From contig NZ_LR134167.1 of NCBI RefSeq assembly GCF_900635775.1, positions 777,001 through 841,000 of the forward strand: a DNA stretch of 64,000 bases, read 5' to 3'. Under the pieces are notes generated by a model. It was given only the letters and a program-made list of their open reading frames with translations. It made no database searches and had not been told where the DNA came from. Position numbers and translations under genes: made by a program. The stretch comes from Avibacterium volantium (lineage in GTDB: Bacteria > Pseudomonadota > Gammaproteobacteria > Enterobacterales > Pasteurellaceae). Shown piece by piece: positions 1-64,000 of the stretch (position 1 is the first letter of the stretch; each line of letters starts with the position of its first letter).

Positions 1-2430
1 GTTGATAAAACAGAAAACAACTTTACCGATTCCAACCATGCAAAATATTTGTTTAAGGAAAAAATTTTGCATAATGATGATGTTATCCAAATTAAAAACG
101 TGGATACGTTTAGCCCCAATCCAAACGGAATTGAAATTAAATTTACCAGTATTCAAAAGCTATATAACGATATTCACACAGAACGCGAAAATCAAACAAC
201 ATTGGCGGATTTACATAAGCTGAAGATTGTGATGCTGGGTGATGAAGCACACCATTTGAACGCACAAACCAAAAAGGGGAAATCAGCAGAACTCGATTTG
301 GATAAGGAAATTACAGGACAAACCAGTGAAGCGGAAATTGAACGCAAGGGCTGGGAGCATATGGTTTTAGAGTTATTGCTGAATAAAAACGGTAATCCTA
401 GTGAAAATGTATTGCTGGAATTTACCGCTACGCTACCTGAAAACACGGAAGTGCAAGAAAAATACTGTGACAAAATCATCACGAAGTTTGATTTAAAAGA
501 TTTTTTGAGTAAAGGTTACACCAAGTCGATTAACTTGGTTTCTTCCACTTTTGATAAAAGAGAACGTGTATTGCACGCTTTGTTTTTTGCCTGGTATCGC
601 CATCAAATTGCATTGAAATATGGGATTGCAAATTTCAAGCCTGTGATGCTGTTTCGCAGTAAAACGATTGATGAGTCCAAAGCGGATTATCGAGAATTTT
701 TACAATGGGTACAGCATATTCAAGCAGCGGATTTTGCATTTTTAAATCGACTTTCAGATAACCTAAAAACAGACGAAAACGAAAATGAACAAGGCAAAAC
801 ACGCACCGAGCAAGCATTGACATTTATGCGTGAACAAGGCTTAGAACACAGCAATATTGCTGATTGGATTCACCAGTCGTATCAAGCACATAATGTGATC
901 ATAACCAACTCTGAAACCAATAAAACAAAAAAAGAAAAAACCGATGAAGCAACAGAAAAATTGTTGAACAATTTGGAAGCGGCAGATAATCCCATCCGAG
1001 CTATTTTTACTGTTGATAGATTAACCGAAGGCTGGGACGTATTGAATTTGTTTGATATTGTGCGTTTGTATGAAGGGCAAAATGGCGGTGGTACAAACAA
1101 AAAAGCAGGAAAAACAGCATCTGCAACAGTTTCAGAAAAGCAGTTAATCGGGCGTGGTGTACGTTATTTTCCTTTTATGTTTGAAGATAAATTACCCAAT
1201 AAGCGTAAATTTGATGAAAACCAACAACACGATTTGCGTGTGTTGGAAGAATTGTTTTATTACACGCACGATGAAAAATCTCGTTATATTTCTGAATTAA
1301 AGGCGGAATTACGTAAAGATGGTTTCCTGCCTGAAAATACAGATAAGGTTTTAGTCAAAATTGGATTGAAAGAAAAATTTGCACAAGATGAAAGTTTTAG
1401 AAACATTCTGATTTGGGTAAACGAAAAAAAAGCCAATCCACATGCGAAAGCCCATAATGCGGATAGCTTGAAAGCTAATCTACAAACGTTGTCGTTTACC
1501 ACACACGGCAGTCAAATTTTGCTGGAAACTCAATTTAAAGCCGATGAAAAAGATGAACAATCCCAACAAATTGGCAAACAGACTGCATTTACCCAAATAA
1601 TCAAAGTTTCAGAAATGGATAGGCATATTTTCAATAAGGCGTTGCATATTAAAGGAAAAAAGGCAAATTCTTTGTTTCATTTTAACCAGTTGCAAACTAA
1701 GCTGAATATTGCCAGACGTGATGAATTGCAAATGGATTTACTCAAAGATTGGAAGATTGAATTTTTGGGTTTAGACGAAAGTAAAAACATTAGCCCTGCT
1801 GATAAGTTACAGGCTTGTTTGATGGTGCTGGATAAAGTTGAAACCCATTTAAATCAAAGCGATAAGCCATTTATAGGAACAACCGAATTTACGCCTAAAA
1901 ACTTGTGGAAAATTTTTGGCAAACCAAAACAGAAATGGGTTGAAAAATCCCAAATTAAACAATCTGTTATTCAAAAGTATGATTGGTATGTAATGGATAA
2001 CTTTATCGGCAACGCTTTGGAAGAAAATTTGATTACCTTTATTGCCAATCAATTGGGTAATTTGCAAACCAATTATGATGTAAGGTTAATTCGCAATGAA
2101 GAAGTGTTGAGATTAGCCAATTTTGATGATGGCGAGGGTTTTATGCCTGATTTTATTTTGTTGTTGAAAGATAAAAATCGATCTCAAAGCCATCAAACTC
2201 ATGGCTTATTACATTATCAAATTTTTATTGAACCAAAAGGAAATCATTTACTAGAAGCAGATGCTTGGAAACAACAGTTTTTGAATAAGATTACCAATAA
2301 ATATGGTAAAGATAAAATTTTGCGTCGCGATACACCGCATTATCGTTTGATTGGCTTGCCCTTTTTTGCTGATAAAGAGAAAAGTCCTGAACAATATGAA
2401 AAGTTCAAGCAGTTATTTCCCATCGGCTAA
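1..2430 (+). CDS. Type III restriction enzyme Res subunit (helicase-nuclease), 5' end outside window
   Basis: The reading frame is open from the first base, so this is the C-terminal ~809 residues of a larger protein. Visible residues 81-84 read DEAH (Walker B of an SF2 helicase). FTATLP follows as a motif III-like segment, and QLIGRGVRYF near residue 381 is motif VI. Near the C-terminus PD (residues 716-717) followed by EPK (744-746) forms a PD-(D/E)XK nuclease site. Helicase plus C-terminal nuclease is the arrangement of type III Res subunits, which cut DNA after ATP-driven movement with a Mod methyltransferase. The partner mod gene would lie to the left and is not visible. The gene is AT-rich and I see no uptake word in it, which suggests acquired DNA. 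Confidence 0.85.
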   Translation, partial: VDKTENNFTDSNHAKYLFKEKILHNDDVIQIKNVDTFSPNPNGIEIKFTSIQKLYNDIHTERENQTTLADLHKLKIVMLGDEAHHLNAQTKKGKSAELDLDKEITGQTSEAEIERKGWEHMVLELLLNKNGNPSENVLLEFTATLPENTEVQEKYCDKIITKFDLKDFLSKGYTKSINLVSSTFDKRERVLHALFFAWYRHQIALKYGIANFKPVMLFRSKTIDESKADYREFLQWVQHIQAADFAFLNRLSDNLKTDENENEQGKTRTEQALTFMREQGLEHSNIADWIHQSYQAHNVIITNSETNKTKKEKTDEATEKLLNNLEAADNPIRAIFTVDRLTEGWDVLNLFDIVRLYEGQNGGGTNKKAGKTASATVSEKQLIGRGVRYFPFMFEDKLPNKRKFDENQQHDLRVLEELFYYTHDEKSRYISELKAELRKDGFLPENTDKVLVKIGLKEKFAQDESFRNILIWVNEKKANPHAKAHNADSLKANLQTLSFTTHGSQILLETQFKADEKDEQSQQIGKQTAFTQIIKVSEMDRHIFNKALHIKGKKANSLFHFNQLQTKLNIARRDELQMDLLKDWKIEFLGLDESKNISPADKLQACLMVLDKVETHLNQSDKPFIGTTEFTPKNLWKIFGKPKQKWVEKSQIKQSVIQKYDWYVMDNFIGNALEENLITFIANQLGNLQTNYDVRLIRNEEVLRLANFDDGEGFMPDFILLLKDKNRSQSHQTHGLLHYQIFIEPKGNHLLEADAWKQQFLNKITNKYGKDKILRRDTPHYRLIGLPFFADKEKSPEQYEKFKQLFPIG

Positions 2431-2442
2431 TTAAAATCATAA

Positions 2443-2450
2443 AAATCAAA
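2443..2450. repeat. Target-site duplication, left copy (IS1016-like copy 1)
   Basis: AAATCAAA lies directly before the left inverted repeat and recurs at 3163-3170 directly after the right one. Eight bases is the duplication length known for the IS1595 family. The match shows that this copy sits where it transposed. Confidence 0.75.
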
Positions 2451-3162
2451 GGGCTGTAGTAGATTAGCAACAATGCTATACTACAAAAATGAAGGTAACA
2501 TATTGTAAATTAAAGAAATCCATACAGAAAAAACTGCTTGGGTTTTTTGTCGCAGAAGTTACTGCAAGAACAGCAGCAAATTTGCTAGATATTCAACCGA
2601 ATACAGCCGCTTTGTTCTACCATAAAATCAGGCTTGTGATTGGCTATCATTTATCCCTTGAAGTTAACGAGATTTTTGAGGGGGAAATTGAACTAGACGA
2701 AAGCTATTTTGGTGGTCATCGAAAGGGAAAACGAGGACGAGGAGCGGCTGGAAAAGTTGCTGTTTTTGGGTGACTAAAACGACAAGGAAAGGTATTTACT
2801 GTTGTGGTTGAAAACACCAAGAGTGAAACATTACTCCCTGTTATTAAAAGAAAAATCAAGCCTGATAGCTGGGTTTATACGGACACTTATCGCAGTTATG
2901 ATGCGCTTGATGTGAGTGAATTTCACCACGAACGAATCAATCATTCCGAGCTATTTGCGGTGAAACAAAATCATATTAATGGCATTGAAAATTTTTGGAA
3001 TCAGGCGAAGCGGATACTGCGAAAATATAATGGAATTAACCGAAAAAACTTTCCTTTATTCTTGAAGGAATGTGAATTTCGGTTTAACTTTGGGACACCA
3101 AAAGAGCAGTTAAAAATATTGCGAAAATGGTGTGAAATTTAGGGCTAATCTACTACAGCTCC
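2451..3162 (+). mobile_element. IS1016-like insertion sequence (IS1595 family), copy 1
   Basis: The ~712-bp element is bounded by inverted repeats: GCTGTAGTAGATTAGC at 2453-2468 and its complement at 3144-3159. It is flanked by an 8-bp direct repeat. It carries one transposase gene of the ISXO2/IS1595 type, close in sequence to the copy at 42858-43568. It lies just downstream of the type III restriction gene without interrupting it. The transposase has an internal stop, so the copy is probably unable to move by itself. Confidence 0.85.
2489..3142 (+). pseudogene. IS1016-type transposase, one in-frame stop
   Basis: The frame encodes 217 residues but is interrupted by TGA at 2771-2773, where the second copy of this IS reads TTA (Leu). 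Both halves are in the same frame, so a single substitution explains the break. Family features seen are the LDESYFGGHRKGKRG segment (first acidic residue of the catalytic site), YTDTYRSYDAL (second) and NGIENFWNQAKR (third region). The C-terminus, FGTPKEQLKILRKWCEI, is complete here but frameshifted in the second copy. Full activity would need stop readthrough or repair. Confidence 0.88.
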
Positions 3163-3257
3163 AAATCAAATTATTTTTAAATGAGATTACAAGAAAGATC
3201 GGAATATTTTCATCGCTAACAATATATAAAGCAATTTTATTAATTACCTAGAATCAG

Positions 3258-3282
3258 AAAGAGCGTTCCTCGAACGCTCTTT
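3258..3282 (-). terminator. Hairpin downstream of dps
   Basis: AAAGAGCGTTC at 3258-3268 and GAACGCTCTTT at 3272-3282 form an 11-bp perfect stem with a 3-base loop. It lies 54 bp past the dps stop, so it probably ends that transcript. The run of T after the stem is short. Confidence 0.6.
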
Positions 3283-3335
3283 ACTGGTGTTGCCTTTATC
3301 AACGGATTGTTAAAACACAGCCTTTTATTCAAAAG

Positions 3336-3815
3336 TTAGCTATTGCAACTTTCACAAGCTGCAGTAAACATCCACACTAATTTTTCTTGCTCTTTGATGT
3401 AGTCGCTCATTTGTGAAGCGGTGCCTTCATCATCTGCATCAGCGGCTAAGGCTAAGATTTCACGTTGTTGTTTTAACAAGGTTTTGAAACCACTTAATGT
3501 GCCACTTAAACAGTCTTGCGCTGCACTCACGCCTGTATGTTCTTTGATTAAAGATTTGGTTAAATACTCGCTGAACGCATTGCTTGGCGTGTAGCCTAAC
3601 GTCAAAATACGCTCTGCGATTTCGTCCACTTTCACCACTAAATCATCATAAATTTCCTCAAATTTTGCGTGTAATTCAAAGAAGTTTACCCCTTTAATGT
3701 TCCAGTGATAACCGCGCACGTTCATATAAAATACTTGATAAGTCGCAAGTAAATTATTGAGTTCTTGTGCTAATTTTTCTGAAGTCGCTTTGTCTAAGCC
3801 GATATTTGTTGCCAT
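3336..3815 (-). CDS. dps: Dps, DNA-binding ferritin-like protein
   Basis: The 159-residue protein has the length and pattern of Dps mini-ferritins. These form dodecamers in the cytoplasm that oxidise Fe(II) with peroxide and shield DNA in starved or oxidatively stressed cells. The ferroxidase set is readable with the family spacing: H37, H49, E53 (where E. coli has Asp), D64 and E68. The start at 3815 is preceded by AGAGGAGAACATACT, a good ribosome site. The gene is monocistronic, with a hairpin downstream. The region just upstream is AT-rich and probably holds the promoter, but I see no clear OxyR site. Confidence 0.93.
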   Translation of the reverse strand: MATNIGLDKATSEKLAQELNNLLATYQVFYMNVRGYHWNIKGVNFFELHAKFEEIYDDLVVKVDEIAERILTLGYTPSNAFSEYLTKSLIKEHTGVSAAQDCLSGTLSGFKTLLKQQREILALAADADDEGTASQMSDYIKEQEKLVWMFTAACESCNS

Positions 3816-3933
3816 AGTATGTTCTCCTCTGTTTTGTTGGAAATATAATAGGGATTAATCCCTTACAAATAAAATGGATATAAATGATAGATTTAATAGT
3901 TTAAAACTATTCATCACAAATCCATTGATAGCT

Positions 3934-4503
3934 TTAAGTTTTCAGCCAGTTAGCAATTAATGCCTTGCCCTGTTCTGAAATATAGGATTCTGGGTGAAAT
4001 TGTACGCCAAAAATTGGCAAATGGCGATGCTGCATTGCCATAATCACATCGTCTTCGCAAGTGGCAGTAATCTCCAATTGTGGCGGAAAATGCTGCTGTG
4101 AGACCGCCCACGAATGATAAAGCCCAATTTGAAATTGCGTAGGCAAGCCGAAAAATAAGACAGAATTTGACCGCACTTTGATTTGCTTTGCCTGCCCGTG
4201 TCGCACCTGCGGCAAATTATACAAGGTTGCACCAAAAAACTGGCACAGGGTTTGATGCCCAAGGCAAACGCCCAAAATTGATTTTCGATGCTGATAGCGC
4301 TCCAACATCGCAAACAGTTGTGGATAAGCACTCGGCACATCAGGACCGGGGGAAATCAAAATATGGCTGAAATTATCCACTTCATCAAGATTTAGCTGTT
4401 CCACATTCACCACAGAAAACGGCACGTCAAATTGACGAATTAAATCCACTAAATTATAGGTAAAAGAATCGTGATTATTGATAATTAATAAATTTGTGTT
4501 CAT
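3934..4503 (-). CDS. pabA: Aminodeoxychorismate/anthranilate synthase glutamine amidotransferase subunit
   Basis: The 189-residue class I glutamine amidotransferase supplies ammonia from glutamine to a chorismate-amidating partner. The nucleophile C80 lies in GVCLGHQTLC and the H170/E172 pair in VQFHPES. SPGP near residue 51 is the oxyanion strand. It is divergent from pabB with only 56 bp between starts, and pabC follows pabB, so a role in p-aminobenzoate (folate) synthesis is more likely than tryptophan synthesis, although TrpG and PabA are close relatives. An uptake word lies in the gene near 4173. Confidence 0.85.
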   Translation of the reverse strand: MNTNLLIINNHDSFTYNLVDLIRQFDVPFSVVNVEQLNLDEVDNFSHILISPGPDVPSAYPQLFAMLERYQHRKSILGVCLGHQTLCQFFGATLYNLPQVRHGQAKQIKVRSNSVLFFGLPTQFQIGLYHSWAVSQQHFPPQLEITATCEDDVIMAMQHRHLPIFGVQFHPESYISEQGKALIANWLKT

Positions 4504-4559
4504 TCTGAAGATTTTCTACAATGCTGGCATTTGATTATCTTACTTGATTAGCCCTTTTT

Positions 4560-5555
4560 ATGCTATTGAATGACTTTATTTCGCAAGCCAACCAACTAGG
4601 AAACCAGCGAGCGCCCTTTTTCTTTTTGATTGATTTTGAACAGCAAAAACCTGTTATTTGCCCCCTTGCACAATGCGCTGAACAAGGTATTTGGTTTGAA
4701 TTTGCCAGCCAAAATAATCTTGCAACGGCACAAAAAGCAACCCTAAAACAGCCCTTTAAGCTAGAAAAATTTCCCATCGATTTCGCCACTTATCAGCAAA
4801 GCTTTGAGATTGTGCAACAGGCGTTACAGCAAGGAAATTCCTATTTGCTTAATCTCACTTACGCCACGCCGATTGCGATAAATTACGATCTCAATACGCT
4901 GTTTTATGCCACGCAAGCGAAATATAAGCTCTTGTTTAAAAACGAGTTTGTCTGTTTTTCCCCTGAGCCTTTCGTGAAAATCGCGCATAACCAAATTTTC
5001 ACTTACCCAATGAAAGGCACGATTAACGCCAACTTGCCTGATGCAGAGAAGCAATTACTCAATTGTGAAAAAGAGCAACGGGAACATTACACCATTGTGG
5101 ATTTAATGCGTAATGATCTGGCTATCGTAGGGCAAAATGTGCAAGTAAAGCGTTTTCGTTATTTAGAAAAGATTTTCACCGAACGTGGTGCGATCTGGCA
5201 GACAAGTTCAGAGATTTGTGCCGACCTTAAGAAAAACTGGCAAGCCAACATCGGCACAATACTCAGCCAGCTTTTACCCGCAGGCTCAATCAGCGGTGCG
5301 CCGAAAGAAAAAACCGTTGCCACCATTCAACAAGCGGAATTAGCACCACGGGGCTATTACACTGGCGTGTTTGGCATTTTTAACGGCGAAAGCCTAGAAA
5401 GTGCGGTGGCCATTCGCTTTATTTCTCAGCAAAACGGAAACTATGCTTTCCACAGTGGCGGCGGCATCACCATTCAAAGCAGTGCCTCACAAGAATATCA
5501 AGAATTGTTAGAGAAAATTTATGTCCCTCTTAAATTTCAGCAAGGAACAAAATGA
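4560..5555 (+). CDS. pabB: Aminodeoxychorismate synthase component I (short form)
   Basis: The 331-residue protein belongs to the chorismate-binding family (TrpE/PabB/MenF). It aminates chorismate to 4-amino-4-deoxychorismate using ammonia from the PabA partner. The signature PAGSISGAPKEKT near residue 240 and ARGYYTGVFG following it are diagnostic. Classical PabB is about 450 residues; this form lacks most of the N-terminal TrpE-like domain and starts close to the catalytic core. It overlaps pabC by the four bases ATGA, suggesting coupled translation. No strong ribosome site precedes the ATG at 4560, so the start is only probable. Confidence 0.87.
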   Translation: MLLNDFISQANQLGNQRAPFFFLIDFEQQKPVICPLAQCAEQGIWFEFASQNNLATAQKATLKQPFKLEKFPIDFATYQQSFEIVQQALQQGNSYLLNLTYATPIAINYDLNTLFYATQAKYKLLFKNEFVCFSPEPFVKIAHNQIFTYPMKGTINANLPDAEKQLLNCEKEQREHYTIVDLMRNDLAIVGQNVQVKRFRYLEKIFTERGAIWQTSSEICADLKKNWQANIGTILSQLLPAGSISGAPKEKTVATIQQAELAPRGYYTGVFGIFNGESLESAVAIRFISQQNGNYAFHSGGGITIQSSASQEYQELLEKIYVPLKFQQGTK

Positions 5556-6136
5556 TGAATTTTCCCCTGTTTGAAACCCTGTGCATTGAAAATGGGCAAG
5601 TGCAAAATCTTGCCCTGCACCAACAGCGTTATGAAAACAGCCTGCGTGAATTTTATGTAGGACAATCTTATGAAATTTTTTCCCTCGCAAAAATTCTGCA
5701 AAAAAACACCGCACTTTGGGCAAATCTTCAAAGCCCGATTATCCGCTGCCGTATCGACTACAACGCCACGCAATATCACCTGCAATGTTTTCCCTATCAG
5801 CGTAAAACCTACCAACGCTTCCAGCCTGTGATTTGCGATGACATTGACTACCACCTGAAATACAGCGATCGTGCTATCTTCAACGAATTGCTAAAACAAA
5901 AAGGCGATTGTGATGAGATTATGATTATCAAAAATGGTAAGGTAACGGATTGCTCCATTGGTAATCTTGTGTTACGCCAAGGCTCACAATGGTTCACCCC
6001 CGACAGCCCCTTATTAATCGGTACCCAACGCACCGCATTACTGCAACAAAATAAAATCAAAGTGCGGTCAATTTTTCTCGCTGATTTAGCTGATTATGAG
6101 GAAATTAGACTGATTAATGCGTTAAATCCGTTGTGA
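5552..6136 (+). CDS. pabC: Class IV aminotransferase family protein, probable aminodeoxychorismate lyase
   Basis: The 194-residue protein is of the PLP fold-type IV family, shorter than E. coli PabC (~270). Readable parts are the N-terminal FETLCIENGQVQNLALHQQR segment, the central LKYSDR segment holding the likely PLP lysine, and VTDCSIGNLVL, matching the family T(E/D)-x-S-x-x-N motif. A PabC would split 4-amino-4-deoxychorismate to p-aminobenzoate and pyruvate. Its four-base overlap with pabB and the nearby pabA complete a three-gene PABA set. The function rests on family plus context. Confidence 0.78.
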   Translation: MMNFPLFETLCIENGQVQNLALHQQRYENSLREFYVGQSYEIFSLAKILQKNTALWANLQSPIIRCRIDYNATQYHLQCFPYQRKTYQRFQPVICDDIDYHLKYSDRAIFNELLKQKGDCDEIMIIKNGKVTDCSIGNLVLRQGSQWFTPDSPLLIGTQRTALLQQNKIKVRSIFLADLADYEEIRLINALNPL

Positions 6137-6162
6137 GTTTTTAACCGTTCTTTTGATGATTT

Positions 6163-6237
6163 GTGTAGGGGCTAGGCTGTGTGCCTGCTCGAATGGGGGG
6201 AAATGTCGGGCGGACACATAGGTCCACCCCTACGCAC
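6163..6237. repeat. Imperfect palindromic intergenic element
   Basis: In the 187-bp space between pabC and the toxin-antitoxin pair, GTGTAGGGG at 6163-6171 pairs imperfectly with CCCCTACGCAC at 6227-6237. The stretch is richer in G+C than its surroundings. It could be a small dispersed repeat or serve as a terminator for pabC; one window cannot decide. Confidence 0.45.
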
Positions 6238-6323
6238 TAAAGCCCCTTGAATCTGTTGTTGTTCACTGTAAAAAGTGCTAGGATCGGTTCAATATTCGTT
6301 CAAGTTTATTAGAGAGAAGCCAA

Positions 6324-6509
6324 ATGTTTAAAGAAAAAGGTTATGATGAATTTTTAGCAGAAAAAATCCGCCGTGCTGATGAAGATTTTAAAGCGGGGCG
6401 TGTTTTTACCCTTGAGCAAGCCAATGCAAAATGGCAGGCAACGATTGAACGAAAAGCAGCAGAACTCGCCGCACAAGAAGAAGCTCTGCTCGGTGGAGCT
6501 TATGACTAA
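6324..6509 (+). CDS. Antitoxin of a type II toxin-antitoxin pair
   Basis: This is a 61-residue, charged, mostly helical protein encoded immediately before a ParE/RelE-type toxin and overlapping it by 8 bp. That order and overlap are the usual layout of such pairs, in which the antitoxin wraps the toxin and often represses the operon. AGAGAGAAGC lies upstream of the ATG. I recognise no specific antitoxin family; the C-terminal half (ATIERKAAELAAQEEALLGG) looks like a toxin-wrapping helix. The role is inferred from the neighbour. Confidence 0.72.
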   Translation: MFKEKGYDEFLAEKIRRADEDFKAGRVFTLEQANAKWQATIERKAAELAAQEEALLGGAYD

Positions 6510-6786
6510 TATCATTTTATCTGATTTAGCCCTCAATGACATCGATGAGATTTTAGCCAGTGTTTATGAATTTACTGGTTTTATTTCCACGCCACAAAAA
6601 TTACAGCAAGAATTTAACAAAACTTTTGAACTTATCGCCTTTATGCCACAAGCTATCGGTCGAATGCGCAATGATGGAACGCGCGAAGCCTTTTGCCGTG
6701 GTTATCGTATTGTTTATGATATTTTAGGCGATGAAGTGCATATCAAAACCATTATCCATAGTCGCAGGCTTTATCCACGTCCTTAA
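6502..6786 (+). CDS. ParE/RelE-superfamily toxin
   Basis: The protein is 94 residues, starting at the ATG at 6502 inside the end of the antitoxin gene. The frame is open further upstream, but the overlap start fits a toxin-antitoxin pair. The C-terminal strands GYRIVYDILGDEVHIKTIIHSRRLYP are the usual end of RelE/ParE toxins, with basic and aromatic residues near the terminus. ParE members poison gyrase and RelE members cut ribosome-bound mRNA; I cannot tell which applies. AIGRMRNDGTREAFCRGYRI resembles the ParE-like mid-section. Confidence 0.8.
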   Translation: MTNIILSDLALNDIDEILASVYEFTGFISTPQKLQQEFNKTFELIAFMPQAIGRMRNDGTREAFCRGYRIVYDILGDEVHIKTIIHSRRLYPRP

Positions 6787-6876
6787 TAAGCTCTTTATAT
6801 AAATAGATTTTCCTTTCAGTTTTCGGCAAGATTACATAGAATAAAACCATCTTTTCATTCAATAAAAGGAAATAAA

Positions 6877-7296
6877 ATGACAAAAATTATTCATACCGAA
6901 AAAGCGCCAGCGGCGATTGGGCCTTATGTACAAGCGGTGGATTTAGGCAATTTAGTACTAACTTCTGGGCAAATTCCGGTTAATCCTGCAACAGGTGAAG
7001 TGCCGGTGGATATTGTGGCTCAAGCACGCCAATCTTTAGAAAATGTTAAAGCCATTATTGAGCAAGCAGGTTTAACTGTGGCTGATATTGTGAAAACGAC
7101 GGTTTTTGTTAAAGACTTGAATGATTTTGCTACTGTAAATGCAGAATATGAACGTTTCTTTAAAGAAAATAATCACCCTAATTTCCCTGCTCGCTCTTGT
7201 GTTGAAGTGGCTCGATTGCCAAAAGATGTGGGTGTAGAAATTGAAGCCATTGCGGTGAGAAATTCCAAAGGATATGGAATTTCTATCTGTAGATAA
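6877..7296 (+). CDS. ridA: RidA family reactive enamine/imine deaminase
   Basis: The 139-residue protein hydrolyses 2-aminoacrylate and related enamines made by PLP enzymes, limiting damage to those enzymes. Family landmarks are KAPAAIGPYVQAV at the N-terminus, LTSGQIPVNPATG, and the C-terminal PARSCVEVARLPKDVGVEIEAIAV with the conserved arginine in the active site. Typical RidA stops soon after EAIAV; here about a dozen residues (RNSKGYGISICR) follow. The ATG has a clear AAAAGGAAATAAA ribosome site. The stop lies 16 bp before the left end of the large transposon. Confidence 0.9.
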   Translation: MTKIIHTEKAPAAIGPYVQAVDLGNLVLTSGQIPVNPATGEVPVDIVAQARQSLENVKAIIEQAGLTVADIVKTTVFVKDLNDFATVNAEYERFFKENNHPNFPARSCVEVARLPKDVGVEIEAIAVRNSKGYGISICR

Positions 7297-7304
7297 TAAT
7301 CACA

Positions 7305-7312
7305 AAAAATAA
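7305..7312. repeat. Target-site duplication, left copy (8.6-kb transposon)
   Basis: AAAAATAA lies directly outside the left terminal inverted repeat, and an identical AAAAATAA follows the right one at 15880-15887. Eight bases is the IS1595-family length. The sequence is A-rich, so chance identity is easier than for mixed sequence, but the position is exact on both sides. Confidence 0.8.
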
Positions 7313-7337
7313 CGGTATTATGTAGCAGTTGCACAAA
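7313..7337 (+). repeat. Left terminal inverted repeat of the transposon
   Basis: These 25 bases, starting CGGTATTATGTAGCAG and ending CACAAA, are the exact reverse complement of 15855-15879. Identity ends sharply on the inner side. Confidence 0.9.
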
Positions 7338-7366
7338 ACCAAAACTTGAATAATTAACCGTTGAAA

Positions 7367-7404
7367 AGAAAGCCTTTAGCTTAATGATAAGTTAAAGGCT
7401 TTCT
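7367..7404. terminator. Hairpin inside the left end of the transposon
   Basis: AGAAAGCCTTTA at 7367-7378 pairs with TAAAGGCTTTCT at 7393-7404, a 12-bp stem. It lies 32 bp past the stop of the leftward gene at 7436-7948 and may insulate the element from ridA transcription. Confidence 0.6.
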
Positions 7405-7435
7405 GATTTAAAGGATATTGAAAAATATAACTCAC

Positions 7436-7948
7436 TTAAAAAGAAACATCGTCATCGAAATCCCAAACAGGATTTTCCATTTCAGTAGAAGATGTCTTTT
7501 TAGATGATTTTTTACTGACAGAATCTTTTTCCCATAACAAATCTTCCATTACTGGTGGATAGGCAACATTTGCCCTTGCTACAAAATCCGATTGGGTGAG
7601 ATATTTTCTGATTCGAACCGAGCATCGTAGATTACGTTCATCTTCTGCAAAACTCACTTCAATATCTGAGATATTTGGACTTTCATCGCTCTCTGATTCA
7701 GAGAGGTTAATTCTAAACACAGCAAGCACAACTTGATTATCCGCAATTTCATACGCCCCATAAAAAGTAAAGAAATCCGAAGGTAGTCGTTCAACATGTT
7801 TCGCCATTGAGCTTAAATCACTAAATAAAGACATGTAATTACGCTCAAAGCTCACGTTAGAATAAAGCAAAGCAATCCCTTGCATAAACGCTTGAAAATG
7901 CTCGTAAGACATTTTAGTAAGGTTTGTATTGATTCTTTTTTCAGTCAT
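7436..7948 (-). CDS. Unknown protein with SSB-like acidic C-terminal tip
   Basis: I do not recognise the 170-residue body. It starts at an ATG with an AGAGGA ribosome site, has a compact N-terminal two-thirds, then a Ser/Lys-rich linker (about 148-158). It ends in WDFDDDVSF, almost the DFDDDIPF tip by which bacterial single-stranded DNA binding protein docks RecO, PriA, exonuclease I and other repair proteins. The body does not read as an obvious SSB OB-fold, but low-similarity OB-folds cannot be excluded. It is the outermost gene on the left of the transposon. A role in element replication or repair, or in competing with host SSB, is inference. Confidence 0.6.
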   Translation of the reverse strand: MTEKRINTNLTKMSYEHFQAFMQGIALLYSNVSFERNYMSLFSDLSSMAKHVERLPSDFFTFYGAYEIADNQVVLAVFRINLSESESDESPNISDIEVSFAEDERNLRCSVRIRKYLTQSDFVARANVAYPPVMEDLLWEKDSVSKKSSKKTSSTEMENPVWDFDDDVSF

Positions 7949-8056
7949 TTTGTATTCCTCTTTGTTGCAATGTTACGCTGCATTTAGGTAGCGTGAATCG
8001 TTTGAAGCAGTCAGGCTTGCTAAACCAAACAAGGCTTCGGCTTTTTTATTACCTTG

Positions 8057-9046
8057 CTAATACCCTATAAAATCTCGTGATGGCAAGGTGTTTAAGCAAC
8101 ATTTTAGTAATTGCTCAAATTTCTCTTTTACACTTTTTCGGCGATTATCTTCTCGCCACGCTATTTCATTTGCATAAAACATCAGATATTTATTGTTCAT
8201 CTTATGATAGACACCTGTAATTGCTCGCCGTAGCCGTGCGAAAAAGGATTCGGCTAGGTTATTCGTTACGCCGTCAATCGAACAGTACTCTTTCGAATGG
8301 TTTACTCGCCATAAATCATAATGAAAGGCTAAACTGTCGTAAGCAGAGTTTTCATCAGCATGAATGGTACTATTTGGCTTGACTAGACGTTGCGTTAAAT
8401 GAAGTATATCTTGCGTATTTTCTTCTTTGATTAAGGCTACAATACTTCTATCAGCCCCTTTCATCACTTCTTGATTAGCGGCACGTTGACGGAATACCAA
8501 TACACAAGATTTATCTGCACGCTGATAACGTTTCTTTCATCTATCAATACGTTTATGGAGAAAGTTTTTAGGACGAATGTAGTTGTTCATGTAAGCGCCA
8601 TCAATATGAACTTCGCCACTTAAATGTGTTAAATCTTTGGCTTTATCAAGCGATTCACGAAATTTATGTAGCAATACCCACGCTGTTTTATATTGCACGT
8701 TGAGCTTGTGTGATAGTGTAATAGCAGATAATCCTTTGCTTTCAGTCGAAAAATAGAAAATTGCCAATACAATTTTACGCAAAGAAAGTTTTGCACCTTG
8801 AAAAATAGTGCCTGCTGTAATAGAAAAACGATGTTGGCAATGTTTGCACTGCCATTGTTTACGAGTAGAAATGAAATAGGCGTGGTGGCGAGTATGGCAA
8901 TGCGGACAAATAACATCGTTTATTTCATCTACATTACCCCATCGAGCTTGTTTCAATAGCTGAAAAATCTCGTCATCAGACAAGCTCACCAAGCTATCCA
9001 TAGATAGCTGGCGTGCTGTCGCTGATAACCGAAAATGTTGTGCCAT
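8057..9046 (-). pseudogene. IS1595-type transposase, one in-frame stop
   Basis: The translation begins MAQHFRLSATARQLSM, close to the intact transposase at 13910. It has the zinc-ribbon pairs CPHC and CKHC, the HIDGAY segment with the first catalytic Asp, HADENSAYD with the second, and NLAESFFARLRR. A TGA at 8537-8539 follows RIDR; the rest continues in the same frame, so one nonsense change explains the break. It is a diverged relative of the intact copy, not a recent duplicate. ACCCTATAAAAT at 8062-8073 and its complement at 9153-9164 may be the remains of its own inverted repeats. Confidence 0.88.
8062..8073 (+). repeat. Inverted repeat (left) around the decayed transposase
   Basis: ACCCTATAAAAT here is the exact reverse complement of 9153-9164, on the far side of the broken transposase. 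The repeat overlaps the last codons of that gene, as is common in compact insertion sequences. The outer ends are not clearly defined. Confidence 0.55.
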
Positions 9047-9152
9047 AGAAACAAAAATCCCTTCATTAAAACTCTGAAATTTCCAAGCCTTTTTAGGCTT
9101 AAAAAACAAAGTCATAATGAAGGGACTATTCTCGGTGGGCAAAAAGATATTA

Positions 9153-9164
9153 TTTTATAGGGTG
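9153..9164 (-). repeat. Inverted repeat (right) around the decayed transposase
   Basis: ATTTTATAGGGT is the partner of 8062-8073. Just outside it GTCAAG recurs (near 9170, 9185 and 9250), perhaps transposase-binding repeats. Confidence 0.5.
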
Positions 9165-9324
9165 CTTGTCAAGCGTTTTCTTTTGTCAAGTGCTTTTTGA
9201 AATTTTCTGCATTTTTGAATATAGCGAGTGCCAAAAAGGTCTTAGTTCTGTCAAGAGAAATTTTTTGACAAGTTTAATTGATGATATTTTAAACACCTTG
9301 AGTGATTATCTTAAGTGGCTTATT

Positions 9325-9474
9325 CTATAATTTAGACGTACTACTTTGGAGGATTTTATCAGGATTTTCCCAACGGTTTGCTTTCAAAAGTTGGAAGGCT
9401 TCATCTTCACTTAGACGGAAGATATGTTTAAGGGATAATGTTTTAGATTTGCTTGAAAGTAAGTAATGATCCAT
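9325..9474 (-). pseudogene. N-terminal remnant of a third IS1595-type transposase
   Basis: A 49-residue frame begins MDHYLLSSKSKTLSLKHIF and continues RLSEDEAFQLLKANRW. It matches the first ~40 residues of the intact transposase (HFLLSSSARKLS, RLSDAEAFSLLHELRW) but ends before the zinc-binding cysteines. AAGGA precedes the ATG. No remainder of the gene lies downstream, so it is a truncated relic, or less likely a short protein kept for DNA binding. Confidence 0.7.
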
Positions 9475-9481
9475 AAGTATT

Positions 9482-9557
9482 CCTTGTGTGTACAAGGTAC
9501 TCAAAGCTAAACGCTAGACATAAAAAATCGCCCACTCGAATATAGGAATGGCGATTT
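9482..9557. other. Two hairpins between transposase remnant and nuclease gene
   Basis: CCTTGT-GTGT-ACAAGG at 9482-9497 is a perfect 6-bp stem. AAATCGCC at 9525-9532 pairs with GGCGATTT at 9550-9557. The second lies beyond the nuclease stop (9665) in the leftward direction and could end the restriction operon transcript. The rest of 9475-9664 shows no gene. Confidence 0.5.
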
Positions 9558-9664
9558 AACCCTTTTAAAACTGTATAAGTTATGAGGTATGTAGATCACA
9601 ATTTTGTGATTGCTATCATACAATAGTTTTTTCTGTAATGTTCTTATGCATATTCATTTATCCA

Positions 9665-11116
9665 TCAACCAAATTTGGAAAGTGTTAAATTTGAAATTTG
9701 AGTACTAATATCTTTTCCCAAATTAGCAACAATGATAGCTTGTATATCAGCATAAGAAATATCTCGATTATTAGAAATAATATTATTGTATAAATACTCT
9801 GCTAATGTATCGGCTGTTATGAGAACTATATCTTGTGCTTCAATATCATAACGTACACTAGGTACATATCTTGGAGTAATAACAATAGTATAATTTGCAC
9901 TAATTAAAGTTCTGTGGCGTTTTAATCTACCTGAATTAATCATACTTAATTTATTTTTTGTTGATTTAGCTTCAATAGAAAATTTTTCATTTATTGGCAA
10001 ATACATACATTCAATATCTGTTCTGCCTGCTCCTGCTAACCATTGAGCTTCTACATCAATGAATAAATTAAAAGCTTCCTCAAGAATTTTCTCAAATTTG
10101 CCAGATGTGCTATTATCTGGATTCTTGGAATATTCTGTGATTAATTTAGGAATATTTAAAATATGAGATTCAAAAGAGATTGTTTCGCCAATTTCTGCTA
10201 AAAGAAGCTCTGGGTAAAAAGAATAAATTTCCTTAGTCACATCATTTGATTTTCGTTGACTATCAGATAATAAGATAGGGGTATCTAAAAAAGAATACTT
10301 GTTCAATAATTTATCAATAAAATTAGTCAAATTATCATTAATTTCTACATAGCCATTATTTGCCTTTCTTGCTGTTGGAGGTGATTTACTTCCATCTTTT
10401 TGAGGATGATAAAGTTTTTGCTCTATATCTCCATTATTAATTTTAAAAATGTGTAAGCTACCTAACAATGGCACAATGTAGTATTGCCACTCATATACAG
10501 ATTTAACAACTTTATGTTGTATTTCTGATAATTCATTAAGTTTCTCATTCCAAGATTTTTTTCTAGAATTTAATATACTCTTGACTAGAAATTCATATTT
10601 GGCTTCATCTATAGATATTGTATGAATAATAATTTTATATACTTCATAATGATATAGCCTACCTTGTAGGCGTTTATCTAAAAGCAGTTTAAAAATTAAT
10701 CTAAATGGATATAGTAAAAAGCATTCACTAGGCTTACTATATGGATGAGGAAACTGCATACTAATAAGCATACAAGAAAAAATTTTGCTTAATTTATCTT
10801 TATCATGTAGATATTTCAGGAAAAGATTTCCTAATGGACTAAAAATAAATTTATTTTCATCATTTATTCTATCTGAGTACCCAAACATAAAATAAGATAA
10901 CCCATCTAATTTATGATTAATTGTGTCCAAAGGTTTATCACGTAAAGATTCTCTTGGATTATATAATTCAGATTCACTGAATATATCATACATCGCATCT
11001 TTATCTTTTTTTGAAACAGAAGATTTATTGCTTTTTAAATACAAAGCAACTTCAATTAATAGCTGAATATTATTAGTATGTTTTTTAAATATCCAAATTT
11101 GATCATCATTTAACAT
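9665..11116 (-). CDS. Restriction endonuclease, probably type IIS (HgaI-like)
   Basis: The protein has 483 residues from the ATG at 11116, chosen because GGAG lies 9 bases upstream and it overlaps the end of the methyltransferase gene; the frame itself is open to 11203. A PD-(D/E)XK-type site reads D367 (GAGRTDIE) and E382-A-K384 (FSIEAKST). It is the last gene of an operon with two m5C methyltransferases. Two m5C enzymes plus one nuclease is expected for an asymmetric site methylated separately on each strand. HgaI of Haemophilus gallinarum (GACGC) is known to have this make-up; assignment to it is inference. Strongly AT-rich. Confidence 0.8.
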
Positions 11117-12182
11117 TAATATTTTCTCCATCAGGAAAACATATTGCTGAAAGTAATTTGGGTGGAATAGCCTCACCAATAATAGTTCTAATATAAGTCT
11201 CACTGGAGCCTGGTGGAAATTCTATATTTTCATCGATAGAACTCACAATGAAAGTTTCCAATAAACTTAACACTCTAGGATCAGAATAAGTACCGTCTAA
11301 TTGTAATCTACCTGGGTGAATATTGTTATGTGAACTAATACTACCACTATATGTAGTTCTTGCTGGAGCTGGTTTATCCCATTCCATTCTTTTATAAGTA
11401 TTGTGAAAACCTTTAATTCTTTCCCCATTATCTTTCTTTGGGTAAAAAATAGGATTACTAATAGCACTTGTTCCTGGTTTTGTATGACGGATAGCTTCTA
11501 TGATAGATGGTTTTACATTAGGAGCAGAATGCCATTTGATAGATGAAACTTCCCCTGGTTCAAGCGGCGGTAAATGCCCTATTGCTCGCTGTAAAGAAAT
11601 TTCTGCTTGTATAGTAGGTAGTTTCCACGTAATACCATATTTATACATTTTTATTATAGCTCTAGGTCTTGACTGACAAATTCCATAATCTTTTGCATTT
11701 AAAATAACAATATCAATTTGATATTTTGAAGCATATTTTATTTTTAGAATTTCTTCTAGAAGTAATAATTGTCCATTATATGGGAAATACATCTCAATGA
11801 ATCTAGGAACATTCTCAATTAGGATAAAATCCAAATTAAGAACATCAATAAATTCAAATACTTCAAAAATTAGAAAATTACGATTATCTTTAATAAAATG
11901 ATCTTGATGTTTATTTTTTCCTACTGAACTTAATCCTTGACAAGGTGGTGTTGCTAATAAAAATTTTACATTATTTTGTTGAGCGGAAAGAAGTATCTCA
12001 CGTTTTAATTTTTCGTCTGAGATATCACCTTGAAACATTTTTGTTTCTGGATAAAAGAATTGATAAGTGTCCGCACGTTTTTTAAGTAATTCATTAGCAA
12101 CAACAAAATTTAGATTTCCTTTATGGAGATCTAACTCACCAATTCCTGCACTAGAAAAAAGCGACATTGCATTAATTTTCAT
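11106..12182 (-). CDS. DNA (cytosine-5) methyltransferase 1
   Basis: The 358-residue m5C methyltransferase has the family motifs in order: [10 protein letters not shown] (motif I, AdoMet), TPPCQG with catalytic C81 (IV), IENVPR with E122 (VI), Q169-S-R-P-R173 (VIII) and IGEAIPP (X, with Glu where most have Asn). The target-recognition part around 210-290 includes [11 protein letters not shown]. It overlaps the upstream methyltransferase by 11 bp and the nuclease start by 11 bp, so the three genes are translationally coupled. It presumably protects one strand of an asymmetric site. Confidence 0.9.
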
Positions 12183-13245
12183 TAAATATTTCCCTAGTTA
12201 TATTTTCTATAAGTAATGGAGGGATACATTCTCCAATGATCTGTCTAATCAATATTTCTGGAGTATCATCTGGGATTTCCCAATTATCAGGTAACCCTGT
12301 TAATCTCATTAATTCTAAAACAGATAATACTCTAGCATCAGAATATGTACCATCTAATAACGGTCTACCTGGATGAACATTACGTTGAGAGCTAATTGCA
12401 TCATTACGAATAGTTATTGTTGGAGCTGGTTCATCCCATCGAATTCTACGATAACTAGAGTGATATCCTTTAACTTTTTCACCATTTGCTTTTCTAGGAT
12501 AATGAACTAAATTCTCAAATGCTGATTTTCCTGTAGGAGTATGCTTCATCCACTCTATTTGTTGCTCTGTATGCCCCCTGCCATAATGCCATTTCAAACC
12601 TGAATGTTTACCTGACTCAATAGAAGGTAAATTGCCGATTGCTTGCTCCACACTTACTATGTTTTGTTTTAAAGGTAAATTCCAAATTGTTCCTTTTTTA
12701 TTTAGCCTAATAATAGCCCTTTTTCTTCTTTGTGGCGTCCCATAGTCTGCAGCATCTAGAATATCAAAATGTATATGGTATTCGCTTCCAAACTCATCTT
12801 CTAAAATATTCTTAATAGGTGTTAATTTATTATCAATATAAAGCTCTAATTTTAATAAAAACGGAACATTTTCTATTAAAATATAAGCTGGCTTAAGTTT
12901 TTTTATCATCGCTATCACATACATAATGAGATAATTTCTGTTATCATTAGCCATATTACTAACATCTCGATTTTTTCCTGCTACACTCATACCTTGACAA
13001 GGGGGAGATGCAATTAAAAAATCTACTTGATTAGTAAGGGCAATATTTAATACTTTATTAAAAATACGTTGATCTCTAATATCCCCTATCACCATCTTAT
13101 GGTTTGGATAAATTTTTTGATATAAATCAGCTCTTTTTTTTATTAATTCGTTAGCAACTATAATATCAATACCAACTCTCGATAAGAAATATTCTCCTAT
13201 TCCTGCACTAGAAAAAAGAGATAATCCCATTATATTTTTTTTCAT
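12172..13245 (-). CDS. DNA (cytosine-5) methyltransferase 2
   Basis: The 357-residue m5C methyltransferase is paralogous to its downstream neighbour. Both share [20 protein letters not shown] and IHPGR/VHPGR-type segments. C83 lies in PPCQG, E125 in IENVP, Q172-x-R174-x-R176 form motif VIII, and IGECIPP is motif [13 protein letters not shown] is the recognition-domain start. ATG 13245 is preferred because ATAGG lies 6 bases upstream; an in-frame ATG at 13269 has no ribosome site. As first gene of the operon it would be made before the nuclease. Confidence 0.9.
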
Positions 13246-13491
13246 AAATAACCTATCTATATTTATCATGAAATTAATGATTAAATCTAATTACATACAA
13301 TTTTATTTGTAGAATCTTGTCTATTATTTTGTGATCAAATTTTCTCGTTTTAGTTCTTCGAATTATTTACCATGAATATCACTTAATAACTTGAATGTAC
13401 CACATAATTTTATTTATATTTAAATAGAGAGTAAGAGACAGTATAGATGTTGGATAATCCAAATACATTTAAGCTTTGCTTTGCTAAATAG
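13246..13491. other. AT-rich spacer upstream of the restriction operon
   Basis: I see no gene here. The stretch must hold the promoter for the leftward methyltransferase-nuclease operon, but no clear -35/-10 pair stands out. There is no obvious controller-protein box of paired short palindromes either. Confidence 0.4.
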
Positions 13492-13824
13492 TCACTTTCT
13501 AGATAAGAATTTAAAGGATACATCAAAAGCAATTTTCATATCACTCGACATTTTTCGATAGTAGCTGATTAATTGCTTTTCTTTTTCGCTTAATTCATTT
13601 TTATTCGTAGAACTACGAAACATTTCTCCTTCTCCACGCATTAGCCAATTCAAATCGACATTCAGCACATCACTAATTTTGATTAAAACTTCAGCACTCG
13701 GTTCACGTTCATTGAGCAAATAGTTTTGAAGGGTACGGTAAGGCATATCAAGTAATTCAGCAAAGGCTTTGATATTCAAGCCTTTATACTCCATCACTTC
13801 TCTTAAACGGTTGCTTATACTCAT
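13492..13824 (-). CDS. XRE-family helix-turn-helix regulator
   Basis: The 110-residue protein has an N-terminal HTH (LNIKAFAELLDMPYRTLQNYLLNEREPSAEVLIKISDVLNV, about 15-55), then NWLMRGEGEMF and a short helical tail. This form is typical of phage and mobile-element repressors in Pasteurellaceae. It lies 222 bp upstream of the restriction operon on the same strand and is divergent from the intact transposase, so it could restrain transposase expression or time nuclease production. The spacing is longer than usual for a restriction controller protein. Function is inferred. Confidence 0.75.
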   Translation of the reverse strand: MSISNRLREVMEYKGLNIKAFAELLDMPYRTLQNYLLNEREPSAEVLIKISDVLNVDLNWLMRGEGEMFRSSTNKNELSEKEKQLISYYRKMSSDMKIAFDVSFKFLSRK

Positions 13825-13862
13825 TTTTGTATTCCATATTGACTAAAATGTAGTTTTTGAGT

Positions 13863-13875
13863 ATGATTAAATCAT
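13863..13875. promoter_or_regulatory. Possible operator between regulator and transposase
   Basis: ATGAT-TAA-ATCAT is a near-palindrome in the 85-bp divergent space between the XRE gene and the transposase. Such a site could bind the regulator and control both genes. It is AT-rich, so chance is a real alternative. Confidence 0.35.
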
Positions 13876-13909
13876 CTTATATACCCATATTGTACATTTT
13901 TTTAGATCT

Positions 13910-14923
13910 ATGGCACAGCATTTTTTATTATCTAGCTCTGCAAGAAAATTAAGTCCACTTAAGATAGCTCGCCTATCTGATGCGGAAGCATTTTCTTTAT
14001 TGCATGAACTACGCTGGAGAAGTGAAAACGAACAAGTTTGCCCTAAATGCGGTGTTCAACATCAAGCCTACTTTATCTCTACTCGCAAGCAGTGGCGATG
14101 CAAACATTGTAAGCATACTTTTAGTATTACATCAGGTACAATTTTTGCGAATCATAAGTTGCCGCTTCAAACCTATCTATTTACTATTGCATTATTTGTA
14201 AATGCGGTAAAAGGGATTTCCGCTTGCCAGCTCTCTCGAGATTTGAATGTGCAATACAAAACGGCTTTTACCCTTGCGCATAAGATTCGTGAAAGCCTGA
14301 TTATCCAACGTGAGTTATTCCCCCTAGTAGGCGAAATACATATAGATGGAACTTATGTACATTCTGCGCCACGCCCAAAGAATAAAAAGGCGGAACGTGT
14401 AGATAGACGATTAAAAGAAAATACTAATCCTAACAAACGTGCAGTATTAGTGATGCGTGAGCGTTATTCAGAACAAGAAAGGGCTTCTAATCCGCAATTA
14501 GTGGGTGCAAAGAAAACCATCACTTTCCCTATTCTCTCAGAGAACACAGAAACGGTGAAGAAATTAGCCACGGCGTACATTGAGCCAAACAGCCGTATTC
14601 ATGCGGACGAAAACTCAGCCTACGATGAATTGATGGTGAATTACGACCTACAACGAGTAAACCATCAACGTGAATATCGTAGCGATGAGGGCATTACCAA
14701 CAACCTTGCTGAAAGCTATTTCGCACGCTTTAAACGTATGTATTACGGACAAGTCCACAAGATGAGTAACGTGTATCTTGATAATTATGCCAATGAAGTC
14801 GCCTATCGTGAAGATACTCGTAAACTGGATAATTTAACCATTTTCAATGATGTGACCAGTAAATGCCTCAGTACATCATCAGATAATGCTTGGAAAGGCT
14901 ATTGGCAAGGTAATCACAGATAA
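13910..14923 (+). CDS. IS1595-type transposase, intact
   Basis: The uninterrupted 337-residue transposase has an N-terminal zinc ribbon (C44/C47 and C64/C67), a helical DNA-binding part, then the ISXO2-like catalytic domain. D146 lies in HIDGTY, D233 in HADENSAYDE, and the third region is NNLAESYFARFKR (264-276). At 337 residues it is longer than the IS1016-type enzyme (~217) because of the zinc ribbon. It is the only complete transposase within the 25-bp inverted repeats and is the best candidate to move the whole element. It is divergent from the XRE gene. No strong ribosome site precedes the ATG. Confidence 0.9.
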   Translation: MAQHFLLSSSARKLSPLKIARLSDAEAFSLLHELRWRSENEQVCPKCGVQHQAYFISTRKQWRCKHCKHTFSITSGTIFANHKLPLQTYLFTIALFVNAVKGISACQLSRDLNVQYKTAFTLAHKIRESLIIQRELFPLVGEIHIDGTYVHSAPRPKNKKAERVDRRLKENTNPNKRAVLVMRERYSEQERASNPQLVGAKKTITFPILSENTETVKKLATAYIEPNSRIHADENSAYDELMVNYDLQRVNHQREYRSDEGITNNLAESYFARFKRMYYGQVHKMSNVYLDNYANEVAYREDTRKLDNLTIFNDVTSKCLSTSSDNAWKGYWQGNHR

Positions 14924-14943
14924 GTAGAAAGACTGGTAATGTA

Positions 14944-15378
14944 ATGGCAAAGAAAATCTATTTAAGTCAAATTCAGGCAAAAATTGACCGCTTGCAGCGT
15001 GAGCGAAAACAAGTGCTAGAACACCTTACGTTAGTGGAAGATAAACTCAATAAACTACAAGCTGCCATTGAAATTATGCAGGAAGAAGCCCTGACTGATG
15101 AATACAATACGGAGCTTTATACTTATCAAACTCATAAACGCCATTTCAAAGGCAAGTTACGCCAAATGGTATTGGCAGAGATGAAGGCTCAACCAAACCA
15201 TGATTTTACCGTTAATGAATTGATTAAGCTCGTTCTTATTCGAGATAAACAAGAACCAATCATTCAACCGCAACATACGGTTTCAGTGCGTGGTGCATTA
15301 AAACACTGGCTCAATAAAGGTGTGGTAGAACGAGTGGCATTAAAAGCAAATGATGTGCGGTGGAGATTGAAAATATAA
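14944..15378 (+). CDS. Coiled-coil / winged-helix protein of unknown function (transposon gene B)
   Basis: I do not recognise this 144-residue protein. Residues ~5-55 form a charged heptad-like coiled coil (QAKIDRLQRERKQVLEHLTLVEDKLNKLQ). Residues ~75-144 look like a winged helix: LRQMVLAEMKAQPNHDFTVNELIKLV, then VRGALKHWLNKGVVERV and a final strand VRWRLKI. It starts 20 bp after the transposase, so the two are probably co-transcribed. Its stop abuts the stop of the opposed gene, which has the same architecture. A DNA-binding accessory for transposition is plausible but unproven. Confidence 0.7.
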   Translation: MAKKIYLSQIQAKIDRLQRERKQVLEHLTLVEDKLNKLQAAIEIMQEEALTDEYNTELYTYQTHKRHFKGKLRQMVLAEMKAQPNHDFTVNELIKLVLIRDKQEPIIQPQHTVSVRGALKHWLNKGVVERVALKANDVRWRLKI

Positions 15379-15792
15379 CTACATTGCCTTCAAACGCCAA
15401 TAACACGTTTTCCCTTCTACCTTTTTCTCAACCAATGAATGTTTAACAAGATGATTTAACGTACTATGCATTGTTTGCAAGTGTAAGCGTGGCACACCAT
15501 TATCAATAGGCTGGTTATCTAATTTCAATGCTTGAAGGGTAATTTCATTCGTATGAAACCATTTTTCAGGTTGCTTTTTAAGGATATGCGCCACTAATTG
15601 GCATGGAGACGACTGAAAGCGTACATTGCGAGATTTCTTGCTTAATAAAAAATCTGAATCTCTTGCGTGATTTAGCGCAGTTCGATAGTCTAAAATTTTC
15701 TGATTTAATCCCTTTATCTTTGCTTCAAATTCAACCCGTTCTTGTTCTGCAAGGGAAATTTCTTCAATCAATAATTTTTCTAACGCATTCAT
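15379..15792 (-). CDS. Coiled-coil / winged-helix protein of unknown function (transposon gene C)
   Basis: The 137-residue protein has an N-terminal coiled coil (LAEQERVEFEAKIKGLNQKILDY) and a C-terminal winged-helix-like part (LVAHILKKQPEKWFHTNEIT, then MHSTLNHLVKHSLVEKK) ending CYWRLKAM. Its plan and its ending (WRLK) match the gene B product, so the two are likely distant paralogues. Gene B ends at 15378 and this one at 15379, with no base between their stop codons. Its ATG is 63 bp from the right terminal repeat. No known family recognised. Confidence 0.68.
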   Translation of the reverse strand: MNALEKLLIEEISLAEQERVEFEAKIKGLNQKILDYRTALNHARDSDFLLSKKSRNVRFQSSPCQLVAHILKKQPEKWFHTNEITLQALKLDNQPIDNGVPRLHLQTMHSTLNHLVKHSLVEKKVEGKTCYWRLKAM

Positions 15793-15828
15793 TTTTTCTT
15801 ACCTTTAAATTACAATGAGATAAGAAAA

Positions 15829-15872
15829 ATGTAGCAGAAACACCTAGTTAAATCTTTGTGCAACTGCTACAT
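15829..15872. repeat. Subterminal inverted repeat at the right transposon end
   Basis: ATGTAGCAG at 15829-15837 is the reverse complement of CTGCTACAT at 15864-15872, the latter inside the terminal repeat. The left end lacks the inner copy. It could fold as a hairpin or be a second transposase contact. Confidence 0.55.
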
Positions 15873-15879
15873 AATACCG
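15855..15879 (-). repeat. Right terminal inverted repeat of the transposon
   Basis: Exact 25-base reverse complement of 7313-7337. It is followed at 15880-15887 by AAAAATAA, the second copy of the target duplication. Confidence 0.9.
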
Positions 15880-15918
15880 AAAAATAAGGAAAAATATCAC
15901 CGCTCTTTTTATTCTTGA

Positions 15919-16530
15919 TTATGCCAAGGCATACTTAATTAGCCCATAAGCAATAAACCACATAATGATCCCCGTGCAGAAATCGAGCAAACGCCAAGTG
16001 ATTGGTTTTTGGAAAAAGGGAATCAGCAATCTTGCGCCATAGCCCACACTGAAAAACCATAATCCTGACGCGGAAATTGTGCCGAGCAGAAACGCGGTTT
16101 TATCCTCGATACTTAACGTGCCAGCAATACCGCCTACGATAACAATGGTATCCAAGTAAACGTGCGGATTAAGAAAAGTGAGCGCGAGGGCGATCGCCAG
16201 CGTTCTTTTAAGGGATAAGCTTGCTCCTTGTTCTAAGGCGAGCGCGGTGTTGTTGCGATAAGCGGAAAGGAAAGCGCGGCCACCATAAACCAGCAAAAAT
16301 AATCCCCCCACTAAGGCTAATACCACACTGGCGATTTTTTCTTGGCTGATGAAATGCCCTAAACCAAACACGCCAAGGGAAAATAACAAGCAATCACAGA
16401 GGAAAAATAGCACACAAAGCAAGAAAACGTGCTGTTTGAGCAAACCTTGTTTAAGTAAAAATGTGTTTTGTGCGCCAATGGTAGCGATAAGACCAAAGCA
16501 CATTAAAAAACCCTGTAGATAAAATTCCAT
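15919..16530 (-). CDS. argO: LysE-family amino acid exporter, probable arginine exporter
   Basis: The 203-residue inner-membrane protein has about six hydrophobic segments. The N-terminal LIATIGAQNTFLLKQGLL is the LysE/ArgO signature, and FLNPHVYLDT is a conserved mid-loop. Members export basic amino acids (lysine, arginine). The length matches the family. It is divergent from rpe, and its downstream side is now bordered by the transposon. Substrate is inferred from the ArgO-like sequence; lysine export remains possible. Confidence 0.82.
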   Translation of the reverse strand: MEFYLQGFLMCFGLIATIGAQNTFLLKQGLLKQHVFLLCVLFFLCDCLLFSLGVFGLGHFISQEKIASVVLALVGGLFLLVYGGRAFLSAYRNNTALALEQGASLSLKRTLAIALALTFLNPHVYLDTIVIVGGIAGTLSIEDKTAFLLGTISASGLWFFSVGYGARLLIPFFQKPITWRLLDFCTGIIMWFIAYGLIKYALA

Positions 16531-16683
16531 TGCTTTCCCCTAGTTATTCCCTAATGATTCAAAACGGCGATTATAAAAGCCATAGGTGAAAATAATCAAT
16601 CGCAAAGGGCAAATTTCCTTAAACTTTGCCTTATTAAGTAGTACACTATCGACACATATTTTCAGCCTATTTAGAGGGATAAA

Positions 16684-17358
16684 ATGAAACCTTTTTTAAT
16701 TGCGCCATCTATTTTATCAGCGGATTTAGCCCGCTTGGGCGAAGACGTGGAAAACGTGCTAAAGTGCGGTGCAGATTTAATTCATTTTGATGTAATGGAT
16801 AACCATTATGTGCCAAATTTAACCTTTGGCCCTGCAGTATGCAAAGCCCTGCGTGATTACGACATTACCGCGCCCATTGATGTGCATTTAATGGTGAAAC
16901 CGGTGGATCGTTTAATCCCTGATTTTGCCAAAGCAGGGGCGAATTACATCACTTTCCACCCAGAAGCCACAGAGCATATTGATCGCTCGTTGCAACTTAT
17001 TCGTGATAATGGCTGCAAAGCAGGCTTGGTGTTTAATCCCGCCACGCCATTGAGCTATTTGGATTATGTGATGGATAAAGTAGATATGATCTTGCTGATG
17101 TCAGTAAATCCGGGGTTTGGCGGCCAGTCTTTTATTCCTGCAACGCTGGAAAAATTAAAACAAGCACGCCAACGCATTGATGAAAGCGGTTTGGATATTC
17201 GTTTAGAAGTCGATGGTGGGGTTAAAGTGAATAATATTGCGGAAATTGCACGCGCAGGGGCGGATACCTTTGTGGCTGGCTCGGCAATTTTCGATCAACC
17301 CGATTATCAAAAAGTGATTGACGAAATGCGTCAAGAATTAAGTAAGGTAAGCAAATAA
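16684..17358 (+). CDS. rpe: Ribulose-phosphate 3-epimerase
   Basis: The 224-residue TIM-barrel enzyme of the pentose phosphate pathway interconverts ribulose-5-P and xylulose-5-P. Readable signatures are [17 protein letters not shown] at the start, [17 protein letters not shown] with metal-binding H and [21 protein letters not shown], and LEVDGGV with the catalytic Asp. A GAGGGATAAA ribosome site precedes the ATG. Its stop overlaps the gph start by one base, forming an rpe-gph-trpS cluster as in many gamma-proteobacteria. Confidence 0.95.
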
Positions 17359-18032
17359 TGACATCACAATTTAAACTTATTGGTTTCGATTTAGACGGCA
17401 CGTTAGTAAACAGCCTGCCTGATTTAGCCCTTTCGGTGAATTCTGCGTTAAGTGAAGTAGATTTGCCGCCAGCGCCTGAAGAATTAGTGCTAACTTGGAT
17501 CGGTAATGGCGCGGGCGTATTGATTGGACGCGCATTGGAATGGGCAACCGCACAAACTGGCAAAACATTAAGTGCGGTGGAAATTGAGCAAGTAAAAACG
17601 CGCTTTAATTTTTATTATGGCGAAAACCTGTGTAATCTCAGCCGTTTATATCCTAATGTGAAAGAAACGCTCACCGCATTAAAAGAACGTGGCTTTATTT
17701 TAGCCGTGGTAACCAATAAGCCAACGCAACACGTTCTCCCTGTGCTAAAAGCCTTTGGCATTGATCATTTATTTAGCGAAACCTTGGGCGGGCAATCCTT
17801 ACCGCAAATCAAACCGCACCCTGCGCCACTGTATTACTTATGCGGTAAATTCGGCTTATACCCAAAACAGATTTTATTTGTGGGTGATTCAAGAAATGAC
17901 ATCATTGCCGCCACTTCTGCAGGCTGCCCTGTGGTGGGATTAACCTACGGCTACAACTACAATATTCCTATTGCAGAAGCGCACCCTGATTGGGTTTTTG
18001 ATGATTTCGCGCAAATTCTGCAAATTGTTTAA
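17358..18032 (+). CDS. gph: Phosphoglycolate phosphatase
   Basis: The 224-residue HAD-superfamily phosphatase removes phosphate from 2-phosphoglycolate formed during DNA repair. The DxDGT motif is FDLDGTLVNSLPDL with the nucleophilic Asp. VVTNKPTQHV carries motif II and FVGDSRNDIIAA the final acidic motif. The helical cap lies between about residues 20 and 90. The ATG shares a base with the rpe stop, and trpS follows after 23 bp. Specificity is taken from the conserved rpe-gph-trpS order. Confidence 0.92.
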   Translation: MTSQFKLIGFDLDGTLVNSLPDLALSVNSALSEVDLPPAPEELVLTWIGNGAGVLIGRALEWATAQTGKTLSAVEIEQVKTRFNFYYGENLCNLSRLYPNVKETLTALKERGFILAVVTNKPTQHVLPVLKAFGIDHLFSETLGGQSLPQIKPHPAPLYYLCGKFGLYPKQILFVGDSRNDIIAATSAGCPVVGLTYGYNYNIPIAEAHPDWVFDDFAQILQIV

Positions 18033-18055
18033 TATGAATTAAAAAGGATATAACA

Positions 18056-19057
18056 ATGACCAAACCTATCGTATTTAGTGGCGTTCAGCCTTCTGGTGAA
18101 TTGACTATTGGTAACTACCTTGGCGCGTTACGCCAATGGGTGAAAATGCAAGATGATTATGAATGCCTGTTTTGTATCGTGGATCAACACGCCATCACAG
18201 TGCGTCAAGATCCACAAAAATTACATTCTGCCACCCTTGATGTGCTAGCGTTATATTTAGCTTGCGGCATTGATCCTGAAAAAAGCACAATTTTTATTCA
18301 ATCGCACGTTCCAGAACACGCTCAGCTTGCGTGGGTGCTAAATTGCTACACCTATTTTGGTGAAATGGGGCGTATGACCCAATTTAAGGATAAATCCGCA
18401 CGCCACGCCGAAAATGTGAATGTTGGATTATTTACCTATCCTGTTTTAATGGCGGCAGATATTTTGCTTTACCAAACCAATCAAGTACCAGTGGGGGAAG
18501 ATCAAAAGCAACATTTAGAAATCACCCGTGATATTGCGCAGCGCTTCAACGCACTTTATGGCGAACATTTTGCCATTCCAGAAGTATTTATTCCGAAAGC
18601 GGGCGCGCGCGTGATGTCCTTACTTGAGCCAGAGAAAAAAATGTCGAAATCAGACGAAAATCGCAACAACGTGATTGGTTTGTTGGAAGATCCAAAGTCT
18701 GTAGTGAAAAAAATTAAACGTGCGGTAACAGATTCCGATGAGCCACCTGTAATTCGTTATGACGTAAAAAATAAAGCAGGCGTGTCTAACTTGTTAGATA
18801 TTTTAGCGGGAATTACCGGCAAAAGCATTGCCGAATTAGAAGCAGAATTTGAAGGCAAAATGTACGGTCATTTAAAAACCGCCGTGGCCGATGAAGTATC
18901 TGCAATGCTCACCCAGTTGCAAGAGCGCTATCACCATTTCCGTAATAACGAAGCCTTATTGCATAAAATCGCTGCCGAAGGGGCGAAAAAAGCCCAAGCA
19001 CGCGCGAAAGCTACATTAGATTCGGTGTACAAAGCTATCGGTTTTGTTGCCCTTTAA
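18056..19057 (+). CDS. trpS: Tryptophanyl-tRNA synthetase
   Basis: The 333-residue class I synthetase charges tRNA-Trp. [21 protein letters not shown] holds the HIGH-like element (TIGN). [12 protein letters not shown] near residue 196 is the KMSKS loop. Length is normal for bacterial TrpRS. AAAGGATATAACA precedes the ATG. It ends the rpe-gph-trpS cluster and is followed by a strong hairpin terminator. Confidence 0.96.
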
Positions 19058-19085
19058 TACTTATCGCGATTTTATTTTAATCATA

Positions 19086-19112
19086 AATTAGGCGAAAAAT
19101 TCGCCTAATTTT
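19086..19112 (+). terminator. Terminator of trpS
   Basis: AATTAGGCGAA at 19086-19096 and TTCGCCTAATT at 19100-19110 form an 11-bp stem with a 3-base loop, followed by TT. An uptake word in reverse orientation follows at once. Confidence 0.8.
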
Positions 19113-19198
19113 CACCGCACTTTCTTTTGCAATGAACTATTGTTCTGCAATGCAATCTAAATAAACACTGCATTTAATTAGTATTAGAAGGAATGTTA

Positions 19199-19831
19199 AT
19201 GAAACTATTCAAAGTGCTTTTGCTTAGCTTGTTTGCTTTGCCTAATGCCTGGGCAAATTTAGATACCAATATCAAATACAGCTCAAATTATTTAATGCCT
19301 GCTTATGTGCATTTTAACGCCAACGGATCGCAATATCGCGTTGATGCTAAGATTAATATTCCGCTGTATAACATTGAATTCAAATCCGTTGGGACGCAAA
19401 GCAAAACGGATTTTAAAATGACTAATTACCAAGATGTGCGTAATGGTAAGCCTTATGCCAAAACGATCATCAAAGGCAATGAAATTGCGTATGGTAAAGT
19501 GAAAAACGGTTTGAAAAGCGAGCCACTTGAAATGCCAACCTTTGATTTATTCACTGTGGCGTTCCAGCTTAGCTATTACGATAAATTGCCGCAAAATTTC
19601 CAAATTACTAACGGCAAAAAATTGTATCCAATGAAAAATGTATTGGTGAAAAAAAGCGAACGAAAAGTAACGCAGGATAATCAATCGCACACCGAAATCA
19701 CCTATCAATTCCGCACGGGTGAAAAATCTTTTGTAGTGAAAAAATACGCAGGTGAACAATTCCCACGCTATATTTCCTACGATAAAGATGGCGATCATTA
19801 TGAATTAACGTTTAGTGAGTTTGTGAAATAA
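19199..19831 (+). CDS. Secreted protein of unknown function, DUF3108-like
   Basis: The 210-residue protein has a clear signal peptide (MKLFKVLLLSLFALPNAWA, cleavage before NLDTN), so it is probably periplasmic. ATG 19199 is preferred over 19193 because AGAAGGA lies about 6 bases before it. The mature part is beta-rich with many aromatic and basic residues (YRVDAKINIPLYNIEFKSVG, LPQNFQITNGKKLYPMKNV, EITYQFRTGEKSFVVKKYAGEQFPRYISY), resembling the DUF3108 class. No catalytic motif recognised. Single gene between trpS and glpK. Confidence 0.7.
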   Translation: MKLFKVLLLSLFALPNAWANLDTNIKYSSNYLMPAYVHFNANGSQYRVDAKINIPLYNIEFKSVGTQSKTDFKMTNYQDVRNGKPYAKTIIKGNEIAYGKVKNGLKSEPLEMPTFDLFTVAFQLSYYDKLPQNFQITNGKKLYPMKNVLVKKSERKVTQDNQSHTEITYQFRTGEKSFVVKKYAGEQFPRYISYDKDGDHYELTFSEFVK

Positions 19832-19957
19832 GGCTTAATATATTTCGTACTAAAAAGGCAGCGTTCAAGTAAATATTGATACGCTGCCTTTTCTCTTATA
19901 TGTATATACGGTTTAAAAATTTAATAAAAACCACCGCACTTTTTCTAACAAGGAATA

Positions 19958-21868
<1,911 letters not shown>

Positions 21869-22606
21869 ATGAATGCTTATCTGGCTGAATTTATTGGTAC
21901 GGCATTACTGATTTTAATGGGAAATGGTGTCGTTGCAAATGTCTGCTTAAATAAAACCAAAGGGCAAAGTTCAGGGTGGATTGTGATCACCACCGCTTGG
22001 GCGTTTGCGGTTTATGTGGCGGTGGTCGTAACAGGGCCTTATAGTGGCGCACATCTTAACCCTGCAGTAACCCTTGGCTTGGCGGTAATTGGCAGTTTTG
22101 CGCCTTCAATGATTTTAGGCTATGTAGCCGCGCAAATTGCAGGAGGAATGTTCGGCGCGCTACTTGTGTATATTTTCTATAAAGATCATTTTGCAGCTAC
22201 TGAAGATCAAGGGTCAAAACGCGCGTGTTTCTGTACAGAACCAGCCATTCGCAACTATGCTAGCAACTTTATTAGCGAACTCATTGGCACCTTTGTTTTA
22301 TTATTCGTGATTTTCTACATCACTGGCGCAAGCCTGAATTTTCCAGAAGGCTCTGCCACACCAATTGGATTAGGTTCTCTTGGCGCATTACCGGTAGCAA
22401 TCTTAGTGTGGGCAATTGGCTTGAGCTTAGGCGGTACAACAGGTTATGCCATCAATCCAGCCCGTGATCTCGGCCCTCGTCTAACCCTTGGCTTATTAGG
22501 TAAAACCTTAAATACAGGTGCAGATTGGCAATACAGCTGGGTACCTGTCTTAGGCCCAGTTACAGGGGCTGTGTTGGCAGGTTTACTGTACAACGCCTTA
22601 ATGTAA
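21869..22606 (+). CDS. glpF: Glycerol uptake facilitator (aquaglyceroporin)
   Basis: The 245-residue MIP-family channel is an inner-membrane protein with six membrane spans. The two pore NPA boxes read GAHLNPAVTLGL and GYAINPARDLGPR; the Asp after NPAR is typical of glycerol facilitators rather than water-only channels. The start is the ATG at 21869, 7 bases after AAAGGAG; the frame is open further up but without channel sequence. It is divergent from the broken glpK, so glycerol may still enter but not be trapped as phosphate. A strong terminator follows. Confidence 0.92.
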   Translation: MNAYLAEFIGTALLILMGNGVVANVCLNKTKGQSSGWIVITTAWAFAVYVAVVVTGPYSGAHLNPAVTLGLAVIGSFAPSMILGYVAAQIAGGMFGALLVYIFYKDHFAATEDQGSKRACFCTEPAIRNYASNFISELIGTFVLLFVIFYITGASLNFPEGSATPIGLGSLGALPVAILVWAIGLSLGGTTGYAINPARDLGPRLTLGLLGKTLNTGADWQYSWVPVLGPVTGAVLAGLLYNALM

Positions 22607-22624
22607 GAATGGATAGGAAAAAGG

Positions 22625-22660
22625 AAAGCGTTCAATTTGAGGATATTTGAACGCTTTTTT
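22625..22660 (+). terminator. Terminator of glpF
   Basis: AAAGCGTTCAA at 22625-22635 pairs with TTGAACGCTTT at 22647-22657 and is followed by a T run. It may also serve the leftward trmO as a bidirectional terminator. Confidence 0.8.
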
Positions 22661-22675
22661 TATGTGGGGCTAGCC

Positions 22676-23392
22676 CTATTCTTCTGCAATCTCAATCACC
22701 TCCACCCACTCATCACCTTTCACCCACCACCGAACATTAAATTCATACAATTTCATTCCATAAATACGATCAGATGTTTTTCCTTGTTGATAAGCGGGGC
22801 GAGGATCTTGTTGTAGCACTTCCGTGATAAAACGCTGAAAATTTGGATATTTTGCACCGCACTTGATTAATTGCGCTTGAGCCTGTGGGGAAAAGCACAC
22901 TTGTAGCTTTGCTTCGGGGGGCTGTTGGGCAAAGCCTGAATTGGCATTGGGCTCGCTGTCGGCATAGGCAATATAGGGTTTAATGTCAAAAATAGGGGTG
23001 CCGTCCACCAAATCGACCGAGCCTAAATGCAACAACACTTCACCTTGATTGATTTCAACGCGTTTCAATTCTACTTTGGAAAGCCCTAAGGGATTGGGGC
23101 GGTGTGTGGCGCGTGAAGCAAATACGCCAATGCGTTGATTACCACCAAGGCGTGGTGGGCGAACGGTGGGCTGCCATTTGCCCGTGGGGATTTTATCAAA
23201 CTGGAAAATAAGCCATAAGTGAGAAAATTGCTCCAAGCCACGCACGGCTTCAGGTTGGTTATAAGGTGCGAGTAAGCGGATTGTGCCAATGCCGTCTTGT
23301 ACTAAATTAGGCTGGCGTGGCACGGAAAATTTCTCTTTATAAGGCGTGTGAATAATCCCGATGGGGGAAAGGGTTAAATTAAGTTGCGACAT
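22676..23392 (-). CDS. trmO: tRNA (N6-threonylcarbamoyladenosine-37-N6)-methyltransferase
   Basis: The 238-residue TsaA/YaeB-family protein methylates t6A37 of certain tRNAs using AdoMet. Family landmarks are [18 protein letters not shown] at the N-terminus, [33 protein letters not shown], and [18 protein letters not shown]. The C-terminal third includes the DPRPAYQ segment of the gamma-proteobacterial form. Convergent with glpF, divergent from menA. An uptake word lies near 22855. Confidence 0.92.
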
Positions 23393-23495
23393 ATTTTCCT
23401 TAAACAGTTAAAATGGCGAAAATAAATGAGTACAATAGCCCATCCTTTGGGATATTTTACGCCAAAATCAGGATTTAGAAAGATAAGTGAAAAAT

Positions 23496-24401
23496 ATGGA
23501 TAAACAAGTTGTTAAAATGTGGGTGGAAACCGCAAGACCAAAAACCCTGCCTTTAGCTGCCGCTTCGATTGTTATGGGGGCAGCACTTGCCTATTGGGAT
23601 CATAAATTTAGCTGGCAAATCAGCCTGTTATGTTTGATTACCACCTTGTTGCTACAAATTCTTTCTAACTTTGCCAATGATTATGGCGATCATCAAAAAG
23701 GCAGTGATACCGCAGAGCGTATCGGCCCGTTGCGTGGCATTCAACACGGCGTGATTAGTGCGCAACAGCTGAAAAAAGGGCTTATTGCGGTGATCTTAGC
23801 AAGTTTGTTTTTCGGTTTTCTGTTAATTGGCATTGCGTATCAAAGTTATGCGGATCTCTTGGCATTTTCTCTTTTAGGTGGGCTTGCCATTATTGCCGCG
23901 ATTACTTATACCGTAGGCGCAAAGCCCTATGGTTATATGGGGTTGGGCGATATTTCCGTGCTGCTGTTTTTTGGTATTTTGGGCGTATGTGGCACTTATT
24001 ATTTACAAGCGCATCAATTAAATTTAATGATTTTTTTACCCGCACTTGCAACGGGGCTTTTTGCTACTGCGGTATTAAATATCAATAATTTACGCGATAT
24101 TGAGCAAGATAAAAAAGCAGGTAAGAACACCCTTGCCGTTCGTCTTGGGGCGAAAAATGGACGAATTTATCACTGCACTTTACTAGCCGTAGGGGCGTTG
24201 TGTTATGTGATTTTTGCCTTGGCGAATTTCCACCATTTATTGAGCTTTATTTTTCTTTTGGCGTATCCTTTATTGGTGAAGCACGCCTTGTATGTTTATC
24301 GTAGCCAAGATCCCCTGTTATTGCGTCCAATGCTCGGGCAAATGTCAATGTTAGCGCTTTTAACCAACTTACTTTTTAGTTTCGGCTTGCTAGTGGGCTA
24401 G
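23496..24401 (+). CDS. menA: 1,4-dihydroxy-2-naphthoate polyprenyltransferase
   Basis: The integral membrane prenyltransferase of menaquinone synthesis has about eight or nine hydrophobic segments. WVETARPKTLPLAAASIVMG starts the protein; the first Asp-rich region is FANDYGDHQKGSDT and the second NNLRDIEQDKKAGKNTLAV. The ATG at 23496 gives 301 residues; a GTG three codons earlier is possible. Followed by rraA, as in E. coli. Its presence suggests that anaerobic menaquinone respiration accompanies the ubiquinone genes downstream. Confidence 0.92.
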   Translation: MDKQVVKMWVETARPKTLPLAAASIVMGAALAYWDHKFSWQISLLCLITTLLLQILSNFANDYGDHQKGSDTAERIGPLRGIQHGVISAQQLKKGLIAVILASLFFGFLLIGIAYQSYADLLAFSLLGGLAIIAAITYTVGAKPYGYMGLGDISVLLFFGILGVCGTYYLQAHQLNLMIFLPALATGLFATAVLNINNLRDIEQDKKAGKNTLAVRLGAKNGRIYHCTLLAVGALCYVIFALANFHHLLSFIFLLAYPLLVKHALYVYRSQDPLLLRPMLGQMSMLALLTNLLFSFGLLVG

Positions 24402-24450
24402 CAATAGGCATATACTAGAACAATCATTTTCAGCGTAAAAAGGTGAACTT

Positions 24451-24951
24451 ATGTGTATTGATACTTCCACATTGTGCGATGTTTATTTAGATCAAGTTGA
24501 TGTTGTTGAACCGATCTTTTCTAATTTTGGTGGATTGACCTCATTTTACGGCAAGGTTACCACGGTAAAATGCTTTGAAAGCAATGGCTTAATTGCCGAG
24601 ATTTTAGAAGAAAACGGTGAAGGTCGCGTATTATTGGTTGATGGTGGTGGTGCAGTGCGCCAAGCCTTGATTGATGCGGATCTTGCTCAGCTTGCTCTAG
24701 ATAATGGCTGGGAAGGAATTATTGTTTACGGTGCCGTTCGCCAAATTCAACAGTTAGAAAATTTAGATATTGGTATTCAAGCCCTTGCACCAATTCCAGT
24801 GGGTGCAAGTGATGATACGCAAGGGGAAGTTGATGTACCAGTGAATTTTGGTGGTGTTACTTTCTACCCAGAAGACTATGTGTATGCAGATTTAACCGGC
24901 ATTATTCTTTCGCAAGAGCCGTTAGAGTTAGAAGATGTCGAAGAAGAATAA
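24451..24951 (+). CDS. rraA: Regulator of ribonuclease E activity A
   Basis: The 166-residue RraA binds the C-terminal scaffold region of RNase E and dampens RNA decay. It starts [36 protein letters not shown] and [20 protein letters not shown] are conserved, followed by [13 protein letters not shown]. The tail is acidic ([11 protein letters not shown]). It lies 49 bp after menA in the same direction. The fold is shared with class II aldolases, but length and sequence fit RraA. Confidence 0.93.
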
Positions 24952-24968
24952 TTTGATTAAGGATTAAC

Positions 24969-25001
24969 ATAATGGCAAGTTTTTCTTGCCATTATTTTTT
25001 G
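24969..25001 (+). terminator. Terminator of rraA
   Basis: ATAATGGCAAG at 24969-24979 and CTTGCCATTAT at 24985-24995 form a perfect 11-bp stem followed by TTTTTT. Confidence 0.9.
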
Positions 25002-25052
25002 TCCTTGTTTTCCTTTTGTTATCCCTTTATTGCGATTTCCCCCAATTATTTT

Positions 25053-25068
25053 TCTGACCTGCCTCACA
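25053..25068 (+). promoter_or_regulatory. CRP-like site upstream of the DASS transporter
   Basis: TCTGA-CCTGCC-TCACA fits TGTGA-N6-TCACA at nine of ten core positions, 110 bp before the transporter start. Catabolite control of a carboxylate transporter is plausible. Confidence 0.6.
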
Positions 25069-25177
25069 AAACCACAAATTTTTTGTTGCTTTTTATTAAC
25101 AAGTTGATAACGTTAGCTTGTCTTTATGGCTAACCCAAAAAAGTTAGCACAAATAACAACCATAAAGAGGAATTACT

Positions 25178-26563
25178 ATGAATGCAACATCAACTCAAAC
25201 TACCTCACATCGCAATGGAATTATTCTTATTGCCGATATGGTGCTTTTCTTTGTTTTATTGAATTTTCTGCCTTTCGATCCCAAAGCGAACAAAGGCTTA
25301 GCAATGCTGGCATTTATCGCCGTGTTATGGCTCACTGAGGCCTTGCACGTTACCATCACTGCGCTTTTAGTGCCGCTATTGGCTATAGTGTTGGATCTGG
25401 TTACCACCAAGCAGGCGCTGGTTGCCTTTGCTGATCCAAATATCTTCCTATTCTTTGGGGGATTTGCGCTTGCTACAGCCTTACACCAACAAAATATTGA
25501 CCGTATGATTGCCAACAAAATTATGGCATTAGCTGGCGGGCGTTTATTGGTGGCGGTGCTTTATCTCTTTACCATTACCGCATTTTTATCAATGTGGATG
25601 AGTAACACCGCAACTGCGGCAATGATGTTACCACTGGCAATGGGGATTTTAAGCCAAATGGATAAAGAGCGTGAGCATAATACCTATGTTTTCGTACTAT
25701 TAGGGATTGCTTATAGTGCAAGTATCGGCGGTATGGGAACGCTCGTAGGTAGCCCACCAAATAACATTGTGGCAACTCAACTAAAACTCACTTTCTCCGA
25801 TTGGTTAAGTTACGGTTTACCAGTGATGATTCTATTAATGCCAATTATGATTGGTACGCTATATATGGTATTCCGCCCGAAACTAAACCTACATTTCAAA
25901 CAAGATTTTGAAAAAATTGAGTTTAATTCTAAACGCATTATCACCCTTGCGATTTTCGTTTTAATCGCGCTATGCTGGGTGTTCAGCAGCAAAATTAACC
26001 CAATGCTTTCTTCTTTGCTAGGGCTTGAGAAAAAAATTGCCAGCTTTGATAGTGTGATTGCGCTCTTCGCTGCGGTGGTGATTTGTGCCACAGGAGTTGC
26101 TTCTTGGAAACAATTACAAAACAACACGGACTGGGGTGTGTTAATGCTGTTTGGTGGTGGTTTAACCCTAAGTTCCGTATTGCGTGATTCAGGCGCGAGC
26201 CGCATTTTGGCTGATGGTATCGTATTCTTAATTGAAGGCGGACATTTCTATCTCATCGGCTTATTGGTGGCAGCATTTATCATCTTCTTAACGGAATTTA
26301 CGTCTAACACCGCAAGTGCGGCCTTACTAGTACCGATTTTTATCTCCATTGCACAATCTTTAGGAATGCCAGAGCTTGGCCTTGCGTTAATCATCGGCTT
26401 AGGGGCATCTTGTGCCTTTATGTTACCAGTCGCCACACCGCCAAACGCGATTGTATTTGGTACTGGCGAAGTGAAACAACGTGAAATGATCCGCGCAGGT
26501 ATCTTGCTCAATCTCATTAGCGTATTTGTGATTGGTACAGTGGCTTATTTATTGTGGTTCTAA
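25178..26563 (+). CDS. Anion:sodium symporter of the DASS (SLC13) family
   Basis: The 461-residue inner-membrane carrier has about 11-12 hydrophobic segments in two repeated halves. Each half carries the family Ser-Asn-Thr motif: MSNTATAAMMLP in the first and TSNTASAALLVP in the second. GGMGTLVGSPPNNI and LPVATPPNAIVFGTG are the paired conserved hairpin loops. Substrates of relatives are dicarboxylates (succinate, malate, fumarate) or sulfate; sequence alone does not settle this. AGAGGAATTACT precedes the ATG. A CRP-like site upstream favours a carbon substrate. Confidence 0.87.
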   Translation: MNATSTQTTSHRNGIILIADMVLFFVLLNFLPFDPKANKGLAMLAFIAVLWLTEALHVTITALLVPLLAIVLDLVTTKQALVAFADPNIFLFFGGFALATALHQQNIDRMIANKIMALAGGRLLVAVLYLFTITAFLSMWMSNTATAAMMLPLAMGILSQMDKEREHNTYVFVLLGIAYSASIGGMGTLVGSPPNNIVATQLKLTFSDWLSYGLPVMILLMPIMIGTLYMVFRPKLNLHFKQDFEKIEFNSKRIITLAIFVLIALCWVFSSKINPMLSSLLGLEKKIASFDSVIALFAAVVICATGVASWKQLQNNTDWGVLMLFGGGLTLSSVLRDSGASRILADGIVFLIEGGHFYLIGLLVAAFIIFLTEFTSNTASAALLVPIFISIAQSLGMPELGLALIIGLGASCAFMLPVATPPNAIVFGTGEVKQREMIRAGILLNLISVFVIGTVAYLLWF

Positions 26564-26567
26564 AATG

Positions 26568-26646
26568 ATAAGGGTGAAAGCAACCTTTCGCCCTTATTTT
26601 CTTCTTCACATCGAATAAAAATAGCGGAGAAATCCGCTATTTTTTG
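26568..26646 (+). terminator. Two tandem terminators after the DASS transporter
   Basis: ATAAGGGTGAAAG at 26568-26580 pairs with CTTTCGCCCTTAT at 26585-26597 (one G-T pair). AAATAGCGGA at 26619-26628 pairs with TCCGCTATTT at 26633-26642, followed by T. Confidence 0.75.
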
Positions 26647-26685
26647 TTATCCTAAGCAGCATTCAGATTATTTTCGGACAAGGTT

Positions 26686-27528
26686 ATGACTTCCCACAAC
26701 AACACCCACAAAAAACAGCAAGAAAATGCACCGCACTTTGCGCAAACTGACGTAGAACAGTCTAATGCAGCGCCTATTGATAACGAGCAAGAAACCACCC
26801 ATTTTGGTTTCCAAACCGTAGCAAAAGCAGAAAAACAAAAGCTCGTAGCGAACGTGTTCCATTCGGTGGCAGGTAAATATGATTTAATGAATGATTTGCT
26901 TTCTTTCGGTATTCATCGCGTTTGGAAACGATTTACGATCGATTGCAGTGGCGTGCGGAAAGGGCAAAAAGTGTTGGATCTAGCAGGCGGAACGGGCGAT
27001 TTCAGTGCCAAGTTTTCTCGTCTTGTGGGGGAAACGGGGCAAGTGATTTTGGCTGACATCAATTCCTCAATGCTCAACGTGGGGCGGGATAAATTACGCA
27101 ATCTTGGCGTGATTGGCAACATTAACTATGTGCAAGCCAATGCGGAAACCTTGCCTTTTGCCGATAACACCTTTGATTGCGTGATTATCAGTTTCGGGTT
27201 GCGTAATGTTACAGACAAAGACAAAGCATTGCGTTCAATGTTTCGCGTACTGAAACCCGGTGGACGTTTGTTGGTGTTGGAATTTTCTAAGCCGATCCTA
27301 GATCCACTCAGCAAAATCTATAATTTTTATTCTTTCAATATTTTGCCGAAAATCGGCGAAGTGGTGGTGAATGACGGCGATAGTTACCGTTATTTAGCCG
27401 AATCAATCCGAATGCACCCGAAACAAGAAGATCTTAAAACAATGATGGAGCAAGCGGGGTTCGAGCAAGTGAGTTACTACAATCTCAGCGCGGGCATTGT
27501 GGCGTTGCACCGTGGTTATAAATTTTAA
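26686..27528 (+). CDS. ubiE: Ubiquinone/menaquinone C-methyltransferase
   Basis: The 280-residue AdoMet methyltransferase acts in both ubiquinone and menaquinone synthesis. [36 protein letters not shown] opens the conserved part, [15 protein letters not shown] is the AdoMet loop, and the C-terminal [14 protein letters not shown] is diagnostic. It has ~30 more residues at the N-terminus than E. coli UbiE (251), a polar leader that includes an uptake word (ACCGCACTT at about 26730). First gene of ubiE-ubiJ-ubiB. Confidence 0.94.
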
Positions 27529-27539
27529 GCGAGCAAAAA

Positions 27540-28169
27540 ATGAACTTTCTGCAACAATTAATGCTACCACAATGGCTCAACGGTGCGTTGGAATCCTTGC
27601 TAAATTATTTGCTAAAACGTACCGCACATAGCGAAATTTATTTACGCAAACTTAACGGCAAGGTGCTGAAAATTCAGCCACAACAGTTTGATTTTCCGAT
27701 ATATTTTGTATTTTCTCCACAGCGCATTGATCTGCTCAATCAATATGAAGGTGAAGTGGATTGTGCAGTGAATCTCAAAGCGCAGTTATTGTTACAAATG
27801 CCGAGTAAGCAGCAATTATCCGCCCATTTAAACGATCAATCCATTCAGCTACAAGGGGATTTGCAAGTCTTGCAAGATTTCACTACCTTGTTGGAGTTTT
27901 TAGAGAAAGATCCTGCCGAACTTCTTTCCCCTTTTGTGGGTGATGTGGTGGCACAAAGTGCGGTGAATTTTTTACGCAATTTTGCTCAGATGGCAAAAAG
28001 AAAATTGCAACAAAGCCAGCAATATTGGGGGGAGCGTTTAACGGAAGAATGGGCAGTTATCTCGCCAAGCCTTGCCATTGCAGATTTTTGCGAGCAAGTA
28101 AAAAAGCTGGAAAAACAGACCGCGCTTTTAGAACAAAAACTCAATCAGCTTCAGCAAGCACGAAAATAA
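27540..28169 (+). CDS. ubiJ: Ubiquinone biosynthesis accessory factor UbiJ
   Basis: The 209-residue UbiJ has an SCP2-like lipid-binding domain (about 15-110, [16 protein letters not shown] onward). A segment [19 protein letters not shown] follows, then a C-terminal coiled coil ([22 protein letters not shown]). It helps organise hydrophobic ubiquinone intermediates in a soluble complex with other Ubi proteins. It lies 11 bp after ubiE and 4 bp before ubiB, the standard order. The N-terminal domain is divergent, as usual for this protein. Confidence 0.9.
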
Positions 28170-28173
28170 GCCA

Positions 28174-29811
28174 ATGACTTTTAAAGATTTCAAACGTTTA
28201 TACAAAATTATCCGCACTTTTCTCATTTATGGCATTGATGAAGCCCTACCTCACAATGCCTACACGCGCCCCTTGCGTTGCTGGCGGAAAACCCTATTTT
28301 GGCTTCGCAATCAGCATAAAGAACAGGCGTTTGGCTTGCGTTTACGCCTTGCCTTGCAAGAGCTTGGGCCAGTTTGGATCAAACTCGGGCAAATGCTTTC
28401 CACCAGACGAGATTTATTTCCCCCTGATATTGCTGATGAATTGGCATTATTGCAAGATCAAGTTGAACCCTTTGACGGCAAGCTAGCACGTGAACAAATT
28501 GAACAAGCCTTTGGGGGCAAATTAGAAACTTGGTTTGAGGATTTTGATGAAACCGCGCTTGCTTCCGCCTCTATCGCACAAGTGCATACAGCAAGATTTA
28601 ACGCTACACAGCCCCTTGCGGGGAAAGAAGTGGTGCTGAAAGTGCTACGCCCGAATATTCAGCTACAAATTGAAGCAGATTTAAGCTGGATGTATAAACT
28701 CGCCAGCTGGATTCCGCGTTTATCAAGTGAAGGGCATCGTCTGCGCGCGGTGGAAGTGATTCGTGAATATGAAAAAACCTTGCGTGATGAGCTAGATTTA
28801 CGCATCGAAATGGCGAACGCTATCAAGCTCAAAGCCAATTTTGCCGACAGTCCGATGCTGTATATTCCTGAAATGTATCAAGAATTTTGCCACCAAAATG
28901 TCATCACAATGGAACGCATTTACGGCATTCCTGTGTCTGATGTGGAAAGCCTAAAAGCCAACGGCACGGATATGAAATTGCTGGCAGAACGTGGCGTGCA
29001 AGTGTTTTTCACCCAAGTGTTCCGCGATAGCTTTTTCCATGCGGATATGCACCCAGGGAATATTTTCGTTAATCCACAACACCCTGAAAATCCGCAATAC
29101 ATCGGCATTGATTGCGGGATTGTTGGACGTTTGAACGATAACGATAAACGCTATTTAGCAGAAAGTTTTGTCGCCTTTTTTAACCGTGATTATCGCCGCG
29201 TAGCACAAATGCACGTTGATGCGGGCTGGACACCGCAAGATACCAATATTGATGAATTTGAACAGGCGTTCCGCGAAGTGTGCGAGCCAATTTTCGCCAA
29301 GCCCTTATCGGAAATTTCGTTCGGGCAGGTATTGCTCAATTTATTCAATGTGGCGCGCGAATTTAATATGCAGGTGCAACCGCAGCTAGTGTTATTACAA
29401 AAAACCTTGCTTTACATTGAAGGATTAGGGCGTCAGCTTTATCCGCAGTTAGATTTATGGGACACCGCTAAACCTTTCTTACAAAATTGGTTGGACGAAC
29501 AAATGGGCGTGAAAGCCTTGGCGAAAAATTTAAAGGCTAGCCTGCCTTATATCACCGAACATTTACCGCAATTCCCCGCAGCCTTAATGGACGCGTTAAA
29601 GCAGCAAACGCAAATTCGCCAACAGTTACACGAAATCAATAAAAAGTTGGCAAAACAGCAACGCTGGCAGAAAAAAGCCTTTGCGCTGATAATGGGAGCG
29701 GTGCTGTTTTTGGGAACATTATGGCAATTTTCCGCCTTGCCTCTATGGGCAAATATCGGTTTATTAACGGGCGGTGGGCTACTTTGGCTTATGGCGTTGA
29801 TAATGCCATAG
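28174..29811 (+). CDS. ubiB: Ubiquinone biosynthesis kinase-like protein UbiB
   Basis: The 545-residue ABC1/ADCK-family atypical kinase/ATPase is needed for ubiquinone synthesis. [16 protein letters not shown] is the KxGQ motif, [13 protein letters not shown] the Ala-rich loop, VVLKVLRP the ATP-site Lys strand, [11 protein letters not shown] the catalytic loop and GIDCGIVG the metal-binding DFG-like element. Two C-terminal hydrophobic helices (about 505-542) anchor it to the inner membrane. Length matches E. coli UbiB (546). It follows ubiJ after 4 bp and precedes the tat genes. Confidence 0.95.
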
Positions 29812-29943
29812 CCTTATAGCTACAGGCAAAATTTGGCGATAAATCAATAAAATGTGAAATAATGCAAATTGTCTATTGTTCAAGATGAATAAAAAAGTTA
29901 TATTTTGGCACGATTTCATTAAGTTAGTTATAGGAGTAAAAAA

Positions 29944-30171
29944 ATGGGTTTAGGTGGCGTAAGTATTTGGCAATTACTCATTGTTTTGTTAATCGTATTA
30001 GTCTTTTTCGGCACAAAAAAATTGCGTAATGTGGGTTCAGATTTAGGGACTGCAGTGAAAGGCTTTAAAAACGCAATGAAAGATGATGAAACAGCTGCAG
30101 AGCCGAAAAAAATTGCCGATGACGCACAACAAGCGAAAGCGGAAACTGTAAAAGACAAAGAACAGGCATAA
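29944..30171 (+). CDS. tatA: Sec-independent translocase subunit TatA
   Basis: The 75-residue TatA has one N-terminal membrane helix ([21 protein letters not shown]), the FGTKKLRN hinge, an amphipathic helix ([16 protein letters not shown]) and a charged tail. It oligomerises to form the pore that exports folded proteins with twin-arginine signals. ATAGGAGTAAAAAA precedes the ATG. First gene of tatABC, three bases before tatB. Confidence 0.95.
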
Positions 30172-30174
30172 TCC

Positions 30175-30741
30175 GTGTTTGATATTGGTTTTTCTGAATT
30201 ACTGTTAATTTCTATTGTGGGCTTAGTGGTGCTAGGCCCTAAACGCTTGCCCGTGGCGATTCGTACCGTGATGGGTTGGGTTCGCACCATTCGTGGTTTA
30301 GCAGCGAATGTACAAAATGAATTAAGCCAAGAATTAAAATTGCAGGAATTACAGGAAAGCATCAAAAAAGCCGAACATCTTAATTTACAGCAACTTTCTC
30401 CTGAATTGAGCCAAACAGTGGAAGAATTAAAGGCTTCTGCGGAAAAAATTAAAGCCAATTTAGAAGAAAAAGCGGCAAGCACGCAAACGTCCTTTGAGCA
30501 TCAAGTGCAAGAATTAAAAAGTGCGGTGCAAAATTCTGAACAAATTTCTCCGCAAGAAACCGCACATCACGACAGCACTCAAAGTGATAAATCAGCAGAA
30601 AACGCACTTTCCCCTGCGGATATGGCAGAGCTTGCCGAGCAAGATGAATCTCAATTGGAGCTGACCAGTGCGTACTATCCTGAAGATGATACTCTTGCTG
30701 ATGTTGCCCCTTCAACAAAATCCCAATCAGAAAAAGCATAA
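30175..30741 (+). CDS. tatB: Sec-independent translocase subunit TatB
   Basis: The 188-residue TatB starts at GTG with [31 protein letters not shown] (membrane helix plus the Gly-Pro hinge). A long amphipathic coiled region and a Ser/Glu-rich tail follow. With TatC it forms the receptor for twin-arginine signal peptides. GTG is the only start keeping the full helix and lies 3 bp after the tatA stop. An uptake word is embedded near 30520. Confidence 0.93.
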
Positions 30742-30750
30742 AGGCATTTT

Positions 30751-31536
30751 ATGACTGTTGAAGAAACCCAACCTTTAATTAGCCATTTACTTGAACTGCG
30801 TGATCGTCTGTTGCGTTGCGTGTTCGTGGTGGCGGTGGTCTTTTTAGGCTTGGTTTATTTTGCCAACGATATTTATAATTTTGTTGCCTCGCCATTACTC
30901 AGCGTAATGCCGTCAGGGGCGAGTATGATCGCAACTAATATCGCGACGCCTTTCTTTACCCCATTGAAATTAACGGGTGTTGTTGCGGTGTTTATTTCTG
31001 TGCCATTCTTACTTTACCAAGTGTGGGCATTTATCGCACCAGCACTGTATCAGCACGAAAAACGCTTAATTTATCCGCTGTTATTTTCTAGTACTGTGCT
31101 GTTTTATTTAGGCGTGGCGTTCGCCTATTATGTGGTGTTTCCACTCGTGTTTGGTTTTCTCACCAAAACCGCACCAGAAGGCGTTGCCATTGCCACGGAT
31201 ATTAGTAGCTACTTAGATTTCGTTCTCACCTTATTTCTTGCATTTGGCGTGTGTTTTGAAGTGCCTGTGGCGATTATTTTGCTCTGCTGGTCTGGCGTTA
31301 CCACTATTGACGATTTGAAGAAAAAACGCCCTTACATCATCGTTGCCGCCTTTGTGGTGGGAATGTTGCTTACACCGCCAGATATTTTTTCACAAACCTT
31401 GCTTGCCATTCCAATGTGTCTATTGTTTGAAGTAGGGTTATTATTTGCGCGTTTTTATCGCCCGAAAGAAGATAATGACGATACGGGCAACGACACCGAC
31501 AGCAGTGAGAATGAAGCACAACAACACAAAGAATAA
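30751..31536 (+). CDS. tatC: Sec-independent translocase subunit TatC
   Basis: The 261-residue TatC is a six-span inner-membrane protein that recognises twin-arginine signals. It starts [17 protein letters not shown], a family hallmark. FHL-type conserved loops and the [21 protein letters not shown] segment are present, as are [16 protein letters not shown] and a charged C-terminal tail. It is the last tat gene, 9 bp after tatB. A hairpin follows before hemB. Confidence 0.95.
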
Positions 31537-31556
31537 TTTCTTTCCAACCAGTTTTA

Positions 31557-32637
<1,081 letters not shown>

Positions 32638-32664
32638 AAAGATAAGTAAACAAAAACTTACCAT

Positions 32665-32714
32665 AAAAACACCGCACTTTATTTTGTTATAAACAGAAAG
32701 AGCGGTGTTTTTTT
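32665..32714 (+). terminator. Terminator of hemB, built on an uptake word
   Basis: AAAAACACCGC at 32665-32675 pairs with GCGGTGTTTTT at 32702-32712, ending in a T run. The left arm contains the uptake word ACCGCACTT. Confidence 0.75.
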
Positions 32715-32740
32715 AGCTACTTTTTAATCACCAGAAAACA

Positions 32741-32772
32741 AGGCGGAATATCTCTATTCCGCCCTGTTTCTG
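32741..32772 (-). terminator. Terminator of hmpA
   Basis: GGCGGAATA at 32742-32750 and TATTCCGCC at 32755-32763 form a 9-bp stem with a 4-base loop, just beyond the hmpA stop. Confidence 0.75.
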
Positions 32773-32789
32773 GTATTGAAGTGAAAACA

Positions 32790-33989
32790 TTAATCTAACT
32801 TAACGCCACCTGTATTAAATGCCTCAAGATGAATTTGCTCTGCTGGCACACCTAAATCTACTAAAGATTTATACTGCGCTTGCATAAATGCCATTGGGCC
32901 ACATAGGTAGTAATCCGCGTCTTTCGGTAAAAGTGCGGTTGGAATTTGGCTTAAATCTAAACGCCCTGTGGCGTCTGCTTGCGCATCTTCCACTTCATAA
33001 ACGGTAAAGGTGCTAACATTTGGATATTGCGCTTTTACCCCATCAACGTGCGCTTTCATTGCGTGTACATCGGCATTACGACAAGCGTGGATAAAGCTCA
33101 CCGGCGAAGGTACATTTTGCTCTACTAACTGGTTAAGCATTGCAATCATCGGAGTTAAGCCCACGCCACCACTGATAAACACATTTGGTTTTTGGCTATC
33201 AATTAAGAAGAAGTTGCCTGTTGGCGCAGTGGCTTCAATTTCATCACCCTCATTTAACCCGTGCAAGGTGGTAGAAACCCAGCCGCCTGCTAGCTCACCT
33301 TTTGGATCTTCACGTTTAACTGAAATGCGTAAATAGTCTGATTTTGGATTATCAGAAAGGGTATATTGACGCGGCTGTTTTAAGCCTAATTCTGGAACGA
33401 AAACACGCACCGAGATATATTGCCCTGCTTTATAAGTTGGCAAATCACCGCCATCAACAGGCTGCAAATAGAAAGAGGTAATTTCACTGCTTTCTTCCAC
33501 TTTCTTGGCAATTTTGAATTTACGCCAGCCTAACCAGCTACCTTTAGTTTGCTGATGTTCGTCATAAATGGCTTTTTCTGTGCTAATCAAAATATCCGCT
33601 AATTGATTGTAGGCAGCAGTCCACGCCTCAATTAATGGATCGTCCATTGAAATTTGCAATACTTCACTAATCGAATGAAGTAAGTTATTGCCCACAATGG
33701 CATAATCCGGTGCTTGAATATCAAGGCTGACGTGTTTATGCACCATTAATTCAACTGCTGGCAATAGCACGGCTGGATTTTCAATATTTTCCGCATAAGC
33801 TAATACCGCATTCGCTAAAGAACGCGCTTGCGCACCGCTGCGTTGGTGTCCAAGGTTAAACACTTGTTTTAATTCAGGATGATTGGTGAGCATTCTGTTA
33901 TAAAAATAAGAAGTGAGCGCAACACCATTTTCGCGTAGCACTGGCACTGTGGCTTTCACTAATTCAATTTGATTTGCTGTTAATGACAT
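32790..33989 (-). CDS. hmpA: Flavohemoprotein (nitric oxide dioxygenase)
   Basis: The 399-residue Hmp converts NO to nitrate with O2 and NAD(P)H. The globin domain (about 1-140) has the distal FYNRMLTNHPELKQVFN region and the proximal His in VHKHVSL. The FAD domain contains RQYTLSDNP, and the NAD domain GGVGLTPMIAML and HACRNADVHA. The start is ATG 33989 after AAAGGAC; upstream open frame carries no globin sequence. It is divergent from nsrR, with an NsrR-type operator at 34012-34034, so derepression by NO is likely. Confidence 0.95.
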   Translation of the reverse strand: MSLTANQIELVKATVPVLRENGVALTSYFYNRMLTNHPELKQVFNLGHQRSGAQARSLANAVLAYAENIENPAVLLPAVELMVHKHVSLDIQAPDYAIVGNNLLHSISEVLQISMDDPLIEAWTAAYNQLADILISTEKAIYDEHQQTKGSWLGWRKFKIAKKVEESSEITSFYLQPVDGGDLPTYKAGQYISVRVFVPELGLKQPRQYTLSDNPKSDYLRISVKREDPKGELAGGWVSTTLHGLNEGDEIEATAPTGNFFLIDSQKPNVFISGGVGLTPMIAMLNQLVEQNVPSPVSFIHACRNADVHAMKAHVDGVKAQYPNVSTFTVYEVEDAQADATGRLDLSQIPTALLPKDADYYLCGPMAFMQAQYKSLVDLGVPAEQIHLEAFNTGGVKLD

Positions 33990-34011
33990 AGAAAGTCCTT
34001 TTGGGTTATTA

Positions 34012-34034
34012 AAGATATATTTAAAATACATTTT
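34012..34034. promoter_or_regulatory. NsrR-type operator
   Basis: AAGATATATTT-A-AAATACATTTT resembles the NsrR consensus AAGATGCATTT-N-AAATGCATCTT, an 11-1-11 inverted repeat. It lies 23 bp upstream of the hmpA start and in the space shared with nsrR. Confidence 0.78.
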
Positions 34035-34127
34035 TAATACTAGGCTGACAAGCAATTATTTATCAATAATCCATAATCTAGCGAGAAGTGGTGAAATAGA
34101 CTACAATACACCACCCAAGGAGTTGCA

Positions 34128-34556
34128 ATGCAAATTAATAAATTTACTGATTATGGTTTTCGTGTGCTGATCTATCTTGCGCGTCAGCAGGAATGCACGC
34201 ACACAATCGCCAGCCTTGCCAAGCAGCTTCACCTTTCACAAAATCATCTGGTCAAAATCGTCCATTTTATGGCGAAACAACAATGGCTGATTACCAGTCG
34301 CGGTAAAGGCGGCGGTATTCGTTTGGCGGAAAGCACATTAGATTTGCCTTTAGGCGAGATGCTACGCACCTTTCAAGGCAATGAGCCGTTGGTAAACTGC
34401 GTTTCACCTAAATGCGGATTACAAGCACAATGCCAATTAAAGCATTTGTTGGACAATGCCCTTGAGCAGTTTTACCAAAATCTTAACCAATACCCATTGC
34501 GAAAAGTCATTAGTAATCATTCACAAGACAGGATTAATTTTATTTCTTATCTGTAA
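34128..34556 (+). CDS. nsrR: NO-sensing Rrf2-family repressor NsrR
   Basis: The 142-residue Fe-S cluster repressor has an N-terminal winged helix (FTDYGFRVLIYLARQ through SQNHLVKIVHFM). The cluster ligands C91, C96 and C102 have the NsrR spacing (C-x4-C-x5-C) and numbering of E. coli NsrR. RGKGGGIRLAE is the Rrf2 wing. It is divergent from hmpA, its classical target. Spacing separates it from IscR, whose cysteines differ. A long hairpin follows. Confidence 0.92.
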   Translation: MQINKFTDYGFRVLIYLARQQECTHTIASLAKQLHLSQNHLVKIVHFMAKQQWLITSRGKGGGIRLAESTLDLPLGEMLRTFQGNEPLVNCVSPKCGLQAQCQLKHLLDNALEQFYQNLNQYPLRKVISNHSQDRINFISYL

Positions 34557-34595
34557 TTTCAATAAGATATAGAAAATGTTGTGCATAGCTTATTT

Positions 34596-34660
34596 AAAGT
34601 GCGGTGCTTTTTTCAGAAAAATTTACAAAAAAAGCCCCGCACTTTGTAGAACGGGGCTAA
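34596..34660. terminator. Nested terminators between nsrR and glyS, with paired uptake words
   Basis: AAAGTGCGGTGC at 34596-34607 pairs with the GCCCCGCACTTT region at 34634-34645, and T runs follow on both strands. Within it AGCCCCG at 34633-34639 and CGGGGCT at 34652-34658 make a second stem followed leftward by a T run for glyS. Confidence 0.8.
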
Positions 34661-34676
34661 GGTTTAAAAAGAGAAA

Positions 34677-36740
34677 CTATTGCAATAAGGAAATATCCGC
34701 CACTTGTAAGAATAATCCTTGCAAGGTTTTCAGAATGGCTAAGCGATTTTGACGAAGTTGTGGATCTTCCGCGTTCACCATCACTTTCTCAAAGAAATTG
34801 TCCACCGGTTGGCGTAAGTTGGCGAGTTTATCCAACACTGCCACATAATCGCCTTTGGCAATCAGCGGCTGTACTTCACTTTGTAGCGCTAGCACACTTT
34901 CCGCCAAGGCTTTTTCTTCAGGCTCGACACAACGATCTAAATGGATCTCGCCAATCTCACCTTCTGCTTTGGCTAAAATATTGCTTACACGCTTATTCGC
35001 AGCGGCTAAGGCTTCTGCTGCGTCAAGGGTACGGAAATGTGCCACTGCACGCACTCGTGCATCAAAATCAGCTGGGCGAGTAGGACGGCGTGCCAGCACC
35101 GCTTGAATGACATCTACCGCAATGCCTTCTTCTTGATACCACGCACGGAAGCGCCCGAGCATAAAGTCCACCACGTCATTCACCACATTGCTATTGGTGA
35201 GCTTGTCGGCGAAAAGTGCGGTGCTTTCTTGCACCAATTTTTCTAAATCCAGCGGCAGTTTTTTCTCCACAATAATCCGCAACACGCCCAACGCCGCACG
35301 GCGTAAAGCGAACGGGTCTTTGTCCCCTTTCGGGTGCTGACCGATGCCGAAAATTCCCGTTAGGGTATCCAATTTATCTGCCAATGCCACCGAACAAGCA
35401 ACCAATGAATGTGGCAATTCATCGCCCGAAAAACGTGGCATATATTGCTCATTCAATGCCACCGCCACTTCTTCATCTTCCCCATCGTGGCGTGCATAGT
35501 GCATACCCATCACGCCTTGCGTATCAGTGAATTCAAACACCATATTGGTCATTAAATCACATTTTGATAACAAGCCTGCGCGCTCTGCTTTCGCCACGTC
35601 CGCACCAATTTGGGCGGCAATTTCGCCACTGAGTTTTTCGATACGCTCCGTTTTATCAAATAACGTGCCGAGTTGTTGCTGGAATAACACAGTTTTGAGG
35701 CGTGGCAAGTTGTCTTCTAAACGCTGTTTTAAATCGGTTTTGAAGAAAAATTCTGCGTCCGTTAAACGTGGACGCACCACTTTTTCGTTTCCTTCAATAA
35801 TCGCCGTTGGATCTTGCGGATTGATGTTCGACACGAAAATAAAGTGCGGTAATAATTTTCCGTTTTTATCGTAAATCGGGAAATATTTTTGGTCGCCTTT
35901 CATTGTGTAAACTAAGGCTTCCGCAGGCACAGCAAGGAAACGCTCTTCAAATTTTGCAGTTAGCACATTTGGAAACTCCACCAACGCAGTAACTTCATCA
36001 AGCAGACTTTCTTCAATATCAGCCACACCACCAAGTGCGGTGGCTTTTTGTTGAGAATTTTCCAAAATAATCGCTTTACGGCGTTCAAAATCCGCGATCA
36101 CGCTGCCTTTTTGCTCTAAAATGGCAGGATATTGATCGGCATTGTCAATGGTAAATTCTTGTTCGCCTAAGAAACGGTGTCCACGAATCGTTCTACCACT
36201 CGCCACGCCAAGAATGTCGCCCTCAATCAGCTCATTGCCAAACAGCAACGTTACCGTATGCACAGGGCGGACGAATTGCTCGCTTTTATCGCCCCAACGC
36301 ATTGTTTTTGGAATTGGCAATTTCGCAAGGGCATTGCTGATAATACCTAGCAGAAGATTTTTGGTCGGTTGCCCCTCAATCACCGCACGATGAACCAGCC
36401 ATTCGCCTTTATCGGTAACTAAACGCTCCGCCTGATCCACGCTAATGCCACAGCCTCTCGCCCAGCCCTCTGCCGCTTTGGTTGGCTTGCCTTCCGCATC
36501 AAACGCCGCCGCAACCGCAGGCCCACGTTTTTCCACTTCTTTGCTTGGCTGCGCTTCCGCCAGTCCCAACACTTTCACCGCTAAACGGCGTGGGGTGGCA
36601 AACCATTCTACTTTTTCAAATGCTAAACCAGCTTGGTTTAATTCATTTTCTACATTCTCCGCAAACGCGGTTGCTAATTTTTTGAGTGCCTTTGGAGGCA
36701 ACTCTTCAGTGCCGATCTCGGCGAGGAAGTTTTTTGTCAT
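34677..36740 (-). CDS. glyS: Glycyl-tRNA synthetase beta subunit
   Basis: The 687-residue beta subunit of tetrameric glycyl-tRNA synthetase binds tRNA. It starts [19 protein letters not shown] at 36740; upstream frame is not conserved sequence. [22 protein letters not shown] and the HD-like central region ([15 protein letters not shown]) are conserved. The C-terminal [12 protein letters not shown] and [12 protein letters not shown] region is the anticodon-binding part. It lies downstream of glyQ, but a glutaredoxin-like gene, a DUF559 gene and a 540-bp repeat element come between. Confidence 0.95.
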
Positions 36741-36774
36741 TTTGGTTTTCTCTTTTAAAATATATCTGGTATGG

Positions 36775-37314
36775 GACAAATCTCCCCTAACCCCTCTTTA
36801 CTAAAGAGGGGGACCTTCTTTAGTAAAGAAAAGTTGCGGGCTATTCCATATTTTTAATATTGTATTTTTAAAGCTCAATCCTCGTTATTTTAACTACCTA
36901 GTCCCTCTCTTTAGTAAAGAGGGGCTAGGGGGAATTTGTCAATTTAATTATCCTTACAACTACAAACAATCAACTTCTCTTTTTAATAAAGAAAGGGATT
37001 TTCCTTTAGTAAGAAAGAGTTGCGGGCTATTCTATATTTTTCAATATTGTATTTTCCAAGCTCCATTCTCATTATTCTAACTCCCAGTTCCCCCTCTTTA
37101 GTAAAGAGGGGCTAGGGGAGATTTGTCAATTTCATTATCCTCACAACTACAAATAATCAACTTCTCTTTTTAATAAAGAAAGGGATTTTCCTTTAGTAAG
37201 AAAGAGTTGCGGGCTATTCTATATTTTTCAATATTGTATTTTCCAAGTTCCATTCCCATCATTCTAACTACCCAGTCCCCCTCTTTAGTAAAGAGGGGTT
37301 AGGGGAGATTTGTC
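36775..37314. repeat. 540-bp palindromic repeat element with ~39-bp terminal inverted repeats
   Basis: The left end (36775-36813) starts GACAAATCTCCCCTAACC and is the reverse complement of the right end (37276-37314). Four palindromes with arms CCCCTCTTTA / TAAAGAGGGG (some one base off) lie at about 36791, 36903, 37091 and 37278. Between them a ~187-bp unit repeats directly; GTTGCGGGCTATTC occurs at 36833, 37019 and 37206. No gene and no clear target duplication. It sits between glyS and a DUF559 gene, whose stop codon uses the element's outer bases. Confidence 0.85.
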
Positions 37315-37696
37315 AATCCTCATAGCCTCTAAGGGATATTTGTACTTGTTCTAAAAATAGATAGATCTGTTCTACAACACCCTCAATCTCATAATAAATC
37401 TCATCATTATTAAACCGCATCACGGTAAAGCCTAACGATCTCAATTCATCATCTCGTAGCTGATCTTTTTCTTGGTATTCCGGCTCATAATGATGACTAC
37501 CATCTAGTTCAATAACCAGTTTTGCTTTTGCACAATAAAAATCAACAATATAATTTAACAAAGGCTTTTGGCGATTAAATCGAAACCCTAATAATTGATC
37601 TCGATTAATCCTTTGCCATAATTTACGTTCAGCATCCGTCTGATCTAAACGCAATTTCTGTGAAAGCTCTTTTAAGTTTTTAGAATAAGGTTGCAT
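37313..37696 (-). CDS. DUF559 (Vsr-like) endonuclease-domain protein
   Basis: The 127-residue protein is of the DUF559 family, related to the very-short-patch-repair fold. Conserved parts are LRLDQTDAERKLWQRINRDQLLGFRFNRQKPLLNYIVDFYCAKAKLVIELDGSHH (about residues 13-68), with the D and E-x-D core of a PD-(D/E)XK-like site, and LGFTVMRFNNDEI. No biological role is established to my knowledge. It ends in the first bases of the repeat element and starts 6 bp after the glutaredoxin-like gene, wedged into the glyQ-glyS region. Confidence 0.85.
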   Translation of the reverse strand: MQPYSKNLKELSQKLRLDQTDAERKLWQRINRDQLLGFRFNRQKPLLNYIVDFYCAKAKLVIELDGSHHYEPEYQEKDQLRDDELRSLGFTVMRFNNDEIYYEIEGVVEQIYLFLEQVQISLRGYED

Positions 37697-37701
37697 TCTA
37701 T

Positions 37702-37971
37702 TTACTTAGCAAAAACCTCAACCAATCCCTCAACATCCAACACAACGTTATCGTTATCCAACAACAACGCAGGAACCCCAATCGCCCCACGCGCTTTCAC
37801 CGCTTCGAACTCTGCACGGCTATCACGCAAAGCGAGGAAGCGCTTGAGATTGCCTAATGATGATTGAATTTCTACTGGCTCATATTGCACGCCTAATTCT
37901 TGCAAGCGAGCTACAAAAGGCGCGGTATCAGGGCAGGTTTCGGCGAAAAATAAAACGGGTTTATCCATCAT
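37702..37971 (-). CDS. Glutaredoxin-related protein
   Basis: The 89-residue thioredoxin-fold protein starts VLFFAETCPDTAPFVARLQEL, giving a CPDT active-site-like box with one cysteine. GVPALLLDNDNVVLDVEGL is the cis-Pro strand and C-terminal helix. Monothiol reduction or glutathione-linked redox work is likely; the partner is unknown. It lies between glyQ and the DUF559 gene, in the same direction as the glycyl-tRNA synthetase genes. Confidence 0.8.
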   Translation of the reverse strand: MMDKPVLFFAETCPDTAPFVARLQELGVQYEPVEIQSSLGNLKRFLALRDSRAEFEAVKARGAIGVPALLLDNDNVVLDVEGLVEVFAK

Positions 37972-37997
37972 AAAAATTCCTAAATTTTTGACCGCAC

Positions 37998-38906
37998 CTA
38001 TTTTTTACACCCAGGGAAACCCAATGCTTCACGGCTGGCGTAATAGGCTTCCGCGACACCTTTGGTTAAGGCGCGGATACGCAGAATGTAGCGTTGGCGT
38101 TCGGTTACGGAGATGGCTTTTCGTGCATCGAGCAAGTTAAAGCTGTGTGCGGCTTTTAAAATGCGTTCGTAGGCAGGCAATGGCAATGCTTTTTCTAGGG
38201 CTAATAGCTCTTGTGCTTCTTTTTCATATTGCTCAAAGGCTTTGAATAAGAAATCAATATCAGCGTATTCAAAGTTGTACGTGGATTGCTCTACTTCGTT
38301 TTGGTGGAACACATCGCCATAGGTGGTTTTGCCGAGAGGGCCGTCTGACCAAACTAAGTCATACACGCTATCCACGCCTTGAATATACATCGCCAAGCGT
38401 TCCAAGCCGTAAGTGACTTCACCTGTAACAGGTTTACATTCTAAGCCGCCCACTTGTTGGAAATAGGTAAATTGGGTCACTTCCATACCATTTAGCCACA
38501 CTTCCCAGCCTAAGCCCCACGCGCCAAGGGTTGGGTTTTCCCAGTTGTCTTCCACAAAACGAATATCGTGTTGTGTTGGGTCGAAGCCGAGCATTTTTAA
38601 TGAGCCAAGATAAAGCTCTTGAATGTTGTCAGGGGAAGGCTTGATCACAACTTGGAATTGATAATAATGCTGCAAGCGGTTTGGGTTTTCGCCATAACGA
38701 CCATCAGTTGGACGGCGTGAAGGTTGCACATAGGCGAATGCCATCGGCTCTGGCCCAATTGCACGCAATGCCGTCATTGGGTGGGACGTGCCTGCCCCCA
38801 CTTCCATATCAAAAGGTTGCACAATAGTACAGCCTTGCTCTGCCCAATAAGCCTGTAAGGCAAGGATCATTCCTTGGAAAGTTTTTACATTAAATTTTGT
38901 ATCCAT
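37998..38906 (-). CDS. glyQ: Glycyl-tRNA synthetase alpha subunit
   Basis: The 302-residue class II catalytic subunit makes glycyl-adenylate. [49 protein letters not shown] holds motifs 1-2. [38 protein letters not shown] and [13 protein letters not shown] (motif 3) follow. Length matches the family. It is the first of the leftward glyQ...glyS set. Confidence 0.96.
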
Positions 38907-39093
38907 AAGTGTTCTGTTTTCATAAGTTAAAGAAATGCGGTCATTATACTGGATAATAGGGAATTATCCCAGTGCTGCGTAAGGCTTATGTGATGATCAC
39001 AATACAAATTTAGGATAAGGAAAATCAGCAGAGATAAGAGCTAACAAAGGAAAGAAAATCGCATCTATCATTTGGAGTCAAATGATAAAAAAA

Positions 39094-39176
39094 TAAGCCC
39101 CGCAATATGCAGGGCTTAAAATTTTGAAAAATCCAACCGCACTTTAGAAATTAAGTAAAATCAAAGTGCGGTGGTA
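39094..39176 (-). terminator. Terminators after the autotransporter gene
   Basis: TAAGCCC at 39094-39100 pairs with GGGCTTA at 39112-39118. Nearer the gene an inverted pair of uptake words (ACCGCACTTT near 39138 and AAAGTGCGGT near 39164) forms a second stem. The remaining space up to glyQ shows no gene. Confidence 0.65.
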
Positions 39177-39187
39177 TTTTTTGGCAA

Positions 39188-42100
39188 TTACCATTGATAA
39201 CCGACAGAACCACCCACAATGTAATTGTTGCGAGTATTTGCCGATGCACCAACTTTAATCACCCATTTCTCATTGTCAGATACACGAGAAACCCCTAATG
39301 CAACTGCTGATTCGTTGCGGTAAGTTGTACCACCAACAGAAACCATTGATTTACCTGGTCTAGTTGGTTGAGGCAACATACCTAACGCAGCAGCTCCAGC
39401 AATACCCGCACGGAGTTTTTTGTCCATACGTTTCATATCGCCAGCAACTTTATTCACTTTGTTGTCAAGGTGATTCGCAACATTGCTAAGCTGTGCAACG
39501 TTCACTGCATCTGTAGGATCTTTGCCCGGTGCAACATTAGTAATTCTATTACCGCCGTTGTTTAAGCCATTTTGCGTTAAGCTCACAGCTTTATCACCGG
39601 TGCCGATAGTTACACCATCGTTATTCACAACGGTGTTACCGGCAGTTACGCTATCAACTTTAAGGTTTTTGTTCAACGCAACTTTAACGCCAGATGAAGT
39701 AACAGAGGTGGTAATGTTTTCATCACCATTAACGGCGACTGTATCACCTAATTGACGGTTAAGTGTTTTGCCGTCATCTGCAGTAAAGTTCAAGCCTTTG
39801 TTGATCGCCGCAGTGTTGTTTGCAATGTTCGCAGCATTTTTCGCTACGTTTTGGTTAGTTTCGTGTAATTGACTACCGTTCACTGCATCAGTGCTATTTG
39901 CATTTACATCACCTGCTGCAACGCCAGTTACTTTCTTGTTACCTGCGTTAATTCCAGTATCTTTGTTAATGCTTACACCGCCAACATTGACATTATCAAA
40001 ACTTACATCTTTCTTAGTCGCAACAGTATAAATAGTTTGACCATTACCACCAGTTTTTGAAGTTACTTTGATATTGTCACCCGCTTCAACTTCTGTTTTC
40101 GCTGCTTTCGCGGCTTGTTGAACAGTGTAAAGCTGACTACCGTTTACTGCATCTTTGCTTGTCGCACTAATGTCCCCATCAGCAACGCCTGTTACTTTCT
40201 TATCACCTGCATTGATGCCATTAGTTGAGATATTCACATCTCCCACTTTCAAGCCATCTTTGGTGAGTGCAACGTTATCGCCAACTTTAACACCGTCTTT
40301 ATTCAGTAAGGTATCGCCAGCTTTTACGCTATTTACATTAAGATCATCTGCAGTCGCCACTGTAATTTTTCCAGCTGCTTGGGTAACTTTAATGTTCTTA
40401 CCTGCATCAATGGTAACCGTTTCACCAGGGTTCACTAATTCATTCGTTGTTCCCTCAACTTCTCCCCCACTCTGACTTGTGGTTAAAGTAAAGCCTGAAG
40501 CATTAATTGCATTTGCTACATTTGCTGCGGTAATGAGTGCATCGGTATTCGCTGGTGTCTCAATGCTGCCATTCGCGTTAGCTGCTAAAGCAGAAGTGGT
40601 AACACCAATTTGATATTCAATACCACCGCCTGCATTTGTGTTGCTACCATCTACGGTAATTGACGCAGTACCTACCACAGTATTATGTTTTGCTGCATTA
40701 CCCGCTACTTCATCTAATTGTGATTTATTCACCGCATCAGTAGGATTTTCGCCAGCTGCAACATTTGTGATTCTATTACCACCTGCGTTAATACCGCCTT
40801 TCGTGATGCTTGGACCGCCAGTAATTGTTAAGCCATTACCATTAACATTGGTATCACCCATTGTAACGCTACCGTTTTCACCCAAATCTAAGGTTTTCGC
40901 AAGTTCGATTTGTAACTTACCACCCTCAACTTTAGTGCTGATATTTTTATCTGCACCCCTCACTTCAACAGTGTTATTTAAGGTGTTTGTTACTGTCTTA
41001 CCGTTTTGTCCTTTCAAACCAAAGGTTGCGCTATCCACTTTCTCTTTCGCATCAACACCTTTTTTGATGTCTTCTTTGGTTTTATCGCTTAATGCAACTT
41101 TGTAGTCCGTGATGTTACTTGCTTTATTCGTTTCACTGTCCGTCGTTAAAGCTAAATCATCGGAAACACTCACTGTTGTGCCTTTCGCATTTACGGTGTA
41201 AACGGTACGTCCATCTGTCGTATCTGTTGAAGTGGCTACGTTAGCAATATTTGTACCAGCTTGCACTTTAGAGTTTGCTGCTTTAATAGCGTCATTAATA
41301 GTGTTTTGACCTGTGCCGCCAATATTCGACATTGTAATATTGCCAGTCGCAGGAGCTAATTTCGCATCGCCACCTAAAATATTTTTCATAGTAGTTGCCA
41401 CATTACCAACCGTATTCGCTACCATATAAAGTTGCGAACCGTTAATAGCGTTTGTTGAAGTGGCGGTAACTTGCCCAGCAGCCACATTTTTGATTTGGCG
41501 TTGTTTACCTTCTTCTGTTGTGCCGACAGAAACAACACGGCTAGTTCCAATTTTATCGCCCGCAAAACCTGAGTAAGTAATGCCATTGACTTTTGCACTT
41601 GAGGTTTTAACTGCGTCGCCGGCCGTGTTGCTTCCTTCCCCTAACGCCACAGAACCTGCGAGAGTTGCTTGTGCTAAGCGTCCAATGGCAACAGAATTAC
41701 CACCTTTAGCAATAGTTTCTGAACCAACCGCAATATTATCTGAGGTAGCTAGTGCTGTATCTGCAGTAAATTTATTCGCATTTTCCCCAATCGCAATATT
41801 TCTATGTGCTGCAATATTTCTATCTGCTTGAGCTTTTGAGCCGATATATTGACCAGCGTTCTTGCCCAATGCCACATTCGAATTACCTGTTACATTTTGA
41901 CCAGACCAGTAACCTAATGCAATATTTTGACTTCCTTTAACATATTGCCCTGCTTTGATAACCCCAGAGAAGTTATCTGCCCCCTCAACATTATTACCGG
42001 CTAGCACACCAAACGCATAGTTGGTATTCCCGTTAACTTCCACCCCTGCATATCGACCAATAGCCACGTTTTCAGTACCAGAAGTTGCTCTTGCACCTGC

Positions 42101-42814
42101 ACCGTTACCAATCGCAATACCATGGGTATTCGTTGCATTGCCACCACCACCTGCCTTGATTCCAATCGCAATCATATAGTCAGCATCCGCTGTGGCCTCT
42201 GGCCCAATTGCAACAGAGCTTATTCCCGTTGCTTTAGATTTGAAACCACTTGCCACTGCGTTATAAGCCGCTTTTGCTGCCGCACCAATGGCAACATTAT
42301 CTGCACGTTTTTGTGCGGCAAGGGAATTTGGTAAACCAGTTGTATCCGCTTGAGCACCCGCACCAATTGCCACAGCATTGCGACCTGTGGCATTTGCACC
42401 TGCACCTAATGCTACTGCTGCAGAGGCAACTTCTCGTTGAACATTAGCATTATTAATTGGTTGAGTATTTGTTGTTGTACCATCTGCGACTGCACCTGAA
42501 CCCATTGCCACATCAGCGCGTGAGACCGCTGCTGCATTACTCCCTGCAGCTACACTTTCATTACCACTCGCGCTGGCGCGCACGCCAGCAGCTACACTTT
42601 TAGCACCACTCGCTATGGCGTCCACGCCACAAGCAATCGAATTAGTCCCCGTAGAGGAAACGCAAATCGGATCAGCCGCCAATGCTTCTCCCCCGACTAA
42701 AAACAGCGCCAAGGTTGTTGCTAACGCATTTAGTTTAAAATTGAAAATGGATTGAAAAAATGATTTTGAGCTTTGAGCTTTTGTGTGTCCTTTAGCTAAT
42801 TCTGAGGTTACCAC
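39188..42814 (-). CDS. Trimeric autotransporter adhesin (YadA/Hsf-like), native start lost to an IS
   Basis: The 1,208-residue surface adhesin comprises an extended signal peptide with hydrophobic core LNALATTLALFLVGGEALA, a head of 14-residue YadA-type repeats (AVAIG-AQA, about 55-400), stalks with five neck motifs (NAINGSQL, DAVNKSQL, DAVNGSQL twice, DAVNVAQL), and a C-terminal anchor (AGIAGAAALGMLPQP to YIVGGSVGYQW) that trimerises in the outer membrane. Codons KIFRIIWNHAQQNW precede the GTG at 42814 in frame, but the usual Met-Asn before them is replaced by the IS1016-like end and TAA at 42872-42874 closes the frame. Expression is therefore doubtful. Confidence 0.85.
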   Translation of the reverse strand: MVTSELAKGHTKAQSSKSFFQSIFNFKLNALATTLALFLVGGEALAADPICVSSTGTNSIACGVDAIASGAKSVAAGVRASASGNESVAAGSNAAAVSRADVAMGSGAVADGTTTNTQPINNANVQREVASAAVALGAGANATGRNAVAIGAGAQADTTGLPNSLAAQKRADNVAIGAAAKAAYNAVASGFKSKATGISSVAIGPEATADADYMIAIGIKAGGGGNATNTHGIAIGNGAGARATSGTENVAIGRYAGVEVNGNTNYAFGVLAGNNVEGADNFSGVIKAGQYVKGSQNIALGYWSGQNVTGNSNVALGKNAGQYIGSKAQADRNIAAHRNIAIGENANKFTADTALATSDNIAVGSETIAKGGNSVAIGRLAQATLAGSVALGEGSNTAGDAVKTSSAKVNGITYSGFAGDKIGTSRVVSVGTTEEGKQRQIKNVAAGQVTATSTNAINGSQLYMVANTVGNVATTMKNILGGDAKLAPATGNITMSNIGGTGQNTINDAIKAANSKVQAGTNIANVATSTDTTDGRTVYTVNAKGTTVSVSDDLALTTDSETNKASNITDYKVALSDKTKEDIKKGVDAKEKVDSATFGLKGQNGKTVTNTLNNTVEVRGADKNISTKVEGGKLQIELAKTLDLGENGSVTMGDTNVNGNGLTITGGPSITKGGINAGGNRITNVAAGENPTDAVNKSQLDEVAGNAAKHNTVVGTASITVDGSNTNAGGGIEYQIGVTTSALAANANGSIETPANTDALITAANVANAINASGFTLTTSQSGGEVEGTTNELVNPGETVTIDAGKNIKVTQAAGKITVATADDLNVNSVKAGDTLLNKDGVKVGDNVALTKDGLKVGDVNISTNGINAGDKKVTGVADGDISATSKDAVNGSQLYTVQQAAKAAKTEVEAGDNIKVTSKTGGNGQTIYTVATKKDVSFDNVNVGGVSINKDTGINAGNKKVTGVAAGDVNANSTDAVNGSQLHETNQNVAKNAANIANNTAAINKGLNFTADDGKTLNRQLGDTVAVNGDENITTSVTSSGVKVALNKNLKVDSVTAGNTVVNNDGVTIGTGDKAVSLTQNGLNNGGNRITNVAPGKDPTDAVNVAQLSNVANHLDNKVNKVAGDMKRMDKKLRAGIAGAAALGMLPQPTRPGKSMVSVGGTTYRNESAVALGVSRVSDNEKWVIKVGASANTRNNYIVGGSVGYQW

Positions 42815-42857
42815 CCAGTTTTGTTGTGCGTGGTTCCAAATAATACGGAATATTTTA

Positions 42858-43568
42858 GGAGCTGTAGTAGATTAGCAACAATGCTATACTACAAAAATGA
42901 AGATAACATATTGTAAATTAAAGAAATCTATACAGAAAAAACTGCTGGAGTTTTTTATCGCAGAAGTTACTGCAAGAACGGCAGCAAATTTGCTAGATAT
43001 TCAACCTAATACAGCCGCTTTGTTCTACCATAAAATCAGGCTTGTGATTGACTATCATTTATCCCTTGAAGCTAACGAGATTTTTGAGGGGGAAATTGAA
43101 CTAGACGAAAGCTATTTTGGTGGTCATCGAAAGGGAAAACGAGGACGAGGAGCGGCTGGAAAAGTTGCTGTTTTTGGGTTACTAAAACGACAAGGAAAGG
43201 TATTTACTGTTGTGGTTGAAAACACCAAGAGTAAAACATTACTCCCTGTTAAAAGAAAAATCAAGCCTGATAGCTGGGTTTATACGGACACTTATCGCAG
43301 TTATGATGCTCTTGATGTGAGTGAATTTCACCACGAACGAATCAATCATTCCGAGCTATTTGCGGTGAAACAAAATCATATTAATGGCATTGAAAATTTT
43401 TGGAATCAGGCGAAGCGGATACTGCGAAAATATAATGGAATTAACCGAAAAAAACTTTCCCTTATTCTTGAAGGAATGTGAATTTCGGTTTAACTTTGGG
43501 ACACCAAAAGAGCAGTTAAAAATATTGCGAAAATGGTGTGAAATTTAGGGCTAATCTACTACAGCCCC
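42858..43568 (+). mobile_element. IS1016-like insertion sequence (IS1595 family), copy 2
   Basis: The ~711-bp element runs from GGAGCTGTAGTAGATTAGC at 42858 to its complement ending CAGCCCC at 43568. It is nearly identical to copy 1. Flanks ATATTTTA (left) and AAAATTTT (right) do not match, so no target duplication remains, which points to deletion or recombination next to the element. It adjoins the third codon of the autotransporter gene. Confidence 0.85.
42897..43548 (+). pseudogene. IS1016-type transposase, frameshifted near the C-terminus
   Basis: The frame matches copy 1 from MKITYCKLKKSIQKKLLEF to NGINRKK, then diverges and stops at 43479-43481 after LSLILEGM. The cause is a run of seven A (near 43448) where copy 1 has six. 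The proper ending (FGTPKEQLKILRKWCEI) is present in the next frame up to TAG 43546-43548. It also lacks one codon (Ile) after LLPV. Unlike copy 1 it has no nonsense codon at the Leu position, so the two copies are broken at different points. Confidence 0.85.
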
Positions 43569-43698
43569 AAAATTTTTTTATTTTTTGTAAATTATTTTTT
43601 GCTCTAAAATTAGACTTTTAACATCTAGTATAAGTATATTGTGCTATTTATGAATAGAAGTCAATATCTATTATTTCTCTCTTTTAAGGGAGAAAATA

Positions 43699-44049
43699 AT
43701 GCTGGATAAGAATAAGCAGCTACTACTCAATGTAGGACAAGCCATAGCAAAATACCGCCAAGCAGTAGGATTGACTCAAGCGCAGTTGGCAGAAATTTTG
43801 GAAATTAGTAATGATGCTGTTTCTCGAATGGAACGTGGGAAATCCGTACCAAATATTTTACGTTTATTAGAATTATCTGAAATATTTCACTGTGAAATTG
43901 CAGATTTATTAACAAATAGTAGTAATCGTTCTATGGATCAAGCCAGGCAATTAGAACAGTTATTAAAAGGATTAGATGGCTATGAACGCGCTGAACTACT
44001 TAATTTAGTAGAGCGAATGTTGAAATGGAAAGCGCATAAAGAAGAATAA
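43699..44049 (+). CDS. XRE-family helix-turn-helix protein
   Basis: The 116-residue protein has an N-terminal HTH (VGQAIAKYRQAVGLTQAQLAEILEISNDAVSRMERGKSVPNILRLLELSEIF, about 12-64) and a short helical C-terminus (QLEQLLKGLDGYERAELLNLVERML). AAGGGAGAAAATA precedes the ATG. It stands alone between the IS copy and tldD; its target is unknown. The 130 bp between the IS and this gene are AT-rich and contain no remnant of the adhesin start. Confidence 0.78.
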   Translation: MLDKNKQLLLNVGQAIAKYRQAVGLTQAQLAEILEISNDAVSRMERGKSVPNILRLLELSEIFHCEIADLLTNSSNRSMDQARQLEQLLKGLDGYERAELLNLVERMLKWKAHKEE

Positions 44050-44095
44050 AAAAATAACCTCTAAAAATAGAGGCTAATTACTTTGAAAAATATGA

Positions 44096-45544
44096 CTAAC
44101 TCGTCCCACCCACCGTAATTTCTTCAATTTTTAATGCGGGCTGCCCAACACCAACGGGGACGCTTTGGCCTTCTTTGCCGCATACGCCGATGCCGTGGTC
44201 GATTTCTACGCTGTCGGCCACCATTGAGATGTTTTGCATCACTTCAATGCCGCTGCCGATAAGGGTTGCGCCTTTGACTGGTTTGGTGATTTTGCCATTT
44301 TCGATTAAATAGGCTTCAGAGGTTGAGAATACGAATTTGCCTGAAGTAATGTCCACTTGACCGCCACCAAAGTGCGGTGCAAAAATGCCACGATCTACGG
44401 AAGCAATCAAATCGTCAAATTTGCTTTTTCCTTCAAGCATATAAGTATTGGTCATTCTTGGCATTGGCAAATGGGCATAACTTTCACGGCGGCCATTGCC
44501 CGTAGGTGCAACGCCCATCAAGCGCGCATTCATTTTGTCTTGCATATAGCCTTGTAAAATACCATCTTTAATCAATACGTTACATTGGCTTGGCACGCCT
44601 TCATCATCAATGGTGAGCGAGCCGCGGCGATTTGGCAATGTGCCGTCATCAACAATGGTGCAAAGCGGTGAAGTTACCAGCTCGCCCACTTTGCCCGTAA
44701 ATAAGGAACTTTCTTTACGATTGAAATCCCCTTCTAAGCCGTGTCCGACCGCTTCGTGCAATAGCACGCCCGGCCAGCCCGCACCAAGCACAACAGGCAT
44801 TAATCCAGCAGGTGCTGGAATCGCATTAAGATTCACCAAAGCTTGTCGCACCGCTTCTTTGGCAAACGCCACTGCGCGCATTTCGCCGTTGTCTATATCA
44901 AAGAACCAATCTAATCCAAAGCGTCCGCCGCAGCCTGCCCCACCACGCTCACGCTTGCCATCTTCTTCCACCAAAACAGAAATAGACAAACGCACTAAAG
45001 GACGAATATCCGCGGCTAATGTGCCATCAGTGGCAGCAATCAGCACTTCTTCATAAATAGCACTTAAACTGGCGGATACTTTGGTTACACGGGGATCAGC
45101 CGAACGCGCAGTGCGATCCACCAAATGTAATAATTCAATTTTCTTTTCTTTACTTAGGCTTTCCAATGGATTAATCGCTACATAGCGTTGCACCGCAGAA
45201 ACAGGCATAAATCGCTGTGGCAAAATAAAGCTTTGCTGTGAAGGCTGGGCAATGCCTTTTACCGCATTGGCACATTGCTGTAAGCTCGCCAAGTTGATTT
45301 GATCCGCATAAGCAAAACCAGTTTTCTCACCACTCACCGCACGCACGCCCACGCCACGATCAATATGAAAACCGCCTTCTTTAATAATACCGTCTTCTAA
45401 CACCCAACTTTCATCTTGGCTAAGCTGGAAATATAAATCCGCATAATCGATATTGCGGTGATCCATTAGGTTAAACACATTCATTAAATCTTGCGTTGCC
45501 AACTGACTCGGCGCAAGTAGGGATTGGGTTACTTTATTTAGCAT
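44096..45544 (-). CDS. tldD: Metalloprotease TldD
   Basis: The 482-residue TldD forms a heterodimeric zinc protease with TldE/PmbA that degrades unfolded peptides and matures some bacteriocins and toxins. The zinc site is [13 protein letters not shown] (HExxxH, near residue 260). [18 protein letters not shown] at the N-terminal third and the C-terminal [28 protein letters not shown] are conserved. The length equals the family norm. tldE is not in this window. Confidence 0.94.
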
Positions 45545-45614
45545 TGTTTTCTCGTTTTAATCATCATTAAAAATAAAAAAGCTGTTAGTCAAGCTAACAG
45601 CTTAAACCATAATG

Positions 45615-45968
45615 TTAATCTCTGAGTATGGATTCCACAATATCTTGAACTTCTGACACAATATAATCTGGTGCAGATTCTAATTTCTTCGCATCTCGAT
45701 TTCTAAAATCAATGGTTCTTGTTTGATAAGCTAGAATAATACCTTGCGTTTTACAGCCTGTACCGATTAAGGTAACAGCAAAGCCATTTTCTCTTGCCAT
45801 TTCAGCGTTACCTTGTGTAATCGGCGCAATTTTCATAAAACCCAATTGATGAAAAGCACGACTACTCAGCACTAACGCAGGTCTACGTTCTCCTTGAATT
45901 TCCTTGCCAACAGTCGGATTTAAACACACCGAGATAATATCACCACGATCAAAGGGCGATTTTACCAT
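45615..45968 (-). CDS. mazF: MazF/PemK-type toxin (mRNA interferase)
   Basis: The 117-residue protein starts at ATG 45968, one base after the antitoxin stop, with GGAGG inside the antitoxin end as ribosome site. SPFDRGDIISVCLNPTVGKEIQGERRPALVLSS is the MazF/PemK N-terminal signature (Arg/Gly-Asp and the RRPALV strand). MKIAPITQG carries the conserved Thr. Members cut single-stranded RNA at short motifs. Coupled to a MazE-type antitoxin. Confidence 0.87.
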   Translation of the reverse strand: MVKSPFDRGDIISVCLNPTVGKEIQGERRPALVLSSRAFHQLGFMKIAPITQGNAEMARENGFAVTLIGTGCKTQGIILAYQTRTIDFRNRDAKKLESAPDYIVSEVQDIVESILRD

Positions 45969-45969
45969 A

Positions 45970-46242
45970 TTAAACTTCGCCTCCCACAGGTTCAATGGAA
46001 TCCCATTCATCGCAAGTAGGCAACGTTTTATGCGATGTCATTGCGATACGTTCCGCAAGGCTCAATCTTTTTTTCTTAACTTTGCTTGGATTGGGTAGCA
46101 CAACAACCTTGATGGTTTGTTCATCAACTTGCGCAAATTCCAACATATCTCCCGCGTTTAAATTCATTGCAGCAGCAAAATCCTTTGGCAAACGCACGGC
46201 TTTGCTATTTCCCCACTGTTTGATTTCAACTTTGATGTTCAT
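45970..46242 (-). CDS. mazE: MazE/PemI-type antitoxin
   Basis: The 90-residue protein has an N-terminal AbrB-like swapped-hairpin DNA-binding domain (VEIKQWGNSKAVRLPKDFAAAMNLNAGDMLEF), the classical MazE signature. A basic, toxin-binding tail follows (KKKRLSLAERIAM). ATG 46242 is preferred because it starts directly before this domain. It should neutralise the downstream toxin and repress the operon. Confidence 0.87.
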   Translation of the reverse strand: MNIKVEIKQWGNSKAVRLPKDFAAAMNLNAGDMLEFAQVDEQTIKVVVLPNPSKVKKKRLSLAERIAMTSHKTLPTCDEWDSIEPVGGEV

Positions 46243-46374
46243 TGCTTTACTCACTTTCACAAAACAGTTATGTATCATCAAATGATACGCCAATAATTTA
46301 CGCTAATTTCTCAAGTCGTGCAAGAAAGGAATGCTGATTCCGCAGGGCTTATCGCAAAAAATTCGTAAAAAAAG

Positions 46375-46420
46375 ACCGCACTTTGATCAGCCTTAATCTA
46401 TCTTGCAAACAAAGTGCGGT
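46375..46420 (-). terminator. Uptake-word inverted pair downstream of rng
   Basis: ACCGCACTTT at 46375-46384 and AAAGTGCGGT at 46411-46420 are exact complements and can form a 10-bp stem. AAAAAA precedes the left arm, giving a leftward T run, so it suits termination of rng. Confidence 0.75.
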
Positions 46421-46436
46421 GCTTTCTGGTGAAGTT

Positions 46437-47912
46437 TTACATTACTACCACGTCAAACTGTTCTTGGTGGTAATACACTTCGGTTTTTATTTGAATTTGT
46501 TTACCAACGAATACTTCTAGTTCTGCTACAAGTCCGTGGCTTTCTTCGTTGATCAAATAATCCGCCACGGCTCTTGAAGCATACACCACAAATTTTTCGC
46601 TGTCGAAAAGGTGGTGTACGCGAATAATTTCACGCATAATTTCGTAGCAAATGGTTTCTACGGTTTTCACCCGTCCACGTCCGCTACATTCTGGGCATTC
46701 ATCACATAAAACGTGTTCTAAACTTTCACGGGTGCGTTTGCGTGTCATTTCCACCAAACCGAGCTGAGTAAAGCCGTTCACACTGGTTTTTACACGATCT
46801 TTTGCCAGTGCTTCTTGTAAGGATTCCAGCACGCGGGTTTGATGCTCTTCTTTTTGCATATCAATAAAATCAATGATGATAATACCGCCAAGATTGCGTA
46901 ACTGAAGCTGTTGAGCGATGGCTTTGGTGGCTTCAATATTGGTATTGAAAATGGTTTCTTCAAGGTTACGATGCCCCACGAATGCGCCGGTATTAATGTC
47001 AATAGTGGTCATTGCTTCCGTTTGTTCGATAATAAGATAACCGCCCGATTTGAGATTAACACGCTTGTCCAAAGCAGTATGAATAGCATTTTCCACACCA
47101 TAGACATCAAACAAGGGCTGCTTGCCTGAATGCAACATTAACTTGTCCGTCAAACTTGGGATAAATTCTTCGGTGAATTGCTTCACTTCATCAAAGCAAA
47201 GATGGGAATCAATGCGGATTTTTTCTAAATCGACCCCAATAAAATCACGCAAAATACGCTGCGGAAGTGCAAGTTCTCCATAAAGCATTGAACGTGTTGG
47301 GTATTTTGCGCGGCGCTCCATTACCTTGCGCCATAAGCGTTTTAAAAATTCGGCATCTTGTAATAAATCTTCTTCTCGCGCCCCTTCCGCCGCAGTACGA
47401 ATAATAAAGCCGCCTAATTCATCGCAAAATGGCAATACCAGATCTTTTAAGCGCGCACGTTCTTCTTCGCTTTCAATCCGTTGCGACACGCCAACGTGGC
47501 TATTTTCTGGCATAAACACGAGATAGCGAGAAGGCAGCGTAATGTCCGTGGTTAGCCTTGCGCCTTTCGTGCCAAGGGGATCTTTCACCACTTGCACCAC
47601 TATATCTTGCCCTTCGCGCACAAGCTCCGCAATGTCTTTGACGATGAACTGTTTTTTCTCGTTCTCATCTACACATTCTGTGTGCGAAACAATATCAGAA
47701 GCGTGTAAAAATGCTGCTTTTTCCAAGCCAATATCCACAAAAGCCGATTGCATTCCGGGCAGCACGCGCGTTACTCGCCCTTTATAAATATTACCAACAA
47801 TGCCACGTTTGGCTTGGCGTTCGATATGCACTTCTTTCAAAATCCCCGTATCCACAAGGGCGATGCGGGTTTCACTTGGCGTTACATTAACTAATAATTC
47901 TACGGTTTCCAT
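46437..47912 (-). CDS. rng: Ribonuclease G
   Basis: The 491-residue RNase E/G-family endonuclease matures the 5' end of 16S rRNA and takes part in mRNA decay. The S1 domain spans about 37-120 (GNIYKGRVTRVLPGMQSAFVDIG). The catalytic metal site includes MTTIDINTG and IDFIDM. CDECPECSGRG is the zinc-link. The size is that of RNase G; there is no long C-terminal scaffold as in RNase E. It starts METVELLVNVTPSETRIALVD. Confidence 0.94.
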   Translation of the reverse strand: METVELLVNVTPSETRIALVDTGILKEVHIERQAKRGIVGNIYKGRVTRVLPGMQSAFVDIGLEKAAFLHASDIVSHTECVDENEKKQFIVKDIAELVREGQDIVVQVVKDPLGTKGARLTTDITLPSRYLVFMPENSHVGVSQRIESEEERARLKDLVLPFCDELGGFIIRTAAEGAREEDLLQDAEFLKRLWRKVMERRAKYPTRSMLYGELALPQRILRDFIGVDLEKIRIDSHLCFDEVKQFTEEFIPSLTDKLMLHSGKQPLFDVYGVENAIHTALDKRVNLKSGGYLIIEQTEAMTTIDINTGAFVGHRNLEETIFNTNIEATKAIAQQLQLRNLGGIIIIDFIDMQKEEHQTRVLESLQEALAKDRVKTSVNGFTQLGLVEMTRKRTRESLEHVLCDECPECSGRGRVKTVETICYEIMREIIRVHHLFDSEKFVVYASRAVADYLINEESHGLVAELEVFVGKQIQIKTEVYYHQEQFDVVVM

Positions 47913-48045
47913 ATTAATCTTATTTACTTATTTTTCTGCTAGCTAGTCTAGCGAAAAGGGAAATAGAATAACAGTACCAAATCAGGTAAAATATGACCTT
48001 TCTCAAATTTTAACCATTTCTTTTGGAATGTTCAGTTTATAAATT

Positions 48046-49011
48046 ATGATCGATTTTCGTCCTTTTTATCAACAAATTGCAACCAGCCCGCTTTCTGCTT
48101 GGCTCGAAACCTTACCCGCTCAACTTAAGCAGTGGGAAAAGCAAACCCACAGTGATTACGCCAAATGGGCAAAAATTGTAGATTTTCTGCCTGATTTGCA
48201 CGCCAACCAGATTAATTTAAAAAGTGCAGTGCAATCTGAGAGCGATTTTGAACTCAGCGCAGGCGAGCGTCAGCGCATTATTTATCATCTCAAACAATTG
48301 ATGCCTTGGCGCAAAGGGCCTTATCATCTTTATGGCATTCATATTGATTGTGAATGGCGTTCTGATTTCAAATGGGATCGCGTGCTGCCACACCTTGCCC
48401 CACTCAACGATCGCGTAATTTTAGATGTGGGCTGCGGCAGTGGTTATCATATGTGGCGAATGGCGGGCGAAGGGGCAAAAATGGTAGTCGGCATCGATCC
48501 TACTGAATTATTTTTATGCCAATTTGAAGCGGTACGTAAATTACTAAATAATGACCGCCGTGCCAATTTAATTCCCCTTGGCATTGAGCAAATGCAACCT
48601 TTAGGTGTGTTTGATACTGTGTTTTCAATGGGTGTGTTATATCATCGCAAATCGCCTTTTGAACATTTTGCACAATTGAAAAATCAGCTAAGAGCTGGCG
48701 GTGAATTGGTGCTTGAAACCTTAGTTATTGATGGCGATGAAAACACCGTGCTTGTGCCGCAAGATCGCTACGCCAAAATGAAAAATGTGTATTTTATCCC
48801 TTCCGTCAAGGCCTTGATTTTATGGCTAGAAAAAAGCGGATTCCACAATGTGCGCTGTGTAGATGTGGCAGTAACCAGCCTTGAAGAACAACGTAAAACC
48901 GAATGGCTAGAAAATGAGAGCTTGATTGATTTTCTTGATCCAAACGATCACAGCAAAACCATTGAAGGCTATCCTGCACCAAAAAGAGCGGTGATTTTGG
49001 CAAATAAATAA
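48046..49011 (+). CDS. cmoB: tRNA U34 carboxymethyltransferase
   Basis: The 321-residue CmoB transfers a carboxymethyl group from carboxy-AdoMet to 5-hydroxyuridine-34 of tRNA, giving cmo5U. Conserved parts are [30 protein letters not shown], the AdoMet loop [29 protein letters not shown], and [14 protein letters not shown]. Length matches the family (323 in E. coli). Divergent from rng. The partner cmoA is not in the window. Confidence 0.95.
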
Positions 49012-49047
49012 TTAGAAAAAACACCGCACTTTTCCAGTTATAAATAA

Positions 49048-49077
49048 AAATGGGGGCAAAATTATCTGCCCCCATTT
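49048..49077. terminator. Bidirectional terminator between cmoB and maeB
   Basis: AAATGGGGGCA at 49048-49058 and TGCCCCCATTT at 49067-49077 form a perfect 11-bp stem between convergent genes. A reverse uptake word lies just before it. Confidence 0.85.
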
Positions 49078-49092
49078 CATTTATCCTTGTAT

Positions 49093-51363
49093 TTACACTT
49101 CTTGTTGCGCTTTCACTGCGGCAACTGCCACCATATTGATAATACGGCGAACGGACGAGGCAGAGGTTAAAATATGGGCAGTTTTATTTACCCCCATTAA
49201 GATTGGTCCAATGGTGATTGGCGTTGCCGTGCCTTGTAGCAGGTTTAGGCTGATGCGTGCCGCCTCCATTGTTGGCATAATTAGCAAGTTTGCTGCGCCT
49301 TTTAACGGGCTATCTGGCATCACTTCGTTGCGTAAACTTTCGGAAAGGGCAATGTCGCAGTGCATTTCACCATCAATGATTAATTCTGGCGCTTTTTCAC
49401 GCACAAGTTTTAACACTTCACGCATTTTTACTGCATTTTCATCATTGAAACTACCATAGTTAGAATGAGAAACCAGTGCCACTTGTGGCTCGATACCAAA
49501 ACGGCGAACTTCTGCGGCAGACATTAAGGTAATTTCCGCTAATTCTTCTGCCGTTGGATTTGGATTAACGAACGTATCGGCGATAAACAAGTTGCCCGTT
49601 GGTAACACCAAACCATTTACAGTAGCGGGAATTGCGCCTGCTTTCACACCAGTGAAATCTTTGATTGCGCCTAAGTGAGAAGCATAAGGCCCAACCAATC
49701 CGCAGAGCATTGCATCGGCTTTGCCAAGTTCTAATAACACTGTGCCAAGTGCGGTCGGATTATGCAACATTTTACGTTTTGCGCCTGATGGCGTCATTCC
49801 TTGGCGTTTTAACTTGTCGTGATAACGTTGCCAGCATTCGTCATAGTAAGGATTGTTTTCGATGTCGATAATGTCAAAATCACGCCCTATTTCAAGATGC
49901 AAGCCAAGTTTTTTGATTTTTTCTTCAATGATGTGCGTACGTCCTAGCAACACAGGTTGCGCAATGCCTAAGGTGGCAATTTCTTGCACGGCGTGAAGCA
50001 CGCGCGTTTCTTCGCCATCTGTTAGTAAGACACGTTTTTTGTCTTGTTTCGCTTGGGCGAACACTGGTTTCATAAATAAATTCGTTTTGTAAACGAATTG
50101 AGTGAGTTTTTCTAAATAGGCATCAAAATCTTCAATTGGACGAGTTGCCACGCCGCTATCCATCGCCGCTTTCGCAACCGCTGGGGCAATTTTCACAATA
50201 AGACGCGGATCGAATGGTTTTGGAATTAAGTAATCTGGTCCAAAAGAAATTTCCGCGCCACCATAGGCGGAAGTAACCACTTCGCTTTGCTCTGCCAAGG
50301 CGAGATCCGCAATGGCGTACACCGCAGCTAATTTCATTTCTTCATTAATGGTGGTGGCGCTCACATCTAATGCACCACGGAAAATGAATGGGAAACAAAG
50401 CACGTTATTTACTTGATTCGGGTAGTCTGAACGGCCTGTACAAACAATTGCATCAGGGCGAACTTCTTTGGCAAGTGGCGGTAAAATTTCAGGTTCTGGG
50501 TTAGCCAAGGCAAGAATAAGCGGATCTCTTGCCATAGTTTTAACCATTTCTTGGGTTAATGCCCCTGCGGCGGAACAGCCAAGGAAAATATCACAATTCG
50601 GCATTGCATCTGCCAAGGTACGCGTGCCGTTATCTTCAATGGCGTAAAGCTTTTTGGTTTCGTCCATTCGTTCATCACGGCCTTTGAAAATCACGCCTTT
50701 GGAATCACACACGGTGATGTGTTCTTTTTTCATTCCAAGAGAAACCAACAAGTTCAAGCAAGCAATAGACGCTGCGCCTGCGCCCGATGCCACTAATTTT
50801 ACGTCTTCAATTTTTTTATTCACAATGCGTAAACCGTTGATCACTGCAGCGGCTGAAATAATGGCTGTGCCGTGCTGATCATCGTGGAATACGGGAATAT
50901 TCATTCGCTCACGCAATTTTTGTTCAATGTAAAAACACTCTGGGGCTTTGATGTCTTCAAGATTAATACCGCCGAAAGTTGGTTCAAGTGCGGCGATAAT
51001 TTCTACTAATTTATCAGGATCTTTTTCATCAATTTCAATATCAAACACATCTACGCCAGCGAACTTTTTAAATAGCACGCCTTTCCCTTCCATTACGGGT
51101 TTGCCTGCTAAGGCGCCGATATTACCTAAGCCTAGCACCGCGGTTCCATTAGAAATTACCGCAACAAGATTGCCGCGAGCCGTGTATTTATAAGCATTGG
51201 CAGGATCTTTTTCAATTTCTAAACAAGGCTCTGCTACTCCCGGTGAATAAGCTAAAGCAAGATCACGCTGTGTGGCGAGAGATTTGGTTGGGGTAACTTC
51301 AATTTTTCCCGGCTTTGGAAATTCGTGGAAATCAAGCGCCGCTTGGCGTAATTGTGCGTCCAT
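49093..51363 (-). CDS. maeB: NADP-dependent malic enzyme with phosphotransacetylase-like domain
   Basis: The 756-residue protein decarboxylates malate to pyruvate, making NADPH. The N-terminal malic domain (1-~425) has [23 protein letters not shown] and the Rossmann part [16 protein letters not shown]. The C-terminal ~325 residues resemble phosphate acetyltransferase ([27 protein letters not shown]) but act in regulation rather than catalysis in relatives. The length is normal for MaeB. Confidence 0.94.
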
Positions 51364-51507
51364 AAAACAGTCCTTATAACAATTTGAAAAGGTTGTGAGA
51401 ATAATTCTACGCCCTATTATAGGCGAAAAAATCAGAAAATCTGTGATTTACAACACATTATTTACAATTCATTCACAAAATCAACCGCACTTTTGTTTTC
51501 GGTGTAG

Positions 51508-51557
51508 CTAGGGGCTTCTCACCAAGAGAAGCACTCTTGATTTTGAACAGCCCCTAG
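51508..51557. repeat. Nested inverted repeats upstream of rsuA
   Basis: CTAGGGGCT at 51508-51516 pairs with AGCCCCTAG at 51549-51557. Inside, GCTTCTC at 51514-51520 pairs with GAGAAGC at 51526-51532, so two alternative stems are possible. It lies in the 250-bp maeB-rsuA space, which also has an uptake word near 51485. Function unknown; a dispersed repeat or leader element. Confidence 0.5.
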
Positions 51558-51614
51558 GGTTTTATGCCGAGATGTTGTACAATGTTTCGTTTTTATAAAC
51601 GAGAAAATCACGCA

Positions 51615-52310
51615 ATGAGATTAGATAAATTTTTAGCCGAGCAAACAGGACTAACGCGCTCTCAAGCCAATAAAGCGCTACGCCAAAGTGCGGTGCAAAT
51701 TAATGGAAAAATTGAGAAAAACGGCGCAACCAAAGTGAGTGCGGAAGATGAGATTTACTTTGATGGTGAACGCCTTACTTGGTTTGAAGCGGGGCATTAT
51801 ATTATGCTGAATAAACCGCAAGGCTATGTTTGCTCCAATGATGATGGCGATTATCCGACAATTTATCAATTCTTTGATTATCCCCTTGCCGGCAAATTGC
51901 ACAGTGCAGGGCGTCTAGATGTGGATACCACAGGGCTGGTGTTGCTCACTGATGATGGACAGTGGTCGCATCGCATCACTTCACCAAAACATCATTGCGA
52001 GAAAACCTATTTGGTTACCCTTGCCGATCCCGTAGAAAATCATTATCAACAAGCCTGCGCCGAAGGCATTTTATTGCGTGGTGAAAAACACCCTACCAAG
52101 CCTGCTAAACTTGAAATTATTGATGATTACAATGTAAATCTCACCCTAAGCGAAGGGCGTTATCATCAAGTAAAACGAATGTTTGCCGCCTTAGGCAACA
52201 AAGTGATTGGGCTGCACCGTTGGAAAATTGGCGATGTGGTGCTAGATGAGCAATTAGAAGAAGGGGAATACCGCCCGTTAAGCGCAGAAGAATTAAACGC
52301 ATTAAAATAA
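51615..52310 (+). CDS. rsuA: 16S rRNA pseudouridine-516 synthase
   Basis: The 231-residue RsuA has an S4 RNA-binding domain (MRLDKFLAEQTGLTRSQANKALRQSAVQING, 1-60) and the catalytic domain with the RLD Asp in HSAGRLDVDTTGLVLLTDDG. GRYHQVKRMFAALGNKVIGLHR is the KxR/motif III region. ATG 51615 is chosen because it begins the S4 domain; longer open frame upstream has no homology I recognise. Followed by bcr after 10 bp, the usual rsuA-bcr order. Confidence 0.93.
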   Translation: MRLDKFLAEQTGLTRSQANKALRQSAVQINGKIEKNGATKVSAEDEIYFDGERLTWFEAGHYIMLNKPQGYVCSNDDGDYPTIYQFFDYPLAGKLHSAGRLDVDTTGLVLLTDDGQWSHRITSPKHHCEKTYLVTLADPVENHYQQACAEGILLRGEKHPTKPAKLEIIDDYNVNLTLSEGRYHQVKRMFAALGNKVIGLHRWKIGDVVLDEQLEEGEYRPLSAEELNALK

Positions 52311-52320
52311 GGATAGCATT

Positions 52321-53514
52321 TTGAGCGAAAAAACGATTCATAAACCCAGCTTTATTTTCATTTTGACCCTTGGGCTACTTTCAATGTTGCCGCCGCTTGG
52401 GGTAGATATGTATTTGCCTGCCTTTTTGCGAATGTCGCAAGATTTGCACGTTAGCCCTGAACAAATTCAGCATACCCTAACCTTTTTCGCTTACGGAATG
52501 GCAGCAGGACAGCTTTTCTGGGGGCCTGTGGGCGATAGCTATGGGCGCAAACCCATTATTCTGCTAGGCGTGATTGTCAGTGCCATTACTGCGTTAATTC
52601 TCACGACAATCAATCAAATTGGCAGTTTTACCGTGCTACGCTTTATGCAAGGCTTTTTTGGCGCAGCGCCAGTGGTTTTAGTAGGCGCATTGCTACGCGA
52701 TCTGTTCAGTAAAAATGAACTTTCACGCACAATGTCCACAATCACCCTTGTGTTTATGGTAGCTCCACTGGTTGCACCAATTATTGGTGGCTATTTGGTA
52801 ACTTATTTCCATTGGCACTCGATCTTTTATGTGATTGCGGTAATGGGCGCACTGAGTACCTTGCTGGTGTTTTTCATCATTCCTGAAACCCATAAAAAAG
52901 AAAATCGCATTCCTTTACGCTTAAACATTGTAGTACGCAATTTCGTCAATTTATGGCAGAAAAAAGAAGTGTTGGGTTATATGTTTATGAGCGCCTTTGG
53001 CTTTGGTGGCTTGTTTGCGTTCTTAACTGCGGGATCGATCGTATATATCGGCATTTATGGTATTCCAGAGCAAAACTTTGGTTATTTCTTTATGCTGAAT
53101 ATTAGCGTGATGACCTTAGGTTCGTTTTTGAATGGACGCTTGGTAACCAAAGTCGGCGCAGAAAAAATGCTGCAAACAGGTTTGATCATTCAATTTCTTG
53201 CGGCGATTTGGCTATTATTAGTGGTGTTTTTCGATCTTGGCTTTTGGTCAATGGCCATTGGCGTAGCACTGTTTGTTGGGCAGAATTCACTCATTAGCTC
53301 AAACGCAATGGCATCAATTTTAGAAAAATTCCCTGCAATGGCTGGCACAGCAAATTCAATGGTAGGCAGTGTGCGTTTCGGCACGGGCGCTTGTGTGGGA
53401 TCGCTCGTTGCATTAATGAAAATTAACAGCGCCGCGCCAATGCTTTTAACCATGGTCGGCTGCTCATTTTTAGCGGTCAGCTGCTATTATTTCTTAACCT
53501 ACAAGCGCCTATAA
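52321..53514 (+). CDS. bcr: Bcr/CflA-family multidrug efflux transporter
   Basis: The 397-residue MFS drug:H+ antiporter has 12 membrane spans. LGVDMYLPAFLRMSQDL opens span 1, GQLFWGPVGDSYGRKPIIL is the MFS motif A, and RFMQGFFGAAPVVLVGALLRDLF follows. The start is TTG at 52321, set by AAGGA 8 bases upstream; no ATG or GTG would keep span 1. It is 10 bp after rsuA and its end overlaps the convergent cueR by 6 bp. Relatives expel bicyclomycin, sulfonamides or chloramphenicol. Confidence 0.9.
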   Translation: MSEKTIHKPSFIFILTLGLLSMLPPLGVDMYLPAFLRMSQDLHVSPEQIQHTLTFFAYGMAAGQLFWGPVGDSYGRKPIILLGVIVSAITALILTTINQIGSFTVLRFMQGFFGAAPVVLVGALLRDLFSKNELSRTMSTITLVFMVAPLVAPIIGGYLVTYFHWHSIFYVIAVMGALSTLLVFFIIPETHKKENRIPLRLNIVVRNFVNLWQKKEVLGYMFMSAFGFGGLFAFLTAGSIVYIGIYGIPEQNFGYFFMLNISVMTLGSFLNGRLVTKVGAEKMLQTGLIIQFLAAIWLLLVVFFDLGFWSMAIGVALFVGQNSLISSNAMASILEKFPAMAGTANSMVGSVRFGTGACVGSLVALMKINSAAPMLLTMVGCSFLAVSCYYFLTYKRL

Positions 53515-53907
53515 TTTCGTTTTTTCCGTTAGCCCTGAAAGAATAGAACAATCAGGGCTATCATTCCCTTGGCAAGAACAATGCCAGCGCTGCAACAAAT
53601 CCAACATTTCTTGTAAGCTCGCAATCTTATCTTTTAGCTCCGTAATATGTTGTTCTGTAATGGCTTTTACTTCGCGACTGGTACGATTCGGATCACTATT
53701 TAACCTTAACAATTCGCGAATTTGTTGCAATGAAAATCCCACTTTACGCGCGTTACTAATAAAGCGCAGCTGGCTTAAATCCTGCTCAGAATAAAAGCGA
53801 TAACCCGATAAAGTGCGTTGCGCCTCTGGTAATAATCCCGCTTTTTCATAATCCCTAATTTGCTTGGCGGATAAACCTGTTTTCTCGGCTGCTTGGCTGA
53901 TGTTCAT
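53509..53907 (-). CDS. cueR: Copper-responsive MerR-family regulator CueR
   Basis: The 132-residue MerR-type activator has an N-terminal HTH (MNISQAAEKTGLSAKQIRDYEKAGLLPEAQR), the GYRFYSEQDL wing and a long dimer helix. The metal loop HCSCQGNDSPDC has C112 and C120 at the CueR positions, which bind Cu(I). The usual targets (copA, a copper oxidase) are not next to it; it is divergent from eptA. A regulatory link to eptA is not supported, as I see no CueR-type operator between them. Confidence 0.88.
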   Translation of the reverse strand: MNISQAAEKTGLSAKQIRDYEKAGLLPEAQRTLSGYRFYSEQDLSQLRFISNARKVGFSLQQIRELLRLNSDPNRTSREVKAITEQHITELKDKIASLQEMLDLLQRWHCSCQGNDSPDCSILSGLTEKTKL

Positions 53908-54013
53908 TTTTTCCTCATTTTATTTGTAAGTTTTCGTAAAGAACTTTTTAATTTTTTATCTGACTAATTCAACGACTATTCAATGATAATCTTAAAATTA
54001 GGAAATTCTTTTT

Positions 54014-55639
54014 ATGTTATTTTCTCGGTTTAAATTAAAAAGCTCAACCCTTATTGCACTGATTGCGCTTTATTTTACTTTAGTACTAAATATTGCATTT
54101 TATAAAAAAGTGTGGGCGCTGCACCCATTTGCGGGGCAGCCTGAAGATTATTTTCTTCTCACCGTTCCCGTCTTCATTTTCTTTACGCTAAATGCGGTTT
54201 TTCAGCTTTTTGCATTGCCTATTTTGCACAAAGTGATCATTCCGCTGTTGCTGATTATTAGTGCCGCCATTGGCTATCAAGCCTTATTTTATGATGTGCA
54301 TTTCACCACGGATATGCTTGAAAATGTGCTGCAAACCACGCCGGCGGAAAGTGTTCGTATGCTCACTTGGCAATATCTCGCGTGGATTGCGTTTTTTGGC
54401 GTGTTGCCAGCCATTTTATACATTATGGTAAAGGTGGATTATCGCACTTGGTGGAAAGAGCTTGGTTTGCGCGTGGGCTTGATCGCTCTTTCTGGCGTAG
54501 TGATTTGGGGCATTGCGAAAGGTTTTTATCAAGATTACGCCGCCTTTGTTCGCAATAATAAGCCCGTTGTGAGCTTGCTTGTACCGTCTAATTTCATTAG
54601 TGCAGGCGTGAATAAAGTGAAACGCGTGCGTGAAGCCAATCGCCCTTATGAACAAATCGGTTTAGATGCACAACAAGCCAAACCTGATGAATATCGCCAT
54701 TTCACCGTGATTGTGGTGGGCGAAACTACGCGCGCGCAAAACTGGGGGCTAAATGGTTATGCTCGCCAAACCACCCCAAAACTGGCAGCGCGTGGCAAAG
54801 ACATCATCAATTTCATGGACGTTTCCAGCTGTGGCACATCAACCGCTATTTCCGTACCTTGTATGTTCTCTTATCTCACCCAAGCCCAATACAATGGCGG
54901 CAAAGCACAAAAAATGGATAATTTGCTTGATGTGCTACAACGTGCGGACGTGAATATTTTTTGGCTGGATAATAACAGCGATTGCAAAGGCGTTTGCTTG
55001 CGTGTGCCAAATGAAGTTACCAATATGAAAACGCCAGAATACTGTACGGACGGCGAATGTTTAGATGAGATTTTGCTGAAAGATTTCGACAAAATTCTTA
55101 ATGAAAGCCAAAAAGATACGGTGCTGATTTTGCATACTATCGGCAGCCACGGGCCGACCTATTACGAACGCTACACGCCAGAATTTAAAAAGTTTGTGCC
55201 AACTTGCGACACAAACGAAATTCAAACTTGTAGCAACGAACAATTAGTGAATACGTACGATAACGGTATTTTGTATATTGATAATTTCCTTGATCAAGTG
55301 ATCCAAAAATTGGAACACCGTGATGATTTGGAAAGTGCGGTATATTATGTGTCAGATCACGGTGAATCCCTTGGCGAAGACGGTATTTATCTGCACGGCA
55401 CGCCTTATGCCATCGCGCCAGATTATCAAACCAAAGTGCCGATGTTCTTTTGGTTTTCCAAAACGTGGCAGCAAAATGAAGGCGTGGATTTAGACTGCCT
55501 GCGCCACAACGCCAGCGCCCAGCATTATTCCCACGATAATTTATTTAGCACCGTGATTGGAATGATGGATATGAATTTAAAAACGGACGTATATCAAAAG
55601 GATTTGGATATTTTGGCGAGTTGCAAAAAAGCGCATTAA
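54014..55639 (+). CDS. eptA: Phosphoethanolamine transferase (EptA-like)
   Basis: The 541-residue inner-membrane enzyme has about five N-terminal spans (to ~175) and a periplasmic sulfatase-like domain. VVGETTRAQNWGLNGYARQTTP carries the metal Glu and nucleophile Thr. SSCGTSTAISVPCMF and YVSDHGESLGEDGIYLHGTPYAIAP are conserved, with several cysteine pairs for disulfides. It adds phosphoethanolamine to lipid A or core LPS/LOS, affecting polymyxin susceptibility in relatives. The exact acceptor (lipid A versus heptose) cannot be read from the sequence. Confidence 0.87.
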   Translation: MLFSRFKLKSSTLIALIALYFTLVLNIAFYKKVWALHPFAGQPEDYFLLTVPVFIFFTLNAVFQLFALPILHKVIIPLLLIISAAIGYQALFYDVHFTTDMLENVLQTTPAESVRMLTWQYLAWIAFFGVLPAILYIMVKVDYRTWWKELGLRVGLIALSGVVIWGIAKGFYQDYAAFVRNNKPVVSLLVPSNFISAGVNKVKRVREANRPYEQIGLDAQQAKPDEYRHFTVIVVGETTRAQNWGLNGYARQTTPKLAARGKDIINFMDVSSCGTSTAISVPCMFSYLTQAQYNGGKAQKMDNLLDVLQRADVNIFWLDNNSDCKGVCLRVPNEVTNMKTPEYCTDGECLDEILLKDFDKILNESQKDTVLILHTIGSHGPTYYERYTPEFKKFVPTCDTNEIQTCSNEQLVNTYDNGILYIDNFLDQVIQKLEHRDDLESAVYYVSDHGESLGEDGIYLHGTPYAIAPDYQTKVPMFFWFSKTWQQNEGVDLDCLRHNASAQHYSHDNLFSTVIGMMDMNLKTDVYQKDLDILASCKKAH

Positions 55640-55656
55640 TAAAAATCACGAAAAAC

Positions 55657-55697
55657 AAAGTGCGGTAGAAAAATTTAAAAAATTTGCACCGCGCTTT
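55657..55697. terminator. Terminator between eptA and bcp, with uptake word
   Basis: AAAGTGCGGT at 55657-55666 faces ACCGCGCTTT at 55688-55697 (one mismatch). AT-rich complementary sequence continues the stem inside. It lies between convergent genes. Confidence 0.65.
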
Positions 55698-55715
55698 AAT
55701 TTGAGCAGTCAGAGA

Positions 55716-56183
55716 TTATTTTTGTGTTAAATAATCTAGCACCACTTGATGATGCTCACCGGTTTTAAATTTATCAAACACTTTTTCGATTTTGCCTTGT
55801 TCATCAATTAAGAAGCTAATGCGATGAATGCCGTCATAGGTTTTACCCATAAATTTTTTCTCACCCCATACGCCAAATTGTTCTGCGACTTGGTGATCTT
55901 CATCGGAAAGCAGCGTGAAATTCAAGGCTTTTTTCTCGGCGAAATTAGCGAGTTTTTTCGGGCTATCAGGGCTAATGCCAAGAATCACGATATTGAGTTT
56001 TTCAAGTTCCGCTTTGCTATCGCGCAGTCCGCAGGCTTGTGTAGTGCAACCGGGCGTGAGGGCTTTGGGATAGAAATAAACCAAGACTTTTTTGCCTTTA
56101 AAATCGGTAAGCGAAACTAGTTGCTCGTTTTGATCAAGTAAAGCAAAGTGCGGGACAAAATCGCCCGCTTTTAATGTTTGCAT
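55716..56183 (-). CDS. bcp: Thioredoxin-dependent thiol peroxidase Bcp
   Basis: The 155-residue peroxiredoxin reduces peroxides with thioredoxin. LKAGDFVPHFALLDQ starts the fold. The peroxidatic C46 and resolving C51 lie in LTPGCTTQACGLRD, the atypical 2-Cys arrangement of this group. The start is the ATG at 56183, before the conserved domain; the open frame upstream overlaps the dapA promoter region. It is divergent from dapA, as in E. coli. Confidence 0.94.
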   Translation of the reverse strand: MQTLKAGDFVPHFALLDQNEQLVSLTDFKGKKVLVYFYPKALTPGCTTQACGLRDSKAELEKLNIVILGISPDSPKKLANFAEKKALNFTLLSDEDHQVAEQFGVWGEKKFMGKTYDGIHRISFLIDEQGKIEKVFDKFKTGEHHQVVLDYLTQK

Positions 56184-56321
56184 AGTAAATATCCTTAAAA
56201 ATTTGATGTTATTGAGAAAAAATGCAAAAAATTGCTTGCAAATTTTGGTTATTTTAGCGATCTTAAACAAACTTTTTCAAGCAAACTCAATAGACATAAC
56301 AAAAATAATTCGGAGGTCTTT

Positions 56322-57218
56322 ATGTCAGTAACGAATCCTTTATTTTACGGTAGTATTACCGCATTGATTACCCCTATGGACTCACACGGTGAGGTTGATT
56401 TTGACGCACTAAAAAAATTGGTTGAGTATCATATTGCTGCGGGAACGCACGGTATTGTGTCTGTGGGAACAACAGGGGAATCTGCCACATTAAGCATAGA
56501 GGAAAACGTTAAAACAATTTTGAAGACCGTTGAATTTGCCGATGGACGTATCCCTGTAATTGCTGGTGCGGGCGCAAACGCCACCAGTGAAGCCATTACA
56601 ATGACAAAATTATTAAATGGCAGCGGCGTTGCGGGTTGTTTGTCTGTGGTGCCTTACTACAACAAACCAACGCAAGAAGGAATGTATCAACACTTTAAAG
56701 CAATTGCAGAATGCACTGATTTACCACAAATTTTATATAACGTGCCGGGACGTACAGGCAGCGATATGCAGCCTGAAACCGTGGGGCGTTTAGCACAAAT
56801 TGATAATATTGTGGCAATCAAAGAAGCAACAGGTGATGTGAGCCGTGTGGCGAAAATTAAACAGCTTGCAGGTGAAGATTTCATCGTGTTAAGTGGTGAT
56901 GATGCGACAGGGTTAGAAAGTATCAAAGCCGGCGGTGAAGGGGTGATCTCGGTAACAAATAACATCGCTGCCGCAGATATGGCGAAAATGTGTGAGCTTG
57001 CTTCAGCGGGTAAATTTGATGAAGCAGAGGTGATCAACCAGCGTTTAATGGCATTACACAAAGATCTTTTTGTTGAATCTAACCCAATTCCTGTGAAATG
57101 GGCGGCTTATAAATTAGGTTTAATTCCAGAGCCAGTGTTGCGTTTACCACTGACAACATTAAGTGAAGCCGCACAACCAAAAGTGATTGAAGCCTTGAAA
57201 ATTGCAGGATTGTTATAA
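56322..57218 (+). CDS. dapA: 4-hydroxy-tetrahydrodipicolinate synthase
   Basis: The 298-residue TIM-barrel lyase makes the first committed step to lysine and diaminopimelate. [10 protein letters not shown] is the conserved substrate loop. [11 protein letters not shown] holds the catalytic Tyr, and [10 protein letters not shown] the Schiff-base K167. GGAGG lies 7 bases before ATG 56322. Followed by bamC, as in E. coli (dapA-bamC). Confidence 0.96.
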
Positions 57219-57330
57219 TTTTTATTAAAAATCCACTGAGGGGTGTTGAGCAGTCAATGCCCCTTAAACTTTTCTGCATTCTGATTGTCAAAACTGGCAA
57301 TGAAATTTGTTTAACCTTGAGGATAAATTG

Positions 57331-58335
57331 ATGAAAAAGTGGTTATTAAGCACGCCAATTTTAATGACATTAGTGGCTTGTTCAGCAAGCAATGAAAGTA
57401 AACAGCAAGCTAATGATAACTTTGAAAAATACGCTGAACAGCAAGTGGTTTTTGCACCCCTAGCAAGCGGTGGGGTAAATTTACCTGCACAAGATAACAC
57501 TTATGCATTGCCGCAGCTTAATAAACAAGCACATCAAAAAGTGGATATTCGCCCACCAAGCACACCAATCGCAGTGATTAATAATTCCATTGCACAGTTT
57601 GACGGTGAGCGTTCTTTGATTGTTTATCCTTCATCAAAAGAAGCAGTTTATAGCTTAAATCAAGTAGCACGTTTATTAAAAGAACAAGGGATTACTTATC
57701 AATATCAAGATAATCGTATCGAAACCAGTTGGGCGGCAACGGGGCGTGCCGATGATATTGGCGACACACAAATTCGTTATTTGATTGAGCAAGTGCAATA
57801 TCAAGGGGCGAGTGCGTTGGTGGTGTCAATTCTGCAAATGAAACGCGATAATATTATTTTCACCCCAACGGTGGCACAAAAGCAGCGTTATACGTCTGAT
57901 CGTTTAAATCAGCTGATTGGTGAGTTAAATACGGCGTATCGTAAACAGCAAAGTGAATTAAATAGCACTGCAGTAACGCCAATTCAAACGCAATTAACCA
58001 CAGATATAAACGGTCGTGCGGCGTTAGCGTTAAATGCACCTTTTAACCAAGCGTGGCAACGTTTACGCGAGGCGTTAAATCAAGTAGGCTTTGAAACCAC
58101 GTCAGAAAATCCGGGGCGTGGCTATCGTGAATTAAAATATAGTCCATTAGAAAAAACAGAATGGGCGAGATTTGGCGTGGCTGCGCCTGAATTAGAAAAA
58201 GGGGAGTATGCAATGCAACTTTCTGATTTAGGCAGACAAAGTGCGGTGGTGATTAGCGATGAAGACGGCAATGCGCTTTCGGGTAATCAAGCGCAGTCTA
58301 TTTACCAAGCCTTGCAAGCGATTTTAGCCAAATAA
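57331..58335 (+). CDS. bamC: Outer membrane protein assembly factor BamC
   Basis: The 334-residue lipoprotein has a signal peptide MKKWLLSTPILMTLVAC with the lipidated C17. SSKEAVYSLNQVARLLKEQGI and NAPFNQAWQRLREALNQVGFE begin the two helix-grip domains. It is part of the BamABCDE machine that inserts outer-membrane beta-barrels, relevant to the trimeric autotransporter of this window. TTGAGGATAAATTG precedes the ATG. It follows dapA. Confidence 0.9.
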   Translation: MKKWLLSTPILMTLVACSASNESKQQANDNFEKYAEQQVVFAPLASGGVNLPAQDNTYALPQLNKQAHQKVDIRPPSTPIAVINNSIAQFDGERSLIVYPSSKEAVYSLNQVARLLKEQGITYQYQDNRIETSWAATGRADDIGDTQIRYLIEQVQYQGASALVVSILQMKRDNIIFTPTVAQKQRYTSDRLNQLIGELNTAYRKQQSELNSTAVTPIQTQLTTDINGRAALALNAPFNQAWQRLREALNQVGFETTSENPGRGYRELKYSPLEKTEWARFGVAAPELEKGEYAMQLSDLGRQSAVVISDEDGNALSGNQAQSIYQALQAILAK

Positions 58336-58458
58336 ATTGTCATCAAGCAGTTCTTTGATGACACAGGGCGAGCCAGAATGTTCGCCCTTCGTTTTAACTA
58401 TCATAATCCGCAAAAATAAAGTGCGGTCTTTTTTTATCAAATTTTTAAGGGCAAACAA

Positions 58459-59304
58459 ATGCTGAGTTATCGTCATAGCTTTCACGCGGGCAACTTTGCC
58501 GATGTGTTAAAACACATTGTGCAAATGCTGATTATTGAAAGCCTGCAACAAAAAGACAAAGGCTTTTATTATTTAGACACCCACGCCGGTGTGGGGCATT
58601 ATCGCTTATTCGGCAATGAAGCTGAAAAAACTGGTGAATATAAAGAAGGGATCGGGCGTTTGTGGGATCAAACAGAAATGCCTGAAGAAGTAGCACGTTA
58701 TGTCGCCCTTATTAAAAAACTGAATTATGGCGGCAAATCGCTACGATATTACGCCGGTTCACCGCTGATCGCCGCACATTTATTGCGTCCGCAAGATCGT
58801 GCCTTATTAACGGAGCTACACCCAGCGGATTTCCCATTATTACGCAATAATTTCAAAGAATTTGATAATGTTACTACGAAACGCGATAACGGTTTTCAGC
58901 AAATTAAAGCCACGCTGCCACCCAAAGAAAGACGCGGGCTGATTTTGATCGATCCCCCTTATGAATTAAAAGAAGATTATGATTTGGTGGTAAAAGCCAT
59001 TGAAGAAGGAGTGAAGCGTTTTGCCACGGGCATTTATGCCATTTGGTATCCGGTGGTGCTACGTCAGCAAGCCAAGCGTATTGTAAAAGGGTTGGAAAAC
59101 ACCGGCATTCGCAAAATTCTCCAAATTGAAATGGCGGTGCGTCCTGATTCCGATCAACGTGGAATGACCGCAAGTGGAATGATCGTGGTTAATCCCCCTT
59201 GGCAGCTAGAAGCGCAAATGAAAAAAATTCTGCCTTATTTAACCAAAACCCTTGTGCCAGAAGGAACGGGCAGTTGGAAGGTGGAATGGATTACACCAGA
59301 GTAA
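58459..59304 (+). CDS. rlmJ: 23S rRNA (adenine-2030-N6)-methyltransferase
   Basis: The 281-residue RlmJ (YhiR) has LSYRHSFHAGNFADVLKHIVQ at the N-terminus, DTHAGVGHYRL as part of the AdoMet site and LIDPPYE as the N6-adenine methyltransferase DPPY motif. Length matches the family (280). Single gene between bamC and gor, with an uptake word just upstream (near 58420). Confidence 0.94.
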   Translation: MLSYRHSFHAGNFADVLKHIVQMLIIESLQQKDKGFYYLDTHAGVGHYRLFGNEAEKTGEYKEGIGRLWDQTEMPEEVARYVALIKKLNYGGKSLRYYAGSPLIAAHLLRPQDRALLTELHPADFPLLRNNFKEFDNVTTKRDNGFQQIKATLPPKERRGLILIDPPYELKEDYDLVVKAIEEGVKRFATGIYAIWYPVVLRQQAKRIVKGLENTGIRKILQIEMAVRPDSDQRGMTASGMIVVNPPWQLEAQMKKILPYLTKTLVPEGTGSWKVEWITPE

Positions 59305-59423
59305 GAATTTACCGATTAGATTAATTAGTCGCTTTACTTCGTATTTTTCGGCAAAATAAGCGCAGATTTATTATGGGCTTTTTCGCATTCACAAGCCCAA
59401 TTCACCAATTTAGGGAGTTAAAA

Positions 59424-60779
59424 ATGACAAAACATTATGATTACATCGCCATTGGTGGCGGAAGTGGCGGTATTGCTTCAATTAACCGTGCGGCAAGCTA
59501 TGGCAAAAAATGTGCCATTATTGAAGCAAAAGAACTGGGCGGAACCTGTGTAAACGTGGGCTGCGTGCCGAAAAAAGTGATGTGGTATGGTGCGCAAGTG
59601 GCAGAAGCGATCAACCTGTATGCACCAGATTATGGCTTTGATGTTGCGGTAAAAGACTTTGATTTCAGTAAGTTAGTGGAAAATCGTCAGGCTTATATTG
59701 GACGTATCCACAATTCTTATAACAATGTATTAGCCAAAAATAACGTGGACGTAATCAAAGGCTTTGCCAAATTTGTTGATGCCCACACCGTTGAAGTAAA
59801 CGGCGAGAAAATCACTGCCGATCATATTTTGATCGCAACAGGGGCTTATCCTGCTCACCCTGAAATTAAAGGCGCAGAATACGGCATTGATTCTGACGGC
59901 GTATTTGAATTAAACGCGTTACCAAAATCCGTTGCGGTTGTTGGCGCAGGTTACATTGCGGTGGAATTAGCGGGCGTATTAAACAGCCTAGGCGTGGACA
60001 CTCACCTATTCGTGCGTAAACAAAGCCCACTGCGTAGTTTTGATCCGCTTATCGTTGAAACCCTTGTGGAAGTGATGGCACAAGATGGCATTCACCTACA
60101 CACTCACGCCATTCCAAAAGAAGTGGTTAAAAATGCTGACGGATCTTTTACCTTAAAATTAGAAGATGGACGTGAGCAAACAGTTGAGAAAGTAATTTGG
60201 GCGATTGGTCGTAAACCAAATACCGCGAACATCAACCTTGCAGCAGCTGGCGTGGAAACCAACAATAAAGGTTTCATCAAAGTAGATAAATATCAAAACA
60301 CCAATGTGAAAGGCATTTATGCGGTGGGCGATATTATCGAAGGTGGCATTGAACTCACCCCTGTTGCTGTTGCTGCAGGACGCCGCTTGTCTGAGCGTTT
60401 ATTCAACAATAAACCAAACGAACATTTAGATTACAATCTTGTGCCAACTGTGGTGTTCAGCCACCCACCAATCGGCACCATCGGCTTAACTGAGCCGCAA
60501 GCCATTGAGCAATATGGCGCAGAAAACGTGAAAGTGTATAAATCATCGTTCACGCCAATGTACAGCGCAGTAACCCAACATCGCCAACCTTGCCGAATGA
60601 AATTGGTTTGCGTGGGCAAAGATGAAAAAATTGTCGGCTTACACGGCATTGGTTTTGGTGTTGATGAAATGATTCAAGGCTTTGCCGTTGCCATTAAAAT
60701 GGGCGCAACCAAAGCGGATTTCGACAACACCGTTGCTATCCACCCAACGGGTTCGGAAGAATTTGTAACAATGCGTTAA
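59424..60779 (+). CDS. gor: Glutathione-disulfide reductase
   Basis: The 451-residue flavoenzyme reduces oxidised glutathione with NADPH. The FAD loop is [11 protein letters not shown]. The redox disulfide C42/C47 lies in [13 protein letters not shown], and the NADPH loop is [14 protein letters not shown]. The catalytic base H440 and E445 lie in HPTGSEE. ATG 59424 is chosen for its AGGGAGTTAAAA ribosome site and because the upstream open frame is not conserved. A terminator follows. Confidence 0.96.
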
Positions 60780-60815
60780 TGTTAAGTGCGGTGTAAATTT
60801 TCATCATTTTTAATC

Positions 60816-60848
60816 AATCCAACCTTTCGGGGTTGGATTTTTTATTTA
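60816..60848 (+). terminator. Terminator of gor
   Basis: AATCCAACC at 60816-60824 and GGTTGGATT at 60831-60839 form a 9-bp stem followed by TTTTTATTT. Confidence 0.88.
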
Positions 60849-60994
60849 TCCACGCACAAATTGAATGTTTTTTAATCTTTTTCTTTTGTGAAAAAAGAAA
60901 AAATAAAATTTGTGTGAAAAAATGACCGCACTTTTAATTTGAATGGGGTACACTGAACGGCATAAATCTTATTTAGCATAATTTATGTCACGAA

Positions 60995-61020
60995 CTTGAA
61001 CTTTACTAAATTGCCCCAAT
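60995..61020 (+). promoter_or_regulatory. Sigma-32 (heat-shock) promoter of lon
   Basis: CTTGAA at 60995-61000, a 13-base spacer and CCCCAAT at 61014-61020 match the sigma-32 consensus CTTGAA-N11-16-CCCCATnT. The start codon of lon is 40 bp downstream. lon is a heat-shock gene in relatives. Confidence 0.82.
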
Positions 61021-61060
61021 ATGGGAGAGTAATTTCAAGTTTTAAGGAAAGAGAGAAAAT

Positions 61061-63475
61061 ATGAACGCCAGACGAACAAAACAAAAAACCATGCCTGTTT
61101 TACCATTACGTGATGTGGTGGTTTTCCCATATATGGTTATGCCATTGTTTGTGGGACGCGAAAAATCCATCGCCAGTCTTGAAGAGGCAATGGAAAATGG
61201 CAAACAATTATTATTAGTTTCGCAAAAAGCAGCCGAGTTAGAACAGCCTACGGTGGACGATGTGTATGATGTCGGCACGGTGGCGAATATTATTCAATTA
61301 CTCAACTTGCCAGATGGCACAGTAAAAGTGCTAGTGGAAGGACAGCAACGTGCCAAAATTTCCCATTTAGAAGACAATGGGCGTTTCTTCGAGGCAAAAA
61401 TTGAGCTAATTGATACCCAATTTGGTGATGAAACAGAATTAGAAGTGGCACAGAATACGGCACTGAAAGAGTTTGAAAAATACATTGAACTCAACAAAAA
61501 AGTGCAGCCAGATGTGCTTTCCGCCTTGAAAAATATTGCAGATCCAGAACGCTTAAGTGACACAATGGCAGCCCATATGCCGGTTTCAGTAGCGCGTAAG
61601 CAAGAAGTTTTAGGCATTGCAAATGTTGCTGAGCGTTTTGAATATTTGCTTGGTTTAATGATTAACGAAGCAGGCATTTTAGAAGTTGAGAAACGTATTC
61701 GCGGCCGCGTGAAAAAACAAATGGAAAAAAGCCAGCGCGATTATTACCTTAACGAACAAATCAAAGCTATCCAAAAAGAGCTAGGCGAAACTGAAAGTAC
61801 CGTTGATGAAGTGGAACAACTTCGTCAAAAAGTGGAAGAAGCCAAAATGCCAAAAGAGGCGAGAGAAAAAGTGGAAGCAGAATTGCAGAAACTGAAAATG
61901 ATGTCGCCAATGTCTGCGGAAGCAACGGTGGTGCGTAGTTACATTGATTGGATGTTGCAAGTGCCTTGGTATAAGCGCAGCAAAGTGAAAAAAGATATTG
62001 TTAAAGCGCAGGAAATTCTTGATGCGGATCATTATGGCTTAGAGCGCGTGAAAGATCGCATTTTGGAATATTTAGCGGTTCAAAGCCGTTTAAATCAGCT
62101 TAAAGGGCCTATCCTTTGCTTAGTTGGGCCACCAGGGGTAGGGAAAACTTCCCTAGGACAATCTATTGCCAATGCTACAGGACGTAAATATGTGCGTATG
62201 GCGTTAGGCGGCGTGCGTGATGAAGCGGAAATCCGTGGGCATCGCAAAACCTATATCGGCTCATTGCCGGGTAAATTGATCCAAAAAATGGCAAAAGTGG
62301 GGGTGAAAAATCCGCTATTTTTACTTGATGAGATCGACAAAATGGCATCGGATATGCGTGGTGATCCTGCCTCTGCGTTGTTAGAAGTGCTTGATCCAGA
62401 ACAGAACGCCAACTTCAACGATCATTATTTAGAAGTGGATTATGATCTTTCTGATGTGATGTTCGTGGCAACCTCAAACTCAATGAATATCCCAGGGCCG
62501 CTGCTTGATCGTATGGAAGTGATTCGTTTATCGGGCTATACGGAAGATGAAAAACTCAATATCGCCACACGCCATTTGCTTAACAAACAAATTGAGCGTA
62601 ACGGGTTGAAAAAAGGCGAGTTGAAAATCGAAGATAGTGCCATTTTAGATATTATTCGCTATTACACCCGTGAAGCGGGCGTGCGTGGTCTTGAACGTGA
62701 GATTTCTAAAATCTGCCGTAAAGCAGTGAAAAACTTACTATTGAACCCGAAATTAAAATCGATCACGGTAAACAGCGATAACCTGAACGAATATTTGGGC
62801 GTAAAACGCTTTGAGTTTGGCCGTGCAGATACACAAAATCGCGTGGGTGAAGTAACGGGCTTGGCGTGGACGCAAGTAGGCGGTGATTTACTCACTATCG
62901 AAGCCACTTCTGTTATCGGTAAAGGCAAATTAACCTACACAGGATCGCTAGGCGATGTGATGAAAGAATCCATTCAAGCAGCGATGACCGTGGTGCGTTC
63001 CCGTGCAGAAAAATTAGGCATTGCGCCTGATTTCCACGAAAAACGCGATATTCATATTCACGTTCCAGACGGTGCAACACCAAAAGATGGCCCAAGTGCA
63101 GGGATCGCAATGTGTACCGCCTTGGTGTCTTGTTTAACGGGAAATCCTGTGAAGTCTGAAGTGGCGATGACAGGGGAAATCAGCTTGCGTGGTAAAGTGC
63201 TGCCAATTGGCGGTTTGAAAGAGAAACTACTCGCAGCACACCGTGGCGGCATTAAAACGGTGATTATTCCAAAAGATAATGTAAAAGATTTGGAAGAAAT
63301 CCCAGAGAATGCGAAAAACAGCTTAGATATTCGTCCAGTGGAAACCATTGATGAAGTGCTAAGCATTGCCTTAGAAAATCCGCCTGAAGGAGTTGATTTT
63401 TCTCACTTGATTGCAAAAGAAGAAAAAACAACGCCACGCCGTAAAAGTAAACGTGCGGAAAGTGCGGTGAATTAA
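61061..63475 (+). CDS. lon: ATP-dependent protease La
   Basis: The 804-residue Lon degrades misfolded and regulatory proteins, including many type II antitoxins. The N-terminal domain is followed by a coiled coil (~200-280) and the AAA+ module with Walker A GPPGVGKTS and Walker B LFLLDEIDKM. The protease domain has catalytic S679 (DGPSAGIAM) and K722 (GGLKEKLLAA), the same numbers as E. coli Lon. The tail is short and basic. A sigma-32 promoter precedes it and ppiD follows, as in E. coli apart from hupB. Confidence 0.97.
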   Translation: MNARRTKQKTMPVLPLRDVVVFPYMVMPLFVGREKSIASLEEAMENGKQLLLVSQKAAELEQPTVDDVYDVGTVANIIQLLNLPDGTVKVLVEGQQRAKISHLEDNGRFFEAKIELIDTQFGDETELEVAQNTALKEFEKYIELNKKVQPDVLSALKNIADPERLSDTMAAHMPVSVARKQEVLGIANVAERFEYLLGLMINEAGILEVEKRIRGRVKKQMEKSQRDYYLNEQIKAIQKELGETESTVDEVEQLRQKVEEAKMPKEAREKVEAELQKLKMMSPMSAEATVVRSYIDWMLQVPWYKRSKVKKDIVKAQEILDADHYGLERVKDRILEYLAVQSRLNQLKGPILCLVGPPGVGKTSLGQSIANATGRKYVRMALGGVRDEAEIRGHRKTYIGSLPGKLIQKMAKVGVKNPLFLLDEIDKMASDMRGDPASALLEVLDPEQNANFNDHYLEVDYDLSDVMFVATSNSMNIPGPLLDRMEVIRLSGYTEDEKLNIATRHLLNKQIERNGLKKGELKIEDSAILDIIRYYTREAGVRGLEREISKICRKAVKNLLLNPKLKSITVNSDNLNEYLGVKRFEFGRADTQNRVGEVTGLAWTQVGGDLLTIEATSVIGKGKLTYTGSLGDVMKESIQAAMTVVRSRAEKLGIAPDFHEKRDIHIHVPDGATPKDGPSAGIAMCTALVSCLTGNPVKSEVAMTGEISLRGKVLPIGGLKEKLLAAHRGGIKTVIIPKDNVKDLEEIPENAKNSLDIRPVETIDEVLSIALENPPEGVDFSHLIAKEEKTTPRRKSKRAESAVN

Positions 63476-63493
63476 TTGTAAGTTTTTTAATAA

Positions 63494-63530
63494 TAAAGTC
63501 GGTAAAGAACAATCTTTGCCGACTTCTTTA
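63494..63530 (+). terminator. Terminator of lon
   Basis: AAGTCGGTAAAG at 63496-63507 pairs with CTTTGCCGACTT at 63514-63525 (one G-T pair), followed by CTTTATTTTT. Confidence 0.82.
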
Positions 63531-63608
63531 TTTTTATGCTGGCAATCAAAGCACTTTCGATTATAATTCTCAAGAATTGTCTTAATCTTACATTTAAGGA
63601 TAACTTCA

Positions 63609-64000
63609 ATGTTAATGGAAAAACTCAGCGATGCGTCAAACAGCATCTTGTGGAAGATTATTTTCGCACTAATTGTGGTTTCATTCGTATTAAGTGGCGT
63701 GGCAGGCTATATGTTCACACGCGTTGATACTTCTGCTGCCAAAGTAAATGGTGAAGAAATTTCCCAACAAATTTTCTTAGAACAATATAACCAAGAATAT
63801 CAACGTTTTAGTGAACAGCTCGGCGCACAATTTACCGCAGTAGCAGATTCTCCAGAATTTATTAATGGTTTACGCAGCTCCATTTTAGAGCGTTTAATTA
63901 ACCAAGAATTATTGCGCCAATATGCTGCGGAATTAAAGCTTGACGTGAGCGATAGCCAAATTCAACAAGCTATCGTGACCAGCCCAATTTTCCAAAAAGA
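63609..64000 (+). CDS. ppiD: Periplasmic chaperone PpiD, 3' end outside window
   Basis: About 130 residues are visible, from ATG 63609 (AAGGA 8 bases upstream) to the window edge without a stop. MEKLSDASNSILWKIIFALIVVSFVLSGVAGYMF is the single membrane anchor. AAKVNGEEISQQIFLEQYNQEYQRF and LRSSILERLINQELLRQYAAELKLDVSDSQI match the SurA/PpiD N-terminal chaperone part. It helps proteins leaving the Sec channel. The parvulin domain would lie beyond the window. Confidence 0.9.
   Translation, partial: MLMEKLSDASNSILWKIIFALIVVSFVLSGVAGYMFTRVDTSAAKVNGEEISQQIFLEQYNQEYQRFSEQLGAQFTAVADSPEFINGLRSSILERLINQELLRQYAAELKLDVSDSQIQQAIVTSPIFQK

Follow-up and report, generated by a model that had tools for sequence, protein, structure and literature searches.

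We analyzed the window, a 64,000-nucleotide stretch of Avibacterium volantium contig NZ_LR134167.1, and found that an insertion between ridA and argO ends in two 25-bp repeats. The left repeat (7313-7337) reads CGGTATTATGTAGCAGTTGCACAAA, and the right repeat (15855-15879) is its exact reverse complement (25/25, 100%). The word AAAAATAA stands on either side of the insertion (7305-7312 and 15880-15887) as an exact 8-bp target duplication. The element and its flanks contain the following features:

7305..7312, no strand: left target duplication AAAAATAA
7313..7337, plus: left terminal inverted repeat, 25 bp (sequence, repeat pairing, genome search)
7367..7404, no strand: terminator-like hairpin just inside the left end (inverted-repeat pair)
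7436..7948, minus: C4, 170 aa (no Pfam, PADLOC or NCBIfam match)
8045..9046, minus: TnpL pseudogene, second IS1595-type transposase (two in-frame stops; Pfam on its pieces)
9665..11131, minus: restriction endonuclease, 488 aa, putative HgaI-type cargo (PADLOC REase_II, 357 bits; 1169 relatives)
11106..12182, minus: C5-cytosine methyltransferase, 358 aa (PF00145, PADLOC MTase_II)
12172..13269, minus: C5-cytosine methyltransferase, 365 aa (PF00145, PADLOC MTase_II)
13492..13824, minus: HTH gene, C2 (HTH_3; frame member in 44 of 48 elements)
13910..14923, plus: TnpR, intact IS1595-type transposase, 337 aa (PF12762, PF12760, NF033547)
14944..15378, plus: C1a, 144 aa, predicted long helix and winged helix
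15379..15792, minus: C1b, 137 aa, distant relative of C1a and convergent with it
15855..15879, minus: right terminal inverted repeat, 25 bp
15880..15887, no strand: right target duplication AAAAATAA

The exact 8-bp duplication and the short, perfectly paired repeats are those of an IS1595-family element. A search of the whole 2.23-Mb genome located the 25-mer, with up to three mismatches allowed, at two sites only, the ends of this element, while the reversed 25-mer used as a control pattern did not occur in the same genome. The original prediction described perfect 25-bp inverted repeats with a flanking 8-bp word around an intact IS1595-type insertion that carries a type II restriction system, and ends, duplication and gene list all hold. 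This gene list correctly included two methyltransferases, a nuclease, a regulator, the 337-residue transposase and three small genes; it missed the second transposase. TnpR contains an IS1595-type DDE domain and a zinc ribbon, with scores of 154 bits for PF12762, 58 bits for PF12760 and 134 bits for NF033547 (cut-off 75). TnpL is oriented divergently from TnpR and is interrupted in the window by one TGA and one TAG codon in frame; the intact TnpL of a related element (L132) scores 141 bits against the same NF033547 cut-off.

The cargo of the window element resembles the HgaI system, as compared by description. HgaI, a type IIS system with recognition of GACGC, comprises two m5C methyltransferases of approximately 360 aa and one nuclease, and the window operon has the same make-up, with two C5-cytosine methyltransferases that are 47% identical to each other and a nuclease of 488 aa as counted from its ATG (the longest reading frame begins at a GTG). 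According to the available part of one report, HgaI originates from Haemophilus gallinarum, now A. volantium, and a homologue occurs in a Lactococcus petauri strain (PMC12376442). A nuclease from L. petauri, perhaps the product of the same gene, is 61% identical to the window nuclease. The available text of the same paper mentions no transposon, and the string "transpos" is absent from it (PMC12376442).

To look for an empty site, we joined the flanks of the element around a single target word and aligned this junction to six congeners. The alignment is continuous and without insert in three of them (L173, L176 and L178), which are other species and approximately 82-90% identical; the other three (L174, L175 and L177) match on the argO side only. 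Because the L176 junction reads GCAAAAATAAGG, the word AAAAATAA is present once at this junction, as predicted for an empty site. In L173 and L178 the target word itself has changed. The joining of ridA and argO without an insert in relatives of this strain is confirmed.

The window element is one of 48 elements that we could delimit, with sizes from 5.4 to 11.6 kb. With one genome per species, the transposase is matched in 58 of 140 Pasteurellaceae genomes and in 27 of 43 genera. An exact 8-bp duplication surrounds 36 of the 46 elements with both flanks readable, and one more has a single mismatch; the flanks of the remaining 9 differ at two or more of eight positions. In two of these nine, L064 and L152, the flanking words seem to be offset by a single base. 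The 36 exact duplications represent 35 different words with 85% A+T. Common to the family is a frame of TnpL, cargo slot, HTH gene, TnpR and small winged-helix genes, of which the HTH gene is present in 44 and a C1-type gene in 45 of the 48 elements. Four elements (L131, L154, L158 and L168) contain a partial frame only, and L131 retains its transposase as fragments only. Many elements have a comparable hairpin inside the left end. C4 occurs in 14 of the 48 elements, 13 of which contain a subclade-A TnpL, and its structure model is weak (mean pLDDT 68, 7 sequences). The predicted winged-helix model of C1a returned no PDB match at E ≤ 0.001; the small winged-helix proteins are candidate helpers. 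Since relatives of the regulator and of the three small genes also occur where the cargo is different, these genes are part of the transposon and not of the restriction operon. The insertion is not a lone oversized IS1595 member but belongs to a family whose elements encode two paralogous transposases and have a slot for exchangeable cargo.

We assigned the cargo as restriction-modification in 34, another defence system in 5 and no recognised defence in 9 of the 48 elements, with calls based for some proteins on a scan and for others on the representative of their cluster. These counts include L131 as type III on the basis of a Mod-like gene alone, with its 876-aa partner left out of the scan, and L070 and L150, which encode an EcoRI-type methyltransferase and for which the nuclease is uncertain, as restriction-modification. 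Four scanned slots contain no recognised function (L134, L147, L148 and L162) and are places to seek new defence systems.

Pairwise comparison revealed how these parts are combined. The window element and L132 have positions 1-2229 (93.8% DNA identity) and 6193-8068 (89.6%) in common, and the genes between are unrelated. With L074 the common segment is 2049-8020 (91.6%), and the TnpL genes of the two belong to different clades. An element from Haemophilus seminalis contains the same cargo as the window element (96-99% protein identity) next to a different left end. These alignments show a reassortment of ends and cargo between elements. The proposal that restriction operons move among Pasteurellaceae is supported. 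It had also been suggested that repeats occurring widely with no link to the cargo would speak against the prediction. Taken literally, this is what we found: the ends accompany many different cargoes, and short cargo-free pairs of inverted repeats (114-175 bp) with similar ends exist, one of which forms an end of the L158 span. Ends with varied cargoes or none show modularity and say nothing against mobility.

These short pairs could also mean that they are the true mobile units and that the long spans are host islands caught between them. Such an origin is extremely improbable given the exact duplications around 36 of 46 long spans and the conserved frame within them; for the window, the relatives without the whole insert at ridA-argO refute it, unless these relatives have lost the insert precisely.

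As to possible vehicles between cells, plasmids gave no megablast match to the window element. With TnpR as query, 17 plasmid records matched, all with less than 60% identity and mostly alphaproteobacterial by name. Phages gave no TnpR match, so that these searches identified no vehicle between cells. The exact 25-mer is present in one viral contig. The uptake word AAGTGCGGT occurs 35 times in the remaining 55 kb of the window and never within the element. Across the 48 elements (419 kb in total) it occurs 14 times (1.4 expected; scrambled word, 4). Since the elements are poor in AAGTGCGGT, the data do not support an exchange through preferred DNA uptake.

We then turned to the two transposases. 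In the phylogenetic tree 41 TnpR sequences form one clade (SH-aLRT 99), 43 TnpL sequences together with one Bergeriella sequence form another (SH-aLRT 99), and single-transposase relatives fall outside both. The tree places TnpL and TnpR as sisters, paralogous transposases of the IS1595 type. This arrangement bears on the possibility of a pseudo-compound transposon, in which a pair of IS1595-type insertion sequences, separate at first, ended up on both sides of the cargo and is now mobile as a unit through its outer ends. Related transposases do lie near both ends in opposite orientation, and Tn7560, built from two ISApl4 copies, provides a precedent in Pasteurellaceae (PMC12561309, available part). 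Nevertheless, we consider this origin very unlikely: TnpL and TnpR are separate clades in fixed places and not one copied insertion sequence, the window genome contains no inner copy of the 25-bp end that could bound an inner insertion sequence, the HTH and C1 genes are regular components of the frame, and no intact one-gene insertion sequence of either clade was found among the fetched Pasteurellaceae loci.

The catalytic D, D and E are conserved in 42, 43 and 43 of 43 TnpL sequences and in 41, 41 and 40 of 41 TnpR sequences, where the missing E is a gap. Median dN/dS is 0.11 for TnpL (118 pairs) and 0.06 for TnpR (145 pairs), and by this measure both transposases are under purifying selection. 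Stops interrupt 5 of 43 TnpL and 6 of 41 TnpR genes, which together with the conserved catalytic residues and the dN/dS of 0.11 argues against a faster decay of TnpL than of TnpR. We examined 54 distinct TnpR copies with a length of 300 residues or more. Of these, 45 are accompanied by a divergent TnpL no more than 10.5 kb away and 2 have none; for the other 7, less than 8.5 kb of sequence is available on the TnpL side. The 1.6-kb locus L166 is a deletion form in which TnpL is shortened.

These data are relevant to another reading, in which the family consists of ordinary passenger-gene elements moved by TnpR alone, while TnpL is left over from an old duplication and is being lost. TnpL is indeed broken in the window, one IS1595-type transposase with 25-bp ends and 8-bp duplications suffices for MTnSag1 and tISCpe8 with a passenger gene (PMC5704250, available part), and single-transposase relatives with similar ends exist. 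Against this reading stand the conserved active site, low dN/dS and unexceptional stop count of TnpL as well as its presence beside most TnpR copies, so that we regard it as possible and on balance doubtful. All four combinations of TnpL and TnpR subclades occur (11, 7, 9 and 12 cases; Fisher p 0.34), and this independence argues against a tightly co-evolved pair. Because its TnpL is broken, the window copy is either immobile or dependent for movement on TnpR as the sole transposase or on functions supplied from elsewhere.

Taken together, the window insert is very probably, as judged from sequence, a member of a mostly Pasteurellaceae transposon family with two paralogous transposases and a slot for defence cargo. 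Nearly invariant 25-bp ends bound the frame. TnpL lies close to one of them and TnpR on the side of the opposite one, as divergent, outward-pointing, paralogous DDE enzymes, with the HTH gene next to TnpR and one or two small winged-helix proteins encoded in addition. The cargo slot between TnpL and the HTH gene usually holds a restriction-modification or other anti-phage system, and the HgaI-like system is the present filling in the window. How the element moves and why it has two transposases we infer as follows. The transposases may bind the common end and direct insertion into 8-bp targets rich in A+T. Repression of TnpR, and perhaps of the cargo, may be the role of the HTH protein, and cargo may be swapped by homologous recombination in the common end modules. 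A stronger version, in which the two transposases divide their labor (one per end, or excision versus integration), ends reassort and the family is a standard, family-wide defence carrier, we offer tentatively as somewhat less probable than its opposite. If true, it would describe a standard carrier with a fixed anti-phage slot across a bacterial family and a new transposon class. The movement of defence systems is often left at the term "defence island"; here the vehicle has exact ends, duplications and a fixed slot, and its defence cargo is of many kinds. Furthermore, two paralogous transposases that are kept intact make the reason for needing two of them testable.

A literature search, with preprints, most subscription papers and ISfinder outside its scope, returned neither an IS1595-type element with two paralogous transposases nor IS1595-type carriers of restriction systems. 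Among described elements, ISApl4 and other IS1016-type elements likewise belong to the IS1595 superfamily, make 8-bp duplications and reside in Pasteurellaceae, and two ISApl4 copies form the pseudo-compound transposon Tn7560. ISApl4 differs as a 712-bp insertion sequence with 14-bp ends of another sequence, printed as GGGGCTGTACTAGA (all from the available part of PMC12561309). These IS1016-type ends look unlike the 25-bp ends in the window, for which the original prediction had suggested a kinship to IS1016. Seven single-transposase loci from other Pseudomonadota (L099, L101, L106, L109, L117, L126 and L127) encode a transposase with 36-53% identity, have ends with 1-8 mismatches of 25 and show an exact 8-bp duplication in 6 of 7 cases, but they contain one transposase and span 2.9-5.4 kb. 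MTnSag1 and tISCpe8, as far as the available text describes them, combine an IS1595-type DDE transposase, 25-bp repeats, 8-bp duplications and a cargo gene as the window family does; they measure 1.7-2.0 kb and carry one transposase and a lincosamide-resistance gene (PMC5704250). In contrast, the window family has two paralogous transposases, a multi-gene frame, a size of 5.4-11.6 kb and mostly defence cargo, and, despite its passenger genes, it is not a one-transposase passenger element (tIS).

The element at 7313..15879 very probably belongs to a mobile family with exchangeable cargo. Direct reading of the window bore out the original observation of 25-bp inverted repeats at 7313-7337 and 15855-15879, flanked by an 8-bp target duplication. 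With up to three mismatches allowed, the 2.23-Mb genome has no further copy of this 25-mer, and none of the reversed 25-mer used as a control. The inner 22 bases of the end (≤3 mismatches) are present in 97 of 140 Pasteurellaceae genomes, and their reversed control gave single matches in 4 of the 140. The predicted empty site was also found in relatives. For this comparison between species we joined the window flanks around one target word and aligned them to six ridA-argO loci from congeners. The joined flanks align through the ridA-argO junction in L173 (1-1109 of 1109 bases, 89.7%), L178 (1-1109 of 1109, 83.2%) and L176 (1-1084, 82.3%); L174, L175 and L177 match on the argO side only. Since the junction in L176 reads GCAAAAATAAGG and is followed by a hairpin and a T run, the insertion landed next to a terminator in the ridA-argO intergenic region. 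The parts of the element around its cargo slot are as follows.

8045..9046, minus strand, TnpL, pseudogene of an IS1595-type transposase
13492..13824, minus strand, helix-turn-helix (HTH) gene
13910..14923, plus strand, TnpR, intact paralogous transposase
14944..15378, plus strand, small gene C1a
15379..15792, minus strand, small gene C1b

TnpR has matches at E 1e-30 or better in 58 of the 140 genomes and 27 of the 43 genera of the Pasteurellaceae, and many full copies have a second, divergent match some kilobases off. In the window this second transposase (8045-9046, minus strand) contains one TGA and one TAG. A class-wide search (369 genomes, E 1e-40) matched three genomes: that of the window, a second from its family and a third with a partial match. 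In Bergeriella denitrificans (Neisseriaceae), L103 holds a TnpL together with a fragment of TnpR, and L131 is a doubtful span.

To delimit the elements we took end pairs with ≤3 mismatches that flank a transposase match in 69 loci and 40 stretches picked from the TnpR matches of genomes. Selection was by transposase and ends, with cargo not a criterion. We discarded duplicates, pairings that were nested or wrong (in L069, L094 and L161) and the single-transposase span L117, which left 48 spans of 5.4-11.6 kb (median 8.9 kb). L073 and L110 stop at a contig edge; among the other 46, the 8-bp duplication is exact in 36, has one mismatch in 1 and two to seven mismatches in 9. The question whether copies of the end repeat carry other cargo is answered by these 48 spans, which hold many kinds, classed here from Pfam and PADLOC matches.

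Cargo of the 48 elements
Restriction-modification (34 elements)
HgaI-like: 2
PD-nuclease/N6-methyltransferase fusion, mostly with specificity protein: 15
Type III: 6
Type IIG or Eco57I-like: 4
AlwI-type: 2
EcoRI-type methyltransferase with GmrSD_N/HNH protein: 2
FokI-type: 1
LlaJI-like: 1
Another type II nuclease with D12 methyltransferase: 1
Other defence only (5 elements)
Retron I-B: L110; L146 by clustering
PD-T4-4-like: L083
AbiLi-like: L155
PDC-S22 candidate: L064
Outside both groups (9 elements)
YadA-type proteins: L065, L141; L075 by clustering
RTX genes: L158
VasX_N: L168
Scanned proteins without a recognised function, including DUF6575 and DUF4013: L134, L147, L148, L162

The cargo of the last four elements may include new defence genes. 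The layout of the fusion cargo presumably resembles that of BcgI. Several loci deserve separate mention. In L158 the RTX-type genes lie in a span (3121-11537) that has TnpL at one end and a MITE-like pair at the opposite end, and whose outer 8-bp duplication is exact; the L168 span (1687-10208), with its VasX_N protein, has imperfect ends and flanks differing at 2 of 8 positions. L110 (1-9677) is a MAG contig labelled Streptococcus that consists of one element end to end, with a coverage of 299 in its name; the element may be multicopy or circular, or the contig may be misbinned. The record behind L083 and L096 (CABDVE010000001.1) is titled Pseudomonas stutzeri NCTC11607 and is probably mislabelled; G128, a genome whose coordinates are identical, is placed in the Pasteurellaceae, within the genus group to which Rodentibacter caecimuris belongs.

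Around the cargo, simple gene calling and clustering, with elements oriented by a rightward TnpR, gave a conserved order: a 160-174-aa gene in some, leftward TnpL, cargo, leftward HTH gene, rightward TnpR and a C1-type gene. The 160-174-aa gene occurs in 14 elements, 13 of which have a subclade-A TnpL; 45 of the 48 elements have a C1-type gene, in most cases as a convergent pair. Because it is present in 44 of the 48 elements, the HTH gene is part of the transposon and not a regulator that serves the restriction system alone. Several sequence classes can be told apart in the HTH-TnpR intergenic region; such variety would be consistent with self-regulation through local operators. The predicted structure of C1a (mean pLDDT 84) consists of a long helix and, after it, a winged helix. 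Most of its best PDB matches are to winged-helix proteins, with E values from 0.002 upwards and none at 0.001 or below; the predicted winged helix is a fold class rather than a function.

A quick maximum-likelihood tree with 101 rows groups 41 TnpR in one clade (SH-aLRT 99) and 43 TnpL with one Bergeriella sequence in another (SH-aLRT 99); the two are joined in a common clade (SH-aLRT 98) that excludes the single-transposase relatives. A divergent TnpL lies within 10.5 kb of 45 of 54 distinct TnpR; seven others have no sequence there and two (L077, L095) have no TnpL, although L095 keeps a left end like that of subclade-A elements. The catalytic D, D and E are conserved in 42, 43 and 43 of 43 TnpL and in 41, 41 and 40 of 41 TnpR, the last miss being a gap. 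Median dN/dS is 0.11 for TnpL (118 pairs) and 0.06 for TnpR (145 pairs; dS 0.1-1.2 for both), and stops occur in the alignment in 5 of 43 TnpL and 6 of 41 TnpR. The conserved residues and purifying selection speak for a lasting role; the broken TnpL of the window and free reassortment speak for partial redundancy, and a lasting need for both seems possible but somewhat doubtful. This reassortment is evident from the two subclades into which each clade divides: among 39 elements with both assigned, all four combinations occur (LA-RA 11, LA-RB 7, LB-RA 9, LB-RB 12; Fisher p 0.34), where the LB-RB elements L139, L141, L142, L144 and L147, whose TnpR the script rule left unassigned, were assigned by hand from the tree. 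The ends reassort, but the 25-bp repeat is nearly identical across all elements. A 1,591-bp form in L166 (5755-7345), whose ends are perfect and whose duplication is exact, contains a C1-type gene and a truncated TnpL and nothing else; it is a small derivative that may have moved as such.

Exchange of cargo can be followed in individual pairs. The window element and L132 have in common the left module (1-2229, 93.8% DNA) and HTH-TnpR-C1a (6193-8068, 89.6%), with different cargo between; L063 gives the same pattern (1-2223, 93.6%; 6649-8567, 91.7%). With L074 from Haemophilus seminalis, the common part runs from the cargo through C1a (2049-8020, 91.6%), the nucleases being 97.1% and the methyltransferases 98.6% and 96.4% identical, and the TnpL belong to different subclades. 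The simplest cause would be homologous recombination within the shared modules.

Other Pseudomonadota carry elements that have one transposase and similar ends, with 1-8 mismatches in 25. End pairs were found in eight such loci, with an exact 8-bp duplication in six (L099, L101, L106, L109, L126, L127) but not in L100 and L117; a search of L104, L105 and L140 found no end pair. A small end protein similar to C1 by BLAST was found just in L117 (28%); elsewhere such proteins were judged C1-like by eye. The simplest history would be a transposase duplication in a single-transposase ancestor. Short MITE-like pairs of 154-175 bp with similar ends lie at L004:1498-1651, L015:1498-1662 and L030:1351-1525, two with an exact 8-bp duplication and the third with one mismatch; close inverted pairs also appeared in many genomes of the 140-genome end scan. 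The exact 25-mer occurs once in one contig of a viral collection (L184:5408-5432). The uptake sequence AAGTGCGGT occurs 0 times in the window element (7313-15879) versus 35 times in the other 55 kb.

As for known systems, the two C5-cytosine methyltransferases and the nuclease of the window cargo match type II models. The nuclease, which neither Pfam nor NCBIfam models match, is 61% identical to a Lactococcus petauri nuclease. PMC12376442 reports an HgaI homologue in L. petauri and traces the original HgaI to H. gallinarum, now Avibacterium volantium. It is plausible that the window cargo is HgaI itself. The transposases of the family are plainly of the IS1595 type, and passenger-gene elements of the IS1595 family have already been published.
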